Virus record (IMG/VR): IMGVR_UViG_3300044899_000013
Location: 1 to 36,647 of that record
Length of the DNA stretch: 36,647 nucleotides
Reading direction: 5' to 3' (one strand)
Source of the DNA: a virus
Part shown: piece by piece, positions 1 to 36,647 of the stretch
Layout of the letters: each line of letters starts with the position of its first letter
Position numbering within the stretch: position 1 is the stretch's first letter
Notes under the pieces: model-generated
Database searches by the model: none
Told to the model about the DNA's origin: nothing
Seen by the model: the letters and a program-made list of their open reading frames with translations, nothing else
Program-made: the position numbers and the translations under genes

Positions 1-1
1 C

Positions 2-175
2 GAGAGGATATGGCGCTGGTGGGACGCTGGCTACAAGTTCGACCCACAGCCCCTCACTGTCGTCCGTGTGAACCGCAAGACAGTCACGGTTCGCACCGAT
101 CAGGGCAATGTGTTCCGCATTCCCCCGCAAGAAATTGTCGGGCGATGGGATGAAGACGGGGAGCAGGGGAAATGA
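2..175 (+). CDS. Hypothetical protein, 5'-truncated by the window edge
   Basis: An open frame runs from the window start to a TGA at 173-175 and gives about 57 visible residues, ending in DEDGEQGK. The stop overlaps the ATG of the next gene (ATGA at 172-175), the same junction used throughout this operon, so I read it as the end of a real gene. The visible part alternates short beta-prone stretches (KTVTVRTDQG, NVFRIPPQEIVGRW) and could be a small SH3-like barrel, but I do not recognise a family. The true start is outside the window. Confidence 0.6.
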   Translation, partial: ERIWRWWDAGYKFDPQPLTVVRVNRKTVTVRTDQGNVFRIPPQEIVGRWDEDGEQGK

Positions 176-489
176 GCAGGGCGATCGATTTCGTAGGGAG
201 TGAACTGCGGACCCGAATTGAGGCCGAAGAAGTCCTAGACGGACTATTGGGCAGCGAAGTGGGCAATGGCGCGGGCGCAGGGTTGGCTGCAGACATCGCC
301 CTCGTGGGTCAGCAGCGTGATATCGCACGCATGCGACTCAAGAGTGCCAAAGATGCTGTCAACGCAGTGCTGCAGGTCTGTGACGCAGGCGAGCGTGATG
401 GCGTAACAGCCATCAATATCGGCATCATTAGGGCTGCGTTGGCTGATGAAATGCCAGCGGACGTCAAGGTGGACGGGGACGCGAAGTGA
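172..489 (+). CDS. Hypothetical protein, 105 aa
   Basis: Short soluble protein of 105 residues with no recognised domain. It is alanine-rich and mostly helical in character, with no signal peptide or membrane segment. Its ATG overlaps the stop of the upstream frame and its own TGA overlaps the GTG of the next gene (GTGA at 486-489), so it lies in a translationally coupled chain. Early-region phage and plasmid operons of Actinobacteria often hold such small proteins. No function can be assigned. Confidence 0.7.
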   Translation: MSRAIDFVGSELRTRIEAEEVLDGLLGSEVGNGAGAGLAADIALVGQQRDIARMRLKSAKDAVNAVLQVCDAGERDGVTAINIGIIRAALADEMPADVKVDGDAK

Positions 490-746
490 ATCAGCGTGAG
501 GCGAACTTGCTCTCTCAACGCTTCGGTGAGGTGTGCCGCCCAGCGTCCGATCAAGCCACAGGCTCCGACTGGTCGGATGGGTACGCAGACGGCCTGCAGC
601 ACGCGTTCGGCCACCTCCTTGACTGGTGCGAGGTCAGCGTGGACGGCTTCGACAAGCTCGCGGCCCTGCAGTCTTTCGCCATCGGTGGTGGCCTGGACGT
701 GGGCGCTGTGGGGACCATGCAACTCACCAAGGAGCAGGGAACATGA
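486..746 (+). CDS. Hypothetical protein, 86 aa
   Basis: An 86-residue acidic protein with a GTG start at 486 chosen from the GTGA overlap with the previous stop. It contains aromatic-rich helices (SDWSDGYADGLQHAFGHLLD) and no membrane segment. The TGA overlaps the ATG of the following gene at 743. A second frame (496-777) covers the same DNA but is arginine- and serine-rich and lacks the overlap pattern, so I treat it as a shadow. Function unknown. Confidence 0.65.
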   Translation: MNQREANLLSQRFGEVCRPASDQATGSDWSDGYADGLQHAFGHLLDWCEVSVDGFDKLAALQSFAIGGGLDVGAVGTMQLTKEQGT

Positions 747-934
747 GCACGGTCCACGACGCGCAGGTGCGGGCTGAGACCCTCCGCCAAGCCGTCGCCA
801 TGCTCCGCAAGCAGACGGAGGGGGCCGCGATGGAACGTGACCACCTGAACCCGGGCATCTTGTGGGCGGCGGACTTCCTCGCGGAGTTCGTTGAGCGGGT
901 CCACATGCTCCCAGAGGTCGAGGCCACGTCATGA
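743..934 (+). CDS. Hypothetical protein, 63 aa
   Basis: The frame is open from 626, but the start fitting the operon is the ATG at 743, which overlaps the previous TGA (ATGA at 743-746) and gives 63 residues starting MSTVHDAQVR. The upstream extension is arginine-rich and antisense-like. The product looks helical, with two amphipathic segments (AETLRQAVAMLRKQ and ADFLAEFVERVHML). No family recognised. Its stop overlaps the ATG at 931. Confidence 0.65.
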   Translation: MSTVHDAQVRAETLRQAVAMLRKQTEGAAMERDHLNPGILWAADFLAEFVERVHMLPEVEATS

Positions 935-1203
935 GCGAGCCCACCCGTGTCATGGCGGGGATCACGCACCGACCGTTCCCAGGAAAAGACAACGGCGCGC
1001 CGATCCCCCGCGACGAGTACGCCGCGGGCCTAGTCAAGGAACTCAGCGCCACCGACCGGCAGGGAACCCTCACCATCAAAGAAGCAGACGCCTACGTCAC
1101 AGCCGACCTGCTCGACGAGTTGGCCGCGGTCTACAGGGGTGAGCCCCTCGGATTTTTGGCACGCGAGATGGCAGTCAAGCTCTACGACCGGTTGGGCATC
1201 TGA
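931..1203 (+). CDS. Hypothetical protein, 90 aa
   Basis: A 90-residue soluble protein beginning MSEPTRVMAGITHRPFPGKD, joined by 4-base overlap to its upstream neighbour and by TGATG (1201-1205) to the next. The C-terminal half is helical (DLLDELAAVYRGE, FLAREMAVKLYDRLG). No catalytic motif, signal peptide or membrane helix is visible. A frame at 891-1142 on the same strand is a shadow rich in His, Arg and Pro. Function unknown. Confidence 0.65.
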   Translation: MSEPTRVMAGITHRPFPGKDNGAPIPRDEYAAGLVKELSATDRQGTLTIKEADAYVTADLLDELAAVYRGEPLGFLAREMAVKLYDRLGI

Positions 1204-1451
1204 TGGCACGCAATGCCCGACCCACGCAGCAGGAGCGTGAGACCGTCCAGCTTATCCACTCCACCATCCAGCGCCGTTGCGCCGATACCGAGATGACTGT
1301 CTCCCAGGTCGATCAGGCCTCGATGCTGGCCGCCGCGCTGTACGACACGGCAGGTAGGCACGGAGTGACCAAGAGTCTCGCGGATGGTGTGACGTCGTTC
1401 ATTGACGCGGCGATCGACGGCATACGCGCACGAGACAGGGTGACGTCGTGA
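1203..1451 (+). CDS. Hypothetical protein, 82 aa
   Basis: An 82-residue protein starting MARNARPTQQERETVQLIHS. It is predicted to be largely helical, with a possible DNA-binding or structural role suggested only by its basic ends. Coupled by TGATG to the preceding gene and by GTGA (1448-1451) to the next. I do not recognise it. Confidence 0.65.
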   Translation: MARNARPTQQERETVQLIHSTIQRRCADTEMTVSQVDQASMLAAALYDTAGRHGVTKSLADGVTSFIDAAIDGIRARDRVTS

Positions 1452-1747
1452 GCGGGTTCACTGAGCCGCCGGAGCTGCAGGCCATCGAGGAGGCCGTCGC
1501 TGCGGGCATCTGCGAGGTGTGGGGCTCGACGCGGTTCGCCCAGTCCGTACAGGAGCCCGCGTGGATGGGCGCGGAGCAGGCGTGGCAGCGTGACGCGGAC
1601 GCCGCCCAGGACGCCCTCCTGCGCGTTCAGGGCCTCATCTCCGAACTCATGACGTTGGGCAGTCTCGGTGGGCACGCTCACGAACTCCTGGACGTGGCCG
1701 ACACGCTGGACCTGATCTGTGACGAGCGAAGGATCCGGCCGCTATGA
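1448..1747 (+). CDS. Hypothetical protein, 99 aa
   Basis: A 99-residue acidic helical protein with a GTG start at 1448 picked from the GTGA overlap. There are no cysteine clusters, membrane helices or recognised motifs. Its stop overlaps the start of the membrane protein at 1744. Function unknown. Confidence 0.65.
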   Translation: MSGFTEPPELQAIEEAVAAGICEVWGSTRFAQSVQEPAWMGAEQAWQRDADAAQDALLRVQGLISELMTLGSLGGHAHELLDVADTLDLICDERRIRPL

Positions 1748-1968
1748 GCACCCATGCGGTGAGCGTCCTGGCGCTGGCTGGCGTCTTTGTGCTCTCCGTC
1801 GTCTGCTCGGCGTTGGTGCGTCAGGTCGCCCGTCTGAACCGTCGGGTCCTTGACTTGGAGTACCCGGCGCATAAGTCAGACAGAGAAGATGCGATACGGG
1901 AGGTGCGTCGCTGGGGTGAGGAGGCCCGCAGACAAGACGCTATTAGACGGCGGCAATCCAGCCAGTAA
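1744..1968 (+). CDS. Small bitopic membrane protein with charged tail
   Basis: The 74-residue product has one N-terminal hydrophobic helix (residues about 5-25, SVLALAGVFVLSVVCSALV), then a strongly charged helical tail (REDAIREVRRWGEEARRQDA) that could form a coiled coil. The topology fits a small inner-membrane accessory protein. It sits three bases upstream of the wall hydrolase that opens the secretion-like gene set, so a role in that envelope complex is possible but inferred from position only. Confidence 0.7.
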   Translation: MSTHAVSVLALAGVFVLSVVCSALVRQVARLNRRVLDLEYPAHKSDREDAIREVRRWGEEARRQDAIRRRQSSQ

Positions 1969-1971
1969 AAC

Positions 1972-2997
1972 GTGAGCGCCCCTCCACGACCGCAGCAACG
2001 GCGTGGAAGGGCTAAGGCACAACCTCAGCTAGGAAGGTCAGGCCCTGTGGTTATCGTGGCAGTCGCCGCAACCGTGGTGAAGTCTCGGGGCACCCGGCGT
2101 GCCCTGATCGCCCTCGCCGCGGTCGCCCCCGTCATCATCGCCACCTGGGTCATCGCCGGGCTGCTGCTGGGGCTCCTGTTCCTGGCTGGTCCCCCGCCGG
2201 ACCCCACAGCGACCGCCTTGGGTGGGTGCGGTGTCGCCGCCCCCACAGCGCAGGCCCGGACCTCGTTGGCCCCCGCGCAGCTTGCGAACGCCGCCACGAT
2301 CATCGCTGTGGGTCGCCAGCTCGGGATCCCCGCGTTCGGGCTGCAGGTCGGCATCGCGACTGCGCTTCAGGAATCCAGGCTGCTCAACCTCGCCCACGGC
2401 GATGGCACGAGCGTGGGCCTGTTCCAGCAGATCAACAGCTGGGGGTCGTTCGCGCAGAGGCATGACCCCACCTGGGCTGCCCGCAAGTTCTTCGGCGCGC
2501 TCAAAGGTGTCGCAGGCTGGGCCACGATGCCGCTCACTGTTGCCGCCCAAGCGGTGCAGCGCAGCGCCTTCCCTCAGGCTTACGCGAAATGGACTTCACT
2601 GGCTGCATCCGTGGTCCACCTGCCCGCGTTGGCCGGGTCCACCTGTACCGGCACCGCAGGGTTCCCCGTCGTCGCACGGAATGGTAGCCTCCCCGCCCGC
2701 CAGGCCGCGCTCATCGTGTTCGGGCACCGCCTGCAAGCCCTCGGGTTCACCGTGGGCGAGCACCCGGCCTTCGGCGGAGTTCACCCCGTACACGCCCCGC
2801 ACTCCTTCCACTACATCCCCGGTGGGGGCGCGATCGACGTCAACTACGACGGGCACGCCACCCCCGAGAAGACCAAGCTCGACACGCTCATCCCCCTCGC
2901 CAAAGCCGCAGGGTTCCGGATCATCTGGCAGTTCCCCGGCCATTTCGACCACATGCACATAGACGTCAGCACCGGCCCCGACATGGGCCACTTCTAA
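1972..2997 (+). CDS. Membrane-anchored bifunctional wall hydrolase (transglycosylase-like plus M15-like peptidase)
   Basis: The 341-residue protein has a basic N-terminus, a membrane helix at about 44-72, and two apparent wall-cutting domains. Residues about 100-215 resemble a lysozyme or lytic transglycosylase fold, with ALQESRL (E134 the likely catalytic acid) and SVGLFQQ at 147-153. Residues about 228-341 carry an M15/VanY-like zinc peptidase signature: HSFH (H277, H280), GGAIDV (D289) and HFDHMHID (H324, H327, H329). T4SS and conjugation operons usually encode a wall hydrolase of this kind to open peptidoglycan for the channel (VirB1 or TcpG role). It is distinct from the phage endolysin at 15274 and is co-transcribed with the VirB-like genes. 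GTG start, three bases after the previous stop. Domain assignments are from motifs only. Confidence 0.8.
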   Translation: MSAPPRPQQRRGRAKAQPQLGRSGPVVIVAVAATVVKSRGTRRALIALAAVAPVIIATWVIAGLLLGLLFLAGPPPDPTATALGGCGVAAPTAQARTSLAPAQLANAATIIAVGRQLGIPAFGLQVGIATALQESRLLNLAHGDGTSVGLFQQINSWGSFAQRHDPTWAARKFFGALKGVAGWATMPLTVAAQAVQRSAFPQAYAKWTSLAASVVHLPALAGSTCTGTAGFPVVARNGSLPARQAALIVFGHRLQALGFTVGEHPAFGGVHPVHAPHSFHYIPGGGAIDVNYDGHATPEKTKLDTLIPLAKAAGFRIIWQFPGHFDHMHIDVSTGPDMGHF

Positions 2998-3021
2998 CCC
3001 ACCCAGAAGAGAGGCAAGACC

Positions 3022-3315
3022 ATGCACGCAGTAGCAGCCACAGTCGCGACGTACCTGACTCTGAAAGCGAAGCCCCCTGTGCCCGCTGCGGGGGCGACCA
3101 CCGCGAACCTGCAGACCTGGATCAAGGGGAACGTGATCCCGTTGATGATCCTGATCGTCGCGGTGTCCCTGTTCCTTCTGGCGCGGTCGGGGTCGAACGC
3201 GAAGGCGATGCGGGTTGTTGGTGGGGTCCTGATCGCTGTCGCGGTTCTTGGGCTTGCGGCGACGGGTAAGGCTGACCACTTGGGTACCTGGGCTCTTAGT
3301 TTGATCGGGGTTTGA
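3022..3315 (+). CDS. Small two-helix membrane protein, VirB2/TrbC pilin-like
   Basis: The 97-residue product has two hydrophobic helices (about 38-54 and 64-80) separated by a short polar loop (RSGSNAKAMR). That size and topology match VirB2/TrbC-type pilin subunits. A good ribosome site (AGAGAGG) lies upstream of the ATG. It stands directly before the VirB3-like and VirB4-like genes, the canonical virB2-B3-B4 order. There is no obvious cleavable signal peptide, and sequence similarity to true pilins cannot be judged by eye, so the call rests on size, topology and position. It could instead be another small channel subunit. Confidence 0.55.
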   Translation: MHAVAATVATYLTLKAKPPVPAAGATTANLQTWIKGNVIPLMILIVAVSLFLLARSGSNAKAMRVVGGVLIAVAVLGLAATGKADHLGTWALSLIGV

Positions 3316-3316
3316 C

Positions 3317-3664
3317 GTGCAGTTGCCGGTGGATGACGAGATTTACCGGGTGGACTCGGTGTGGTTGGGTCCGCCGGGGCAGACCCTGCCATGGCGTGCC
3401 CGGTACGCCGCGTACGGGGTGGGCCTGGTGGTGTTCCTGACGTTGGAGGGGGTGGAGCGCAGGCTCGGGGTGGGCTTGGGGTTCTTCACCCTCGCATGGA
3501 CCCTGTTCGGGTCGGTGCTGTTGACGCGGGTGGTGCTCAGCGTGGTGGATCATGACCGGCCCCTACGGAGTGTGGTGGCGGGTTTCTGCCATGAGGTGAG
3601 CGCACCCCGCGAACGGGTCAAGGCGTCCGAGGCCACGCTCATGCCGCCGCGGAGCACGCCGTGA
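3317..3664 (+). CDS. VirB3/PrgI-like membrane protein
   Basis: A 115-residue protein with hydrophobic segments at about 29-43 and 54-76, a soluble N-terminus beginning MQLPVDDEIYRVDSVW, and a polar C-terminus. It ends overlapping the VirB4-like ATPase (3661-3664). In T4SS loci the gene before virB4 encodes VirB3 (PrgI or TcpE type), a small membrane protein that docks the ATPase to the inner-membrane complex. GTG start at 3317, one base after the previous stop. Assignment rests on topology and gene order. Confidence 0.55.
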   Translation: MQLPVDDEIYRVDSVWLGPPGQTLPWRARYAAYGVGLVVFLTLEGVERRLGVGLGFFTLAWTLFGSVLLTRVVLSVVDHDRPLRSVVAGFCHEVSAPRERVKASEATLMPPRSTP

Positions 3665-6165
3665 GCACGTCAGGCCTCGCCCTGCGCAAGGTCTCTGGGC
3701 ACTGCACCATCACCGCTGACCGGGTGACGGCGTGGTACTTGTTGGACGGGCAGGGCTGGTCGTTCCGGCCTGACAGTGTGCGTGAGCAGCTGATCCGTGA
3801 CGGCGCGGACGCCTACGCGCAGTTGGTGGGGCGCGCGGTTCATGTGCGGGTGACGACGCGCCCGTACCCCGTGAGCGACTGGGCCGCCGCGCATGACGCG
3901 AACGCGCCCGCCCCGCTGCCGGGGTGGCGGGACTACCTGCTGCGGGACCAGCGGCATCTCGCCGGCAGGAACATGAGCGACAAGGAGGTCTACGTGGGTG
4001 TGGAGGTTCCCGCCCGGCGCGGCCTGTACCGGGTCCTGGGTGGGTTGATGGGGAGCCTGGGTGACCGCGAGGTGGCGGGATTGGCAGCGCAGATCCGGGA
4101 GACGGACAGCATCATGGGTTCCCCTGGCATGGAGGGGGCACCAGCGAGCCCGCGTCAGGTGGAGTGGTTGCTGCACCGGTCCTGCTCCTTGGGCCTCCCA
4201 GCGCCGTTGACGCTCTCCAACGCTGCCGGCGCGGAGTGGGACACCGAGGACCTCGCGGAGTTCACGGACAGTGTGCGGTGGTTCGCGGAGCCCTACGGGC
4301 GCACCCTGCGGGTGTCCGGGGAAGCCAACGGTGAGTTGGTGGAGCGGCACGTCTGCGTGCTGTCCGTGGGCCGCATGAGTGACCTGGAGATCCCGTCAGG
4401 TACGCCGTGGATGCAGCGCACCGACGCGCTCAGCTTCCCGGTCGAGTGGTCTGGGCGGGTCCTCGTCGAGGACGGGGCACGGGTCGGTGGTGCGATGCGG
4501 AAGGCGATACAGAAGATCCGCGCCCAGAAGGAGCACTACGAGGTGGAGCACACTGAGCCTGCACCGGGCGCCCTGGACCGGCAGGCGCGGCGGGCGTTGG
4601 CTGTGGAGGATGACCTGAGCGCGGGCCTGAGCGGGCTGAGCACGCGCACATCCGGGCATTACAGGCTCGCCGTCAGTGGGGCGAGCCAGGAGGAGGCGTT
4701 GGAGCGGGCGGGCCAGGTCCGCAAACTGTTCGCGCCCACCATCAGCATCTCGCGGCCGGTGGATCAGTACGCGGTGGCCCGCGAGTTCGTTCCCGGTGAG
4801 CCGTTGGGCAGCGTGGCGTACAAGCGGCGAATGCCCGTCACCACGTTGGCCGCCGCCGTCCCAGCAGCCACAGCGAAGGTCGGTGACCGGCGCGGCATCC
4901 ACCTCGGAGAGACCTCGGGGACGTCGCAGCGGGTCGTGACGTGGGAGCCGTGGGAGGCCACGGAGCGCAAGGAGGAGAGCGGCCTGGGCGTGGTCGTGGC
5001 GGGCCTTGGTGGGGGAAAGTCCACCGCGGGCGGCAACATCATCTACCGCTCACTGATGCAGGGCGTGCCGTGGACGGTGCTCGACCCGTCGGGGCGCCTG
5101 ACCGCGCTCTCCCGGCTGCCCGAGCTCGAAGGGTGCGCGCAGGCAGTGGACCTGTTGGAGGCCCAGCCGGGGTGCCTGAACACGTACAGGGTCATCGCCG
5201 AGCCCAGACCCGAGCACTACGGCACGGAGCCAGAGTGGCGCACCGCGGTCGAGCAGGCCCAAGCGACCCGCCGGATGCTCACCAGCAGCGTGCTCCGGTC
5301 CATGCTCCCTGCCGGGTTGCAGGACCACGTCTTGACCGAGGTCGCGTTGTTGCGGGCGGTTGGCGCGGTCCAAGCCGCACACACGTCCGCGCCGGGGTAC
5401 GTCGTGGACGCGTTGAAAGCCATGACGGGTGACCCCGAACTGGTGCGGCACGCCGGCTACCTAGCGGACTTCTTCGGTGAGGCCGCGAAGACGAGCCACG
5501 GCAGGCTGATCTTCCCCAGCGGGTACTACCTCGACAAGGGGCATGACGCGCCTCTGCTGACGGTCTACTCGCTGCGGGGGTTGGCCCTGCCCGATGACGG
5601 GTCGAGCGGCACCGATGACCTGGACGAGCGGCTCAGCATGTGTGTCCTCTTCTTGGCCGCCTGGTTGACGCAGCGGTCCATGTACGCGGGTGACGTGCAC
5701 CAGCGCAAAGGCATCTTCCTTGATGAGGCGTGGGCGTTGGGGACGTTCTCGGCGGGCCGCAGGTTCATTGACCGGGCGAGCCGGGACAGCCGGAAGCACA
5801 ACACGCGGGTCCTCTTGGCGTCCCAGAACCCGTCCGATCTGCTCCGGTTGGACCTGGGCAACCTCGTCAGCGCCGCGTTCATCGGCAGGCTCACGGATGA
5901 GGCTGCGCAGCGGGACGCGCTCAAGCTGTTGCCGGGGATCAGTGAGGGCGTCGGGTATGAGCCCATTTTCGGCACCCTGAGCGCGCCGACCCGTGAGGGC
6001 AGGCGTGGGGCGCGGGAGTTCGTGTTCAGTGACGGCGCGTCGATTGAGCGGATCCGGATGGATATGGGCGCGCACCCGCACCTTCTGGACGCGCTCAGCA
6101 CGACCGCGGACCCGGAGAAGGCCCGGGACCGGGTCGCCCACCTCGCAGCGGTGGTGGTCGCATGA
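3661..6165 (+). CDS. VirB4-type conjugation ATPase
   Basis: The 834-residue protein is the energising ATPase of the T4SS-like locus. Its N-terminal part (about 1-430) resembles the long N-terminal domain of actinobacterial VirB4/TraC-like proteins. The C-terminal RecA-like domain has a Walker A loop GLGGGKST (G448-T455), a Walker B IFLDEAW (D688, E689) and the late VirB4 motif LLASQNPSDL (Q722). VirB4 family members bind the inner-membrane face and power assembly or substrate transfer. Length is normal for the family (about 800). It is preceded by VirB2- and VirB3-like genes with a 4-base overlap and followed by the VirB6-like gene after two small ORFs. No frameshift is visible. The family call is solid; the exact subtype is inferred. 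Confidence 0.88.
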   Translation: MSTSGLALRKVSGHCTITADRVTAWYLLDGQGWSFRPDSVREQLIRDGADAYAQLVGRAVHVRVTTRPYPVSDWAAAHDANAPAPLPGWRDYLLRDQRHLAGRNMSDKEVYVGVEVPARRGLYRVLGGLMGSLGDREVAGLAAQIRETDSIMGSPGMEGAPASPRQVEWLLHRSCSLGLPAPLTLSNAAGAEWDTEDLAEFTDSVRWFAEPYGRTLRVSGEANGELVERHVCVLSVGRMSDLEIPSGTPWMQRTDALSFPVEWSGRVLVEDGARVGGAMRKAIQKIRAQKEHYEVEHTEPAPGALDRQARRALAVEDDLSAGLSGLSTRTSGHYRLAVSGASQEEALERAGQVRKLFAPTISISRPVDQYAVAREFVPGEPLGSVAYKRRMPVTTLAAAVPAATAKVGDRRGIHLGETSGTSQRVVTWEPWEATERKEESGLGVVVAGLGGGKSTAGGNIIYRSLMQGVPWTVLDPSGRLTALSRLPELEGCAQAVDLLEAQPGCLNTYRVIAEPRPEHYGTEPEWRTAVEQAQATRRMLTSSVLRSMLPAGLQDHVLTEVALLRAVGAVQAAHTSAPGYVVDALKAMTGDPELVRHAGYLADFFGEAAKTSHGRLIFPSGYYLDKGHDAPLLTVYSLRGLALPDDGSSGTDDLDERLSMCVLFLAAWLTQRSMYAGDVHQRKGIFLDEAWALGTFSAGRRFIDRASRDSRKHNTRVLLASQNPSDLLRLDLGNLVSAAFIGRLTDEAAQRDALKLLPGISEGVGYEPIFGTLSAPTREGRRGAREFVFSDGASIERIRMDMGAHPHLLDALSTTADPEKARDRVAHLAAVVVA

Positions 6166-6188
6166 AGAGCACCGAACGAGGGAGCACC

Positions 6189-6590
6189 ATGAATCAATCG
6201 CTAGAGGACTGGGATCGAGAGCAGCGGAACCGAGACGCCAGGCGAGAGAAAGCGGAAGGCCCATACAAAAAGTGGGCAGGCTACCTGCATCTCGCTAACT
6301 GGGGGCACGGACTGCCTGTTTTTGAGCGGCTGCGGGACGCTGACCGGGCCATCCGTGAACAGCGCCACGCAAACAACGTCCGAGGCGGGGACTACGAAGG
6401 ACTCACGTTAGCTGTCCGTGTTTGTGCTGCCACCTTCGCTGACCAGATAGCAGCGGCTGCGCCTGACCCTAGCGATCCAACTCTGCTGTGGGTGCTCGCG
6501 GGACTGCGTTGCACGTTGCGGCCGTTCTGTACGGGCTGCACTGCCTGCCAGAGCATCACGTCACCACTGCGTCCATCAGGTGCCCCCTGA
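6189..6590 (+). CDS. Hypothetical protein, about 133 aa
   Basis: I place the start at the ATG at 6189 because a GAGGGAG ribosome site lies just upstream. An in-frame ATG at 6162 would give nine more residues and an ATGA overlap with the ATPase gene, and is an equal alternative. The product is charged and helical at its N-terminus (MNQSLEDWDREQRNRDARRE), then more hydrophobic. The cysteine-rich tail (LRPFCTGCTACQS) could be a metal site or a poorly conserved end. No family recognised. Its stop joins the next gene by TGATG at 6588-6592. Confidence 0.55.
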   Translation: MNQSLEDWDREQRNRDARREKAEGPYKKWAGYLHLANWGHGLPVFERLRDADRAIREQRHANNVRGGDYEGLTLAVRVCAATFADQIAAAAPDPSDPTLLWVLAGLRCTLRPFCTGCTACQSITSPLRPSGAP

Positions 6591-6829
6591 TGGAGGGCCA
6601 GTACCGGATCGACTCCGTGTGGGCGTTCACCCAGATCGACACTGACGGCACCGAGGGCATCATCGCCATGACGATCCCCGGGCTCGGTTTCACCCCGCTG
6701 CTCGGCGCTGACCTGGCCCGCATCGCGTCGTTGCGGCCCTACGCGCAGAAGATTGCGACCGCCACCGGGCGGCCCGTGGTCCTGTCCCACTACTCCGTGC
6801 GCACCGACCAAGAGACGATCCAGCCATGA
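6590..6829 (+). CDS. Small phage-type accessory protein, 79 aa
   Basis: The frame is open from 6488, but the ATG at 6590 overlaps the previous stop (TGATG) and starts MEGQYRIDSVWAF, which fits the operon pattern. The sequence (DGTEGIIAM, PLLGADLARIASLRPYAQKI, GRPVVLSHYSVR) looks like small proteins often seen in early regions of actinobacterial phages and plasmids; this comparison is from memory. The function of that group is unknown. Its TGA overlaps the start of the VirB6-like gene. Confidence 0.65.
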   Translation: MEGQYRIDSVWAFTQIDTDGTEGIIAMTIPGLGFTPLLGADLARIASLRPYAQKIATATGRPVVLSHYSVRTDQETIQP

Positions 6830-8535
6830 GGTTGCGCCGGGTTGTGGCGGTGGTCGTGGTCACGGTCGCGCTCATGGGCACCCTCGCAGGCAGCGCGCAG
6901 GCCCTGCCCGGTGTCCCCGACTGCCGCGACGCACCCGTAGCCGCGATGCCCGGGGACGGCGTCACCGGGTTCTTCGACGGCAAACCCGCCAAGATCCCGC
7001 CCGCGGGTGACCCGTTCGCAGCCAAACCCACCACATCCGTGTACGAGCAATACGGCTACGCGGGTTTGACGTGGCACACCTACGACCTTGGGACCGCGCC
7101 CGTGTGTGTGGACGTAGCCACCACCACCGACACGATGCTGGGGAACTGGGCCATGGGGTTGGCCACCGTCGCAGTCTCAGCGGCGAACGGGTTGCACAAC
7201 AAGATCGCCCACCCCGCCACCTACATGGCGCCCCTGGACTCGGTGGTGGCGCGGGTCAGCGCCCAGATCAAGGCCGCCGTGTGGGACCCGTGGGGCGCCA
7301 TAGCCCTGCTCGCCCTCGCGGGTCTGCTGCTGTGGCGTTCCGCATCGGGCCGGCTCGCCTCGGTGGCGAAGGGCGCGGGGTGGGCTGTGGTCGTGGTCGC
7401 CGTCATGGCCGGCCTCGCCGCCGAACCCGTGAAGGCCGCGGGGTTCTTCGACGACACGGTGACGGGGGCGATAGCGCAGGTGGATGCGGCGTCAGCGGGC
7501 CTGGTCGGGACTCTGCCGGGGTCTGACCCTGCCACCGCGCAAGGCGCCCTCGTGGTGGATCGGGTCCTGTACGACTCCTGGCTGCGGGGGATGTTCGGGA
7601 CCTCCACGTCCGCCACCGCGCGCACGTTCGGGCCCCGCCTGTTCCGGGCCCAAGCGTTCACCTGGGCTGAGGCCGCGCAGCCCCCCGACAAGATTAAAGC
7701 CCTCGCGGACCAGAAGGCCACCGCGTGGAAGACCGCAGCGGACGAGCTCGCCACCAAAGACCCCGCCGCGTACCTCGCGGTGCAAGGCAAGACGGACGCC
7801 CGGAAGGGGGTGGGGGCGATGGCCGCGTTCGGGGTCGCGTTCACCAACCTGTTCAGGGTGTTGGCGGACTTCTTCGTGTTCGCCGGGCTGGTGATGCTCC
7901 GGTTCCTGGTGATGTTCGCGCCCGCTGTTGCGGTGCTCGCGGTGTTCGGGCGGGGCTCGAGCGTGGTCAAGCGGGTGCTGAACTTGGGCGCGTCGAGCGT
8001 GGTCAACGTGGTCGCGTTCTCGGCTGGGTCAGCGGTGCAGACCACCGTCGTCGCCGCGTTGCTCGGAGGCACCCGGGGCGGGGGGTTGGACGCGGTCACG
8101 CTGGTGTTGTGCGCCGTCGCCACCGTGGTCGCCCTCGTGGTGTTGTGGCCCATGCTGTCCCTGACGAGGATCGTGGGCGTGCACAAAGCCGGCGGCGGGG
8201 TGCTCCGCAAAGCTGTCAGGTTGGCGGGGAAGGCCGCCGGTGCCGCTGTTGGGGGCGCAGCGAGTGGCGCTGTGGCAGCCGAGATCCTCGAAGACGACGA
8301 CGATGACGAGAAGGGCGCGGCGGGCAAGGGGCTTGTCGCGGAAAGTTTCAGCAGAGAGGACCAGACCATGAACGAACCGCATGTGCCGCGCGCTGTTGGT
8401 GTCGCAGGCCAGGACCCGCCACGTCGCCCCCGTGAGCCTGACGCTGGGGGTCGTGAGCCTGAGCGGTGGGTGTTCGACCCCGCCACGGGGAAGACGGTCC
8501 TGAGCGAGCCTGAGCCTGAGCCGGTGGACGCATGA
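6826..8535 (+). CDS. VirB6/TrbL-like polytopic membrane protein with signal peptide
   Basis: The 569-residue protein begins with a signal peptide (about 1-26, ending GSAQA). A secreted segment with C33 and C94 follows, possibly disulphide-linked. Hydrophobic helices lie at about 155-171, 186-200, 330-376 (probably two), 390-413 and 420-447. The tail is cytoplasmic-looking: alanine/glycine-rich, then acidic (EDDDDDE at about 489-495), then proline-rich. This resembles the large VirB6/TrbL-like channel proteins of actinobacterial and Gram-positive conjugation loci. It follows VirB4 and precedes the VirB8-like gene, supporting a pore role in the inner membrane. Long antisense frames overlap this gene but are GC-driven shadows. 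Confidence 0.72.
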   Translation: MRLRRVVAVVVVTVALMGTLAGSAQALPGVPDCRDAPVAAMPGDGVTGFFDGKPAKIPPAGDPFAAKPTTSVYEQYGYAGLTWHTYDLGTAPVCVDVATTTDTMLGNWAMGLATVAVSAANGLHNKIAHPATYMAPLDSVVARVSAQIKAAVWDPWGAIALLALAGLLLWRSASGRLASVAKGAGWAVVVVAVMAGLAAEPVKAAGFFDDTVTGAIAQVDAASAGLVGTLPGSDPATAQGALVVDRVLYDSWLRGMFGTSTSATARTFGPRLFRAQAFTWAEAAQPPDKIKALADQKATAWKTAADELATKDPAAYLAVQGKTDARKGVGAMAAFGVAFTNLFRVLADFFVFAGLVMLRFLVMFAPAVAVLAVFGRGSSVVKRVLNLGASSVVNVVAFSAGSAVQTTVVAALLGGTRGGGLDAVTLVLCAVATVVALVVLWPMLSLTRIVGVHKAGGGVLRKAVRLAGKAAGAAVGGAASGAVAAEILEDDDDDEKGAAGKGLVAESFSREDQTMNEPHVPRAVGVAGQDPPRRPREPDAGGREPERWVFDPATGKTVLSEPEPEPVDA

Positions 8536-8882
8536 GTGACAGTGAAGATGTCCGCCACGCTGCCGCAAAATTGCGGACTCTGGCGGAGGCCGCGACACCG
8601 GGGCCGTGGGCCCGCGACTACCACTACATCACCGCAGAGGTGCCCAGTGGGCGCCCTGGTGGTGAGGTGATCGGGCAGATGACTCCTTCAGTCGTCCGCC
8701 TCGGCACCCCCGATAAAGCCAACGCAGCCTATGTCGCCACCATGCATCCCGGTATGGCCCTCGCGGTGGCCGACTGGCTGGATGATGAGGCTGTCGGTGC
8801 GCAGACCGAGACGGGCGAGCCCACTGCGCACTCTCTAATCATCGCCCGCGTCATCAACGCCGCGGCGGAGGTGGCCCCGTGA
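8532..8882 (+). CDS. Phage-type accessory protein (Ea22-like motif)
   Basis: The 116-residue protein contains LRTLAEAATPGPW near its N-terminus and AAYVATMHPGMALAVADWLD further on. From memory this layout is typical of the Ea22-like or related phage early proteins, whose function is not established. It lies inside the T4SS-like operon, tied by ATGA to the VirB6-like gene and by GTGA to the VirB8-like gene. A phage-derived gene is thus physically integrated in the transfer operon. Confidence 0.7.
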   Translation: MSDSEDVRHAAAKLRTLAEAATPGPWARDYHYITAEVPSGRPGGEVIGQMTPSVVRLGTPDKANAAYVATMHPGMALAVADWLDDEAVGAQTETGEPTAHSLIIARVINAAAEVAP

Positions 8883-9436
8883 ACGTGCTCCGGTGGCCGC
8901 TCTGGTCCTGGCGGAACCTCGCCGCAGCCCTCGCCGTGGTCGTCGTGGCCCTGTTCGTGGTCGGTCACCTGAGCGCGCCCGCCACAGCGGACCCCACCCC
9001 TGTTGCCGCCCCCACAACAGCGCCCGTGGCCGAGGACCCCGTGCCCACGTACACGCCCGGGCCACCCACCACGCCCGCCCCCCAGCCCACGAAGGACGTG
9101 CGGTTGGACATGATCGCCACCGTCCAAGGCTTCATGGGGGCGTGGGCGCGCCCACAGTTGGCCCAGAGTGAGTGGCTCGCGGGGGTCACGCCGTGGGTCA
9201 CCCCCGCCATGGCGAAGAGCTTGGCGACTACGGACCCCGCCCGGGTCCCCGCCACCAAGATCCTGGGTGAGCCGGTGCTGCGCCAGTACGACCAGGACGG
9301 GTGGCGGTGGGCGTTCGTCGACGTGAACACGGACGGCGGCAAACTCGTGGTGTCCCTGAGCTCGGTGACCCTTGAGCCGCAGATACGCCGCTGGACCGTC
9401 ACAGACATCAGCCCAGCGGGAGAGGGTGCACCGTGA
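8879..9436 (+). CDS. VirB8/TcpC-like bitopic membrane protein
   Basis: The 185-residue protein has a short cytoplasmic end, one membrane helix at about 13-30 (LAAALAVVVVALFVVGHL), a proline/threonine-rich linker (about 33-72), and a soluble extracytoplasmic domain (about 75-185). That domain includes TVQGFMGAWARPQ and a beta-rich C-terminal half. This architecture (one helix plus an NTF2-like domain) is that of VirB8, TrbF and TcpC, which bridge inner-membrane and outer parts of T4SS machines. GTG start by GTGA overlap. The fold cannot be proved by eye; topology and position are the evidence. Confidence 0.6.
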   Translation: MNVLRWPLWSWRNLAAALAVVVVALFVVGHLSAPATADPTPVAAPTTAPVAEDPVPTYTPGPPTTPAPQPTKDVRLDMIATVQGFMGAWARPQLAQSEWLAGVTPWVTPAMAKSLATTDPARVPATKILGEPVLRQYDQDGWRWAFVDVNTDGGKLVVSLSSVTLEPQIRRWTVTDISPAGEGAP

Positions 9437-9621
9437 GTGACCTGACCGAGTTCTTGCTGGCGCGCATCGCTGAGAAGGAATCTGGCATAACCACTGCCCG
9501 CGCCAAGGCCGAGTGCGCTGACCTGCGACGGATGGTCGCCCTGCAGGAGATCGAAATACTGCGCGTCCTTGCGCTGCCCTTCTACTGCCACCCCGAATGC
9601 AGGCGGGAGTGGCTGGCATGA
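9433..9621 (+). CDS. DUF6221-like small protein
   Basis: The 62-residue product begins MSDLTEFLLARIAEKE and ends ILRVLALPFYCHPECRREW. From memory, the DUF6221 family of actinobacterial and phage proteins has the same two ends (an N-terminal FL.AR..E and a C-terminal LR.LALPY..HP..R.EW) with a longer middle. This copy would then be a shortened member. Function unknown. It is coupled by GTGA to the VirB8-like gene and by ATGA (9618-9621) to the FtsK-like translocase. Confidence 0.68.
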   Translation: MSDLTEFLLARIAEKESGITTARAKAECADLRRMVALQEIEILRVLALPFYCHPECRREWLA

Positions 9622-11180
9622 CCCTGGACACGGTGCAGGGGGTCGCTGTGAGGGCCACCAAGGCAGCCCCGCGGGTGGGTTGGGCACTGGTGCGGGACGC
9701 CGCCCGTCAGGCCCGCAAGCACCCGCGGTGGGCCATCGTGTGGGCCACCGTGGTCGCCCTCGCCGTCTACTACCAGCACAACCTCCTCGCCCTGGAAGTG
9801 TTCGCCGGGGTCGCCGTCCCCGCCCTGCTCGTGGCCGTCGTGTCCCGGTGCTGGCCCAACCTCTGGCGCCGCAGGGTCGCCGCACCAAGGGAACGCAACG
9901 TTTGGGTCCGGTGGGCGCGGTCGAACTGGCCCAGGTTGAGTGAGGAATGCGGGCTCACCGGGACACGCCCGGTGATGCAGAAGACCCAGAACGCCAAGGG
10001 GAAGTGGGTCATGCGGTCAGTGCAGGCCATCACCCGCCCCGAACTCGTCGACGTCAGTTTCAAGGGCAGCACGCTCACCATGGTCATCCGGATCAGGTTC
10101 GGGCAGACCGTCGATGACTTGAGCGCGGCTGGGGAGGCGATCTGCGCCGCCATGGGCGGGGTGTCCTACCGGGTCACCAGGGGCCAACCAGGGGTCCTCA
10201 CGTTGCACGTCCTCACCGTCGACCACCTCGCCGCCCCCCGGCTCGCCACGATGCCGTCAGGTGCCGTCCCCAAAGTCCCCGGCGCGGTGACGATTGGCCG
10301 CAACGAGGACAACACCCCGTGTGTGCTGCAGATCTCCGGAAGGCATTCGTTGGTGGTCGGTTGCAGCGGCGCCGGCAAAGGTAGCGTGTTCTGGGGTGTC
10401 ATGGGCGGGCTCGCCCCCTCCATCCGCGCAGGCCTCGTCGAGGCGCAGGCGTTGGACATGAAGCTCGGGGTCGAGGTCACCATGGGCCGGGAACTGTTCA
10501 CGGCGATCGCGTCCGAGCGGGACGAAGCTCTGGTGTTACTGACCCGGCTCAGGGACCGCATGAACGTCCGTGGGCGGGCCATGGCTGGGGTGTCACGCGC
10601 CCACACACCCACCAAATCCGAGCCACTCGTCTGTCTGCTCATTGACGAATTGGCCGACCTACTTGCCTACTCCGACCCCGCCACCAAGAAGACCGCTACC
10701 GGGCTCTTGTCCGAGATCCTCACCAAAGGCCGCGCACTCGGATTCTCGGTGGTCGCCTGCATGCAAGATCCCCGCAAAGAAGTGATCCCCTCAAGAGGAT
10801 TGTTCACCCAAATCCTCGCCTTGCGACTCCGGTCCCCAGAGGAGGTCACGATGACCCTCGGTGCCGGCATGGCGGCCAAAGCCCCCGCCCACCACATCTC
10901 CCCCGCCACCCCCGGCGTCGGGTACGTCGTCGCCGACGACGGGCAGGCGATGCGGATCCGCCCGGACTACTGGACCGACGACATGGTCCGCGCTGTGGCC
11001 GCCCGGTACGCGACACCGCTGCCGAGCGACATGGTGCGGGTCCCCGCCGCTGGACGCAGGCGCAGGGGCACCGCGGAGGTCAACGCCGAGAACGAGGCGC
11101 AGGCCGCAGCTGACCGCGCCGCGTTGGCTGACATCGAAGCCCAGATCCGCGACGACGGATACGGGGACCTCACCGGGTAA
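9618..11180 (+). CDS. FtsK/SpoIIIE-family DNA translocase (TraB/coupling-protein-like)
   Basis: I choose the ATG at 9618 (ATGA overlap) over the longer frame from 9597, giving 520 residues. The N-terminus has a hydrophobic stretch at about 33-72 (one or two membrane helices). A linker domain follows, then an FtsK/SpoIIIE motor with Walker A GCSGAGKG (G248-G255, K254) and Walker B VCLLIDELADL. Downstream, KGRALGFSVVACMQDPRKE matches the sensor region of the family. Such motors in actinobacterial elements pump DNA: TraB moves double-stranded DNA between mycelia, and others act as T4SS coupling proteins. It is the last gene of the operon and the best candidate for feeding DNA to the channel. It lacks a clear C-terminal gamma-type DNA-reading domain; the tail is short, charged and alanine-rich. 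Confidence 0.85.
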   Translation: MTLDTVQGVAVRATKAAPRVGWALVRDAARQARKHPRWAIVWATVVALAVYYQHNLLALEVFAGVAVPALLVAVVSRCWPNLWRRRVAAPRERNVWVRWARSNWPRLSEECGLTGTRPVMQKTQNAKGKWVMRSVQAITRPELVDVSFKGSTLTMVIRIRFGQTVDDLSAAGEAICAAMGGVSYRVTRGQPGVLTLHVLTVDHLAAPRLATMPSGAVPKVPGAVTIGRNEDNTPCVLQISGRHSLVVGCSGAGKGSVFWGVMGGLAPSIRAGLVEAQALDMKLGVEVTMGRELFTAIASERDEALVLLTRLRDRMNVRGRAMAGVSRAHTPTKSEPLVCLLIDELADLLAYSDPATKKTATGLLSEILTKGRALGFSVVACMQDPRKEVIPSRGLFTQILALRLRSPEEVTMTLGAGMAAKAPAHHISPATPGVGYVVADDGQAMRIRPDYWTDDMVRAVAARYATPLPSDMVRVPAAGRRRRGTAEVNAENEAQAAADRAALADIEAQIRDDGYGDLTG

Positions 11181-11428
11181 CCAGCGGGCCAGGACCGCCC
11201 GGGATGGCCGCTCAGGCGACACGCCGTACGGCCTGCAAACACCTAGAAAACGCTTGCATAGGGGGGTACGCTCAGCCGACGAGCAGTGAGGAACGAGCCG
11301 CACAGGACAGCGGAGCGTTTTTCCTGTATCAAGGTTTGTTCGGGGTGATTGCAAGGCAGTAAGAGCGGGACGCAGGAGAGCGGGCCAACACCGTAAGGGT
11401 GCTGGCCCGCAGTCATGCCAGGGTCTTC
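11181..11428. other. Intergenic region between convergent operons
   Basis: The 248 bases separate the ends of the plus-strand transfer operon and the minus-strand helicase operon. No credible coding frame was found. The segment holds a strong hairpin (11380-11410, listed separately), a loose inverted repeat ACAGGA/TCCTGT at about 11302-11328, and a run of six G at about 11261-11266. No tRNA fold or att-like repeat was recognised. Confidence 0.6.
11380..11410 (-). terminator. Hairpin terminator between convergent operons
   Basis: Arms 11380-11392 and 11398-11410 pair over 13 positions around a 5-base loop. The single mismatch on the plus strand (A11388 against C11402) becomes a U-G wobble in the minus-strand transcript. 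The fold is therefore perfect for the operon ending at 11429, and it can also act on the incoming plus operon. No U-tract follows, as is common in high-GC Actinobacteria. Confidence 0.65.
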
Positions 11429-12079
11429 CTAGTTCTCGGTTTGCCGTGTTGCTGTTCGGCGGTCGAGTTCGTCGTGCAGCGCCTGGACGACTTTGGCAAG
11501 CTCCTGATCGGGAAGCCTCACTGTTGACCGTGCGAGCCGCTCCCACTTCGGCAGGCGTTCACTCTCAAAGTGCGCGGACTGGCCGCTCCTTGTCACTTGG
11601 CGCACGCGGGTACCTAACGCTGGACGCTCACGAAGGGAAAGTCGCTCGGCGAGCGACTTTCCCGCTAGAACCTTAGCCTCACGCTTGGTGTACCCGAATG
11701 GCTCGATCGGGCGGCCAGGACGAGAAGGGACCTCACGGCGGACATCAGCCAGACGACGCCGATAACCCTCTTCGCCAGTGCGCCGCTCATCCATCGCATC
11801 CGCGAGCTTCGCCTTCACCTCGATGTCGCGGATCCCGTGCAGGATCTGGTCACGGTCGATACCTTGCTGCGTCAGGAAGTAGTCGAACTCACCCGGCATG
11901 AACCGGTAGGTCCCAAGGCCGTCACGGAATTCCCGCCAGTCGCCGGCGTCGAGCATCGCGATCAGCAGATCAGCCATCTTGGCCAGTCCAAGGTTGGTCA
12001 TCTGGAGGCTGAACTGGTGCACACGCCGCCCGTGCGGATCGAGGAAGTCCTCTTCCTTGGTCACTCGGGAGCCAGCCAT
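11429..12079 (-). CDS. Unknown protein downstream of the HNH-helicase, 216 aa
   Basis: The 216-residue soluble protein starts 19 bases inside the end of the helicase gene, so the two are co-transcribed and probably coupled. It is rich in charged residues and mostly helical, with a basic C-terminal half (GYTKREAKVLAGKSLAERLS, LPKWERLARSTVRLPDQELA). No membrane helix, catalytic motif or known domain is recognised. A strict partnership with the helicase (nuclease regulation, DNA binding or a defence accessory) is possible from position alone. Confidence 0.72.
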   Translation of the reverse strand: MAGSRVTKEEDFLDPHGRRVHQFSLQMTNLGLAKMADLLIAMLDAGDWREFRDGLGTYRFMPGEFDYFLTQQGIDRDQILHGIRDIEVKAKLADAMDERRTGEEGYRRRLADVRREVPSRPGRPIEPFGYTKREAKVLAGKSLAERLSLRERPALGTRVRQVTRSGQSAHFESERLPKWERLARSTVRLPDQELAKVVQALHDELDRRTATRQTEN

Positions 12080-14079
12080 GACGGTGTCCCCTCTTCAGAG
12101 CGTTCACAGTGCTCGTACACGCGGGTAGTCATCCACGCGATCGAGGCCGCCAACTGGTCATGGGTTGCGTCCTCACGTTTGTCGTACCCTCCCGCCTCAT
12201 TGGCCCGGTACTGGAACTCAGCGATGTTGTTCCAGCGCAGGTCATGGACAACATGGTGGTGCATCCAGTTGCTGATCTTCTGGAGTTGGGCACGCAGCTG
12301 CTTGTTGATCGTCCGCGGATCGGCCTGCGTGACCGTGACGTCATCAACCTCAGGCGTCGAGTACAGCCGAGGAAACCGCCGAACCCGACGCGCAGCCAAC
12401 GCCACCCGAGGACCGTACGTCGCTGGCACACCAAGCGCCTCGAACTCACGCTCCCATTCAGCCAGTTCCACTGCTGGAATATCGCCGTCGGTCTCACCCA
12501 CAACGGTCGCGTTCTGAAACACCGGGTTGGACAGGTCCAGCAGGCGGAACCGCAGTTCGCTGCCATTCCCACCACCGCCACTCCCTCGTTCATCTGCGTC
12601 CTCAAGCTGCTTCAACTCTTGAACGACATGCTGGGTTGGCAGCATGGCCGCCGCAAACGCCTCCCTCAACTCCTGGTGGTCAGGGATGAGGAACTGTGCG
12701 GGCAGGATCATCCTGCGCGCACGCTCTGTCTTGGTTATCCGCATCGCGCGGGCCATCATCTGGGCGACAGACAACGGCGCCACGATGTTGGAGGCGTACG
12801 CGATAGTCGAGACCTCCGGGCAGTCGAACCCCTCAGTCACCATCTTCACTGCCACGATCGCGCACGACCTTCGTTCCTGCCTTGCCTGGCGCAACGTCCG
12901 TAGTACGCCCGGTTCATCGTTGACAACGAGGTGTGCAAAGTCGTCGCCGACGAGTTGGTTGATGGCGTCAGCTGCGCGGCGGGCTGCCTTTACGTTGGCC
13001 GCGATGTAGAGCATCTTGAGCGGCTCCTCAGGACCGATGGCGTCCTGTTGGTTCATCAGCATCCGCACCGCCTCTTTCGCGAATCCGTCGACCCACGCGC
13101 GGGACTCGAACGAATCACGGATAGCGGCTTTGCGCAGAGTAGGACTGAGATCGGCCAGTGCGCCGCTGGTTACCTCCTGCGTGCGCAGGTCAAGGACTTC
13201 CGCGCGGCCGGTGTAGACGTATGAGTCTGGTGGACGCAACTGTTTGCCCACCAGATCGGCGGTTGAGATCGAGTAATCGGCTTGGGCGTGCCACGCTGCG
13301 TCATCACCGACCTCGACGTGTTCGTATCTGACTGTGCTGATCCTGTCCGTCCCATTCGATCGGAACAGGGTTCCTGTCAGGTTCAGCACGCCCGCGCATT
13401 TGATTCCGCCGAGCTGGCCGACCATGACTTTCGCCGCGTTCCCCCACGCCTTGGTATCCGCGACGTGATGAACCTCGTCCAAGACGACCAGGGTCGGATG
13501 AGCCTGCTGGCGGGTGACGTGACCACTCGCAGATCCGGGCAGCGACTGGTATGTCACAACCGCTCCGACTGTCCCTGGGAGCTCAATGAATCCGTTGCGC
13601 GGCTCAGAGTCGAGGTGGATGCCGAGGGCACTCATCGTGCGGACCCACTGCTCGACCAACGCCTTGTTGGGAACGACGACGACGAGTCGCTCAGCGAATC
13701 CGGCAGCGGCTAGGCGCTGGAACACTGTGCCGGCGAAGATCGTCTTACCCGCGCCGGGTGCGGCATTCAGTGTCGCGACGCCCTGCTGGAAGATTTTGTC
13801 GAGGATGGTTGGCAACGCTGCGGCCTGCCACTCCCTTAGTTGGACAGTCGCACGGTCACTAACGTCCTCGGCGCCAACGGACCAGTTGCACGGCGCGCAC
13901 CACGCTTCCATGTTCTCCAGGGTGGTCGCACCGCCTCCTGACCACGGCATGAGGTGCGCCTGTTGCCAAGTGGAGTCAAGTTCGACGTCGCAGCGTTGGC
14001 ACTTGCCATCGGCCCGGGTGAACAGCGTGACGAGTTCGTCTTGGGACAGTCCGCGGCGGCGGTCCCTCCCGTAGTTCAT
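12061..14079 (-). CDS. HNH-DEAD/DEAH (superfamily 2) helicase fusion
   Basis: The start at 14079 overlaps the upstream stop (ATGA on the minus strand) and gives 672 residues. N-terminal HNH-like module: C27, C30, H42, N56, C61, C64. A superfamily 2 helicase core follows: motif I AAPGAGKT (106-113), motif II DEVHH (201-205), motif III LTGT (234-237), then VTEGFDCPEVS and QMMARAMRITK as motifs V and VI. A C-terminal domain of about 200 residues has WMHHHVVHDLRWNNIAEFQY and no family I recognise. Similar HNH-helicase fusions occur in actinobacterial genomes and phages; roles from restriction-like defence to replication or repair are possible. The residue before the HNH histidine is alanine (QQAHLMPW), where Asp or His is usual, so nuclease activity may be weakened. 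Confidence 0.82.
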   Translation of the reverse strand: MNYGRDRRRGLSQDELVTLFTRADGKCQRCDVELDSTWQQAHLMPWSGGGATTLENMEAWCAPCNWSVGAEDVSDRATVQLREWQAAALPTILDKIFQQGVATLNAAPGAGKTIFAGTVFQRLAAAGFAERLVVVVPNKALVEQWVRTMSALGIHLDSEPRNGFIELPGTVGAVVTYQSLPGSASGHVTRQQAHPTLVVLDEVHHVADTKAWGNAAKVMVGQLGGIKCAGVLNLTGTLFRSNGTDRISTVRYEHVEVGDDAAWHAQADYSISTADLVGKQLRPPDSYVYTGRAEVLDLRTQEVTSGALADLSPTLRKAAIRDSFESRAWVDGFAKEAVRMLMNQQDAIGPEEPLKMLYIAANVKAARRAADAINQLVGDDFAHLVVNDEPGVLRTLRQARQERRSCAIVAVKMVTEGFDCPEVSTIAYASNIVAPLSVAQMMARAMRITKTERARRMILPAQFLIPDHQELREAFAAAMLPTQHVVQELKQLEDADERGSGGGGNGSELRFRLLDLSNPVFQNATVVGETDGDIPAVELAEWEREFEALGVPATYGPRVALAARRVRRFPRLYSTPEVDDVTVTQADPRTINKQLRAQLQKISNWMHHHVVHDLRWNNIAEFQYRANEAGGYDKREDATHDQLAASIAWMTTRVYEHCERSEEGTPSWLAPE

Positions 14080-14276
14080 TTCTCGGCCTTGGTTTTGCTG
14101 CCGAACCATGTGCGGACAGCTTGGCCGCTGATGGGGACACCGGTTGTCTTGTCGAGTTCACGGGCGATCTGCTCCCATGACACGCCTGTTTCGCGGCGGC
14201 TGGCAACGTGCTCGGCTAGGGGTTGCCCAAGGCGGGCTTCGATTAGCTGGTAACTGCGGGTCTGTTTCGGGTCCAT
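14076..14276 (-). CDS. Small HTH-like protein, first gene of the helicase operon
   Basis: The frame is open further upstream, but the credible start is the ATG at 14276, giving 66 residues (MDPKQTRSYQLIEARLGQPL onward). The longer version would run across the divergent operator. The segment GVSWEQIARELDKTTGVPIS then GQAVRTWF reads like a helix-turn-helix, so it may bind DNA and control the divergent promoters. Its stop overlaps the helicase start. There is no ribosome site before 14276, but a possible -10 lies 7 bases upstream, consistent with a leaderless transcript. Confidence 0.65.
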   Translation of the reverse strand: MDPKQTRSYQLIEARLGQPLAEHVASRRETGVSWEQIARELDKTTGVPISGQAVRTWFGSKTKAEK

Positions 14277-14282
14277 GCGGGT

Positions 14283-14312
14283 GATGATGGCACGATTGCA
14301 CGCCGCGTGCAA
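14283..14312 (-). promoter_or_regulatory. Candidate leaderless promoter for the helicase operon
   Basis: On the minus strand a TTGCAC hexamer (14307-14312) and CATCAT (14284-14289) are 17 bases apart. The second hexamer is 7 bases from the ATG at 14276, so transcription would begin at or near the start codon. The -35 match is good and the -10 match is weak (3 of 6). The promoter overlaps the palindromic operator, which would allow autorepression. Inference from sequence only. Confidence 0.35.
14296..14312. promoter_or_regulatory. Perfect 17-bp palindromic operator candidate
   Basis: TTGCACG at 14296-14302 is the exact reverse complement of CGTGCAA at 14306-14312, with a 3-base spacer. It sits in the 99-base region between two divergently transcribed genes that both encode HTH-type proteins, the usual place for a repressor site. 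It covers the possible -35 of the minus-strand promoter. No second copy was noticed nearby. Confidence 0.6.
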
Positions 14313-14375
14313 AAGATTGTTGTCATCCGCGTGTCGCACCGACCCGTGAGCGGGTGAGCGCGCCACCATAGGCCC

Positions 14376-14876
14376 ATGAGCGAACACTTGACATTGACTG
14401 AGGCCGCGCAGCGCGCCGGGGTGTCCCGGTCCACCATCCGCAGGAAGCATGAGGACAAGAAGTTCCCCCACGCGGCGATCGTCCGCGGGCAGTGGCGGAT
14501 CCCCATCGAAGACCTAGAGGCGTCGGGTGTGATGCGGCGGGCGTACGCGATGAGCCCGCTCGTCGCTCACCCTGGCGAGGCTGTGGCGGAGGTTGTCGAG
14601 CACGAAGAGCGCGCTCCTTTTGCAGGATCGCTCAGCGTGGTGGAGGAAATGGGCAGGTTGCGGGAGGCGTTGAGCGCGGCACTGCACCGAGCTGAGCTCG
14701 CGGAGGCTATTGCGACGGAGCGGGGTATGGCGTTGGAGCGCCACGACCGGGCCATGCTCATGCTCGAAGCCGCACCCAAGCCCCCTGCCGCGATTGAGGC
14801 GAGGCCGGTGGGGGAGCCGTGGTGGCGCAGGCTCCGGACGCAGCAAACCGCCCCACAACCCTCAGGGATGAAGTGA
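14376..14876 (+). CDS. Excisionase/MerR-type HTH regulator with coiled-coil tail
   Basis: The 166-residue protein has an N-terminal HTH (about 5-50: LTLTEAAQRAGVSRSTIRRK, then GQWRIPIEDLEASG) of the HTH_17 or excisionase type. A helical, coiled-coil-prone region follows (about 80-130) and a short tryptophan/arginine segment (GEPWWRRLR) lies near the end. From memory, proteins with this layout are common on actinobacterial plasmids and integrative elements and are thought to act as regulators or partition-like factors. Divergent from the helicase operon and isolated on its strand, so it is probably an immunity or copy-control regulator. No clear ribosome site precedes the ATG. Confidence 0.75.
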   Translation: MSEHLTLTEAAQRAGVSRSTIRRKHEDKKFPHAAIVRGQWRIPIEDLEASGVMRRAYAMSPLVAHPGEAVAEVVEHEERAPFAGSLSVVEEMGRLREALSAALHRAELAEAIATERGMALERHDRAMLMLEAAPKPPAAIEARPVGEPWWRRLRTQQTAPQPSGMK

Positions 14877-14959
14877 GGACTGCGGGGCGGTTCTTCGTGC
14901 GCCACCTATCAAGGGATGCGTGCGTCAGGCTACACGGGCGCGGGGACAGGGGAACGCGA

Positions 14960-14995
14960 GAACGCCCCGCCTATCCGAAGACAGGCGAGGCGTTC
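14960..14995 (-). terminator. Terminator of the phage late operon
   Basis: Arms 14960-14972 and 14983-14995 pair over 13 positions with a 10-base loop. The one plus-strand mismatch (C against A) becomes a G-U pair in the minus-strand RNA, so the hairpin serves the late operon ending at 15016. The plus-strand HTH gene ends at 14876 and may use the same structure less efficiently. Confidence 0.65.
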
Positions 14996-15015
14996 CATGG
15001 AGACGTCCCCTCCGA

Positions 15016-15264
15016 TCAGGAGGCTACCTCAACGGTTCCAGGTGCGACGACGGCCCCAGCCTTGAGCCATGCGGGGATCAGACCCCGGTCCTCCAGAGCG
15101 TTCACAACCTTCGTGGCGACCGCGAGGAACCCCAACACGACGGCGAGCTTCGCTGCCAGGGGTGAGGACTGGGGGAGTGCGAGGGCGAGGATGGGGACGA
15201 TGCCGATGCACGCGACCAGGAACTGGTAGGCGGTGCGTAGGGCGCGGCGGGTGGAGTCGTTCAT
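15016..15264 (-). CDS. Holin-like membrane protein
   Basis: The 82-residue protein has two hydrophobic helices (about 10-30 and 36-56) with a polar N-terminus (MNDSTRRALRTAYQF) and a short soluble C-terminus (ALEDRGLIPAWLKAG). It lies directly downstream of the endolysin gene, the standard lysis-cassette arrangement. Holins form membrane lesions that release the endolysin. The small size, two helices and position support the call; holins have little conserved sequence. Confidence 0.72.
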   Translation of the reverse strand: MNDSTRRALRTAYQFLVACIGIVPILALALPQSSPLAAKLAVVLGFLAVATKVVNALEDRGLIPAWLKAGAVVAPGTVEVAS

Positions 15265-15273
15265 GGTGCTCCC

Positions 15274-16167
15274 TTAGTGGTGGTTGGCGGTGCGGAACCG
15301 GGCGTAGGCGGCCTGGGTGGGGGTGTCCCAGAGCCCGGTGACGGTGACGGCGAGGAGGCCTTGTGCGCGGCGGGTCCACGCGGTGATCGCGAACCGTGAC
15401 TGGTCGCCCCACTTGCCGTCCTCAACGGTGCCGATGACGCGTTGGATGAGGCGGATGGTGGAGTCTGCTGACCCGGCGAGGGTCCCGGCTTTGGCCTGGG
15501 CCGCTGTGGTGACCCACCCGGATCTCTGATCCGTCTCGGCGCCCCATACTCCGTCTCGGCGGACGGGCGCGAACGCGAGCAGGGTCTGCCACGCGGTCAC
15601 GCTCAGACCCGCCGTGGTCGGTGGGGGTGGGGGAGTGGTGTGCGGGGTGCCCATGATCGCCACCACCCTGGCCATGAACGCGGCCCAAGGGAAGTTCTCG
15701 CCCACATCGGTGTGGGTGCCCTGCCGGTAGACGCGGGTCACGGCGTGGTGGTCGACGATGCCCCGCTGCCCAGCCCCAAGCTCAGCGTCGGACAGGTGCC
15801 GCGCGGGTAGCCCGTAGGCCTTGCACCATGCGGCGGTGCGTTGCGCGGCCCGCTCAATGATCGCCAACGAAGGACCGTCAGCCCACTGCGCCACGGACTG
15901 CCCTGCCCTGCCGGCCATCTCTAGTTGGAGCCCGTCACTGTTGGCGCCCGGCGCGGCCCAAGCGGTGTCACCGTCGAGGACGTACCGGCATTCACTGTCG
16001 GGGTCGATGCCGACGTGGCTGGAGGCTTGGGTGGCTGGCCGGGCGAAGTAGTTGCCGACCGCCTCAGCGGTGCTGAGGTCTTCCGGGCTTTCCATAGTGT
16101 GCAGAATTACGCAGCGAATGGGCTTGAGACGGCCCTTATGGAAGTTCGGGCTCAATATGACTGTCAT
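15274..16167 (-). CDS. Endolysin: N-acetylmuramoyl-L-alanine amidase (Amidase_2)
   Basis: The 297-residue lysis enzyme should cut the amide bond between MurNAc and L-alanine. The Amidase_2 domain spans about 10-170, with CVILHTMES (H23), a central SSHVGIDPD segment, GIVDHHAVTR (H140) and THTDVGENFPW (D154); H23, H140 and D154 are the likely zinc ligands. A proline-rich linker (about 174-185) leads to a C-terminal region with two DG.WG-type motifs, typical of peptidoglycan-binding repeats. There is no signal peptide, so export depends on the neighbouring holin-like protein. An AAAGGCG ribosome site precedes the ATG. Confidence 0.88.
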   Translation of the reverse strand: MTVILSPNFHKGRLKPIRCVILHTMESPEDLSTAEAVGNYFARPATQASSHVGIDPDSECRYVLDGDTAWAAPGANSDGLQLEMAGRAGQSVAQWADGPSLAIIERAAQRTAAWCKAYGLPARHLSDAELGAGQRGIVDHHAVTRVYRQGTHTDVGENFPWAAFMARVVAIMGTPHTTPPPPPTTAGLSVTAWQTLLAFAPVRRDGVWGAETDQRSGWVTTAAQAKAGTLAGSADSTIRLIQRVIGTVEDGKWGDQSRFAITAWTRRAQGLLAVTVTGLWDTPTQAAYARFRTANHH

Positions 16168-16274
16168 AGCGGGTCGCCTTTCGTGCGAGGGGTTGCGGTG
16201 GTCGTGTGGGACGCCGCCCGCTCAGCCGGTTATCAGGGGAGACACGGCGAGCAGGCGGCGCGAATGTGGGGGTG

Positions 16275-16652
16275 CTAACGGCGGGATTGCAGGTACAAGG
16301 ATCCGACCGCGACCACGGTGCCCAGGCCAGCACCGAACCGGGCGAACGGGGACCAAGTGTTCGCTTCCTCCGCGCCTTTGAGCCGCGCGGTGGCCTCGAC
16401 CGCTTCCTTGGCCTCTTTCAGCGCCAGGGCTAGGGCGACAGCGGTTTTGTCCCTGGCGAGGGCGTCAAGGTCGAGGCGTTGAGTGACTGTCTCGAGTTCG
16501 CGGGCGCGGTCCTCCACCTCGTCCATGCGGCGGGTCAGGGTGCTGGTCCGCTCGAGGACTTGGTTGAGCACACCTTCCATCCGTGTGAGCTGGACGGGGG
16601 TGGATTCGGCTATGCGGGGCTCGGGGAGTTGAGCCATTAGGGAGTTGGGCAT
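16275..16652 (-). CDS. Coiled-coil protein with C-terminal membrane helix (lysis-region accessory)
   Basis: I use the ATG at 16652 (MPNSLMAQLPEPRIAES, 125 aa); the frame is open to 16721 but the extra part is basic and unlike a gene start. The protein is mostly a coiled coil (about 25-100, with RMDEVEDRARELETVTQRLD). It ends in a hydrophobic helix (FGAGLGTVVAVGSLYL) and QSRR. Phages often carry a second membrane protein next to the endolysin as a holin partner or spanin-like regulator, and this topology fits. Not assigned to a family. Confidence 0.62.
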   Translation of the reverse strand: MPNSLMAQLPEPRIAESTPVQLTRMEGVLNQVLERTSTLTRRMDEVEDRARELETVTQRLDLDALARDKTAVALALALKEAKEAVEATARLKGAEEANTWSPFARFGAGLGTVVAVGSLYLQSRR

Positions 16653-16720
16653 GGGGTGTCCAGCTTTCGTCGACGTGCGGGTGGGGGCGCGGGATCTGGA
16701 CGCCAGACGGGGGTATCTCA

Positions 16721-16743
16721 CGAGACGGGTTTCTGCCGTCTCG
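16721..16743 (-). terminator. Hairpin between tail genes and lysis cassette
   Basis: CGAGACGG at 16721-16728 pairs perfectly with CCGTCTCG at 16736-16743 around a 7-base loop. It lies in the 193-base gap between the GDPD tail protein and the coiled-coil membrane protein. It may attenuate read-through from tail genes into the lysis genes. No U-tract follows on the minus strand, so it could also be a processing or regulatory structure. Confidence 0.45.
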
Positions 16744-16845
16744 CAGGGGGGTGGTGCTGGGGGTGCGGGGTGGGTGGGGCCGGCTTAGGATCCGTCTGAC
16801 ACAACGCCAGGGGGCCGCACACTCCCGGGACTTAAAGTAACGGGG

Positions 16846-18837
16846 TCAGGCGGTGACTTCGAGGCGGGTCCAGCGGCCCGTGGTGCCGGACGCCTCAAAC
16901 CAGACGTAGCCGCCCCGGTAGGCAGAGTCGGTGGCTGTGTTCGTGTACGGCCCGACATCGGTGCGGCTGATACTGACCGTGGTCGGGGTGACGGTGATCT
17001 TCCCGGTGATGTTCTGCGGCAAGGTGAGGGCGACGGTGGTGACGTTGGCGTAGTTGGTGACAGCGACCCCATCGGTGTATTTGCTGATCGCTAGGGCACC
17101 GAGGCCGTTGATGAGGACCCGGTAGCCGTTGATGCCGGTGGCTGCCCCTGAGTCGTTGTAGGGCTTGTCGTCCCCTGCGCAGATGAAGAACCCCATGAAG
17201 CGGCCTGTGTCGCTCATCGACTCGATCCGCAGGCTGTAGTCGATGGTGAACGTGTCCGCTGCTGGGAGGCCCTTGATGGGGCTGATCGCCCCCGCGAGGA
17301 CGGTGCGCCCGCCGAGGTTGGTCACGTCAGCGAAGCCCCACCCGTCAGGGGCGGTGAACACCCCACGGATGGCCGCCGAGCCTGCGATGTGGCCGTGGTA
17401 GAAGGCTTGGGACGTGAACGGCATCTTGGGTAGCCGGTAGGCGTACCCGGTCTGTGCGCCCTTGGAGTAGATCGGGTCGTCGGAGTACCAGCCATCGACC
17501 CCTTTGGTGAGCACGGCTGCGACATCGGACTGGCGGCTGACCGTGTAGGCGAACACCTTGACCCCTACGGCGTGCAGGGACGTGACCAGGGCCGTGGTGA
17601 AGGACGCTTGGGTGTAGTCGATGCCCACCGATTTGACCCCTGCCGCTGCGAGGGCTGCGGGGGTCTGCTCGATGCCGGTGGTCATCGTGAACAGGACGTG
17701 CGCGCCGGATGCGACAAGGGTGGGGATGCTCGCCCAGAACGACGTGGACGCCATCACTGACTCAGCGACCCCGAACCGGGCGATCTGCGCGGCGAGTGGC
17801 GCGGCGGCTTCAGGGGTTTTCGCTTCGACGCTGATGACGACACGGTTCCCGAACTCGGTGAACAGTTGGGACAGCAGGGGTGGGCGCAGGTTGCCCCACC
17901 CGCCACCGAACCACGATGCGGCGTCGATGGTGAGGTTCTGCCAGGACATCGCGGACTGGTCGGTGGTGGCCCCGGTGCCGGTGGTGGTCCGGTCGAGGGT
18001 GTTGTCGTGCATGACGGCGAGTACCCCGTCAGCGAGGAGCCCGGTGTCTGCGTCGATGACGGTTGCGCCTGCGCCCAGCGCGGCCCGGTATCCCTCTAGG
18101 GTTTCTTCGGGTGCGAGGTTCGCGCCGCCTTTGTGTGCGATGGCCAAGGGGTAGGTCAGGTCCACGACACGGGCGACGAAACCGGGCAGTTGGTTGGCTG
18201 GGACCTTCCCGCCAACCAGGGACGCATAAGTGGAACTAAGCGCAGTCTTCGTGGTGCCCGCACCGACCGCCGTGGCGAGCTGGGCGTCGCTCATAACTGG
18301 GCCCTGCGGACCAGTGGCACCGGCCGGCCCGGTGGGGCCCGCCACGACGGAGTCGGCGCCCGCTGGCCCCGGCACAGTGGAGGCCGCACCGGGAACACCC
18401 TGGATGCCTTGGGGACCGGTCAATCCTTGGGGTCCGATGGGTCCACCGGATGGACCAACCGGCCCGACAGGACCCACCACAACAGGCACACCAGCGGATG
18501 TGGGGACCGGGGACAACGCCGAGTAGTCGATCGTGTCAGGGGACTTCGCGAGGAACACGTCGAAGCTGCGCCCGCCAGTGGTGCGCTCAACCACTTTCCA
18601 AGTCCAGGATGTGGGGTTCCCGGCGCTGTCATCCGTGGCGGGCAGCTCGAACCCGGCAGGGAACGCGCCGTTGACCAGGACCGCGGAGACCTTCGCTGGG
18701 AGGGTGACGACTTTCGGGCCGAGGTAGAGGACCGGGACACTGGGGATGAAGTCGATTGACCCGACAGCGGGGGTGCCGTCGGGGTCGAGGACCAGGCCGG
18801 TGATGCTAACTGTGGTGATCCCTGCGGGCAGTGCCAT
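16846..18837 (-). CDS. Tail/adhesin protein with collagen-like repeats and GDPD domain
   Basis: The start at 18837 (MALPAGITTVSITG) has an AAGGAGCC ribosome site; the open frame extends to 19158 but overlaps the upstream gene. The product is 663 residues. Residues 1-115 are beta-rich, as in tail-attachment domains. About 119-181 are Gly-Pro-X repeats (GPVGPVGPSGGPIGPQG) that should trimerise. About 230-490 match glycerophosphodiester phosphodiesterase: AHKGGANLAPEETLEGY (H235), ATVIDADTGLLADGVLAVMH and DNTLDRTTTGTG. A beta-rich C-terminal domain of about 170 residues may bind receptor. GDPD enzymes hydrolyse glycerophosphodiesters; on a phage tail the likely target is a glycerol-phosphate wall polymer. 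In the motif HRGG the Arg is Lys here. Confidence 0.85.
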   Translation of the reverse strand: MALPAGITTVSITGLVLDPDGTPAVGSIDFIPSVPVLYLGPKVVTLPAKVSAVLVNGAFPAGFELPATDDSAGNPTSWTWKVVERTTGGRSFDVFLAKSPDTIDYSALSPVPTSAGVPVVVGPVGPVGPSGGPIGPQGLTGPQGIQGVPGAASTVPGPAGADSVVAGPTGPAGATGPQGPVMSDAQLATAVGAGTTKTALSSTYASLVGGKVPANQLPGFVARVVDLTYPLAIAHKGGANLAPEETLEGYRAALGAGATVIDADTGLLADGVLAVMHDNTLDRTTTGTGATTDQSAMSWQNLTIDAASWFGGGWGNLRPPLLSQLFTEFGNRVVISVEAKTPEAAAPLAAQIARFGVAESVMASTSFWASIPTLVASGAHVLFTMTTGIEQTPAALAAAGVKSVGIDYTQASFTTALVTSLHAVGVKVFAYTVSRQSDVAAVLTKGVDGWYSDDPIYSKGAQTGYAYRLPKMPFTSQAFYHGHIAGSAAIRGVFTAPDGWGFADVTNLGGRTVLAGAISPIKGLPAADTFTIDYSLRIESMSDTGRFMGFFICAGDDKPYNDSGAATGINGYRVLINGLGALAISKYTDGVAVTNYANVTTVALTLPQNITGKITVTPTTVSISRTDVGPYTNTATDSAYRGGYVWFEASGTTGRWTRLEVTA

Positions 18838-18875
18838 GGTCAGGCTCCTTGATGGTGGTGCGGGTTGGGCAGGGA

Positions 18876-21323
18876 TCAGACTTCGATGAACTTCGACACC
18901 CGGTAGTAATCGACGGTCAACGTCGTGGCCGGGTCCGCGAACGTTGCGGTCGACCCTGCTGCGCCCGCACGGATCACGCTGTACCCGTTCTTTGTGGTCG
19001 CGCACGCGGGGTAGGTGCCGCTGATCAGGCACACGTTCGTTGCCGAGTTGCTGGCCAGCGGGTCGTCGGGGTGCCCCACCCATGTGCCGCTGATTTGGGA
19101 GCCCTGGGTGTAGATGTTCCAGAACGAGTCCTGGTCCCCGCCGTTGGTCGTCCACCACGTCGCTGAGGTGTCGACGAACTCGTACACCTTCACACTGTCG
19201 AGGAACACGGTGAACCGGACGAAGCTGCTGGGCAGCGCCGGGTTCGCGGTGGTCAACCCGCCCGCGTCGGTGACGGGAACAATCTCGGTGGCCCAGGTGT
19301 GCCAGCCGGGGTCGTAGGTGGGCGCCTCGAAGAAGGTCCGGTTCTGGTTGTTCGTGTACGCGCTGGGCACGAACGTCCCGGCGTTGTTGGTGCGATGCAG
19401 TGTCGAGGAGTTCTTGCCGGGTATCTGCCCGTGGAAGTACTCAAGGATGTCCCACTCCGCCGTCGTCGCGCCCCCGTTCTTGGCGGTCAGCCAGATCGCC
19501 GGCCAGACACCCTGCCCGTGAGGAGTCTTGCAGCGGAACTCGAACCTCAGGTAGCGGGGCAGGTAGAAACCGGCGGTCTTGGTATCCATCATTCCGGCCG
19601 TGAACTGCTGGCCGCCGGAAACCTCACGCTTGGACAGCAGCTTCACCGCAGTCCCACCCGTTGCCCCCGTGACACCGGTGGCCAGGACGACGTTGGCGGC
19701 GAGGTAACGCTGGATCCTGGTGGGCGCCCCGAACGTGGACAGGTCGTAGACGGAGTGCTTGGTGGGGTCCAAGGCGACGTACGGCTCGTCCCAGACGAGG
19801 CTGAAGTTGGGGGTGATCGGCGGCGGCGGTGGCGGCGGGACCGCGCTGGCGATCTCACGGACCACCGCGGCAGCCTCAGCATGAACCGCGTTGATGACAC
19901 CACGCAGGATCGCCGCAGTCTCCACCCCGAGAGCGGTGATGACGCCGCGGACCCGCAACGTGGTCGCCGCGCCGATGGTCCCACCGGTGAGGGGGCCGGC
20001 GAGGGTGCTGATCGTTGGGGCGGACGACACAACCCCAACCCAGAAAGTGGGCAGTATCGGGCTGGTGGATCGGGCGCCGATGATGATCTGGTTCGCGGCC
20101 GCGGTCCCGTAGTCGCTGGTGCAGTTACCCGAGTCAAAGAGCAAGGTCGTGCCCGCGCTGTTCCATAAACGGAGCCGGCCTACACCTGCGGCCCCGACCT
20201 GGGTCAGCTGGAGCTCGCAGTAGTAGGTCGTGTTCAGGGACATGGTGCCGGGGTTGACGGCGTTGGTCATGACGTTCGCGGCGTTCATCAACCGGATTTC
20301 GCCGGCCGCGCCGGTGCCGGCGAAGTCGATGTTCGCGCACACCGAGCCGCTGGACATGATGGTGGCGATGATCGCGCTGGTAGCGGACCAGCTCGCCGGG
20401 GTCCGGAACACGAATCCGACCGTGCGGAAGGTGGACGCGGGGACTGGCAGGGTCAGGCAGGACGCGGTTGCGGTGACCTGGTCGAAGCGGACTAGGGGGA
20501 AGCCGCCTACTGGGAACGCGGCGTCGGTCTTGGGTGGGGTGCCGGTGATCGCTGAGGGGGACGTGGTGTCTGCGAGGCCGCGGCTGCTGGTGGTGACTAC
20601 GGCCTCGTCGGCTGCGCCGCTCATCGCCCACCGCAGGTCGGTGGTGATCCCCACGACCGGGGCAGGGAGTGGTCCGGCGAGGGTGGTGATGGTGTTGGCG
20701 CCCTGGACGAGCCCAGACCAGAACGCTCCGACTGTGGGGGTGGAGTCGAGGCGGCCGATCTGGATGCCGTCGCAGGTGGTGCCGATGTTCGCGGTCAGCG
20801 AGCCCGAATCGTAGAGCGTCGTGAGGCCGGCCGCGTCGAAGACACGGAGACGCAGAACACCGCCCGCGCCGGCCGCCTGGTGCTGAAGCTCGCAGTAATA
20901 CGTGGTGGACAGTGCTAGGACGTTGTTGGTGGATCGGGTCAGCTCGGTCCCTGCGGCGTCGGTGAGCCGCACCGAGCCGGGCGCGGAGGTCCCGCCCATC
21001 ACTATCCGGGACTGCGGGGCGGTCCCGGAAACAACGGTCGCGTAAGTCCACGCGACAGTCGCCCACGCGGCTGGGGTGCGGAACACGAACCCGAGGGTCC
21101 TTGTGGTCCCGGCGCTGAACGGCAGGGTCAGGAACGTCAGGGTCGCCGCCACCTGGTCGAAGCGGACTAGGGGGTAGCCATTGACCAGGAAAGCGGTGTC
21201 GACCTTGGGGACGGTCCCTGTCAGCACGGTCGGCTGGGTCGTGTCCAGGGTGCCCTTAAGTGTGGTCGTCAAAGGGGTTTCGTCAGCGACACCCCTCAAG
21301 CCCCACTGCAGATCTACGCTCAT
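18876..21323 (-). CDS. Tail/adhesin protein: two LamG-like repeats plus GH16 glycosidase
   Basis: The 815-residue protein has two tandem homologous modules (about 1-222 and 225-447), both with a PLVRFDQV segment and a GFVFRTPA segment. They look like LamG/concanavalin-type carbohydrate-binding domains. A linker with helical and polyproline parts (about 450-510) leads to a C-terminal GH16-type hydrolase. Its signature is AEWDILEYF, with E623, D625 and E628 fitting the family ExDxxE catalytic motif, preceded by GVWPAIWLTA. GH16 enzymes cut beta-1,3/1,4-glucans and galactans, so this is a candidate depolymerase for host surface polysaccharide. It overlaps the preceding gene by ATGA. Confidence 0.82.
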   Translation of the reverse strand: MSVDLQWGLRGVADETPLTTTLKGTLDTTQPTVLTGTVPKVDTAFLVNGYPLVRFDQVAATLTFLTLPFSAGTTRTLGFVFRTPAAWATVAWTYATVVSGTAPQSRIVMGGTSAPGSVRLTDAAGTELTRSTNNVLALSTTYYCELQHQAAGAGGVLRLRVFDAAGLTTLYDSGSLTANIGTTCDGIQIGRLDSTPTVGAFWSGLVQGANTITTLAGPLPAPVVGITTDLRWAMSGAADEAVVTTSSRGLADTTSPSAITGTPPKTDAAFPVGGFPLVRFDQVTATASCLTLPVPASTFRTVGFVFRTPASWSATSAIIATIMSSGSVCANIDFAGTGAAGEIRLMNAANVMTNAVNPGTMSLNTTYYCELQLTQVGAAGVGRLRLWNSAGTTLLFDSGNCTSDYGTAAANQIIIGARSTSPILPTFWVGVVSSAPTISTLAGPLTGGTIGAATTLRVRGVITALGVETAAILRGVINAVHAEAAAVVREIASAVPPPPPPPITPNFSLVWDEPYVALDPTKHSVYDLSTFGAPTRIQRYLAANVVLATGVTGATGGTAVKLLSKREVSGGQQFTAGMMDTKTAGFYLPRYLRFEFRCKTPHGQGVWPAIWLTAKNGGATTAEWDILEYFHGQIPGKNSSTLHRTNNAGTFVPSAYTNNQNRTFFEAPTYDPGWHTWATEIVPVTDAGGLTTANPALPSSFVRFTVFLDSVKVYEFVDTSATWWTTNGGDQDSFWNIYTQGSQISGTWVGHPDDPLASNSATNVCLISGTYPACATTKNGYSVIRAGAAGSTATFADPATTLTVDYYRVSKFIEV
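19983..20651 (-). repeat. LamG-like module copy 2 (tandem duplication)
   Basis: Codons 225-447 of the same gene, homologous to the module at 20658-21323. Differences are mostly in surface-like segments, as expected for paired carbohydrate-binding domains diverging in specificity. Confidence 0.7.
20658..21323 (-). repeat. LamG-like module copy 1 (tandem duplication)
   Basis: Codons 1-222 of the GH16 tail gene. The copy at 19983-20651 encodes the same succession of motifs (DL.W...GAADE, PLVRFDQV, TTYYCELQ, ITTLAGPL). Some DNA stretches, such as the one coding for RFDQV, are almost identical, so the duplication is probably fairly recent. Confidence 0.7.
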
Positions 21324-21763
21324 GCGAGCTCGACGATGATGGTCCCGACCGGCGTACCAGCAGGAGCCGCGGCGCCATGAGCAACCACGAGGCTGTCGTT
21401 CATGGTGACGCCGTTGCGGACCAGTGCCGCGGCGGTGCCCTGCTTCCCAGTGAACCGGGTATCAAGAGTGCTGGCCTGAGCCGTCGAGGGTAGCCGGGCA
21501 TCGTCGAGGGTCCCGGTAGTCAGGGCGGACGCATCGAAGGGCGCACCGCCGGTGCCGGTGCCGATAGGGGCGCCATTGACGGTCGGTGCGGACGTGAAGT
21601 TCTTCACCCCGTTCACCGTCTGGGCGCCCGTCAGCAGAACAGCCCCCAACTCCAGGGCCGCGATCTTCGCCGCGGCCTGGTTGATCGCGTCGTCTCTAAG
21701 GTTCTCGTCCTCTATCCACCCTGCGTCGCCATCAACATGCGTCCCAGTCAGGCCACCGGCCAC
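21320..21763 (-). CDS. Small tail-fibre-type protein, 147 aa
   Basis: GTG start at 21763 with an AAGGAG ribosome site five bases before it. The product has a short helical N-terminus (DENLRDDAINQAAAKIAALE) and a repetitive Gly/Thr/Ala-rich remainder (GAQTVNGVKNFTSAPTVNGA), the style of phage fibre shafts. It ends with the strand-rich TPVGTIIVELA. It is coupled to the GH16 gene by ATGA and probably forms part of the fibre or a fibre-attachment piece. No enzymatic motif. Confidence 0.68.
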   Translation of the reverse strand: MAGGLTGTHVDGDAGWIEDENLRDDAINQAAAKIAALELGAVLLTGAQTVNGVKNFTSAPTVNGAPIGTGTGGAPFDASALTTGTLDDARLPSTAQASTLDTRFTGKQGTAAALVRNGVTMNDSLVVAHGAAAPAGTPVGTIIVELA

Positions 21764-21838
21764 GAGATCTCCTTAATTAGTGCGTTGTGCGAAGCGCCTA
21801 CTGGCTCGGTTGGTGTTGCACCCTCTGGCAGTGCCGGA

Positions 21839-23431
21839 TCAATAAACGTCTGAATAGATGTCGTGATAGAAGCTCGGGTGGTTCGGGTAGTAGCCGGTCG
21901 GGGACGTCGCTGACGCGCCCGAAGCCGAGTAAGCAACCGCGATGTACTCGTTAGCCCCCGCTGTCGGCAGATCATCGACGACAGTGCTGTTGGGTGGGAG
22001 GTCCGCGAAGATCCGGACCGTGGTCCCGTCTGGGCTGGTCCTGTACAGGTCACAGACGAGGGTGTCCGCGAGCCCGCCTGTGCCCGCAGGGCAACTGATG
22101 GTGACCACGACCTGAGGCCGACCCGACCCGGACTGCACCGGGTAAACGATCGGTGTCTGCGGTGGCGCCAGCTGGGCGACCACGGACACGGACGCCCACG
22201 GCGACCACAGCCCCCCGTACCTGTACCTGGCGCGCAGGTAGTCGCTGCGGCCCATGCTCATGTCCAACGGGAGCAGCGCCGACCTGGCGGTCGAGATGAT
22301 CTGCCCGGAGTCGTAGTAGATGACGAGGCCAGCGGCGGAGTCACAGCGTTGCACTTGGTACGCATCCGCCGCGAGGGCGCCCGTCGTCCAGTCCAGTTCG
22401 ACCGGGGACACGTACAGGAGTGCCCCATTGGTGGGGGACGTGATGGTGGGAGGACCGAGTGCGGCCAGAGTATTTGTGAAGCGGCTTGCGCTGAATGGGG
22501 ATTGGGCGCTGCTCGCGTCATACGAGCAGATCTGCCACTCCATGAGAGCGCCTGCTGGCCAACTGCCAGCCGGGAGGACATACGAGGTGCCGGTCGTGGC
22601 GATACCGGTCAAGGTGGTCGCCCAGGTCCCAGCGCCGGACACTTTCCACCTGATGTCGACCCTCGTGCAGTAGTCGCCGGGGTCGCTGTCGTGGGTCGCC
22701 CACGAGAGCGTGTTGTTGACGCTGGCAACGATCAGGCCATTCGCGGGCGGTGCGATGACGGTCGGTGCCATCGGTGGTGCGTTGGTCGCCCAGATCGTGA
22801 CCAACCCCGAGCCCAACCTCTGGTCGTTGAGCATGCTGGGCAGGATCGCCGCAGAGGACAAATGGCCTGAGCCACCACCACCACCGCCATTACCGCCACC
22901 AGCGCCGCCGAACCAGCCACCACCACCGCCGCCGCCCGCGTTGCTGCTCGGGCCGCCAATACCGGGTGCGTAGCCCGTCGTCTGTGTGCCTGCTGCGCCA
23001 CCAGCGGCGCCAGGGCCGCCATACCCTGCACGGCCGCTACTTCCTCCGCCGTAGCCTCCAGCGACGTTGACCGTGCCGCCCGCGCCATAGCCCCCGCCGC
23101 CGCCGCCGCCAGCGGTCAGGATCCGCTCAGCGAGGGAGAACCCACCGATGCGCACATCGCTGGCCCCACCACCGCCCGCGCCGTGCACAGCGCCAGCGTG
23201 ACCACCGCCGTTCCAGCCACCCTCAATGTTGGTCGATTTGCCACCGACGTTGACCTGCAAGACCGTTCCCGGGGCCAGGATGAAGGACCCGCGAGCCCAC
23301 CCGCCCTTGCCGCCCAGCGCGTTGCTCTGGAATCCTTCCGCGCCGTACGCCTCGATGAGGATCCAAGTGCTGCCCGGGGCGACGATGAACTCCTGGCTCG
23401 AACCAGTCGAGGAGAAACCGGTGACAGTCAT
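21839..23431 (-). CDS. Glycine-rich tail protein with fibronectin-like repeats
   Basis: The ATG at 23431 overlaps the upstream stop (ATGA); the longer frame to 23509 has an arginine-rich, non-conserved front. About 530 residues. The first 50 are a beta-type segment (FIVAPGSTWILIEAYGAEG). About 50-190 form a very glycine-rich domain with many GG and GGG runs, of the kind seen in the glycine-rich receptor-binding region of phage fibres. The rest contains repeated FN3/Ig-like modules (APTVIAPPANG, PPTITSPTNGA, PQTPIVYPVQSG). It ends near FYHDIYSDVY. Likely a tail-tip or fibre protein for surface attachment. Confidence 0.78.
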   Translation of the reverse strand: MTVTGFSSTGSSQEFIVAPGSTWILIEAYGAEGFQSNALGGKGGWARGSFILAPGTVLQVNVGGKSTNIEGGWNGGGHAGAVHGAGGGGASDVRIGGFSLAERILTAGGGGGGGYGAGGTVNVAGGYGGGSSGRAGYGGPGAAGGAAGTQTTGYAPGIGGPSSNAGGGGGGGWFGGAGGGNGGGGGGSGHLSSAAILPSMLNDQRLGSGLVTIWATNAPPMAPTVIAPPANGLIVASVNNTLSWATHDSDPGDYCTRVDIRWKVSGAGTWATTLTGIATTGTSYVLPAGSWPAGALMEWQICSYDASSAQSPFSASRFTNTLAALGPPTITSPTNGALLYVSPVELDWTTGALAADAYQVQRCDSAAGLVIYYDSGQIISTARSALLPLDMSMGRSDYLRARYRYGGLWSPWASVSVVAQLAPPQTPIVYPVQSGSGRPQVVVTISCPAGTGGLADTLVCDLYRTSPDGTTVRIFADLPPNSTVVDDLPTAGANEYIAVAYSASGASATSPTGYYPNHPSFYHDIYSDVY

Positions 23432-23613
23432 CGGCGGGGACCAAGGACGAGCCTGGTTCCGTTGGACAACGCGATGGTTACCACTTCGGCGCCCGGGGTC
23501 GGTGACCACATCGCGCCGTCAATCGTCACCGCGTCAGCCACGACACCAGCCACCGACACCACGAGGTCCGTCATCTCGGTGGGGACGGACACCACCACGC
23601 CGTCGTCAGGCAC
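23428..23613 (-). CDS. Small tail-region protein, 61 aa
   Basis: I start at the GTG at 23613 (V/M-PDDGVVVSVPTEMTDLV), three bases downstream of the previous stop and preceded by AAGGTGG. The open frame to 23670 would overlap the upstream gene and begins with unlikely sequence. The 61-residue product is beta-rich and ends ALSNGTRLVLGPRR. It lies between hub and fibre genes. Similar short proteins occur in actinophage tail modules; function unknown. Confidence 0.65.
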   Translation of the reverse strand: MPDDGVVVSVPTEMTDLVVSVAGVVADAVTIDGAMWSPTPGAEVVTIALSNGTRLVLGPRR

Positions 23614-23615
23614 GC

Positions 23616-23789
23616 TTAGGCCACCTTGCCAATCGAAAGGATTTGACTTCCGAGCCTCAACACAGCGCACCTGTCCCCGATTACGGGGGTATAGCTGGCA
23701 AGACGCAGTGATGGCACGGCAGTGGCGGACGAGTCCAGTTGAACCAAGAGCGGAACGATGCTGGTCACCGTGCCCGGTTGCGCATTCAT
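23616..23789 (-). CDS. Small OB-like tail-region protein, 57 aa
   Basis: This short gene translates as MNAQPGTVTSIVPLLVQLDS, then ATAVPSLRLASYTPVIGDRC, then AVLRLGSQILSIGKVA before TAA. The ATG overlaps the stop of the hub protein (ATGA at 23786-23789). The pattern (V..GTVTS..PL.VQLD, then a VGDRV..L..G..I..G) is a familiar small beta-barrel protein next to phage tail hub genes. It is probably a structural accessory of the tail tip. The composition and both junctions support a real gene despite its size. Confidence 0.78.
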   Translation of the reverse strand: MNAQPGTVTSIVPLLVQLDSSATAVPSLRLASYTPVIGDRCAVLRLGSQILSIGKVA

Positions 23790-24919
23790 GCCGTCTCCAT
23801 CACGTAAGAACCATCTTCACCGGTGAGGGGGAGTGCCCATGAGCGGCACAAGAGTTTGCGGGGGTCTCCGAGGGCTGCGTCGGAGTAGCCCCACATGTCC
23901 GCATGCCACCCGCAAGGGAGGGGTGACATGTTGAACGTCAGGACCTCGGTGACCCGCATCGCGGCCGTCGCGAGCTTCACGCCTTGTGCCACGAGGGATG
24001 CTTGGTCGACGGCGTCGAGGTAGACGACGGGGGCGTGGACGATGCGGCCCACGGATGCTTGGGAGGACAGCCCGAGCGAGGGGTTCTGGTGGGTGTATTG
24101 GCCTGCGCCCTCAGTTGGCGCGGTGGTGAGTCCGTTCTGGATGTAGCGGAACCAGTTGGGGGCCGCCCACAGGTCGTTACTGACGCGGCGGTCCTCAGCC
24201 ACGACCCCGGACACGAGGTCAGCGACGTCTAGGTCGTATTCGCTTGGGCGCAGCGCGGGCTCCACATATGGGCCAGATCTCAGTGCTCCGTCTTGGTCGG
24301 CCCAGATCCCGCGGTAGTTGATCGCCGCCAGCAGTGCGTTCACAACCCCGAGCCAGGACGGGTTTTCGCTTTGTGGGAACACGATGGGGGTCACGAGGGC
24401 TTTGTCTGCGGCGGTGGAGTCGAGCAGGATCGAGGTCGTGATCCCGGCCTCGGTGAGAGCCACCCTGACCGCGGTGAGGACGTTCGCGCCCGCCCCAACG
24501 CTGTAACTGTCACCGATGTTGTCCTGGAGCAGATAGAGCAGGTCCATGCCCGTCACGGTGAAGCTGGCGGGGGACTCGGCTAGGGCTGTTTCGGGGGTGT
24601 TGAGGAGGAAGATCCCAAGGTTCCACCGCACATTGCTGACGCCCACGGACAGCGAAGACAGAAGCATGTAGGGCCGGATCCGGTCCCTGCCCCACGCCAA
24701 AACCCTGCTGATTGTGAGCTCGACCGTGCCATGAACGTTCGCGAGGTTGTCACGTTTGACCACAATGCTGGAGACGTCGGATGAGAGGTCGCTAACGATG
24801 TTGAGGCTTGGATCGAGTAACTCGCATCCGAAGTCCACGAACAGGTCCGTAGCCGTGAGCAATGCCCTCATTTGGGTGTCCGTGTACTGCTCACGGGGCG
24901 GCGCGGTCAACGCCTGCAC
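23786..24919 (-). CDS. Tail hub/minor tail protein, 377 aa
   Basis: Third gene after the tape measure, where siphoviruses encode the baseplate-hub or tail-associated protein that sits at the tip. It is beta-rich with no membrane segment. Distinct parts are the N-terminal TDLFVDFGCELLDPSLN, a central SWLGVVNALLAAINYRGIWA segment typical of hub proteins of actinophages, and a C-terminal WALPLTGEDGSYVMETA. GTG start overlapping the previous TAG by one base. No clear enzyme motif. Confidence comes from order, length and general resemblance. Confidence 0.75.
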   Translation of the reverse strand: MQALTAPPREQYTDTQMRALLTATDLFVDFGCELLDPSLNIVSDLSSDVSSIVVKRDNLANVHGTVELTISRVLAWGRDRIRPYMLLSSLSVGVSNVRWNLGIFLLNTPETALAESPASFTVTGMDLLYLLQDNIGDSYSVGAGANVLTAVRVALTEAGITTSILLDSTAADKALVTPIVFPQSENPSWLGVVNALLAAINYRGIWADQDGALRSGPYVEPALRPSEYDLDVADLVSGVVAEDRRVSNDLWAAPNWFRYIQNGLTTAPTEGAGQYTHQNPSLGLSSQASVGRIVHAPVVYLDAVDQASLVAQGVKLATAAMRVTEVLTFNMSPLPCGWHADMWGYSDAALGDPRKLLCRSWALPLTGEDGSYVMETA

Positions 24920-25305
24920 TAGACCGCCTCGCTGTAATCAACCTGGGTTACCGTCAAACCAACGTCCGCCAAGGGGCCGTCAACGGTCCAGGTGTCCCGG
25001 ACATCTAGGGCCATGAATGACCCGAACACGCGCCGCCCGGAGGTGTCCCGCAGGAGCACCACCTTCCCGCGCCACCCCTCAAGCACAGCCACCTCGGCGG
25101 CGGTCACGGCTTGCAGGGTCAACGGGAACGCGACCGTGTCGGCTGGGGTCGTGATGACCCTGCGACGGCCACCAGCGTAAGTGCGGACCTGGCCGGCCAC
25201 AGATGTGCTCGCCACCCGCTCCGTGAAGGACGCGTGCACCGACACTGAAGGGTTGCTGACGTCCGTAAGCCAGAGGTCCGTAAAGACCACATTGAGGGTT
25301 GTCAT
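24919..25305 (-). CDS. Distal-tail-like protein, 128 aa
   Basis: A 128-residue beta-rich protein directly after the tape measure gene, coupled by ATGA (25302-25305). Position matches the distal tail protein or its N-terminal equivalent, which caps the tail tube. A basic loop (YAGGRRRVITTP) and a conserved-looking RGKVVLLRDTSGRRVFGSFM are visible. No further assignment. Confidence 0.68.
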   Translation of the reverse strand: MTTLNVVFTDLWLTDVSNPSVSVHASFTERVASTSVAGQVRTYAGGRRRVITTPADTVAFPLTLQAVTAAEVAVLEGWRGKVVLLRDTSGRRVFGSFMALDVRDTWTVDGPLADVGLTVTQVDYSEAV

Positions 25306-28300
25306 GCGTATTGCCTCTGTCCAAGCTTGTAGTCCCTGGGCAGGGCGCGAATATCGGAACGGAGACCGATGACCTGGGTCAGGAGCTCGTCCCCGCCACC
25401 GGCGGCGTTGCCCTGCTCGAGGATGCCCACGAGCCGGTCAAAGGACTGCGTTTGCTGCCCTGTCAGGACCCGCTCCGGGGTTGCGCTGGTGTTGTGGCCG
25501 GTGGCCCCCGGCATGAGGTAACCACCCTTGTCGAACCCGTAGGGACGCACCGGGCCACCCTGGGCGTAGCCCCCGGCACGGTTGTAAGCCGACGACAGGG
25601 ATCCGTAGGTCCGCAGGGCGTAACGGATCGAGGCAACAATGTTGGACAGCGGGTCGTAGATGTTGCTGCTCAGCCCAGGCATCCGGTACGCGTTGAACGT
25701 GCTCATGATGGTCTGCATCAGCCCGCGCGACGGGTCGCCGCGTTGAGCGTTGCTGTCCCAGTTGTTGATGGCGAACTGGTTGCCGCCAGACTCCTGGTTC
25801 ATGCGGCGTAAAAGGGTCTGCGCCAGACCCGGAGACTGGCCCGTTAGCCCGAGAGCTTGCAGGACGATGGGGAGCCAACGCTGCACACCAGAGCCCGCCA
25901 TCCCGCCACCCATGACACTGGTGCCGCCACCACCCATCGCGCCAGCCAGGCTAGACAGGTCAAGTTTGGTGTGGGCGAGCATCCCACGCCACGCGTCGTT
26001 CGCCCCGGCCTGCATCGCCGGGTAGCCCGGGGTGGCGGTGACGATACCGCCGCCAGCGAACCCGTGGAGGGCTTTGCGGTACGCGAAGATCGCGGCGTGC
26101 CCACCGGCGGCCGTGACATCAGCGGCGGTCAGGACGTGCTCACCGTGGGACAACATCGCCGGTATCGAGTCGCTGGTGCCCGTACCTGGGCCGACCATGG
26201 GGCCACCAGTGGCGGCGTGGGTGAAGATGCCAGGGATGACGGACCCGCCGTCACCGTTGCCGACCATGAACTTTGCCTTGACCTGGACGTCTTTGGGTGT
26301 GATGCCGTTCAGGGAGTCCATGACGTTCTTGGCGAACGTGTCGAAGTCATCGGATGCGGTCTTCAGCTTGTCGCCGAGGTCGGGCATCCACCCGAACGCT
26401 ATGGCTGCGGCGTGCACTACCCCGCCGGCCATGACGATGAAGTTGGTGACGATGAACTTCAGGACCTTCCCAACGACGTCCCTGAGGGTGGTGTACGCGT
26501 CGACCCAGAACCCGACCTGGCGGATGTTAAACGCGATCAGGGCACCGAGGCCGGTGAAGATGGCTTTCAGGACTGGGCCCATCAGGGGCAGCCATTTGGT
26601 GGTCATGAAGTCGGCGAACCCCTTGAACGCGTCCCGGAGCTGCTTCATCTCGCCCTTGTTGTCTTTGAACGCGTCGGTGACGAAACCGACAGCGATCTTC
26701 ACCCCATCCCAGGCGTCCTGAAAGTCCTTCTTCAGGACGGGGATCAGCTTGTCGCGGATGAATCCCCACAGGTCTTTGAGCCCGGGGACGAGGTGGTTGT
26801 TGACGAAGTCACGGAGGGTTTTGCTGTGGTTGTACCAGTCGATGAAACCCGTGACGAGCCCCGCGACAGCGATGACCGCCAACGCGACCCACTGCCCGCT
26901 GAGGGCCGTGGCGATGGCACCGATGGCCACCGCAATAAGGGTGATCTGCTCGGGGCTCATCTTCGCCAGGGTCGACGCGAGCTGGCTGAGGACGTCAAGG
27001 ATGACCGCACCCAAGGGCGCGAGGCCCACGATGAGGTCCCCGGCGACCTTCAGGAGATCCTTCAGCAGACCCCACACCTTCGGGCCGTTCTCAGCCATGT
27101 ACGCCATGAACGCTTTGAACCCGCTGCTCCCAGCGAGGCTCTTGGCCCAGTCCGCGAACGACTTGGCCAGGCCGGCGATGACACCCATGACCGTGTCGCC
27201 CACGGGGGTGAACGCTGTGAGGAGCCCAGCGAACCCGGTGGCGAGGTCACCCAGGATCTCCCCAAAGATCTTGATGTTGGGGCCGACCGTGGTGGCCAAC
27301 ATGTGGAAGAAGTCTTGCCAGAATGGGGCCTGTAGTGCTTTGCCTGCTTCGCGGAACAGGTCCCCGAGAGCTTTGGAGGCGTTGCCGATGATCTCGGTGA
27401 AGACCGGCATGAGGGGCTTCAGGTCCTTCAAGAAGTCTGTGACTCCGGGTAGGAGCCCGCCTTGGGCGGTGGCTTTCAGCTTGTCGAACTCTGGTCGGAG
27501 GCTGTAGATGAACTTGGCGAAGTCCCGACCGGCAGGGCTCAGGTTCTTCATCGCCTGGTCGAGGGCGCTCATCGAGGCTGAGCCTGAGGTGGCGGTGGTC
27601 GCCATGGCCTGCTGCAACGCGCGCTGCGCTGACGCCACAGACGCCGCCGACGACGCAGCGGAGTTGCCTTGGGCGATCAGGGCCTTCGACACCGCTTCCT
27701 GGGCGACGGTGACCTTCTCCGCGCCCGCCCTGCGCGCCTCCGTCACAGCGGACTCAGCGCGACCCAACGCGGACTGCGCGGCGGCTGTGCCGGCGATCGA
27801 CTTGGCGACGTTCTGCTGCGCCGAGATGACACCCGCGGACCCCTCCACCCCGGCCTTATCCGCGGCCTTCTTCGACTCCACCAACCGGGACTGGCGGGTG
27901 GACAAGTCGGTGACCTGCTGCACGGCCTGGTCATAAGCCAACTGCGCCTGCTGGCGCTGCAGGAGCGTCGCGTTCGGGCCAAGGTTCGCCATGGCGAGAC
28001 GGGCCTGCTGGACGTTCAGGGTCGCCGCGCGCTGACTCAGCGCCCCGTCAGCAACGGAGTTGGTGAGGTCTTCGATGCTCTGCTTCGCTGAGATCCGGGC
28101 CTGGGTCAGAGCCAGCTGGGCTTGGCGTTCGCCGTCCTGGGCGGTGGCCAGGGACTGCTCCGCGGTGATCTGCTGCTGAACAGCCGAAGCCACCGCCTGG
28201 CCCGCGCTGCGGCGGGCGTCAACAACGCCACGCTCCGCATCAATGACGGCCTGCGCAGCGGACACAGCCGACGCGGCGGCGGATCGTTGCGCGTTGGCCA

Positions 28301-29207
28301 GGGATGCTTGGGCGCCGGCGATCGCGTTAGCTTGGGCGACACGGGAAGCAGCCGCAGCAGCACCCGTGGCCGCGCTAGACGCGTCGGCCTTACCCATCGC
28401 GCCCACGGCGGCGCTGACCCCCGAGAACCCCAAGAACAGGGCACCCAAGGCGGGGCCAGCGGATAGGGCTGCGGACCCGATACCGAGGATCGCCACAGCC
28501 GCAGCCCCGGCTACGGGGATGATCCCCGGGCCCAGCGCCAAACCTGCGGCGAGCAGACCACTCATGCTGCCACCGGCACCGCTGGCGCTGGCACCAACCG
28601 CGGCGATCTTGGCCTCAGCGGCACCAGTGTCCACATCGACGTTGATCGTTGCCTTGGTGCTGTTGGCCTCAGCCCGCAAAGCCAGAATCTCCGCTTTCGC
28701 GGCAGCGGTGTCGGCCTCAACCTTCAGGCGTGCGTCACCAATCTGGGTTTTGAGCGCAACCAGTTTGGCTCTCGCCTCGGTGTCGTCAGCGTTGACCTTG
28801 ATCGCGGCTTCCGTCGCGGCGATCTGCTGCTTCAGGTCAATGATCTTCACCCGGGCAGCAGCGGTGTCGACCTGGATCGCGAACGACTTGTCCTTGATCT
28901 GCTGGCTCAGCTCAGCCAGTTTCGCCTTGGCTGCCGCGTCCTGAATGTCGACGCTGACGTTGGCGACACGGTCACGGGTCAGTTCCGTGACCTTCGCCTT
29001 CGCCGCGCTGTCCTGAACGTCGACGGCGACACTGGTCACCTTGTCGCGAGTGACTTCCTGGATCCGCTCAGCGGCGGCCTTCACGTCGGCGTCGACGTTG
29101 ACCATCACGTCGGGCAGGCGGGACAGGTCCGCTTTCAGGCGCTGCGCGAAACGAGACGTGTCCGGAACCACCGACACCTGGACGGACCCAACGTTGATCG
29201 AAGACAT
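25302..29207 (-). CDS. Tape measure protein with C-terminal lytic transglycosylase domain
   Basis: The 1301-residue protein sets tail length and is ejected with the DNA. It starts with VGSVQVSVVPDTSRFAQRLK, a common tape-measure opening. About 30-210 are repeated DTAAAKAEI-like segments, then a hydrophobic region (about 215-290), long alanine/glutamine-rich coiled coil (about 300-560) and further hydrophobic helices. A SLT-type muralytic domain lies at about 1110-1230, with E1139 in NQESGG the likely catalytic acid, then RGLMQTIMSTF and AYNRAGGYAQGG. The domain would thin the wall at injection. Start codon shares one base with the chaperone stop (TGATG). It is the longest gene in the window. 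Confidence 0.93.
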   Translation of the reverse strand: MSSINVGSVQVSVVPDTSRFAQRLKADLSRLPDVMVNVDADVKAAAERIQEVTRDKVTSVAVDVQDSAAKAKVTELTRDRVANVSVDIQDAAAKAKLAELSQQIKDKSFAIQVDTAAARVKIIDLKQQIAATEAAIKVNADDTEARAKLVALKTQIGDARLKVEADTAAAKAEILALRAEANSTKATINVDVDTGAAEAKIAAVGASASGAGGSMSGLLAAGLALGPGIIPVAGAAAVAILGIGSAALSAGPALGALFLGFSGVSAAVGAMGKADASSAATGAAAAASRVAQANAIAGAQASLANAQRSAAASAVSAAQAVIDAERGVVDARRSAGQAVASAVQQQITAEQSLATAQDGERQAQLALTQARISAKQSIEDLTNSVADGALSQRAATLNVQQARLAMANLGPNATLLQRQQAQLAYDQAVQQVTDLSTRQSRLVESKKAADKAGVEGSAGVISAQQNVAKSIAGTAAAQSALGRAESAVTEARRAGAEKVTVAQEAVSKALIAQGNSAASSAASVASAQRALQQAMATTATSGSASMSALDQAMKNLSPAGRDFAKFIYSLRPEFDKLKATAQGGLLPGVTDFLKDLKPLMPVFTEIIGNASKALGDLFREAGKALQAPFWQDFFHMLATTVGPNIKIFGEILGDLATGFAGLLTAFTPVGDTVMGVIAGLAKSFADWAKSLAGSSGFKAFMAYMAENGPKVWGLLKDLLKVAGDLIVGLAPLGAVILDVLSQLASTLAKMSPEQITLIAVAIGAIATALSGQWVALAVIAVAGLVTGFIDWYNHSKTLRDFVNNHLVPGLKDLWGFIRDKLIPVLKKDFQDAWDGVKIAVGFVTDAFKDNKGEMKQLRDAFKGFADFMTTKWLPLMGPVLKAIFTGLGALIAFNIRQVGFWVDAYTTLRDVVGKVLKFIVTNFIVMAGGVVHAAAIAFGWMPDLGDKLKTASDDFDTFAKNVMDSLNGITPKDVQVKAKFMVGNGDGGSVIPGIFTHAATGGPMVGPGTGTSDSIPAMLSHGEHVLTAADVTAAGGHAAIFAYRKALHGFAGGGIVTATPGYPAMQAGANDAWRGMLAHTKLDLSSLAGAMGGGGTSVMGGGMAGSGVQRWLPIVLQALGLTGQSPGLAQTLLRRMNQESGGNQFAINNWDSNAQRGDPSRGLMQTIMSTFNAYRMPGLSSNIYDPLSNIVASIRYALRTYGSLSSAYNRAGGYAQGGPVRPYGFDKGGYLMPGATGHNTSATPERVLTGQQTQSFDRLVGILEQGNAAGGGDELLTQVIGLRSDIRALPRDYKLGQRQYA

Positions 29208-29638
29208 CAGGCTCCTTCTCGGTGTCGTTGACGCAGGTTGGCGAGGTAGGCGTCGGCTGCTGGGTTGATGGCGCGGACGTTGTCCCGTTTCACGCCAGGC
29301 CGTGGGAACGGGCGGGGTTTCTCGGCGGCCTGGTCCGACTTGGCCCAGACGAGCCAGTCGATGCCGTCACCGACCCGGGCCAGCAAGTGGTCCGCCAGGG
29401 ACCACGGGCCGTCACCCTCACGGGCAGGTAGCGCGGCGACCTGTTCGGGCGTCATTGAGTCCCGAAGCGCGGTCCTAGTCGCGGACTCAGGTGGCAGATG
29501 GTCGATGAGGACCCCCAGCCGGCGAAGGCTGAGCTTGCCGGTGAAGACCCCGGCGAGGTCCACGCGGTAGTAACGCTGCAGGTCGGCCTCTACCGCTTCG
29601 GGCTGCGCTGTGAGGCAATCCCAGATGGCCCCAAGCCT
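29207..29638 (-). CDS. Tail assembly chaperone, frameshift extension (-1 frame)
   Basis: This is the second half of a gpG-GT type fusion. After the slippery site at 29638-29644 the -1 frame reads RLGAIWDCLTAQPEAVEADL and continues to the stop at 29207, adding 143 residues to the first 94 of the upstream gene (237 aa in all). It has no good start codon of its own at the correct place; the first in-frame GTG falls well inside the conserved part. The sequence LSLRRLGVLIDHLP is typical of actinophage chaperone extensions. The fusion binds the tape measure and recruits major tail protein. Confidence 0.85.
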   Translation of the reverse strand, partial: RLGAIWDCLTAQPEAVEADLQRYYRVDLAGVFTGKLSLRRLGVLIDHLPPESATRTALRDSMTPEQVAALPAREGDGPWSLADHLLARVGDGIDWLVWAKSDQAAEKPRPFPRPGVKRDNVRAINPAADAYLANLRQRHREGA

Positions 29639-29919
29639 TTTGGGGTCTGCCCTGTTGCCTCACTCCACGCCTCGAAGAACACCTCAACCTCGTCCATGTC
29701 CGGGTCGAGCTTCGCCCACTCCTTGTACGACTCCGGAGTCAGAGCCTTCTCAGCCCAGGTGTCGAAGTCGCCCTGGCGCATCGCCCGCACACCGGACGCT
29801 TTCCACTTCTTCACCGGCTTGACTGTCAGGTTCACGGACCCGGCCGCGGTCACCAGCTCGATGAGGTTCGACCCGTCGTCGGTGGCTTCGACCTCAAGGG
29901 CCTGCAGTGCTTCACTCAT
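29590..29919 (-). CDS. Tail assembly chaperone (gpG-like, unshifted product)
   Basis: The start at 29919 (MSEALQALEVEATDDGSNLI) is preferred over the longer frame to 29973, which overruns into the intergenic part. The unshifted product has 109 residues and ends GLGPSGIASQRSPKR. It lies between major tail and tape measure genes, as gpG does in lambda-like phages. It is acidic (DPDMDEVEVFFEAWSEATG) and needed during tail assembly but absent from the virion. Ribosomes that slip make the longer protein listed at 29207-29638. Confidence 0.88.
   Translation of the reverse strand: MSEALQALEVEATDDGSNLIELVTAAGSVNLTVKPVKKWKASGVRAMRQGDFDTWAEKALTPESYKEWAKLDPDMDEVEVFFEAWSEATGQTPKGLGPSGIASQRSPKR
29638..29644 (-). 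promoter_or_regulatory. Programmed -1 ribosomal frameshift site CCCAAAA
   Basis: On the minus strand the zero frame reads ACC CCA AAA GGC, so the heptamer C CCA AAA is positioned exactly as X XXY YYZ. Slipping back one base continues into the open frame ending at 29207 and produces the chaperone fusion. This is the standard arrangement in long-tailed phages. Confidence 0.85.
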
Positions 29920-29995
29920 GACGCTCCATTCGGTGGTCCGATGGTCCGAAGGTGGGCGTGACTGTCGGACCAACAGCCACGCCCACCGAACAGGG

Positions 29996-30883
29996 TCAGT
30001 GCTTCAGTGCGTCGACCAGAACCGACCAGTACGTGGAGTTGCCGAGGGTGTCCGGGTAGGCGGTGAACGACACGGGGTAGGAGATCTCGGACCCGGGGGC
30101 CGCTGTCCAGCCCTGTACCGTGGTCGCCGCCAACGATGGGCAGTAACCGCGGATGTGGTTCAGGCCATCGACGATGTCGAAGATCCCCGCGTACCGGGGA
30201 AGGTTCGCTGGGCCCTCCGTGAACTGCATCAGGCCACTGGTGTCCGCGACAACACCGCCCAGAGGGAGCCGGTTGGCGATCGCCAAGCTCACCGGGTTGG
30301 TCTCCAGGAACGTCACGTCGAACGTGGTGGCCTTCTGCGAGATCAGGGTCCGCACCGGGCTCGTGGTCCCGTAGGCGAACAGCTGCTTGGACTGCTCGTT
30401 GATCTTCTTCGCCAGACCGGCGTCCGAGCACCATCCGCCGTCAAGGAACCCTGCAGGGATGATCGCGGTCGCAACGTTCGTGGCCTGCACACCCGGGGTG
30501 GTGACGGCGATCGCCACCGCGGGGGTGGTGCCGCCGGTCAGCAGCGCCGCACTGGCGGTCAAGGGGACCTGGACGATGTCCGCGGCGAACGTCGCGGTGT
30601 ACGGGCTCGTGGCGCCAGTGACGGTGACCTTGCCTGCACCCACGGTGGACAGTGCCACCAGGGCGGCAGTGACAACCGCGGCAGCAGCGTTGTACGCGAT
30701 GCCCGTCGTGGTCGCACCGTTGTAGGTCAGGGAGAATGTGCCACCTGTGGGCACACCACTGACCGTGACTGTCTGGATGCCGGCGGTGCCGGCCGCAGCG
30801 ACGGGGCCACCGGTGTACTCGGGGGCGAACCAGGAGAGGCTTTTGCCACCCACACCAGCGAGAATGTTTCTGTTATCGGTCAT
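29996..30883 (-). CDS. Major tail protein with inserted beta module
   Basis: The 295-residue tail-tube protein lies directly before the chaperone. The core is split: residues 1-34 and about 133-295 form the tube domain (FDVTFLETNPVSLAIANRLP, SYPVSFTAYPDTLGN). Residues about 35-132 are an extra Ig/big-domain-like module with GTFSLTYNGATTTGIAYNA and VGAGKVTVTG, which also appears in the connector at 31997. Such insertions decorate the tube surface and may bind carbohydrate. No clear ribosome site is present, but AAAGG lies upstream. Confidence 0.82.
   Translation of the reverse strand: MTDNRNILAGVGGKSLSWFAPEYTGGPVAAAGTAGIQTVTVSGVPTGGTFSLTYNGATTTGIAYNAAAAVVTAALVALSTVGAGKVTVTGATSPYTATFAADIVQVPLTASAALLTGGTTPAVAIAVTTPGVQATNVATAIIPAGFLDGGWCSDAGLAKKINEQSKQLFAYGTTSPVRTLISQKATTFDVTFLETNPVSLAIANRLPLGGVVADTSGLMQFTEGPANLPRYAGIFDIVDGLNHIRGYCPSLAATTVQGWTAAPGSEISYPVSFTAYPDTLGNSTYWSVLVDALKH
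30488..30781 (-). repeat. Ig-like inserted module in major tail protein
   Basis: Codons 35-132 of the tail gene. It shares the pattern GTF...AYNA...V..AL..VGAGKVTVTG...LTGGTTP with codons 117-208 of the connector gene (32087-32362). I infer shared origin of the two modules. Confidence 0.65.
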
Positions 30884-30916
30884 GGCTGAACCAAACCTTT
30901 CGGGGATACGGCGAAA

Positions 30917-30936
30917 CCCCCGACAATCGGCGGGGG
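30917..30936 (-). terminator. Hairpin before the major tail protein gene
   Basis: CCCCCG (30917-30922) pairs with CGGGGG (30931-30936) around an 8-base loop. In the minus-strand RNA the hairpin is followed by a short UUU, so it may be a weak terminator. It separates the head-tail joining genes from the highly expressed tail tube gene. Confidence 0.45.
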
Positions 30937-30964
30937 CTGGTGGGGCTGGTCCGGGGGTGGAGTG

Positions 30965-31351
30965 TTACGGGTGGTCGCTGACAACCACTTGGTACGTCGC
31001 GACAAAACGCCGCAGGTTCGTGTCGTCGTAAGGAACCCAGTGCGGGGCACTGATGGTCTTGGTCCTCGTGACCACGCCCCCGCCCAAGGTTTGGCCGGGG
31101 AGTTGGTAGCGGATCGCGGCCTGCGCAGCCAGGGCGAGGGTGCGGGCAAGGATCCGGTTCGTGTGGAAGACCTCCACGTCGACCGTTGCCTCATCGATGG
31201 ACACGGTCGGGTCCGCGCCACCGATACGGTCCACGCTGATGACTGGCAGGGTGGTGGACAGGTTCGCTGGGGTCTCAGTGACCGAGCGCACAGCCATGGT
31301 GTTCCCGAGCCACACGGCCAGGGCCTGCTCAACGTCCGGGTAGGTGCCCAT
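30965..31351 (-). CDS. Tail terminator-like protein, 128 aa
   Basis: A 128-residue protein, last of the head-tail joining set and directly before the major tail protein, where siphoviruses encode the tail terminator that ends tube growth. It begins MGTYPDVEQALAVWLGNTMA, a helix typical of these proteins, and continues with alternating strands (VDVEVFHTNRILARTLALAA). One-base overlap with the upstream stop. Another frame over the same DNA (30880-31332) is arginine/proline-rich and rejected. Confidence 0.75.
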   Translation of the reverse strand: MGTYPDVEQALAVWLGNTMAVRSVTETPANLSTTLPVISVDRIGGADPTVSIDEATVDVEVFHTNRILARTLALAAQAAIRYQLPGQTLGGGVVTRTKTISAPHWVPYDDTNLRRFVATYQVVVSDHP

Positions 31352-31671
31352 CAGTCGCGCGCCGCGTCAATGGCGTGCCCGAGGGTGCGGTGCTTGGGGG
31401 TGTCGCCGGTCCCGTACTCCACGTACACGGCGTGCGGTGAGTCGTTGACCACGGCGGCCTCAGCGCGGTCATGGTGCACACCGCGATGCTTGCCGTGCTC
31501 GAGGTGGAAGCTGTCCTTGTAGTGGGCCAGGTCCCGGTCTTTCGCGTCGAAGGGCGCGGACGCTACTGCGGCAGCCATCAGCAGCTCCGCGCGGCGCACC
31601 ATCTCGGCCTCGACCTCGGCACTGTTCAGTAGCTCACCGATGCCGTGGTAGTCCGCGCTGAACCGGCCCAT
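31351..31671 (-). CDS. Neck/tail-completion protein, HK97 gp10-like
   Basis: The 106-residue protein has helix-rich N-terminal half (NSAEVEAEMVRRAELLMAAA), an APFDAKDRDLAHYKDSFHLE segment and VVNDSPHAVYVEYGTGDTPK near the end. The VYVEYGT motif is characteristic of HK97 gp10-type tail-completion proteins. Gene order (between stopper and terminator) agrees. Confidence 0.82.
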   Translation of the reverse strand: MGRFSADYHGIGELLNSAEVEAEMVRRAELLMAAAVASAPFDAKDRDLAHYKDSFHLEHGKHRGVHHDRAEAAVVNDSPHAVYVEYGTGDTPKHRTLGHAIDAARD

Positions 31672-32000
31672 CAGCCGGTCACCAGCTTCAGGTGAACCTC
31701 AACACCGGGGCTCCACCCGGTGAACGGTGACACCCACGCGTTCGCCTTGCCGTCCACCTCGTAGGTGTCGCCACGGACAATCAGCCGATCAGTGGGTTTC
31801 AGCACGGACCCTGCGGGCAGGTAGACGGTCGGCTTCACCGTCAACACGTCCTGTCCCTGCACGGCCTCAAGGCTCGTGCCCGGGTTGAACACGCAGCCCG
31901 CCAGGAATGTCGGGGTGTCCGTGAACACGTCGTTGCCGTCGCCGTCCTCACCCGTCACGGCCCTATCAAGGACCGTCACCGGCTCACCGAACAGGATCAC
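31671..32000 (-). CDS. Head-tail stopper-like protein, 109 aa
   Basis: The start is the GTG at 32000, which overlaps the connector stop (GTGA at 31997-32000); the longer open frame would run into that gene. The product begins V/M-ILFGEPVTVLDRAVTGED and is a small beta-barrel with LKPTDRLIVRGDTYEVDGKA and a WSPFTGW-like segment, as in the SPP1 gp16/stopper group. It closes the connector after DNA packaging. Confidence 0.75.
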   Translation of the reverse strand: MILFGEPVTVLDRAVTGEDGDGNDVFTDTPTFLAGCVFNPGTSLEAVQGQDVLTVKPTVYLPAGSVLKPTDRLIVRGDTYEVDGKANAWVSPFTGWSPGVEVHLKLVTG

Positions 32001-32710
32001 AGCCCGCCGCCGTAGATCTGCTGACCCAGGAGGTGCCCGCTGCGGTAGTAGTCGTAATCCCACGACGGCAGACCCTGCCCCGGGGCCAGGACACCCTTGG
32101 CGACAACGGCCGTGGTGGCGGTGCCCGTCAACGCGGCGGTGTCCACAGTGATCGTGGGAAGGGGCGTGGTCGCCAGGAGCCCACCAAAGGTCAGCAGGTA
32201 GGTGCCGGTGACGGCGATGTTCCCGGCGCCGATCACACCCAAGGCTTCCATCGCGGCCTGCACAACCCCGGCCGGCGCGTTGAACGCGATTGGTGCGGTC
32301 GAGGCGCCAGCGAAGACGACCCGGAACGTGCCCGCGGTGGCGGTCACCGTCAGGGACATGACCGCGGACACACCAGTGGGCAGGATGTCGACGGAGAACG
32401 CCCCACCACGGCCCGAGAGCCGCCGCAGGGTGGCTTTGTTCGCCCTCGACAGGTACAGGCCCCCAAAGCCCGAGCTGTGGCTGACACTGAACGGCCCAAC
32501 ACTCTCAGCGGTCACATTCTGCGGGTTCGGGAACGCCCGCGCCGCCACATCAAGAACCGTGCCCTTCGCCGTGTCAGGCAGGGGCGTGGCGATGGTCTCG
32601 CACAAGTCCTGCGCGAGTTGGAGGATCAGCGTCGCCCGGACTGTGTCGATGCCTGGGGTGCCCAGGTACGTGTCGAGCTCACCAGCCAAAGCGATCGGTG
32701 CTGTGCTCAT
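31997..32710 (-). CDS. Head-tail connector with inserted Ig-like module
   Basis: The 237-residue protein is the adaptor placed after the capsid genes. Its helical N-terminal part (ATLILQLAQDLCETIATPLP) resembles gp6/gp15-type connectors. Residues about 117-208 are an added module with AGTFRVVFAGASTAPIAFNA and VIGAGNIAVTGT, the same type as in the major tail protein. The C-terminal GLPSWDYDYYRSGHLLGQQI returns to connector-like sequence. A GGAGG site precedes the ATG. A large insertion in a connector is unusual. Confidence 0.75.
   Translation of the reverse strand: MSTAPIALAGELDTYLGTPGIDTVRATLILQLAQDLCETIATPLPDTAKGTVLDVAARAFPNPQNVTAESVGPFSVSHSSGFGGLYLSRANKATLRRLSGRGGAFSVDILPTGVSAVMSLTVTATAGTFRVVFAGASTAPIAFNAPAGVVQAAMEALGVIGAGNIAVTGTYLLTFGGLLATTPLPTITVDTAALTGTATTAVVAKGVLAPGQGLPSWDYDYYRSGHLLGQQIYGGGL
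32087..32362 (-). repeat. Ig-like inserted module in head-tail connector
   Basis: Codons 117-208 of the connector gene, resembling the module at 30488-30781 in the major tail gene. See the shared motifs GTF.V.F.G, IA(F/Y)NA and GAG(N/K)(I/V).VTG. Confidence 0.65.
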
Positions 32711-32742
32711 GCTGTCCTCCCTTCGGTGCAGGACTGGGGCGG

Positions 32743-32967
32743 TCAGGGCTTCGCGGGGGCCTTCGACGCGGGCTCAGTCTTGGCCTCGACGATGCCGAAC
32801 CCTTCCGTGGCGCGGACAATCTCAGCGACCTTCGCGTCATCGGTGCCGAACCCGTACACGGCGAGGCCGTCAACGGTGTCACCGCCCCGCACACGCTCGA
32901 AGTCGGCGACGACCTTCTCGCCGGACATGATCGCCACGCCGTGGGTGGCTTTGAAGTTGAACTTCAT
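32743..32967 (-). CDS. Small head-region protein, 74 aa
   Basis: ATG start at 32967 (MKFNFKATHGVAIMSGEKVV); a GTG at 32979 would overlap the previous stop and give four more residues, but its ribosome site would be too close. The product is a small alpha/beta protein ending in a Lys/Ala/Pro tail (AKTEPASKAPAKP). It lies between decoration-like and connector genes. No family recognised; similar short proteins occur there in actinophages. Confidence 0.65.
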   Translation of the reverse strand: MKFNFKATHGVAIMSGEKVVADFERVRGGDTVDGLAVYGFGTDDAKVAEIVRATEGFGIVEAKTEPASKAPAKP

Positions 32968-32975
32968 GGGGGTGC

Positions 32976-33359
32976 TCACTCTCCGTAAAGGGCCAGGGTG
33001 AAGCTGGGCGTGGTCCCGGTGACAACCCACGACACCCGGTAGTACGCGGGCGCGGTCCCGGTCGCCAGGCGCACCGGGCAGGGGGATGAGATGACGGTGC
33101 GGGCCACCGTCGACAACGCAGCCGAGGACACGCCCGCAGACCATGACGACGGCGGGTATGTGGACGTGTCCGGGCTCGTCGCCCACTGCACCGTGAACAC
33201 CACGGTCGGGGCGGTGCCAGACACGGCGCTGATAGCGGCGATGACGTCGAACCCGGTGGGGTCCACGTCATCCTCAGGGGACAAGGGGCCGGTCGAGCCG
33301 GTCGCTGTGATGACCGAACCCGCGGGGCGGATCGTCTGGTAAAGGTCCGTGTCAGCCAC
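32976..33359 (-). CDS. Head-associated protein (decoration-like), 127 aa
   Basis: A 127-residue beta-rich protein directly downstream of the major capsid gene, with GTG start and AAGGAG eight bases before it. It is rich in Thr, Ser, Ala and Val (VVFTVQWATSPDTSTYPPSS, YYRVSWVVTGTTPSFTLALY), like capsid decoration proteins or fibre-like spikes. Its position after the MCP terminator and its composition suggest a head surface protein, but this is not proved. Confidence 0.62.
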   Translation of the reverse strand: MADTDLYQTIRPAGSVITATGSTGPLSPEDDVDPTGFDVIAAISAVSGTAPTVVFTVQWATSPDTSTYPPSSWSAGVSSAALSTVARTVISSPCPVRLATGTAPAYYRVSWVVTGTTPSFTLALYGE

Positions 33360-33397
33360 GGGTCAACTCCTTAGGCGGTAGGTAACAGGGGGAGCCG

Positions 33398-33432
33398 GAC
33401 GTTAGGGGCGCCGTGTTGACGCCCCTAACGTC
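33398..33432 (-). terminator. Strong hairpin directly after the major capsid gene
   Basis: Arms 33398-33410 and 33420-33432 pair perfectly over 13 bp with a 9-base loop, starting eight bases past the capsid stop codon. No U-tract follows. It probably stabilises the capsid message or ends most transcripts so that capsid protein is made in excess over later gene products. Confidence 0.75.
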
Positions 33433-33439
33433 ATGCGAC

Positions 33440-34390
33440 TCAGGTCAGGCCGGTGAGCTGCCCGTGGAACGTCTCCGGGCCGTACTCCAGACCGATCTCG
33501 CCGTACATCTGGAACTTCCTCGCTGAACCCACCCGGGCCAGCTCCTCCACGAACAGGAGGCCCTTGCCGGGGATCTCCAGGAACACCGGGGCGCACACGG
33601 ACAGGTCCACGATCGCCAGGCCCGTGGCGGGCATCCAACGGTTGACCATGACCCCGAACGTCCCGAAGTCCGTGACCAGGGTGTCGATGTTGATGCCACC
33701 AACGTTGCGCGTCATGGTCGGCTGGTTCAGCACCGACGTCGAGTACAGGTTGCTCAACTTGACCTTCTGGTCCGGGCCAACCATGAACACCGTGCTCGCG
33801 GTGGGCAGCTTCGCGCCGGCGGTGAAGCACTTGATGAGCAGCGCGTCCACAGCGGCCTTCGTCAGCGGGCCAGCGACCGCGGTCACGTTGGTCGTGATCG
33901 CCGCCAGGATGCCCCGCGTCTTGCGACCCGTGAGGTTGTCCGCGGGCTTCGCGTACGTGCCCGAGATGAACGACTGCTCGACGTCAACAGCCATCGACTC
34001 AAGCTCAGCCTGGGTCTGCACCTGCAGCTCGTCCAGGAGCAGGTCGTCGGGCTGGGCCGCGATGTTCGCACCAGCGAAGTTGCCCTTCGCCGCCAGGCGG
34101 CTGTAGGACACCTCGATCGCGCTGTGATGGATCTCGACCACGTTGGTCACGTTCGACCGGGACCGCTCAGTGCCGTTCGGGGCGTTCGCGCCCTCCAGGC
34201 CCACGTTGCCAGCGGTGCTGACGCGGCGGTCGATGGTCTGCCACTCGAACTGGGTTGCGGTGGTCTTCTTCGCCCCCACGAGGCCGCCAATGGCGGACAG
34301 GAACGGGGTCTCGGTCGGTGTCACGGTGAAGAGTTCACCGTGGTAGTTCGGCAGGGTGAAAATCGTGCCCTGCCCGGAAACAGCAGCCAT
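33440..34390 (-). CDS. Major capsid protein (SU10/DUF5309-like)
   Basis: Start at 34390 (MAAVSGQG) because GGAG lies six bases upstream; the ATG at 34402 is less well placed. 316 residues. It opens with TLPNYHGELFTVTPTETPFL then ATQFEWQTIDRR, features I associate with the SU10-type (DUF5309) HK97-fold capsid family. Further parts include a long helix (LLLDELQVQTQAELESMAVD) and a beta-rich end (FGVMVNRWMPATGLAIVDLS). It is preceded by a scaffold gene and followed by a strong hairpin, as expected for the most abundant virion protein. Confidence 0.85.
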   Translation of the reverse strand: MAAVSGQGTIFTLPNYHGELFTVTPTETPFLSAIGGLVGAKKTTATQFEWQTIDRRVSTAGNVGLEGANAPNGTERSRSNVTNVVEIHHSAIEVSYSRLAAKGNFAGANIAAQPDDLLLDELQVQTQAELESMAVDVEQSFISGTYAKPADNLTGRKTRGILAAITTNVTAVAGPLTKAAVDALLIKCFTAGAKLPTASTVFMVGPDQKVKLSNLYSTSVLNQPTMTRNVGGINIDTLVTDFGTFGVMVNRWMPATGLAIVDLSVCAPVFLEIPGKGLLFVEELARVGSARKFQMYGEIGLEYGPETFHGQLTGLT

Positions 34391-34437
34391 CTCAGGCTCC
34401 AATCTGGGTTGTTACCGAGCAGGCCGGCGGCCTGGCT

Positions 34438-35124
34438 TCAGCTAGTTGCGTTCTTGAGAGTCATCGCGGACTTGAGCCGGATGGCGGTCCTCGTGTCGCC
34501 CGCCGCAACAGCGGCAGCGATCTGCTCATTCATGCCAAGCGGCGCGGACGCCGAACGGCCCTGAGCAGGGTTGGGTTTCATCGGCGCCTGGCCGCTGATC
34601 TTCCCCAGGTGTGGCTTGCGGGCCAGAAGGTCCGTGAGGTCCGTGGTGATCGCCGCCACATCCACGTCGCCCTCACCGTCGGCGTACTTCGCCAAGTCAA
34701 GGAACGCGGACGCGTCGGAGGGGTCAGCGAACGTGGCAGCAGCCAACGCCCGCACCTCCGCGCCGACAGCCCGGGACAGGAGCTTCCCTGCCCGCTTCTC
34801 AGCCTTCGTGGCGGCCTCGCTGGCGCGGTCCTCCGCGGACTTCGACGCCTCAGCGAGCCGGTCATACTCGGCGGCTTTCGGCTCCGCGTCACGCAGTTTC
34901 CCCCGGTAGGACGCGGCCTCACTACGGGCCTTGGTGACCTCACCAAGGATCGCCGCACGGGCCGTGTCGTCCAGGGATGCGAGCAGGTCCTCCAGGGACT
35001 TCTTCGGCTCAGCAGGCTTCGGCGGGGCCGGTGTCGGGGCGGCTTCCGGTTCCGCGGCAGGCGGGACCTCAGCGGCAGGGGCGGGCGCTTCGGGGGTGGG
35101 GGTGGTCGGCTCGGTTTCGGGCAT
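34438..35124 (-). CDS. Capsid scaffolding protein
   Basis: The 228-residue protein has an acidic proline/alanine-rich N-terminus (about 1-45), a long coiled-coil helix (about 45-120: ARSEAASYRGKLRDAEPKAA) and a basic helical C-terminus (AIRLKSAMTLKNATS). This is the usual form of scaffolds (gp20/DUF4355 type) that guide procapsid assembly and are then lost. It lies directly before the capsid gene. A GGAGGA site precedes the ATG. Confidence 0.82.
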   Translation of the reverse strand: MPETEPTTPTPEAPAPAAEVPPAAEPEAAPTPAPPKPAEPKKSLEDLLASLDDTARAAILGEVTKARSEAASYRGKLRDAEPKAAEYDRLAEASKSAEDRASEAATKAEKRAGKLLSRAVGAEVRALAAATFADPSDASAFLDLAKYADGEGDVDVAAITTDLTDLLARKPHLGKISGQAPMKPNPAQGRSASAPLGMNEQIAAAVAAGDTRTAIRLKSAMTLKNATS

Positions 35125-35156
35125 GGTTGGTGTCCTCCAGGGACGGGATGGTGGTC

Positions 35157-35177
35157 AAAACCCCGGGCCAGCCGGGG
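35157..35177 (-). terminator. Intrinsic terminator between MuF-like and scaffold genes
   Basis: CCCCGG (35161-35166) pairs with CCGGGG (35172-35177) around a 5-base loop, and the minus-strand RNA continues with four U (35157-35160). It lies three bases past the MuF-like stop and 37 bases before the scaffold start, so it would reduce read-through between the packaging and capsid genes. Confidence 0.6.
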
Positions 35178-35179
35178 GG

Positions 35180-36115
35180 TTACTTGTTGCGGATCTGCTT
35201 GCGCAGGTCAGCGATCTTCCGCGCGATCTCGGCGCGGATGCTGGGGGATGTCGCGCTCTTCATCAGGGCTTCGAGGTTCTTCAGCTTGGATGCGTCCTGG
35301 TGGCTCATCGGGGTGTCACCGAGCTGGGGGCTCTTGCTCTTGCTGCCCTTGTTCGCAGAGCCGCTGACCTCACGGCCCTCCATGGCCTGCCGGAACGCGT
35401 TACGGGCATCGTTCCCGTGGCGGCCCTTCGTGGAGTCCTCCCACAGGGCCTGCATCTCACGCATGTGCGCCGACGGCTCATGGGCGGTGAACACAGGCTC
35501 CGCGTGGCACTGGCACAGGCCCCCGCTGCGCCCGTTGGGGGTGTGCGCCCTGAAGTTAGCTGTCTGCTTCGAGGTGTAAAGCATCCCCGCGCCGGCCCTC
35601 AGCGCCAGCATCACGCAGAACGAGCACGCGCCCGGGGAAGTGACCCGAGCCCAACCCTTCGCGTACTTGTCCTCCCGCACCGCGGCGATGATCGTGTCCC
35701 GGCCCTGGTCTAGGACCAAGTTCGACACGGCGCCCTCGAGCCGCTGCAAAGCAACACTCTCAACCTCAGGGGAGATCGGCCCATACAAGTCCGTGGTCGC
35801 CCACTGAACCGCAGACTCGATCACCGCATCCGGTTGCGTAGGAGCGATCCTCAGCACCGGGCGCCCAGGGACCCCCGCAGCCAAACGCTCCGACGCGTAG
35901 TAATCCAGGGCAGCAGCAGCCGAAGCCTGCCCGTAGCGGGCCACGATCGCCTGGACCGCCGCCAGGAACCGGGGCATCGACGCCGCCAGGCTGTGCAGAT
36001 CCAGTAGGGGCCACGCCTCACGCAGCAACGCCGGGATCAGTGAGACAAGAGCGGACTGCCCCACCTGATGCTCATCCGAGGCCCGTGGTGGCGCCTCAAC
36101 CGTTGCCGGGGACAC
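35180..36115 (-). CDS. MuF-like minor head/capsid maturation protein
   Basis: The 311-residue protein follows the portal gene with a 20-base overlap (GTG start at 36115). Helical N-terminal two-thirds, then a conserved zinc-finger-like segment with CSFCVMLALRAGAGMLYT and GGLCQCHAEPVF, the signature of the actinophage minor capsid/MuF-like family (VG15 group). The lysine-rich helical C-terminus has NKGSKSKSPQ and ARKIADLRKQIRNK. Such proteins sit inside the procapsid and in some phages act as the maturation protease; no protease catalytic motif is visible here. Confidence 0.8.
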   Translation of the reverse strand: MSPATVEAPPRASDEHQVGQSALVSLIPALLREAWPLLDLHSLAASMPRFLAAVQAIVARYGQASAAAALDYYASERLAAGVPGRPVLRIAPTQPDAVIESAVQWATTDLYGPISPEVESVALQRLEGAVSNLVLDQGRDTIIAAVREDKYAKGWARVTSPGACSFCVMLALRAGAGMLYTSKQTANFRAHTPNGRSGGLCQCHAEPVFTAHEPSAHMREMQALWEDSTKGRHGNDARNAFRQAMEGREVSGSANKGSKSKSPQLGDTPMSHQDASKLKNLEALMKSATSPSIRAEIARKIADLRKQIRNK

Positions 36116-36647
36116 CGACCGGGACCTTCTTCGGCATCAACGCAGGCGACGGACCCACCACGGCGGGGCTTGGGGTGGTCATCTGCGTCTGGTCTGCGGT
36201 CACCGACTTCGCCGTCCGCAACGCCTTCGCCTCCATGCTGTGCGCGATCTGCTGCAACATCGACGCACCCTGATCGACCTTCCGGTCCTGCTCCAGACGG
36301 GCACGCTCCACAGCCGAATACCCCAACCGCTTCAACGTCACATCGCTCGTGGCCGGGATCGCACCCGACGCGATCTGCTTCGTGATCGCATCCGAAGTAC
36401 CCGCCAAGGTCTGTGGGGCAGGGTCACGCCAATCCGTCTCAATCCGGGACGCACCATCCGGCAACGACCCATCACGGATCAGCAACGCCACCCGCATCGT
36501 CTCCTCATGGGCCTCACCAAAGTTGATGTGAGTCCGACGAGCCCGCGCGATGACCTCCTCGTAGCCCGCCCGGATCGCGTCCGCTGACGCCGGGTTCCCA
36601 TCCGGGTGGATCCCCAAGAAATGCGGCGGCAACCCCATGTGGCCGGC
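36096..36647 (-). CDS. Portal protein, C-terminal part (gene continues beyond window)
   Basis: The last 183 codons of a gene whose start lies past the window end. The segment GLPPHFLGIHPDGNPASADA then IRAGYEEVIARARRTHINFG matches the C-terminal third of SPP1 gp6-type portals. The end is a low-complexity tail (TPSPAVVGPSPALMPKKVPV). The portal forms the dodecameric DNA gate of the head. The neighbouring terminase would be expected upstream on the minus strand, beyond 36647. Confidence 0.85.
   Translation of the reverse strand, partial: AGHMGLPPHFLGIHPDGNPASADAIRAGYEEVIARARRTHINFGEAHEETMRVALLIRDGSLPDGASRIETDWRDPAPQTLAGTSDAITKQIASGAIPATSDVTLKRLGYSAVERARLEQDRKVDQGASMLQQIAHSMEAKALRTAKSVTADQTQMTTPSPAVVGPSPALMPKKVPVGVPGNG

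Follow-up and report, generated by a model that had tools for sequence, protein, structure and literature searches.

A T4SS-like transfer operon on the same molecule as the late genes of an actinobacterial siphovirus

DNA movement by viruses and by conjugative elements is commonly regarded as following separate routes, and a phage equipped with a transfer machine would join both. In AICEs and Streptomyces plasmids, TraB moves double-stranded DNA without a T4SS-type relaxase (PMC3218068; PMC12857230). In Streptococcus pyogenes, the conjugative prophage phi1207.3 is transferred by a process resembling conjugation (PMC4260502), and phage-plasmids are hybrid mobile elements whose derivatives gain a relaxase or an oriT for mobilisation (PMC10879196). 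Among open-licence papers, we found no report of a phage-encoded T4SS. The window studied here, a single IMG/VR virus record (IMGVR_UViG_3300044899_000013, 36,647 bp, with no wider genome), is a fragment of an uncultured actinobacterial siphovirus, and on its plus strand, at positions 1972-11180, an earlier note had described a T4SS-like transfer operon.

Phage late genes and transfer genes on one molecule

The late region of the window is genuine, containing capsid, the C-terminus of the portal, a MuF-like protein, tape measure and endolysin, among which the capsid, portal, tape measure and endolysin identify a siphovirus. The tail and head module occupies 16846-36647 on the minus strand, from tail fibre genes to portal (tape measure protein 3e-73, capsid protein or MCP 5e-82, portal 3e-31, MuF-like protein 1e-37), and the lysis genes, on the same strand at 15016-16167, consist of a putative holin assigned by its position (15016-15264; phrog_4316, of unknown function, 5e-5) and an amidase endolysin (15274-16167; PHROG 1e-35, Amidase_2 1e-11). 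The earlier note had seen an apparently complete set of head, tail and lysis genes at 15016-36647; these genes are real, but the head set is incomplete, as the window ends inside the portal gene at 36647 and holds no terminase. A terminase is present in three related phages described below (G001, G401 and G402) and, together with the portal, capsid and tape measure of the window, excludes a plasmid misfiled as a virus. The tail genes at 16846-19158 and 18876-21323 show a glycerophosphodiester phosphodiesterase domain and, judged solely from a motif (EWDILEYF), a GH16-like glycanase, so that these proteins (16846-21323) are probable degraders of wall polymers. Between the operon and the lysis genes lie an HTH_17/excisionase-like regulator (14376-14876, plus strand; Pfam HTH_17 4e-9, phrog_66 4e-7) and, on the minus strand, an HNH and ResIII/DEAD helicase (12061-14109; Pfam ResIII 4e-16, HNH 2e-5) with a partner protein that has no family match (11429-12079), a pair (11429-14109) weakly resembling defence helicases.

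The window has no end repeats and is known from an assembled contig alone, which would suit an assembly chimera or a prophage beside an unrelated ICE in a host chromosome. A search of virus databases for the same pair of modules makes this explanation very improbable. The IMG/VR scans used short peptide patterns, so that their count of such phages is a minimum. The closest of them, G001 (IMGVR_UViG_3300034965_000017, 41,183 bp), has a VirB4 81% identical to that of the window and also encodes terminase, portal, capsid, tape measure and two tyrosine recombinases (L006 1285-2154 and G001 33421-34236). An exact 127-bp repeat at its two ends and a hydrolase ORF that stays intact across the join show the molecule to be circular, and with a portal that shares only about 33% identity with that of the window, G001 represents a different phage. 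A second genome, G401 (77,934 bp), is also circular, with an exact 127-bp end repeat, and carries terminase, portal, capsid and tape measure along with the T4SS operon. Its relative L030, a 15.7 kb contig with T4SS and phage genes (VirB4 71% identical), comes from a different metagenome, and in both the operon, which includes no motor, comes straight after the lysis genes and shares their late strand. The linear G402 (69,716 bp) encodes terminase and tape measure and has the operon at its contig end; the nearest relatives of this operon are a chromosomal locus common to two genomes, which makes G402 the weakest case, where a host flank is still conceivable. Independent genomes thus carry the pair, two of them circular, and a lysis-to-T4SS order recurs in two metagenomes. 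A chimeric assembly is ruled out by the circular relatives, and it is very likely that the late region and the operon are really joined on the same molecule.

No such operon was found among 50,697 records of cultured phages, save three weak Tn916-type matches, of which one carries the annotation of a Tn916 inserted in a prophage. Other candidates were discarded: L059 and L060, found by FtsK, have no VirB4 and appear to be records that contain an AICE-type Tra, and L061/L062 give remote FtsK matches only. The earlier note had regarded as adverse a pattern in which related phages never carry the operon while plasmids do, and this pattern was found in part: no VirB4 was detected in 21 contigs with related capsids, although short fragments make up many of these, and the operon occurs in plasmids and AICE-like elements, but other phages have it too. 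Because capsid relatives lack VirB4 and other phages possess it, the operon is an accessory module captured repeatedly and not a fixed family trait.

Components of the operon

An ORF check of the window found all the named ORFs in their places within 1972-11180, and matches for VirB4, the motor and VirB8, together with orthologous genes in actinobacterial AICE-like elements and linear plasmids, bear out the earlier description of a T4SS-like transfer operon. Overlapping or nearly so, all on the plus strand, the genes follow the order hydrolase, VirB2-, VirB3-, VirB4-, VirB6- and VirB8-like, and FtsK-type motor, as had been claimed, with the correction that two to three small ORFs of phage type or of no known kind are interleaved among them. 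All the ORFs are open and the transmembrane (TM) topology of the products is consistent with each assigned role.

The first gene (1972-2997) encodes a membrane-anchored wall hydrolase with a VirB1-like role, one TM segment, a lysozyme/SLT-like domain and a C-terminal M15-like domain. PHROG (1.5e-36 to the lysozyme part of a tape measure protein, 3.6e-15 to an endolysin) and PDB matches (muramidase 8b2e, 7e-19) identify it as the peptidoglycan hydrolase of a Gram-positive minimised T4SS, and orthologues occur in G001, G402, a chromosomal element of Phycicoccus and the genome G104. The VirB4-type ATPase (3661-6165; Pfam AAA_10 2e-18, NCBIfam TcpF 3e-15), whose nearest solved structure is VirB4 4ag5 (2.7e-10), possesses the intact Walker motifs expected of such a system, with a Walker A (AGLGGGKST) invariant among relatives and a Walker B IFLDE. 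The VirB8-like protein (8879-9436), assigned earlier by topology, combines one TM segment with an NTF2-like domain, and its fold model (pLDDT about 90 in the domain) supports this assignment, as its best PDB matches are Gram-positive conjugation proteins (TraM of pIP501, 4ec6, Z 11.3; 3ub1, Z 10.7) and several bona fide VirB8s (Z 9 to 10); on this model, the window encodes the NTF2-like membrane protein of a minimised T4SS. No VirB8 was recognised in G001.

The three remaining membrane proteins are assigned less directly. The VirB2-like protein (3022-3315), small and with two TM segments, has an orthologue at the corresponding position in G001 (57%) and in Phycicoccus (59%), as it has in two out of three Streptomyces plasmids. 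The VirB3-like membrane protein (3317-3664), encoded directly upstream of VirB4, has orthologues 60% identical in G001 and Phycicoccus and 39-45% identical in the Streptomyces plasmids. The VirB6-like polytopic protein (6826-8535), with a hydrophobic N-terminus and about 7 TM segments, is 54% identical in G001 and 49% in Phycicoccus and was also detected in G401, G402, L030 and G104; homology and synteny with AICE and plasmid operons, plus the TM count, make it the VirB6-type component. The VirB2, VirB3 and VirB6 labels proposed earlier are thus favoured as probable ones by orthologous, syntenic genes in AICE-like elements and plasmids, but direct matches to characterised VirB2 and VirB3 families (Pfam, NCBIfam) or to Pfam VirB6 were not obtained.

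Among the interleaved ORFs, the one at 6162-6590, between VirB4 and VirB6, has no family match and overlaps an ORF at 6488-6829, whose end lies in the ATGA of the VirB6 start. Another (8532-8882) shows weak similarity to phage Ead/Ea22-like early proteins (phrog_5585 2.7e-4; Pfam Ead_Ea22 only 0.11), and the third (9433-9621) is a small DUF6221 protein (PF19730 2.6e-9). As these small ORFs sit between the T4SS genes of the window and not in G001, where VirB6 directly follows VirB4, they suggest that the operon went on evolving inside a phage.

The operon ends with an FtsK/TraB-type membrane-anchored DNA motor (9597-11180, with a start that may be 9618). It matches phrog_1358 (FtsK/SpoIIIE, 3e-20), and its closest PDB matches are FtsK (2iuu, 9e-8) and the 'DNA translocase coupling protein' 6o1w (9e-6), which we take to be TcpA, with no VirD4-type match listed; its match to PF01580 is below the curated cut-off, and a poor structure prediction (pLDDT 51) was not used. 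The protein is 54% identical to that of G001 and 45% to a Phycicoccus AICE-type Tra, its Walker A (GCSGAGKG) and Walker B (LLIDE) are intact and, as for VirB4, profile and structure matches agree with the motifs that the earlier note had seen directly. The window therefore contains the FtsK/TraB transfer motor of AICEs. The relaxase of relaxase-dependent conjugative elements was sought in two families, PF03432 and MOBF (PF08751), both absent from five records (the window itself being a fragment), an absence to be expected because TraB-type transfer moves double-stranded DNA (PMC12857230, PMC3218068).

Origin and maintenance of the operon

In a maximum-likelihood tree of VirB4, the window and G001 are sister to the Phycicoccus chromosomal element (100/100), whose copy is 71% identical to that of the window, G402 falls beside two chromosomal copies, and L030 and G401 are placed elsewhere. 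Supported branches force at least three separate gains in phages, a count that rests on several supported forks, although one long branch (L044) near L030/G401 calls for caution. In the loci of Phycicoccus sp. HDW14 (L029/L033-L035) and G104 (L090-L091), the T4SS genes have an FtsK/TraB motor nearby, along with integrase-like and RepSA-like genes labelled by position and appearance; phage structural homologues were found in neither, and from their sequences both look like AICEs. In such AICE-like loci the same set of T4SS genes occurs together with an FtsK/TraB motor, and the phage operon therefore resembles in its composition the transfer part of an AICE-like element, a close relationship that speaks for its identity as a transfer machine. 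The combination of T4SS, FtsK/TraB, RepSA-like and integrase-like genes in L033-L035 and L090-L091 contrasts with the usual description of AICEs as elements that can do without a T4SS. On inspection by eye, no RepSA was noticed among the ORFs of G001, and Rep and integrase were not seen in the truncated window. In two actinobacteria (G097 and G199; L083-L086), a locus with a VirB4 61-64% identical to that of G402 occupies the same chromosomal neighbourhood, near a gene resembling GTP cyclohydrolase, and appears fixed, not mobile.

The operon might be a functionless relic of ICE-phage recombination that merely hitchhikes with the phage, as its chromosomal relative is close (71%), capsid relatives do without it and G001 has no recognisable VirB8. 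We consider such a relic improbable: open ORFs and intact ATPase motifs, tightly coupled phage-type ORFs inside the operon and at least three independent captures all argue against decay. So do the dN/dS values between the window and G001, well below 1 (about 0.20 for VirB4, 0.39 for VirB6 and 0.37 for FtsK), which are rough, with synonymous sites near saturation. As judged from these comparisons, VirB4 is under purifying selection, and the operon likely retains a function. The independent captures suggest that the trait pays.

Proposed function and comparison with known systems

Contact-dependent transfer of phage double-stranded DNA is, in our view, the most economical reading of these sequences. 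From the parts, their linkage, their recurrence and the selection acting on them, we infer an assembly, a substrate, a direction and a benefit as follows. A complete or nearly complete envelope transfer module would have been taken by a temperate siphovirus from AICE-type elements of actinobacteria. The hydrolase would open the peptidoglycan locally, VirB3, VirB4, VirB6 and VirB8 would form a membrane channel, and the FtsK motor, relaxase-free in AICEs, would pump excised or replicating phage DNA, double-stranded, into a touching cell, and the phage would have two routes of spread, the virion and cell contact. We give an even chance to the operon being a module captured by temperate phages from actinobacterial AICEs that moves double-stranded DNA by contact, and hold the odds of DNA transfer as its function to be about even. 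An FtsK-family motor is found in all four larger phages and, as in AICE-like elements, in or near the T4SS operon in three of them. In G401, the circular phage of 78 kb, it lies far from the operon and is an HNH-FtsK protein (L072 2539-4161; an FtsK/HerA motor with a fused HNH-like N-terminus), which may do something other than T4SS coupling. Together with this distant motor, the unrecognised VirB8 of G001 and the capsid relatives devoid of VirB4 weigh against DNA transfer, as does the search for a transfer origin (oriT/clt), in which the repeats found close to the motor gene did not yield a convincing clt site.

Alternatively, the T4SS could be kept for another envelope job, such as protein-effector delivery to rival cells, superinfection exclusion or local wall remodelling that aids release. 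The position of the G401 and L030 operons, behind the lysis genes and motorless, would suit such a role, as would the lack of a recognisable VirB8 in G001 and the two actinobacterial chromosomes that keep such a locus in a common neighbourhood, apparently outside a mobile element. Nevertheless, three of the four larger phages, like the AICE-like elements, keep the FtsK motor in or near the operon and no effector candidate was recognised, which makes another envelope job the less likely reading. If, as the transfer reading holds, the machine moves DNA, some phages may spread in two ways. Such phages could evade receptor-based resistance and, without lysing cells, cross mycelium or biofilm, and the earlier report that prophages can be conjugative would become open to mechanistic tests. 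More tentatively, a class of actinobacterial temperate phages could have repeatedly acquired FtsK-coupled type IV machines and send its genomes from cell to cell without virion or receptor, in a dual-mode lifestyle.

Among known systems, phage-plasmids share the hybrid nature of the window phage, and a T4SS is not mentioned in their description (PMC10879196). The prophage phi1207.3 differs in that no T4SS has been reported for it and its mechanism is unknown (PMC4260502). In the streptococcal prophage IPP61 (KY065497; L080), T4SS genes lie inside a phage record, as here, but belong to Tn916, an ICE that has its own Int/Xis and lies nested inside the prophage, and not to a phage operon. These two, the conjugative prophage and the nested Tn916, are the nearest precedents. 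The Gram-positive minimal T4SS of pCW3 (Tcp), pIP501 and Tn916 are alike in their VirB4/TcpF-type ATPase, VirB8 fold, FtsK-like coupling ATPase and wall hydrolase; they possess relaxases, whereas neither tested family was found here. Streptomyces linear plasmids such as pRVR2 (NZ_AP018367), NZ_CP029542 and NZ_CP050694 have a VirB3-4-6-8-hydrolase operon (VirB4 44%) but differ by ParA and other plasmid genes and by having no annotated virion genes. AICEs with an FtsK/TraB motor (PMC3218068), especially the Phycicoccus and G104 loci, share the same gene set (VirB4 71% identical in Phycicoccus), but have Rep and Int and no capsid, whereas in the window phage the hydrolase comes first, the motor last and phage-type ORFs are inserted. 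Each half of the molecule, the phage late region and the T4SS module, is thus already known as a kind.

Follow-up and report, generated by a model that had tools for sequence, protein, structure and literature searches.

The 36,647-base window analyzed here, which is the entire IMG/VR contig IMGVR_UViG_3300044899_000013, carries a Gram-positive-type conjugation module consisting of a hydrolase, two small membrane proteins, VirB4, VirB6, VirB8, and FtsK, and the four small genes that lie between its transfer genes are late, gene-sized insertions made by ordinary phage gene shuffling, whose overlaps with the neighboring genes are no proof of the age of the operon. As an overall history, we consider it likely that a phage lineage captured the conjugation module and later received the small genes, with the module probably allowing spread from cell to cell.

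On the plus strand, positions 1-11,180 of the window contain small early genes followed by the transfer operon, and on the minus strand the region from about 12 kb to the contig end is a tailed-phage structural block, the two halves meeting at 11180-12061. Pfam matches in the structural block include SU10_MCP (major capsid protein, 4.5e-76), VG15 (minor head protein), and Amidase_2, a 1,301-aa ORF occupies the tape measure position, and Mycobacterium phage Bernal13 has a major capsid protein with 54% identity to that of the window. The contig is incomplete, with a portal gene truncated at the contig end and without a terminase gene. A near-identity search with the left 14 kb of the window against phages and plasmids gave no match. 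The transfer genes are given below, with reference to a second phage contig, G001, that comes from another metagenome and to further copies of the operon in plasmids and in chromosomal elements.

1972-2997, plus strand: lysozyme/peptidase, a VirB1-like cell-wall hydrolase with PHROG lysozyme/endolysin domains

3022-3315, plus strand: small membrane protein, called VirB2-like by position only, with same-place homologues in G001 and in chromosomal copies

3317-3664, plus strand: membrane protein, called VirB3/PrgI-like by position only, always preceding VirB4

3661-6165, plus strand: VirB4-like ATPase (Pfam AAA_10, PF12846, 2e-18)

6826-8535, plus strand: VirB6-like polytopic membrane protein, 54% identical to that of G001 and at most 59% to chromosomal copies

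8879-9436, plus strand: VirB8-like protein with one membrane helix and an NTF2-like domain

9618-11180, plus strand: FtsK/TraB-type DNA pump, 55% identical to that of G001

The VirB4-type ATPase expected of a Gram-positive T4SS is present, with homologues in plasmids and chromosomal elements; it is 81% identical to the G001 protein and 39-78% identical to the nearer plasmid and chromosomal copies, and its NCBIfam TcpF/VirB4 matches fall under the cut-off. The hydrolase, whose true start may instead be GTG 2047, shows 54% identity to that of G001; for most plasmid and chromosomal copies, in which this gene sits downstream of VirB8, the values are 38-51%. For the VirB3/PrgI-like protein, the corresponding values are 61% (G001) and 32-67% (other copies). 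The VirB6-like protein gave no Pfam or NCBIfam match, and its identity derives from its position and from its homology to the same gene elsewhere. The VirB8-like protein matched an HMM built from the other copies at 2.8e-42. When its AlphaFold model was compared by VIA-align, conjugation proteins came out at the top (TraM of pIP501, Z 10.6; conjugation protein 3ub1, Z 10.1; VirB8, Z 9.6); plain Foldseek gave no significant match and returned only NTF2-like folds, with OrfG of ICESt3 at rank 32. Because NTF2 folds are common, the structural match to VirB8 counts together with the position of the gene in the operon.

The transfer module is part of phage genomes, because G001, a circular phage genome with a capsid of another family, has the module in the same rearranged form. 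G001 comprises 41,183 bases and has a 127-base direct terminal repeat, which indicates that it is circular in the assembly. It encodes a terminase-like protein (weak match), an SPP1 portal, VG15, a Phage_capsid-type capsid protein that does not match the window capsid, two tyrosine integrases, and lysis genes. Caudoviricetes features are present in both contigs (capsid, VG15, and amidase in the window; SPP1 portal, VG15, and Phage_capsid in G001). The order of the G001 module is hydrolase, two small membrane proteins, VirB4, VirB6, and FtsK, and a profile search revealed no VirB8. The presence of the hydrolase upstream and of FtsK directly downstream of the VirB genes was restricted, among the copies examined, to the window and G001. 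The two phages were sisters in the VirB4 tree (99/100), within Intrasporangiaceae chromosomal copies, and in the VirB6 tree (100/100), again within Intrasporangiaceae copies. The dN/dS values between them, which are rough because synonymous sites are fairly divergent, were 0.20 for VirB4, 0.29 for the VirB3-like protein, 0.37 for FtsK, and 0.39 for VirB6, indicating that purifying selection maintains the module.

The simplest history is that the module was captured and rearranged once and was then exchanged between phages whose capsids are unrelated. The homologies and trees show that a lineage of tailed phages of the soil-bacterium type took the module from integrative conjugative elements of Intrasporangiaceae-like actinobacteria. 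One rearrangement, common only to the two phages, moved the hydrolase upstream and joined an AICE-type FtsK downstream, and the line of the window later gained small phage genes, absent from all other copies, between the transfer genes. VirB4 relatives were found in one phage, G001, which was again the sole one when a four-sequence profile was used, in 128 plasmid records from Streptomyces, Rhodococcus, and others, and also in Intrasporangiaceae chromosomal elements and Streptomyces contigs. A search with VirB4 and FtsK of about 50,000 deposited phage records did not detect the module, viral contigs beyond G001 yielded three distant FtsK matches without VirB genes in view, and no paper describing a VirB-type operon in a tailed phage was found in the open-access literature.

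Regarding the function of the module, the nearest relatives of the window FtsK (46-49% identity) are FtsK genes of AICE-like elements with the layout GntR - FtsK - Rep-like - Xis - Int, in which the genes around FtsK were given their names by layout and by the starts of their sequences. AICEs transfer double-stranded DNA by means of a single FtsK-type protein (PMC3218068). Judging from family membership, the module probably serves to deliver the phage genome itself, as double-stranded DNA, from a lysogen into a neighbor, and a prophage or circular form would spread between cells in this double-stranded state via the FtsK pump and the VirB channel, besides virion infection. We propose more tentatively, as a possibility somewhat short of even, that an actinobacterial tailed-phage lineage spreads both as virions and by conjugation with its own VirB channel and FtsK pump, and that phages with unrelated capsids exchange the operon. 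The best-surviving alternative is that the phage T4SS module moves no DNA and acts instead on the cell wall, in phage exclusion, or in protein secretion. No relaxase was recognized by Pfam among 37 G001 proteins and the scanned part of the proteins of the incomplete window, and this result, together with the missing VirB8 in G001, leaves room for such other uses; nevertheless, both phages conserve in their modules a DNA pump of the type used in AICE conjugation, and we consider the alternative rather unlikely.

The four small genes that lie between the transfer genes are as follows.

6162-6590 (or starting at 6189), plus strand: small inserted gene, no homologue found

6590-6829, plus strand: small inserted gene, a mobile phage cassette, 77% identical to positions 3156-3395 of the phage contig L036

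8532-8882, plus strand: small inserted gene, weakly Ea22-like (PHROG 5585, 2.7e-4)

9433-9621, plus strand: small inserted gene, a short DUF6221 (Pfam PF19730, 2.6e-9, above cut-off)

The initial annotation had described small genes of phage type, Ea22-like in the case of 8532 and DUF6221-like in that of 9433, that overlap the VirB6-, VirB8-, and FtsK-like genes by four bases, and had concluded that such precise junctions need shared evolution. The overlaps with these three transfer genes were confirmed, since 6590 overlaps the VirB6-like gene (ATGA), 8532 overlaps the VirB6-like (ATGA) and VirB8-like (GTGA) genes, and 9433 overlaps the VirB8-like (GTGA) and FtsK-like (ATGA) genes, in each case by 4 bases. 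Upstream, however, 6590 overlaps its neighbor by 1 base (TGATG), and the VirB4 junction is ambiguous, because start 6162 gives a 4-base overlap with VirB4, whereas start 6189, which is preceded by the good Shine-Dalgarno sequence GAGGGAG, lies 23 bases past the VirB4 stop. The DUF6221 assignment also holds, but the Ea22 assignment is weak, as the Pfam Ead_Ea22 match scores under the cut-off (13.6 versus 27 bits), and 6590 has no family match in the correct frame. A homologue of 6590 is present in a phage contig. The GC3 values of 6162 (0.63) and of 8532 and 9433 (0.74 and 0.78) lie under those of most transfer genes (mostly 0.82-0.89, with the exception of 3022 at 0.76) and resemble those of the early small genes; 6590, with a GC3 of 0.91, has no foreign look. 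No close homologue of 6162, 8532, or 9433 was found, with tblastn searches of phages and plasmids giving no match for 8532 and 9433 and a search of viral contigs giving none for 8532. DUF6221 occurs in 12 of 184 Intrasporangiaceae genomes, in a scattered manner.

Overlaps of 4 bases (ATGA/GTGA) are the default spacing in both phages, and those of the small genes are unremarkable. They were observed in 19 of the 41 same-strand pairs of the entire window and in 22/54 of those of G001, as well as in 12 of 17 adjacent plus-strand pairs at 172-11180, where the gene caller, which slightly prefers starts that give such overlaps, played no part because the pairs were picked by hand.

For 6590, one of the four small genes, the sequence comparison demonstrates a gene-sized transfer from start to stop. 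Its homologue in L036 adjoins an integrase-like gene with no transfer genes in view, and FtsK had no match in the L036 record. The DNA similarity between the window and L036 spans from 6591, the second base of the start codon, to the stop at 6829, with 76% identity, and the flanks of the two copies show 29-33% identity, which is the background level. The L036 copy overlaps each neighbor by 4 bases, the window copy by 1 base and 4 bases, and both copies end in CAGCCATGA, so that the start codon of the next gene lies inside the cassette. Since the terminal ATGA is the cassette's own, the tight overlap is made by the insertion itself, and a long shared history is not needed to account for it. Mechanistically, the cassette would insert at gene ends, its last bases CCATGA providing the ATG of the next gene; recombination may have joined the parts at this ATG, and the 4-base overlap and coupled translation would then arise immediately on insertion. 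Single-gene insertions near gene boundaries via illegitimate recombination have been described for mycobacteriophages (PMC3029335).

The junctions in the other copies of the operon were in accordance with late insertion. VirB4 and VirB6 abut in all 29 other copies whose VirB4 is intact (G001, plasmids, and chromosomal elements), with a gap of no more than 1 base between the VirB4 stop and the earliest start that VirB6 could have; L088 was left out of this count because its VirB4 is interrupted by a stop codon. VirB6 and VirB8 abut likewise in 24/24 copies possessing VirB8. Homologues of all four small genes were searched for, and none was present in the other operon copies examined, which makes the small genes insertions specific to the line of the window. 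In the comparison of gene order and the search for the same small genes in plasmid operons, which had been suggested with the initial annotation, the small genes occupied the same places in 0 of the 29 other copies, and the plasmids had the operon without them. The argument that precise junctions need shared evolution therefore fails, given that the small genes are absent elsewhere, that 6590 is equally tight in L036, and that 4-base overlaps are usual.

The small genes might still be functional parts of the transfer system, e.g. regulators or anti-host factors, given that they lie within the operon, would be translated along with it, and that selection acts on 6590 and its homologue in L036 (dN/dS of 0.37). 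This reading appears improbable to us, because G001 and 28 other copies manage without the small genes, and the L036 homologue has an integrase-like gene, not transfer genes, at its side. Still less probable is that the small genes are original to the phage transfer operon and co-evolved with it, G001 having lost them, which would fit the tight overlaps at all junctions and the rearranged operon common to both phages, but the small genes are also missing from every chromosomal and plasmid copy, these copies branch outside the two phages in the trees, 6590 occurs elsewhere with tight overlaps, and such overlaps are general. Against late insertion into a captured module stands the possibility that G001 lost the small genes, as the module is known here in only two phages, although such a loss leaves the empty junctions of the chromosomal and plasmid copies unaccounted for. 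Further points on this side are that gene-sized transfer is demonstrated for one small gene of four and that the GC3 of 6590 does not set it apart, and, with respect to the transfer function, that VirB8 is missing from G001 and that neither a relaxase nor a replication gene was recognized among its 37 scanned proteins.

That the window is an assembly chimera joining a phage contig to one from a plasmid or ICE is very unlikely, the least probable of these alternatives, since, despite the opposite strands of the transfer and structural halves, the cut portal and missing terminase, and the fact that the nearest relatives of the structural genes have no VirB4 in their records (most of which are fragments), G001 has the module in a circular phage genome from another metagenome and in the same phage-specific order. 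The earlier proposal that the module has resided in phage genomes, and is neither a recent insertion nor an assembly error, was upheld on grounds other than the overlaps, namely, by circular G001 and by the trees. The codon-use comparison, also suggested before, did not separate the transfer from the structural genes of the window, and only the GC3 of three small genes deviates, being lower.

The same operon of VirB2/3-like, VirB4, VirB6, VirB8, and hydrolase genes is found in ICE-like elements of Intrasporangiaceae and in Streptomyces linear plasmids (e.g. pRVR2); unlike the window, these copies have no intervening small genes, their hydrolase is downstream and their FtsK elsewhere, and no phage structural genes were recognized beside the operon. 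The AICEs with an FtsK/TraB pump (e.g. pSAM2), related to the phage FtsK at the identity given above, encode Rep, Xis, and Int and rely on the pump by itself, whereas the phage module joins the pump to VirB genes. Phage-plasmids likewise combine a phage genome with plasmid-type functions, among which conjugation has been listed (PMC11652158). In contrast to them, G001 has no recognized plasmid replication or partition genes, with no replication initiator recognized by Pfam among its 37 proteins, and it has two tyrosine integrases. The operon is more significant than the small genes, as a conserved conjugation module common to two metagenomic phages with different capsids, and a phage-borne module of this kind would make the idea of a phage that also conjugates directly testable. 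The small genes represent ordinary phage mosaicism, and tight overlaps are poor evidence for a long shared history. Actinophage morons and mosaic modules, such as Island3 gene 68, are likewise gene-sized inserts at gene boundaries (PMC3029335), the difference being that in the window the target of the insertions is a conjugation operon.

In the chromosomal copy of the transfer operon at G160:C1:2961078-2963566 (L088), the VirB4 gene is interrupted by a stop codon, and this copy is an element in decay. In G001, a second phage with a circular 41,183-base contig that carries the same transfer module, two tyrosine integrase genes (1285-2046 and 33421-34236) lie on either side of the module and may represent the boundaries of a mobile block.

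Within the window, the proteins encoded at 6590-6829 and 3317-3664, the latter a membrane protein that is VirB3/PrgI-like by its position, have similar N-terminal motifs (YRIDSVW and YRVDSVW, respectively), a likeness that is probably due to chance. The transfer operon is adjoined by a minus-strand gene (12061-14079), with the lysis genes on its other side, whose single product combines an N-terminal HNH endonuclease domain with a ResIII/DEAD helicase domain and is possibly a defence or DNA-processing enzyme. In the tail-region proteins (16846-23509, minus strand), a GDPD (glycerophosphodiester phosphodiesterase) domain matches at 1.5e-21, alongside a glycine-rich ALK/LTK-type domain and a match to glycosyl hydrolase 16 that is weak; these proteins may break down cell-wall polymers at adsorption.
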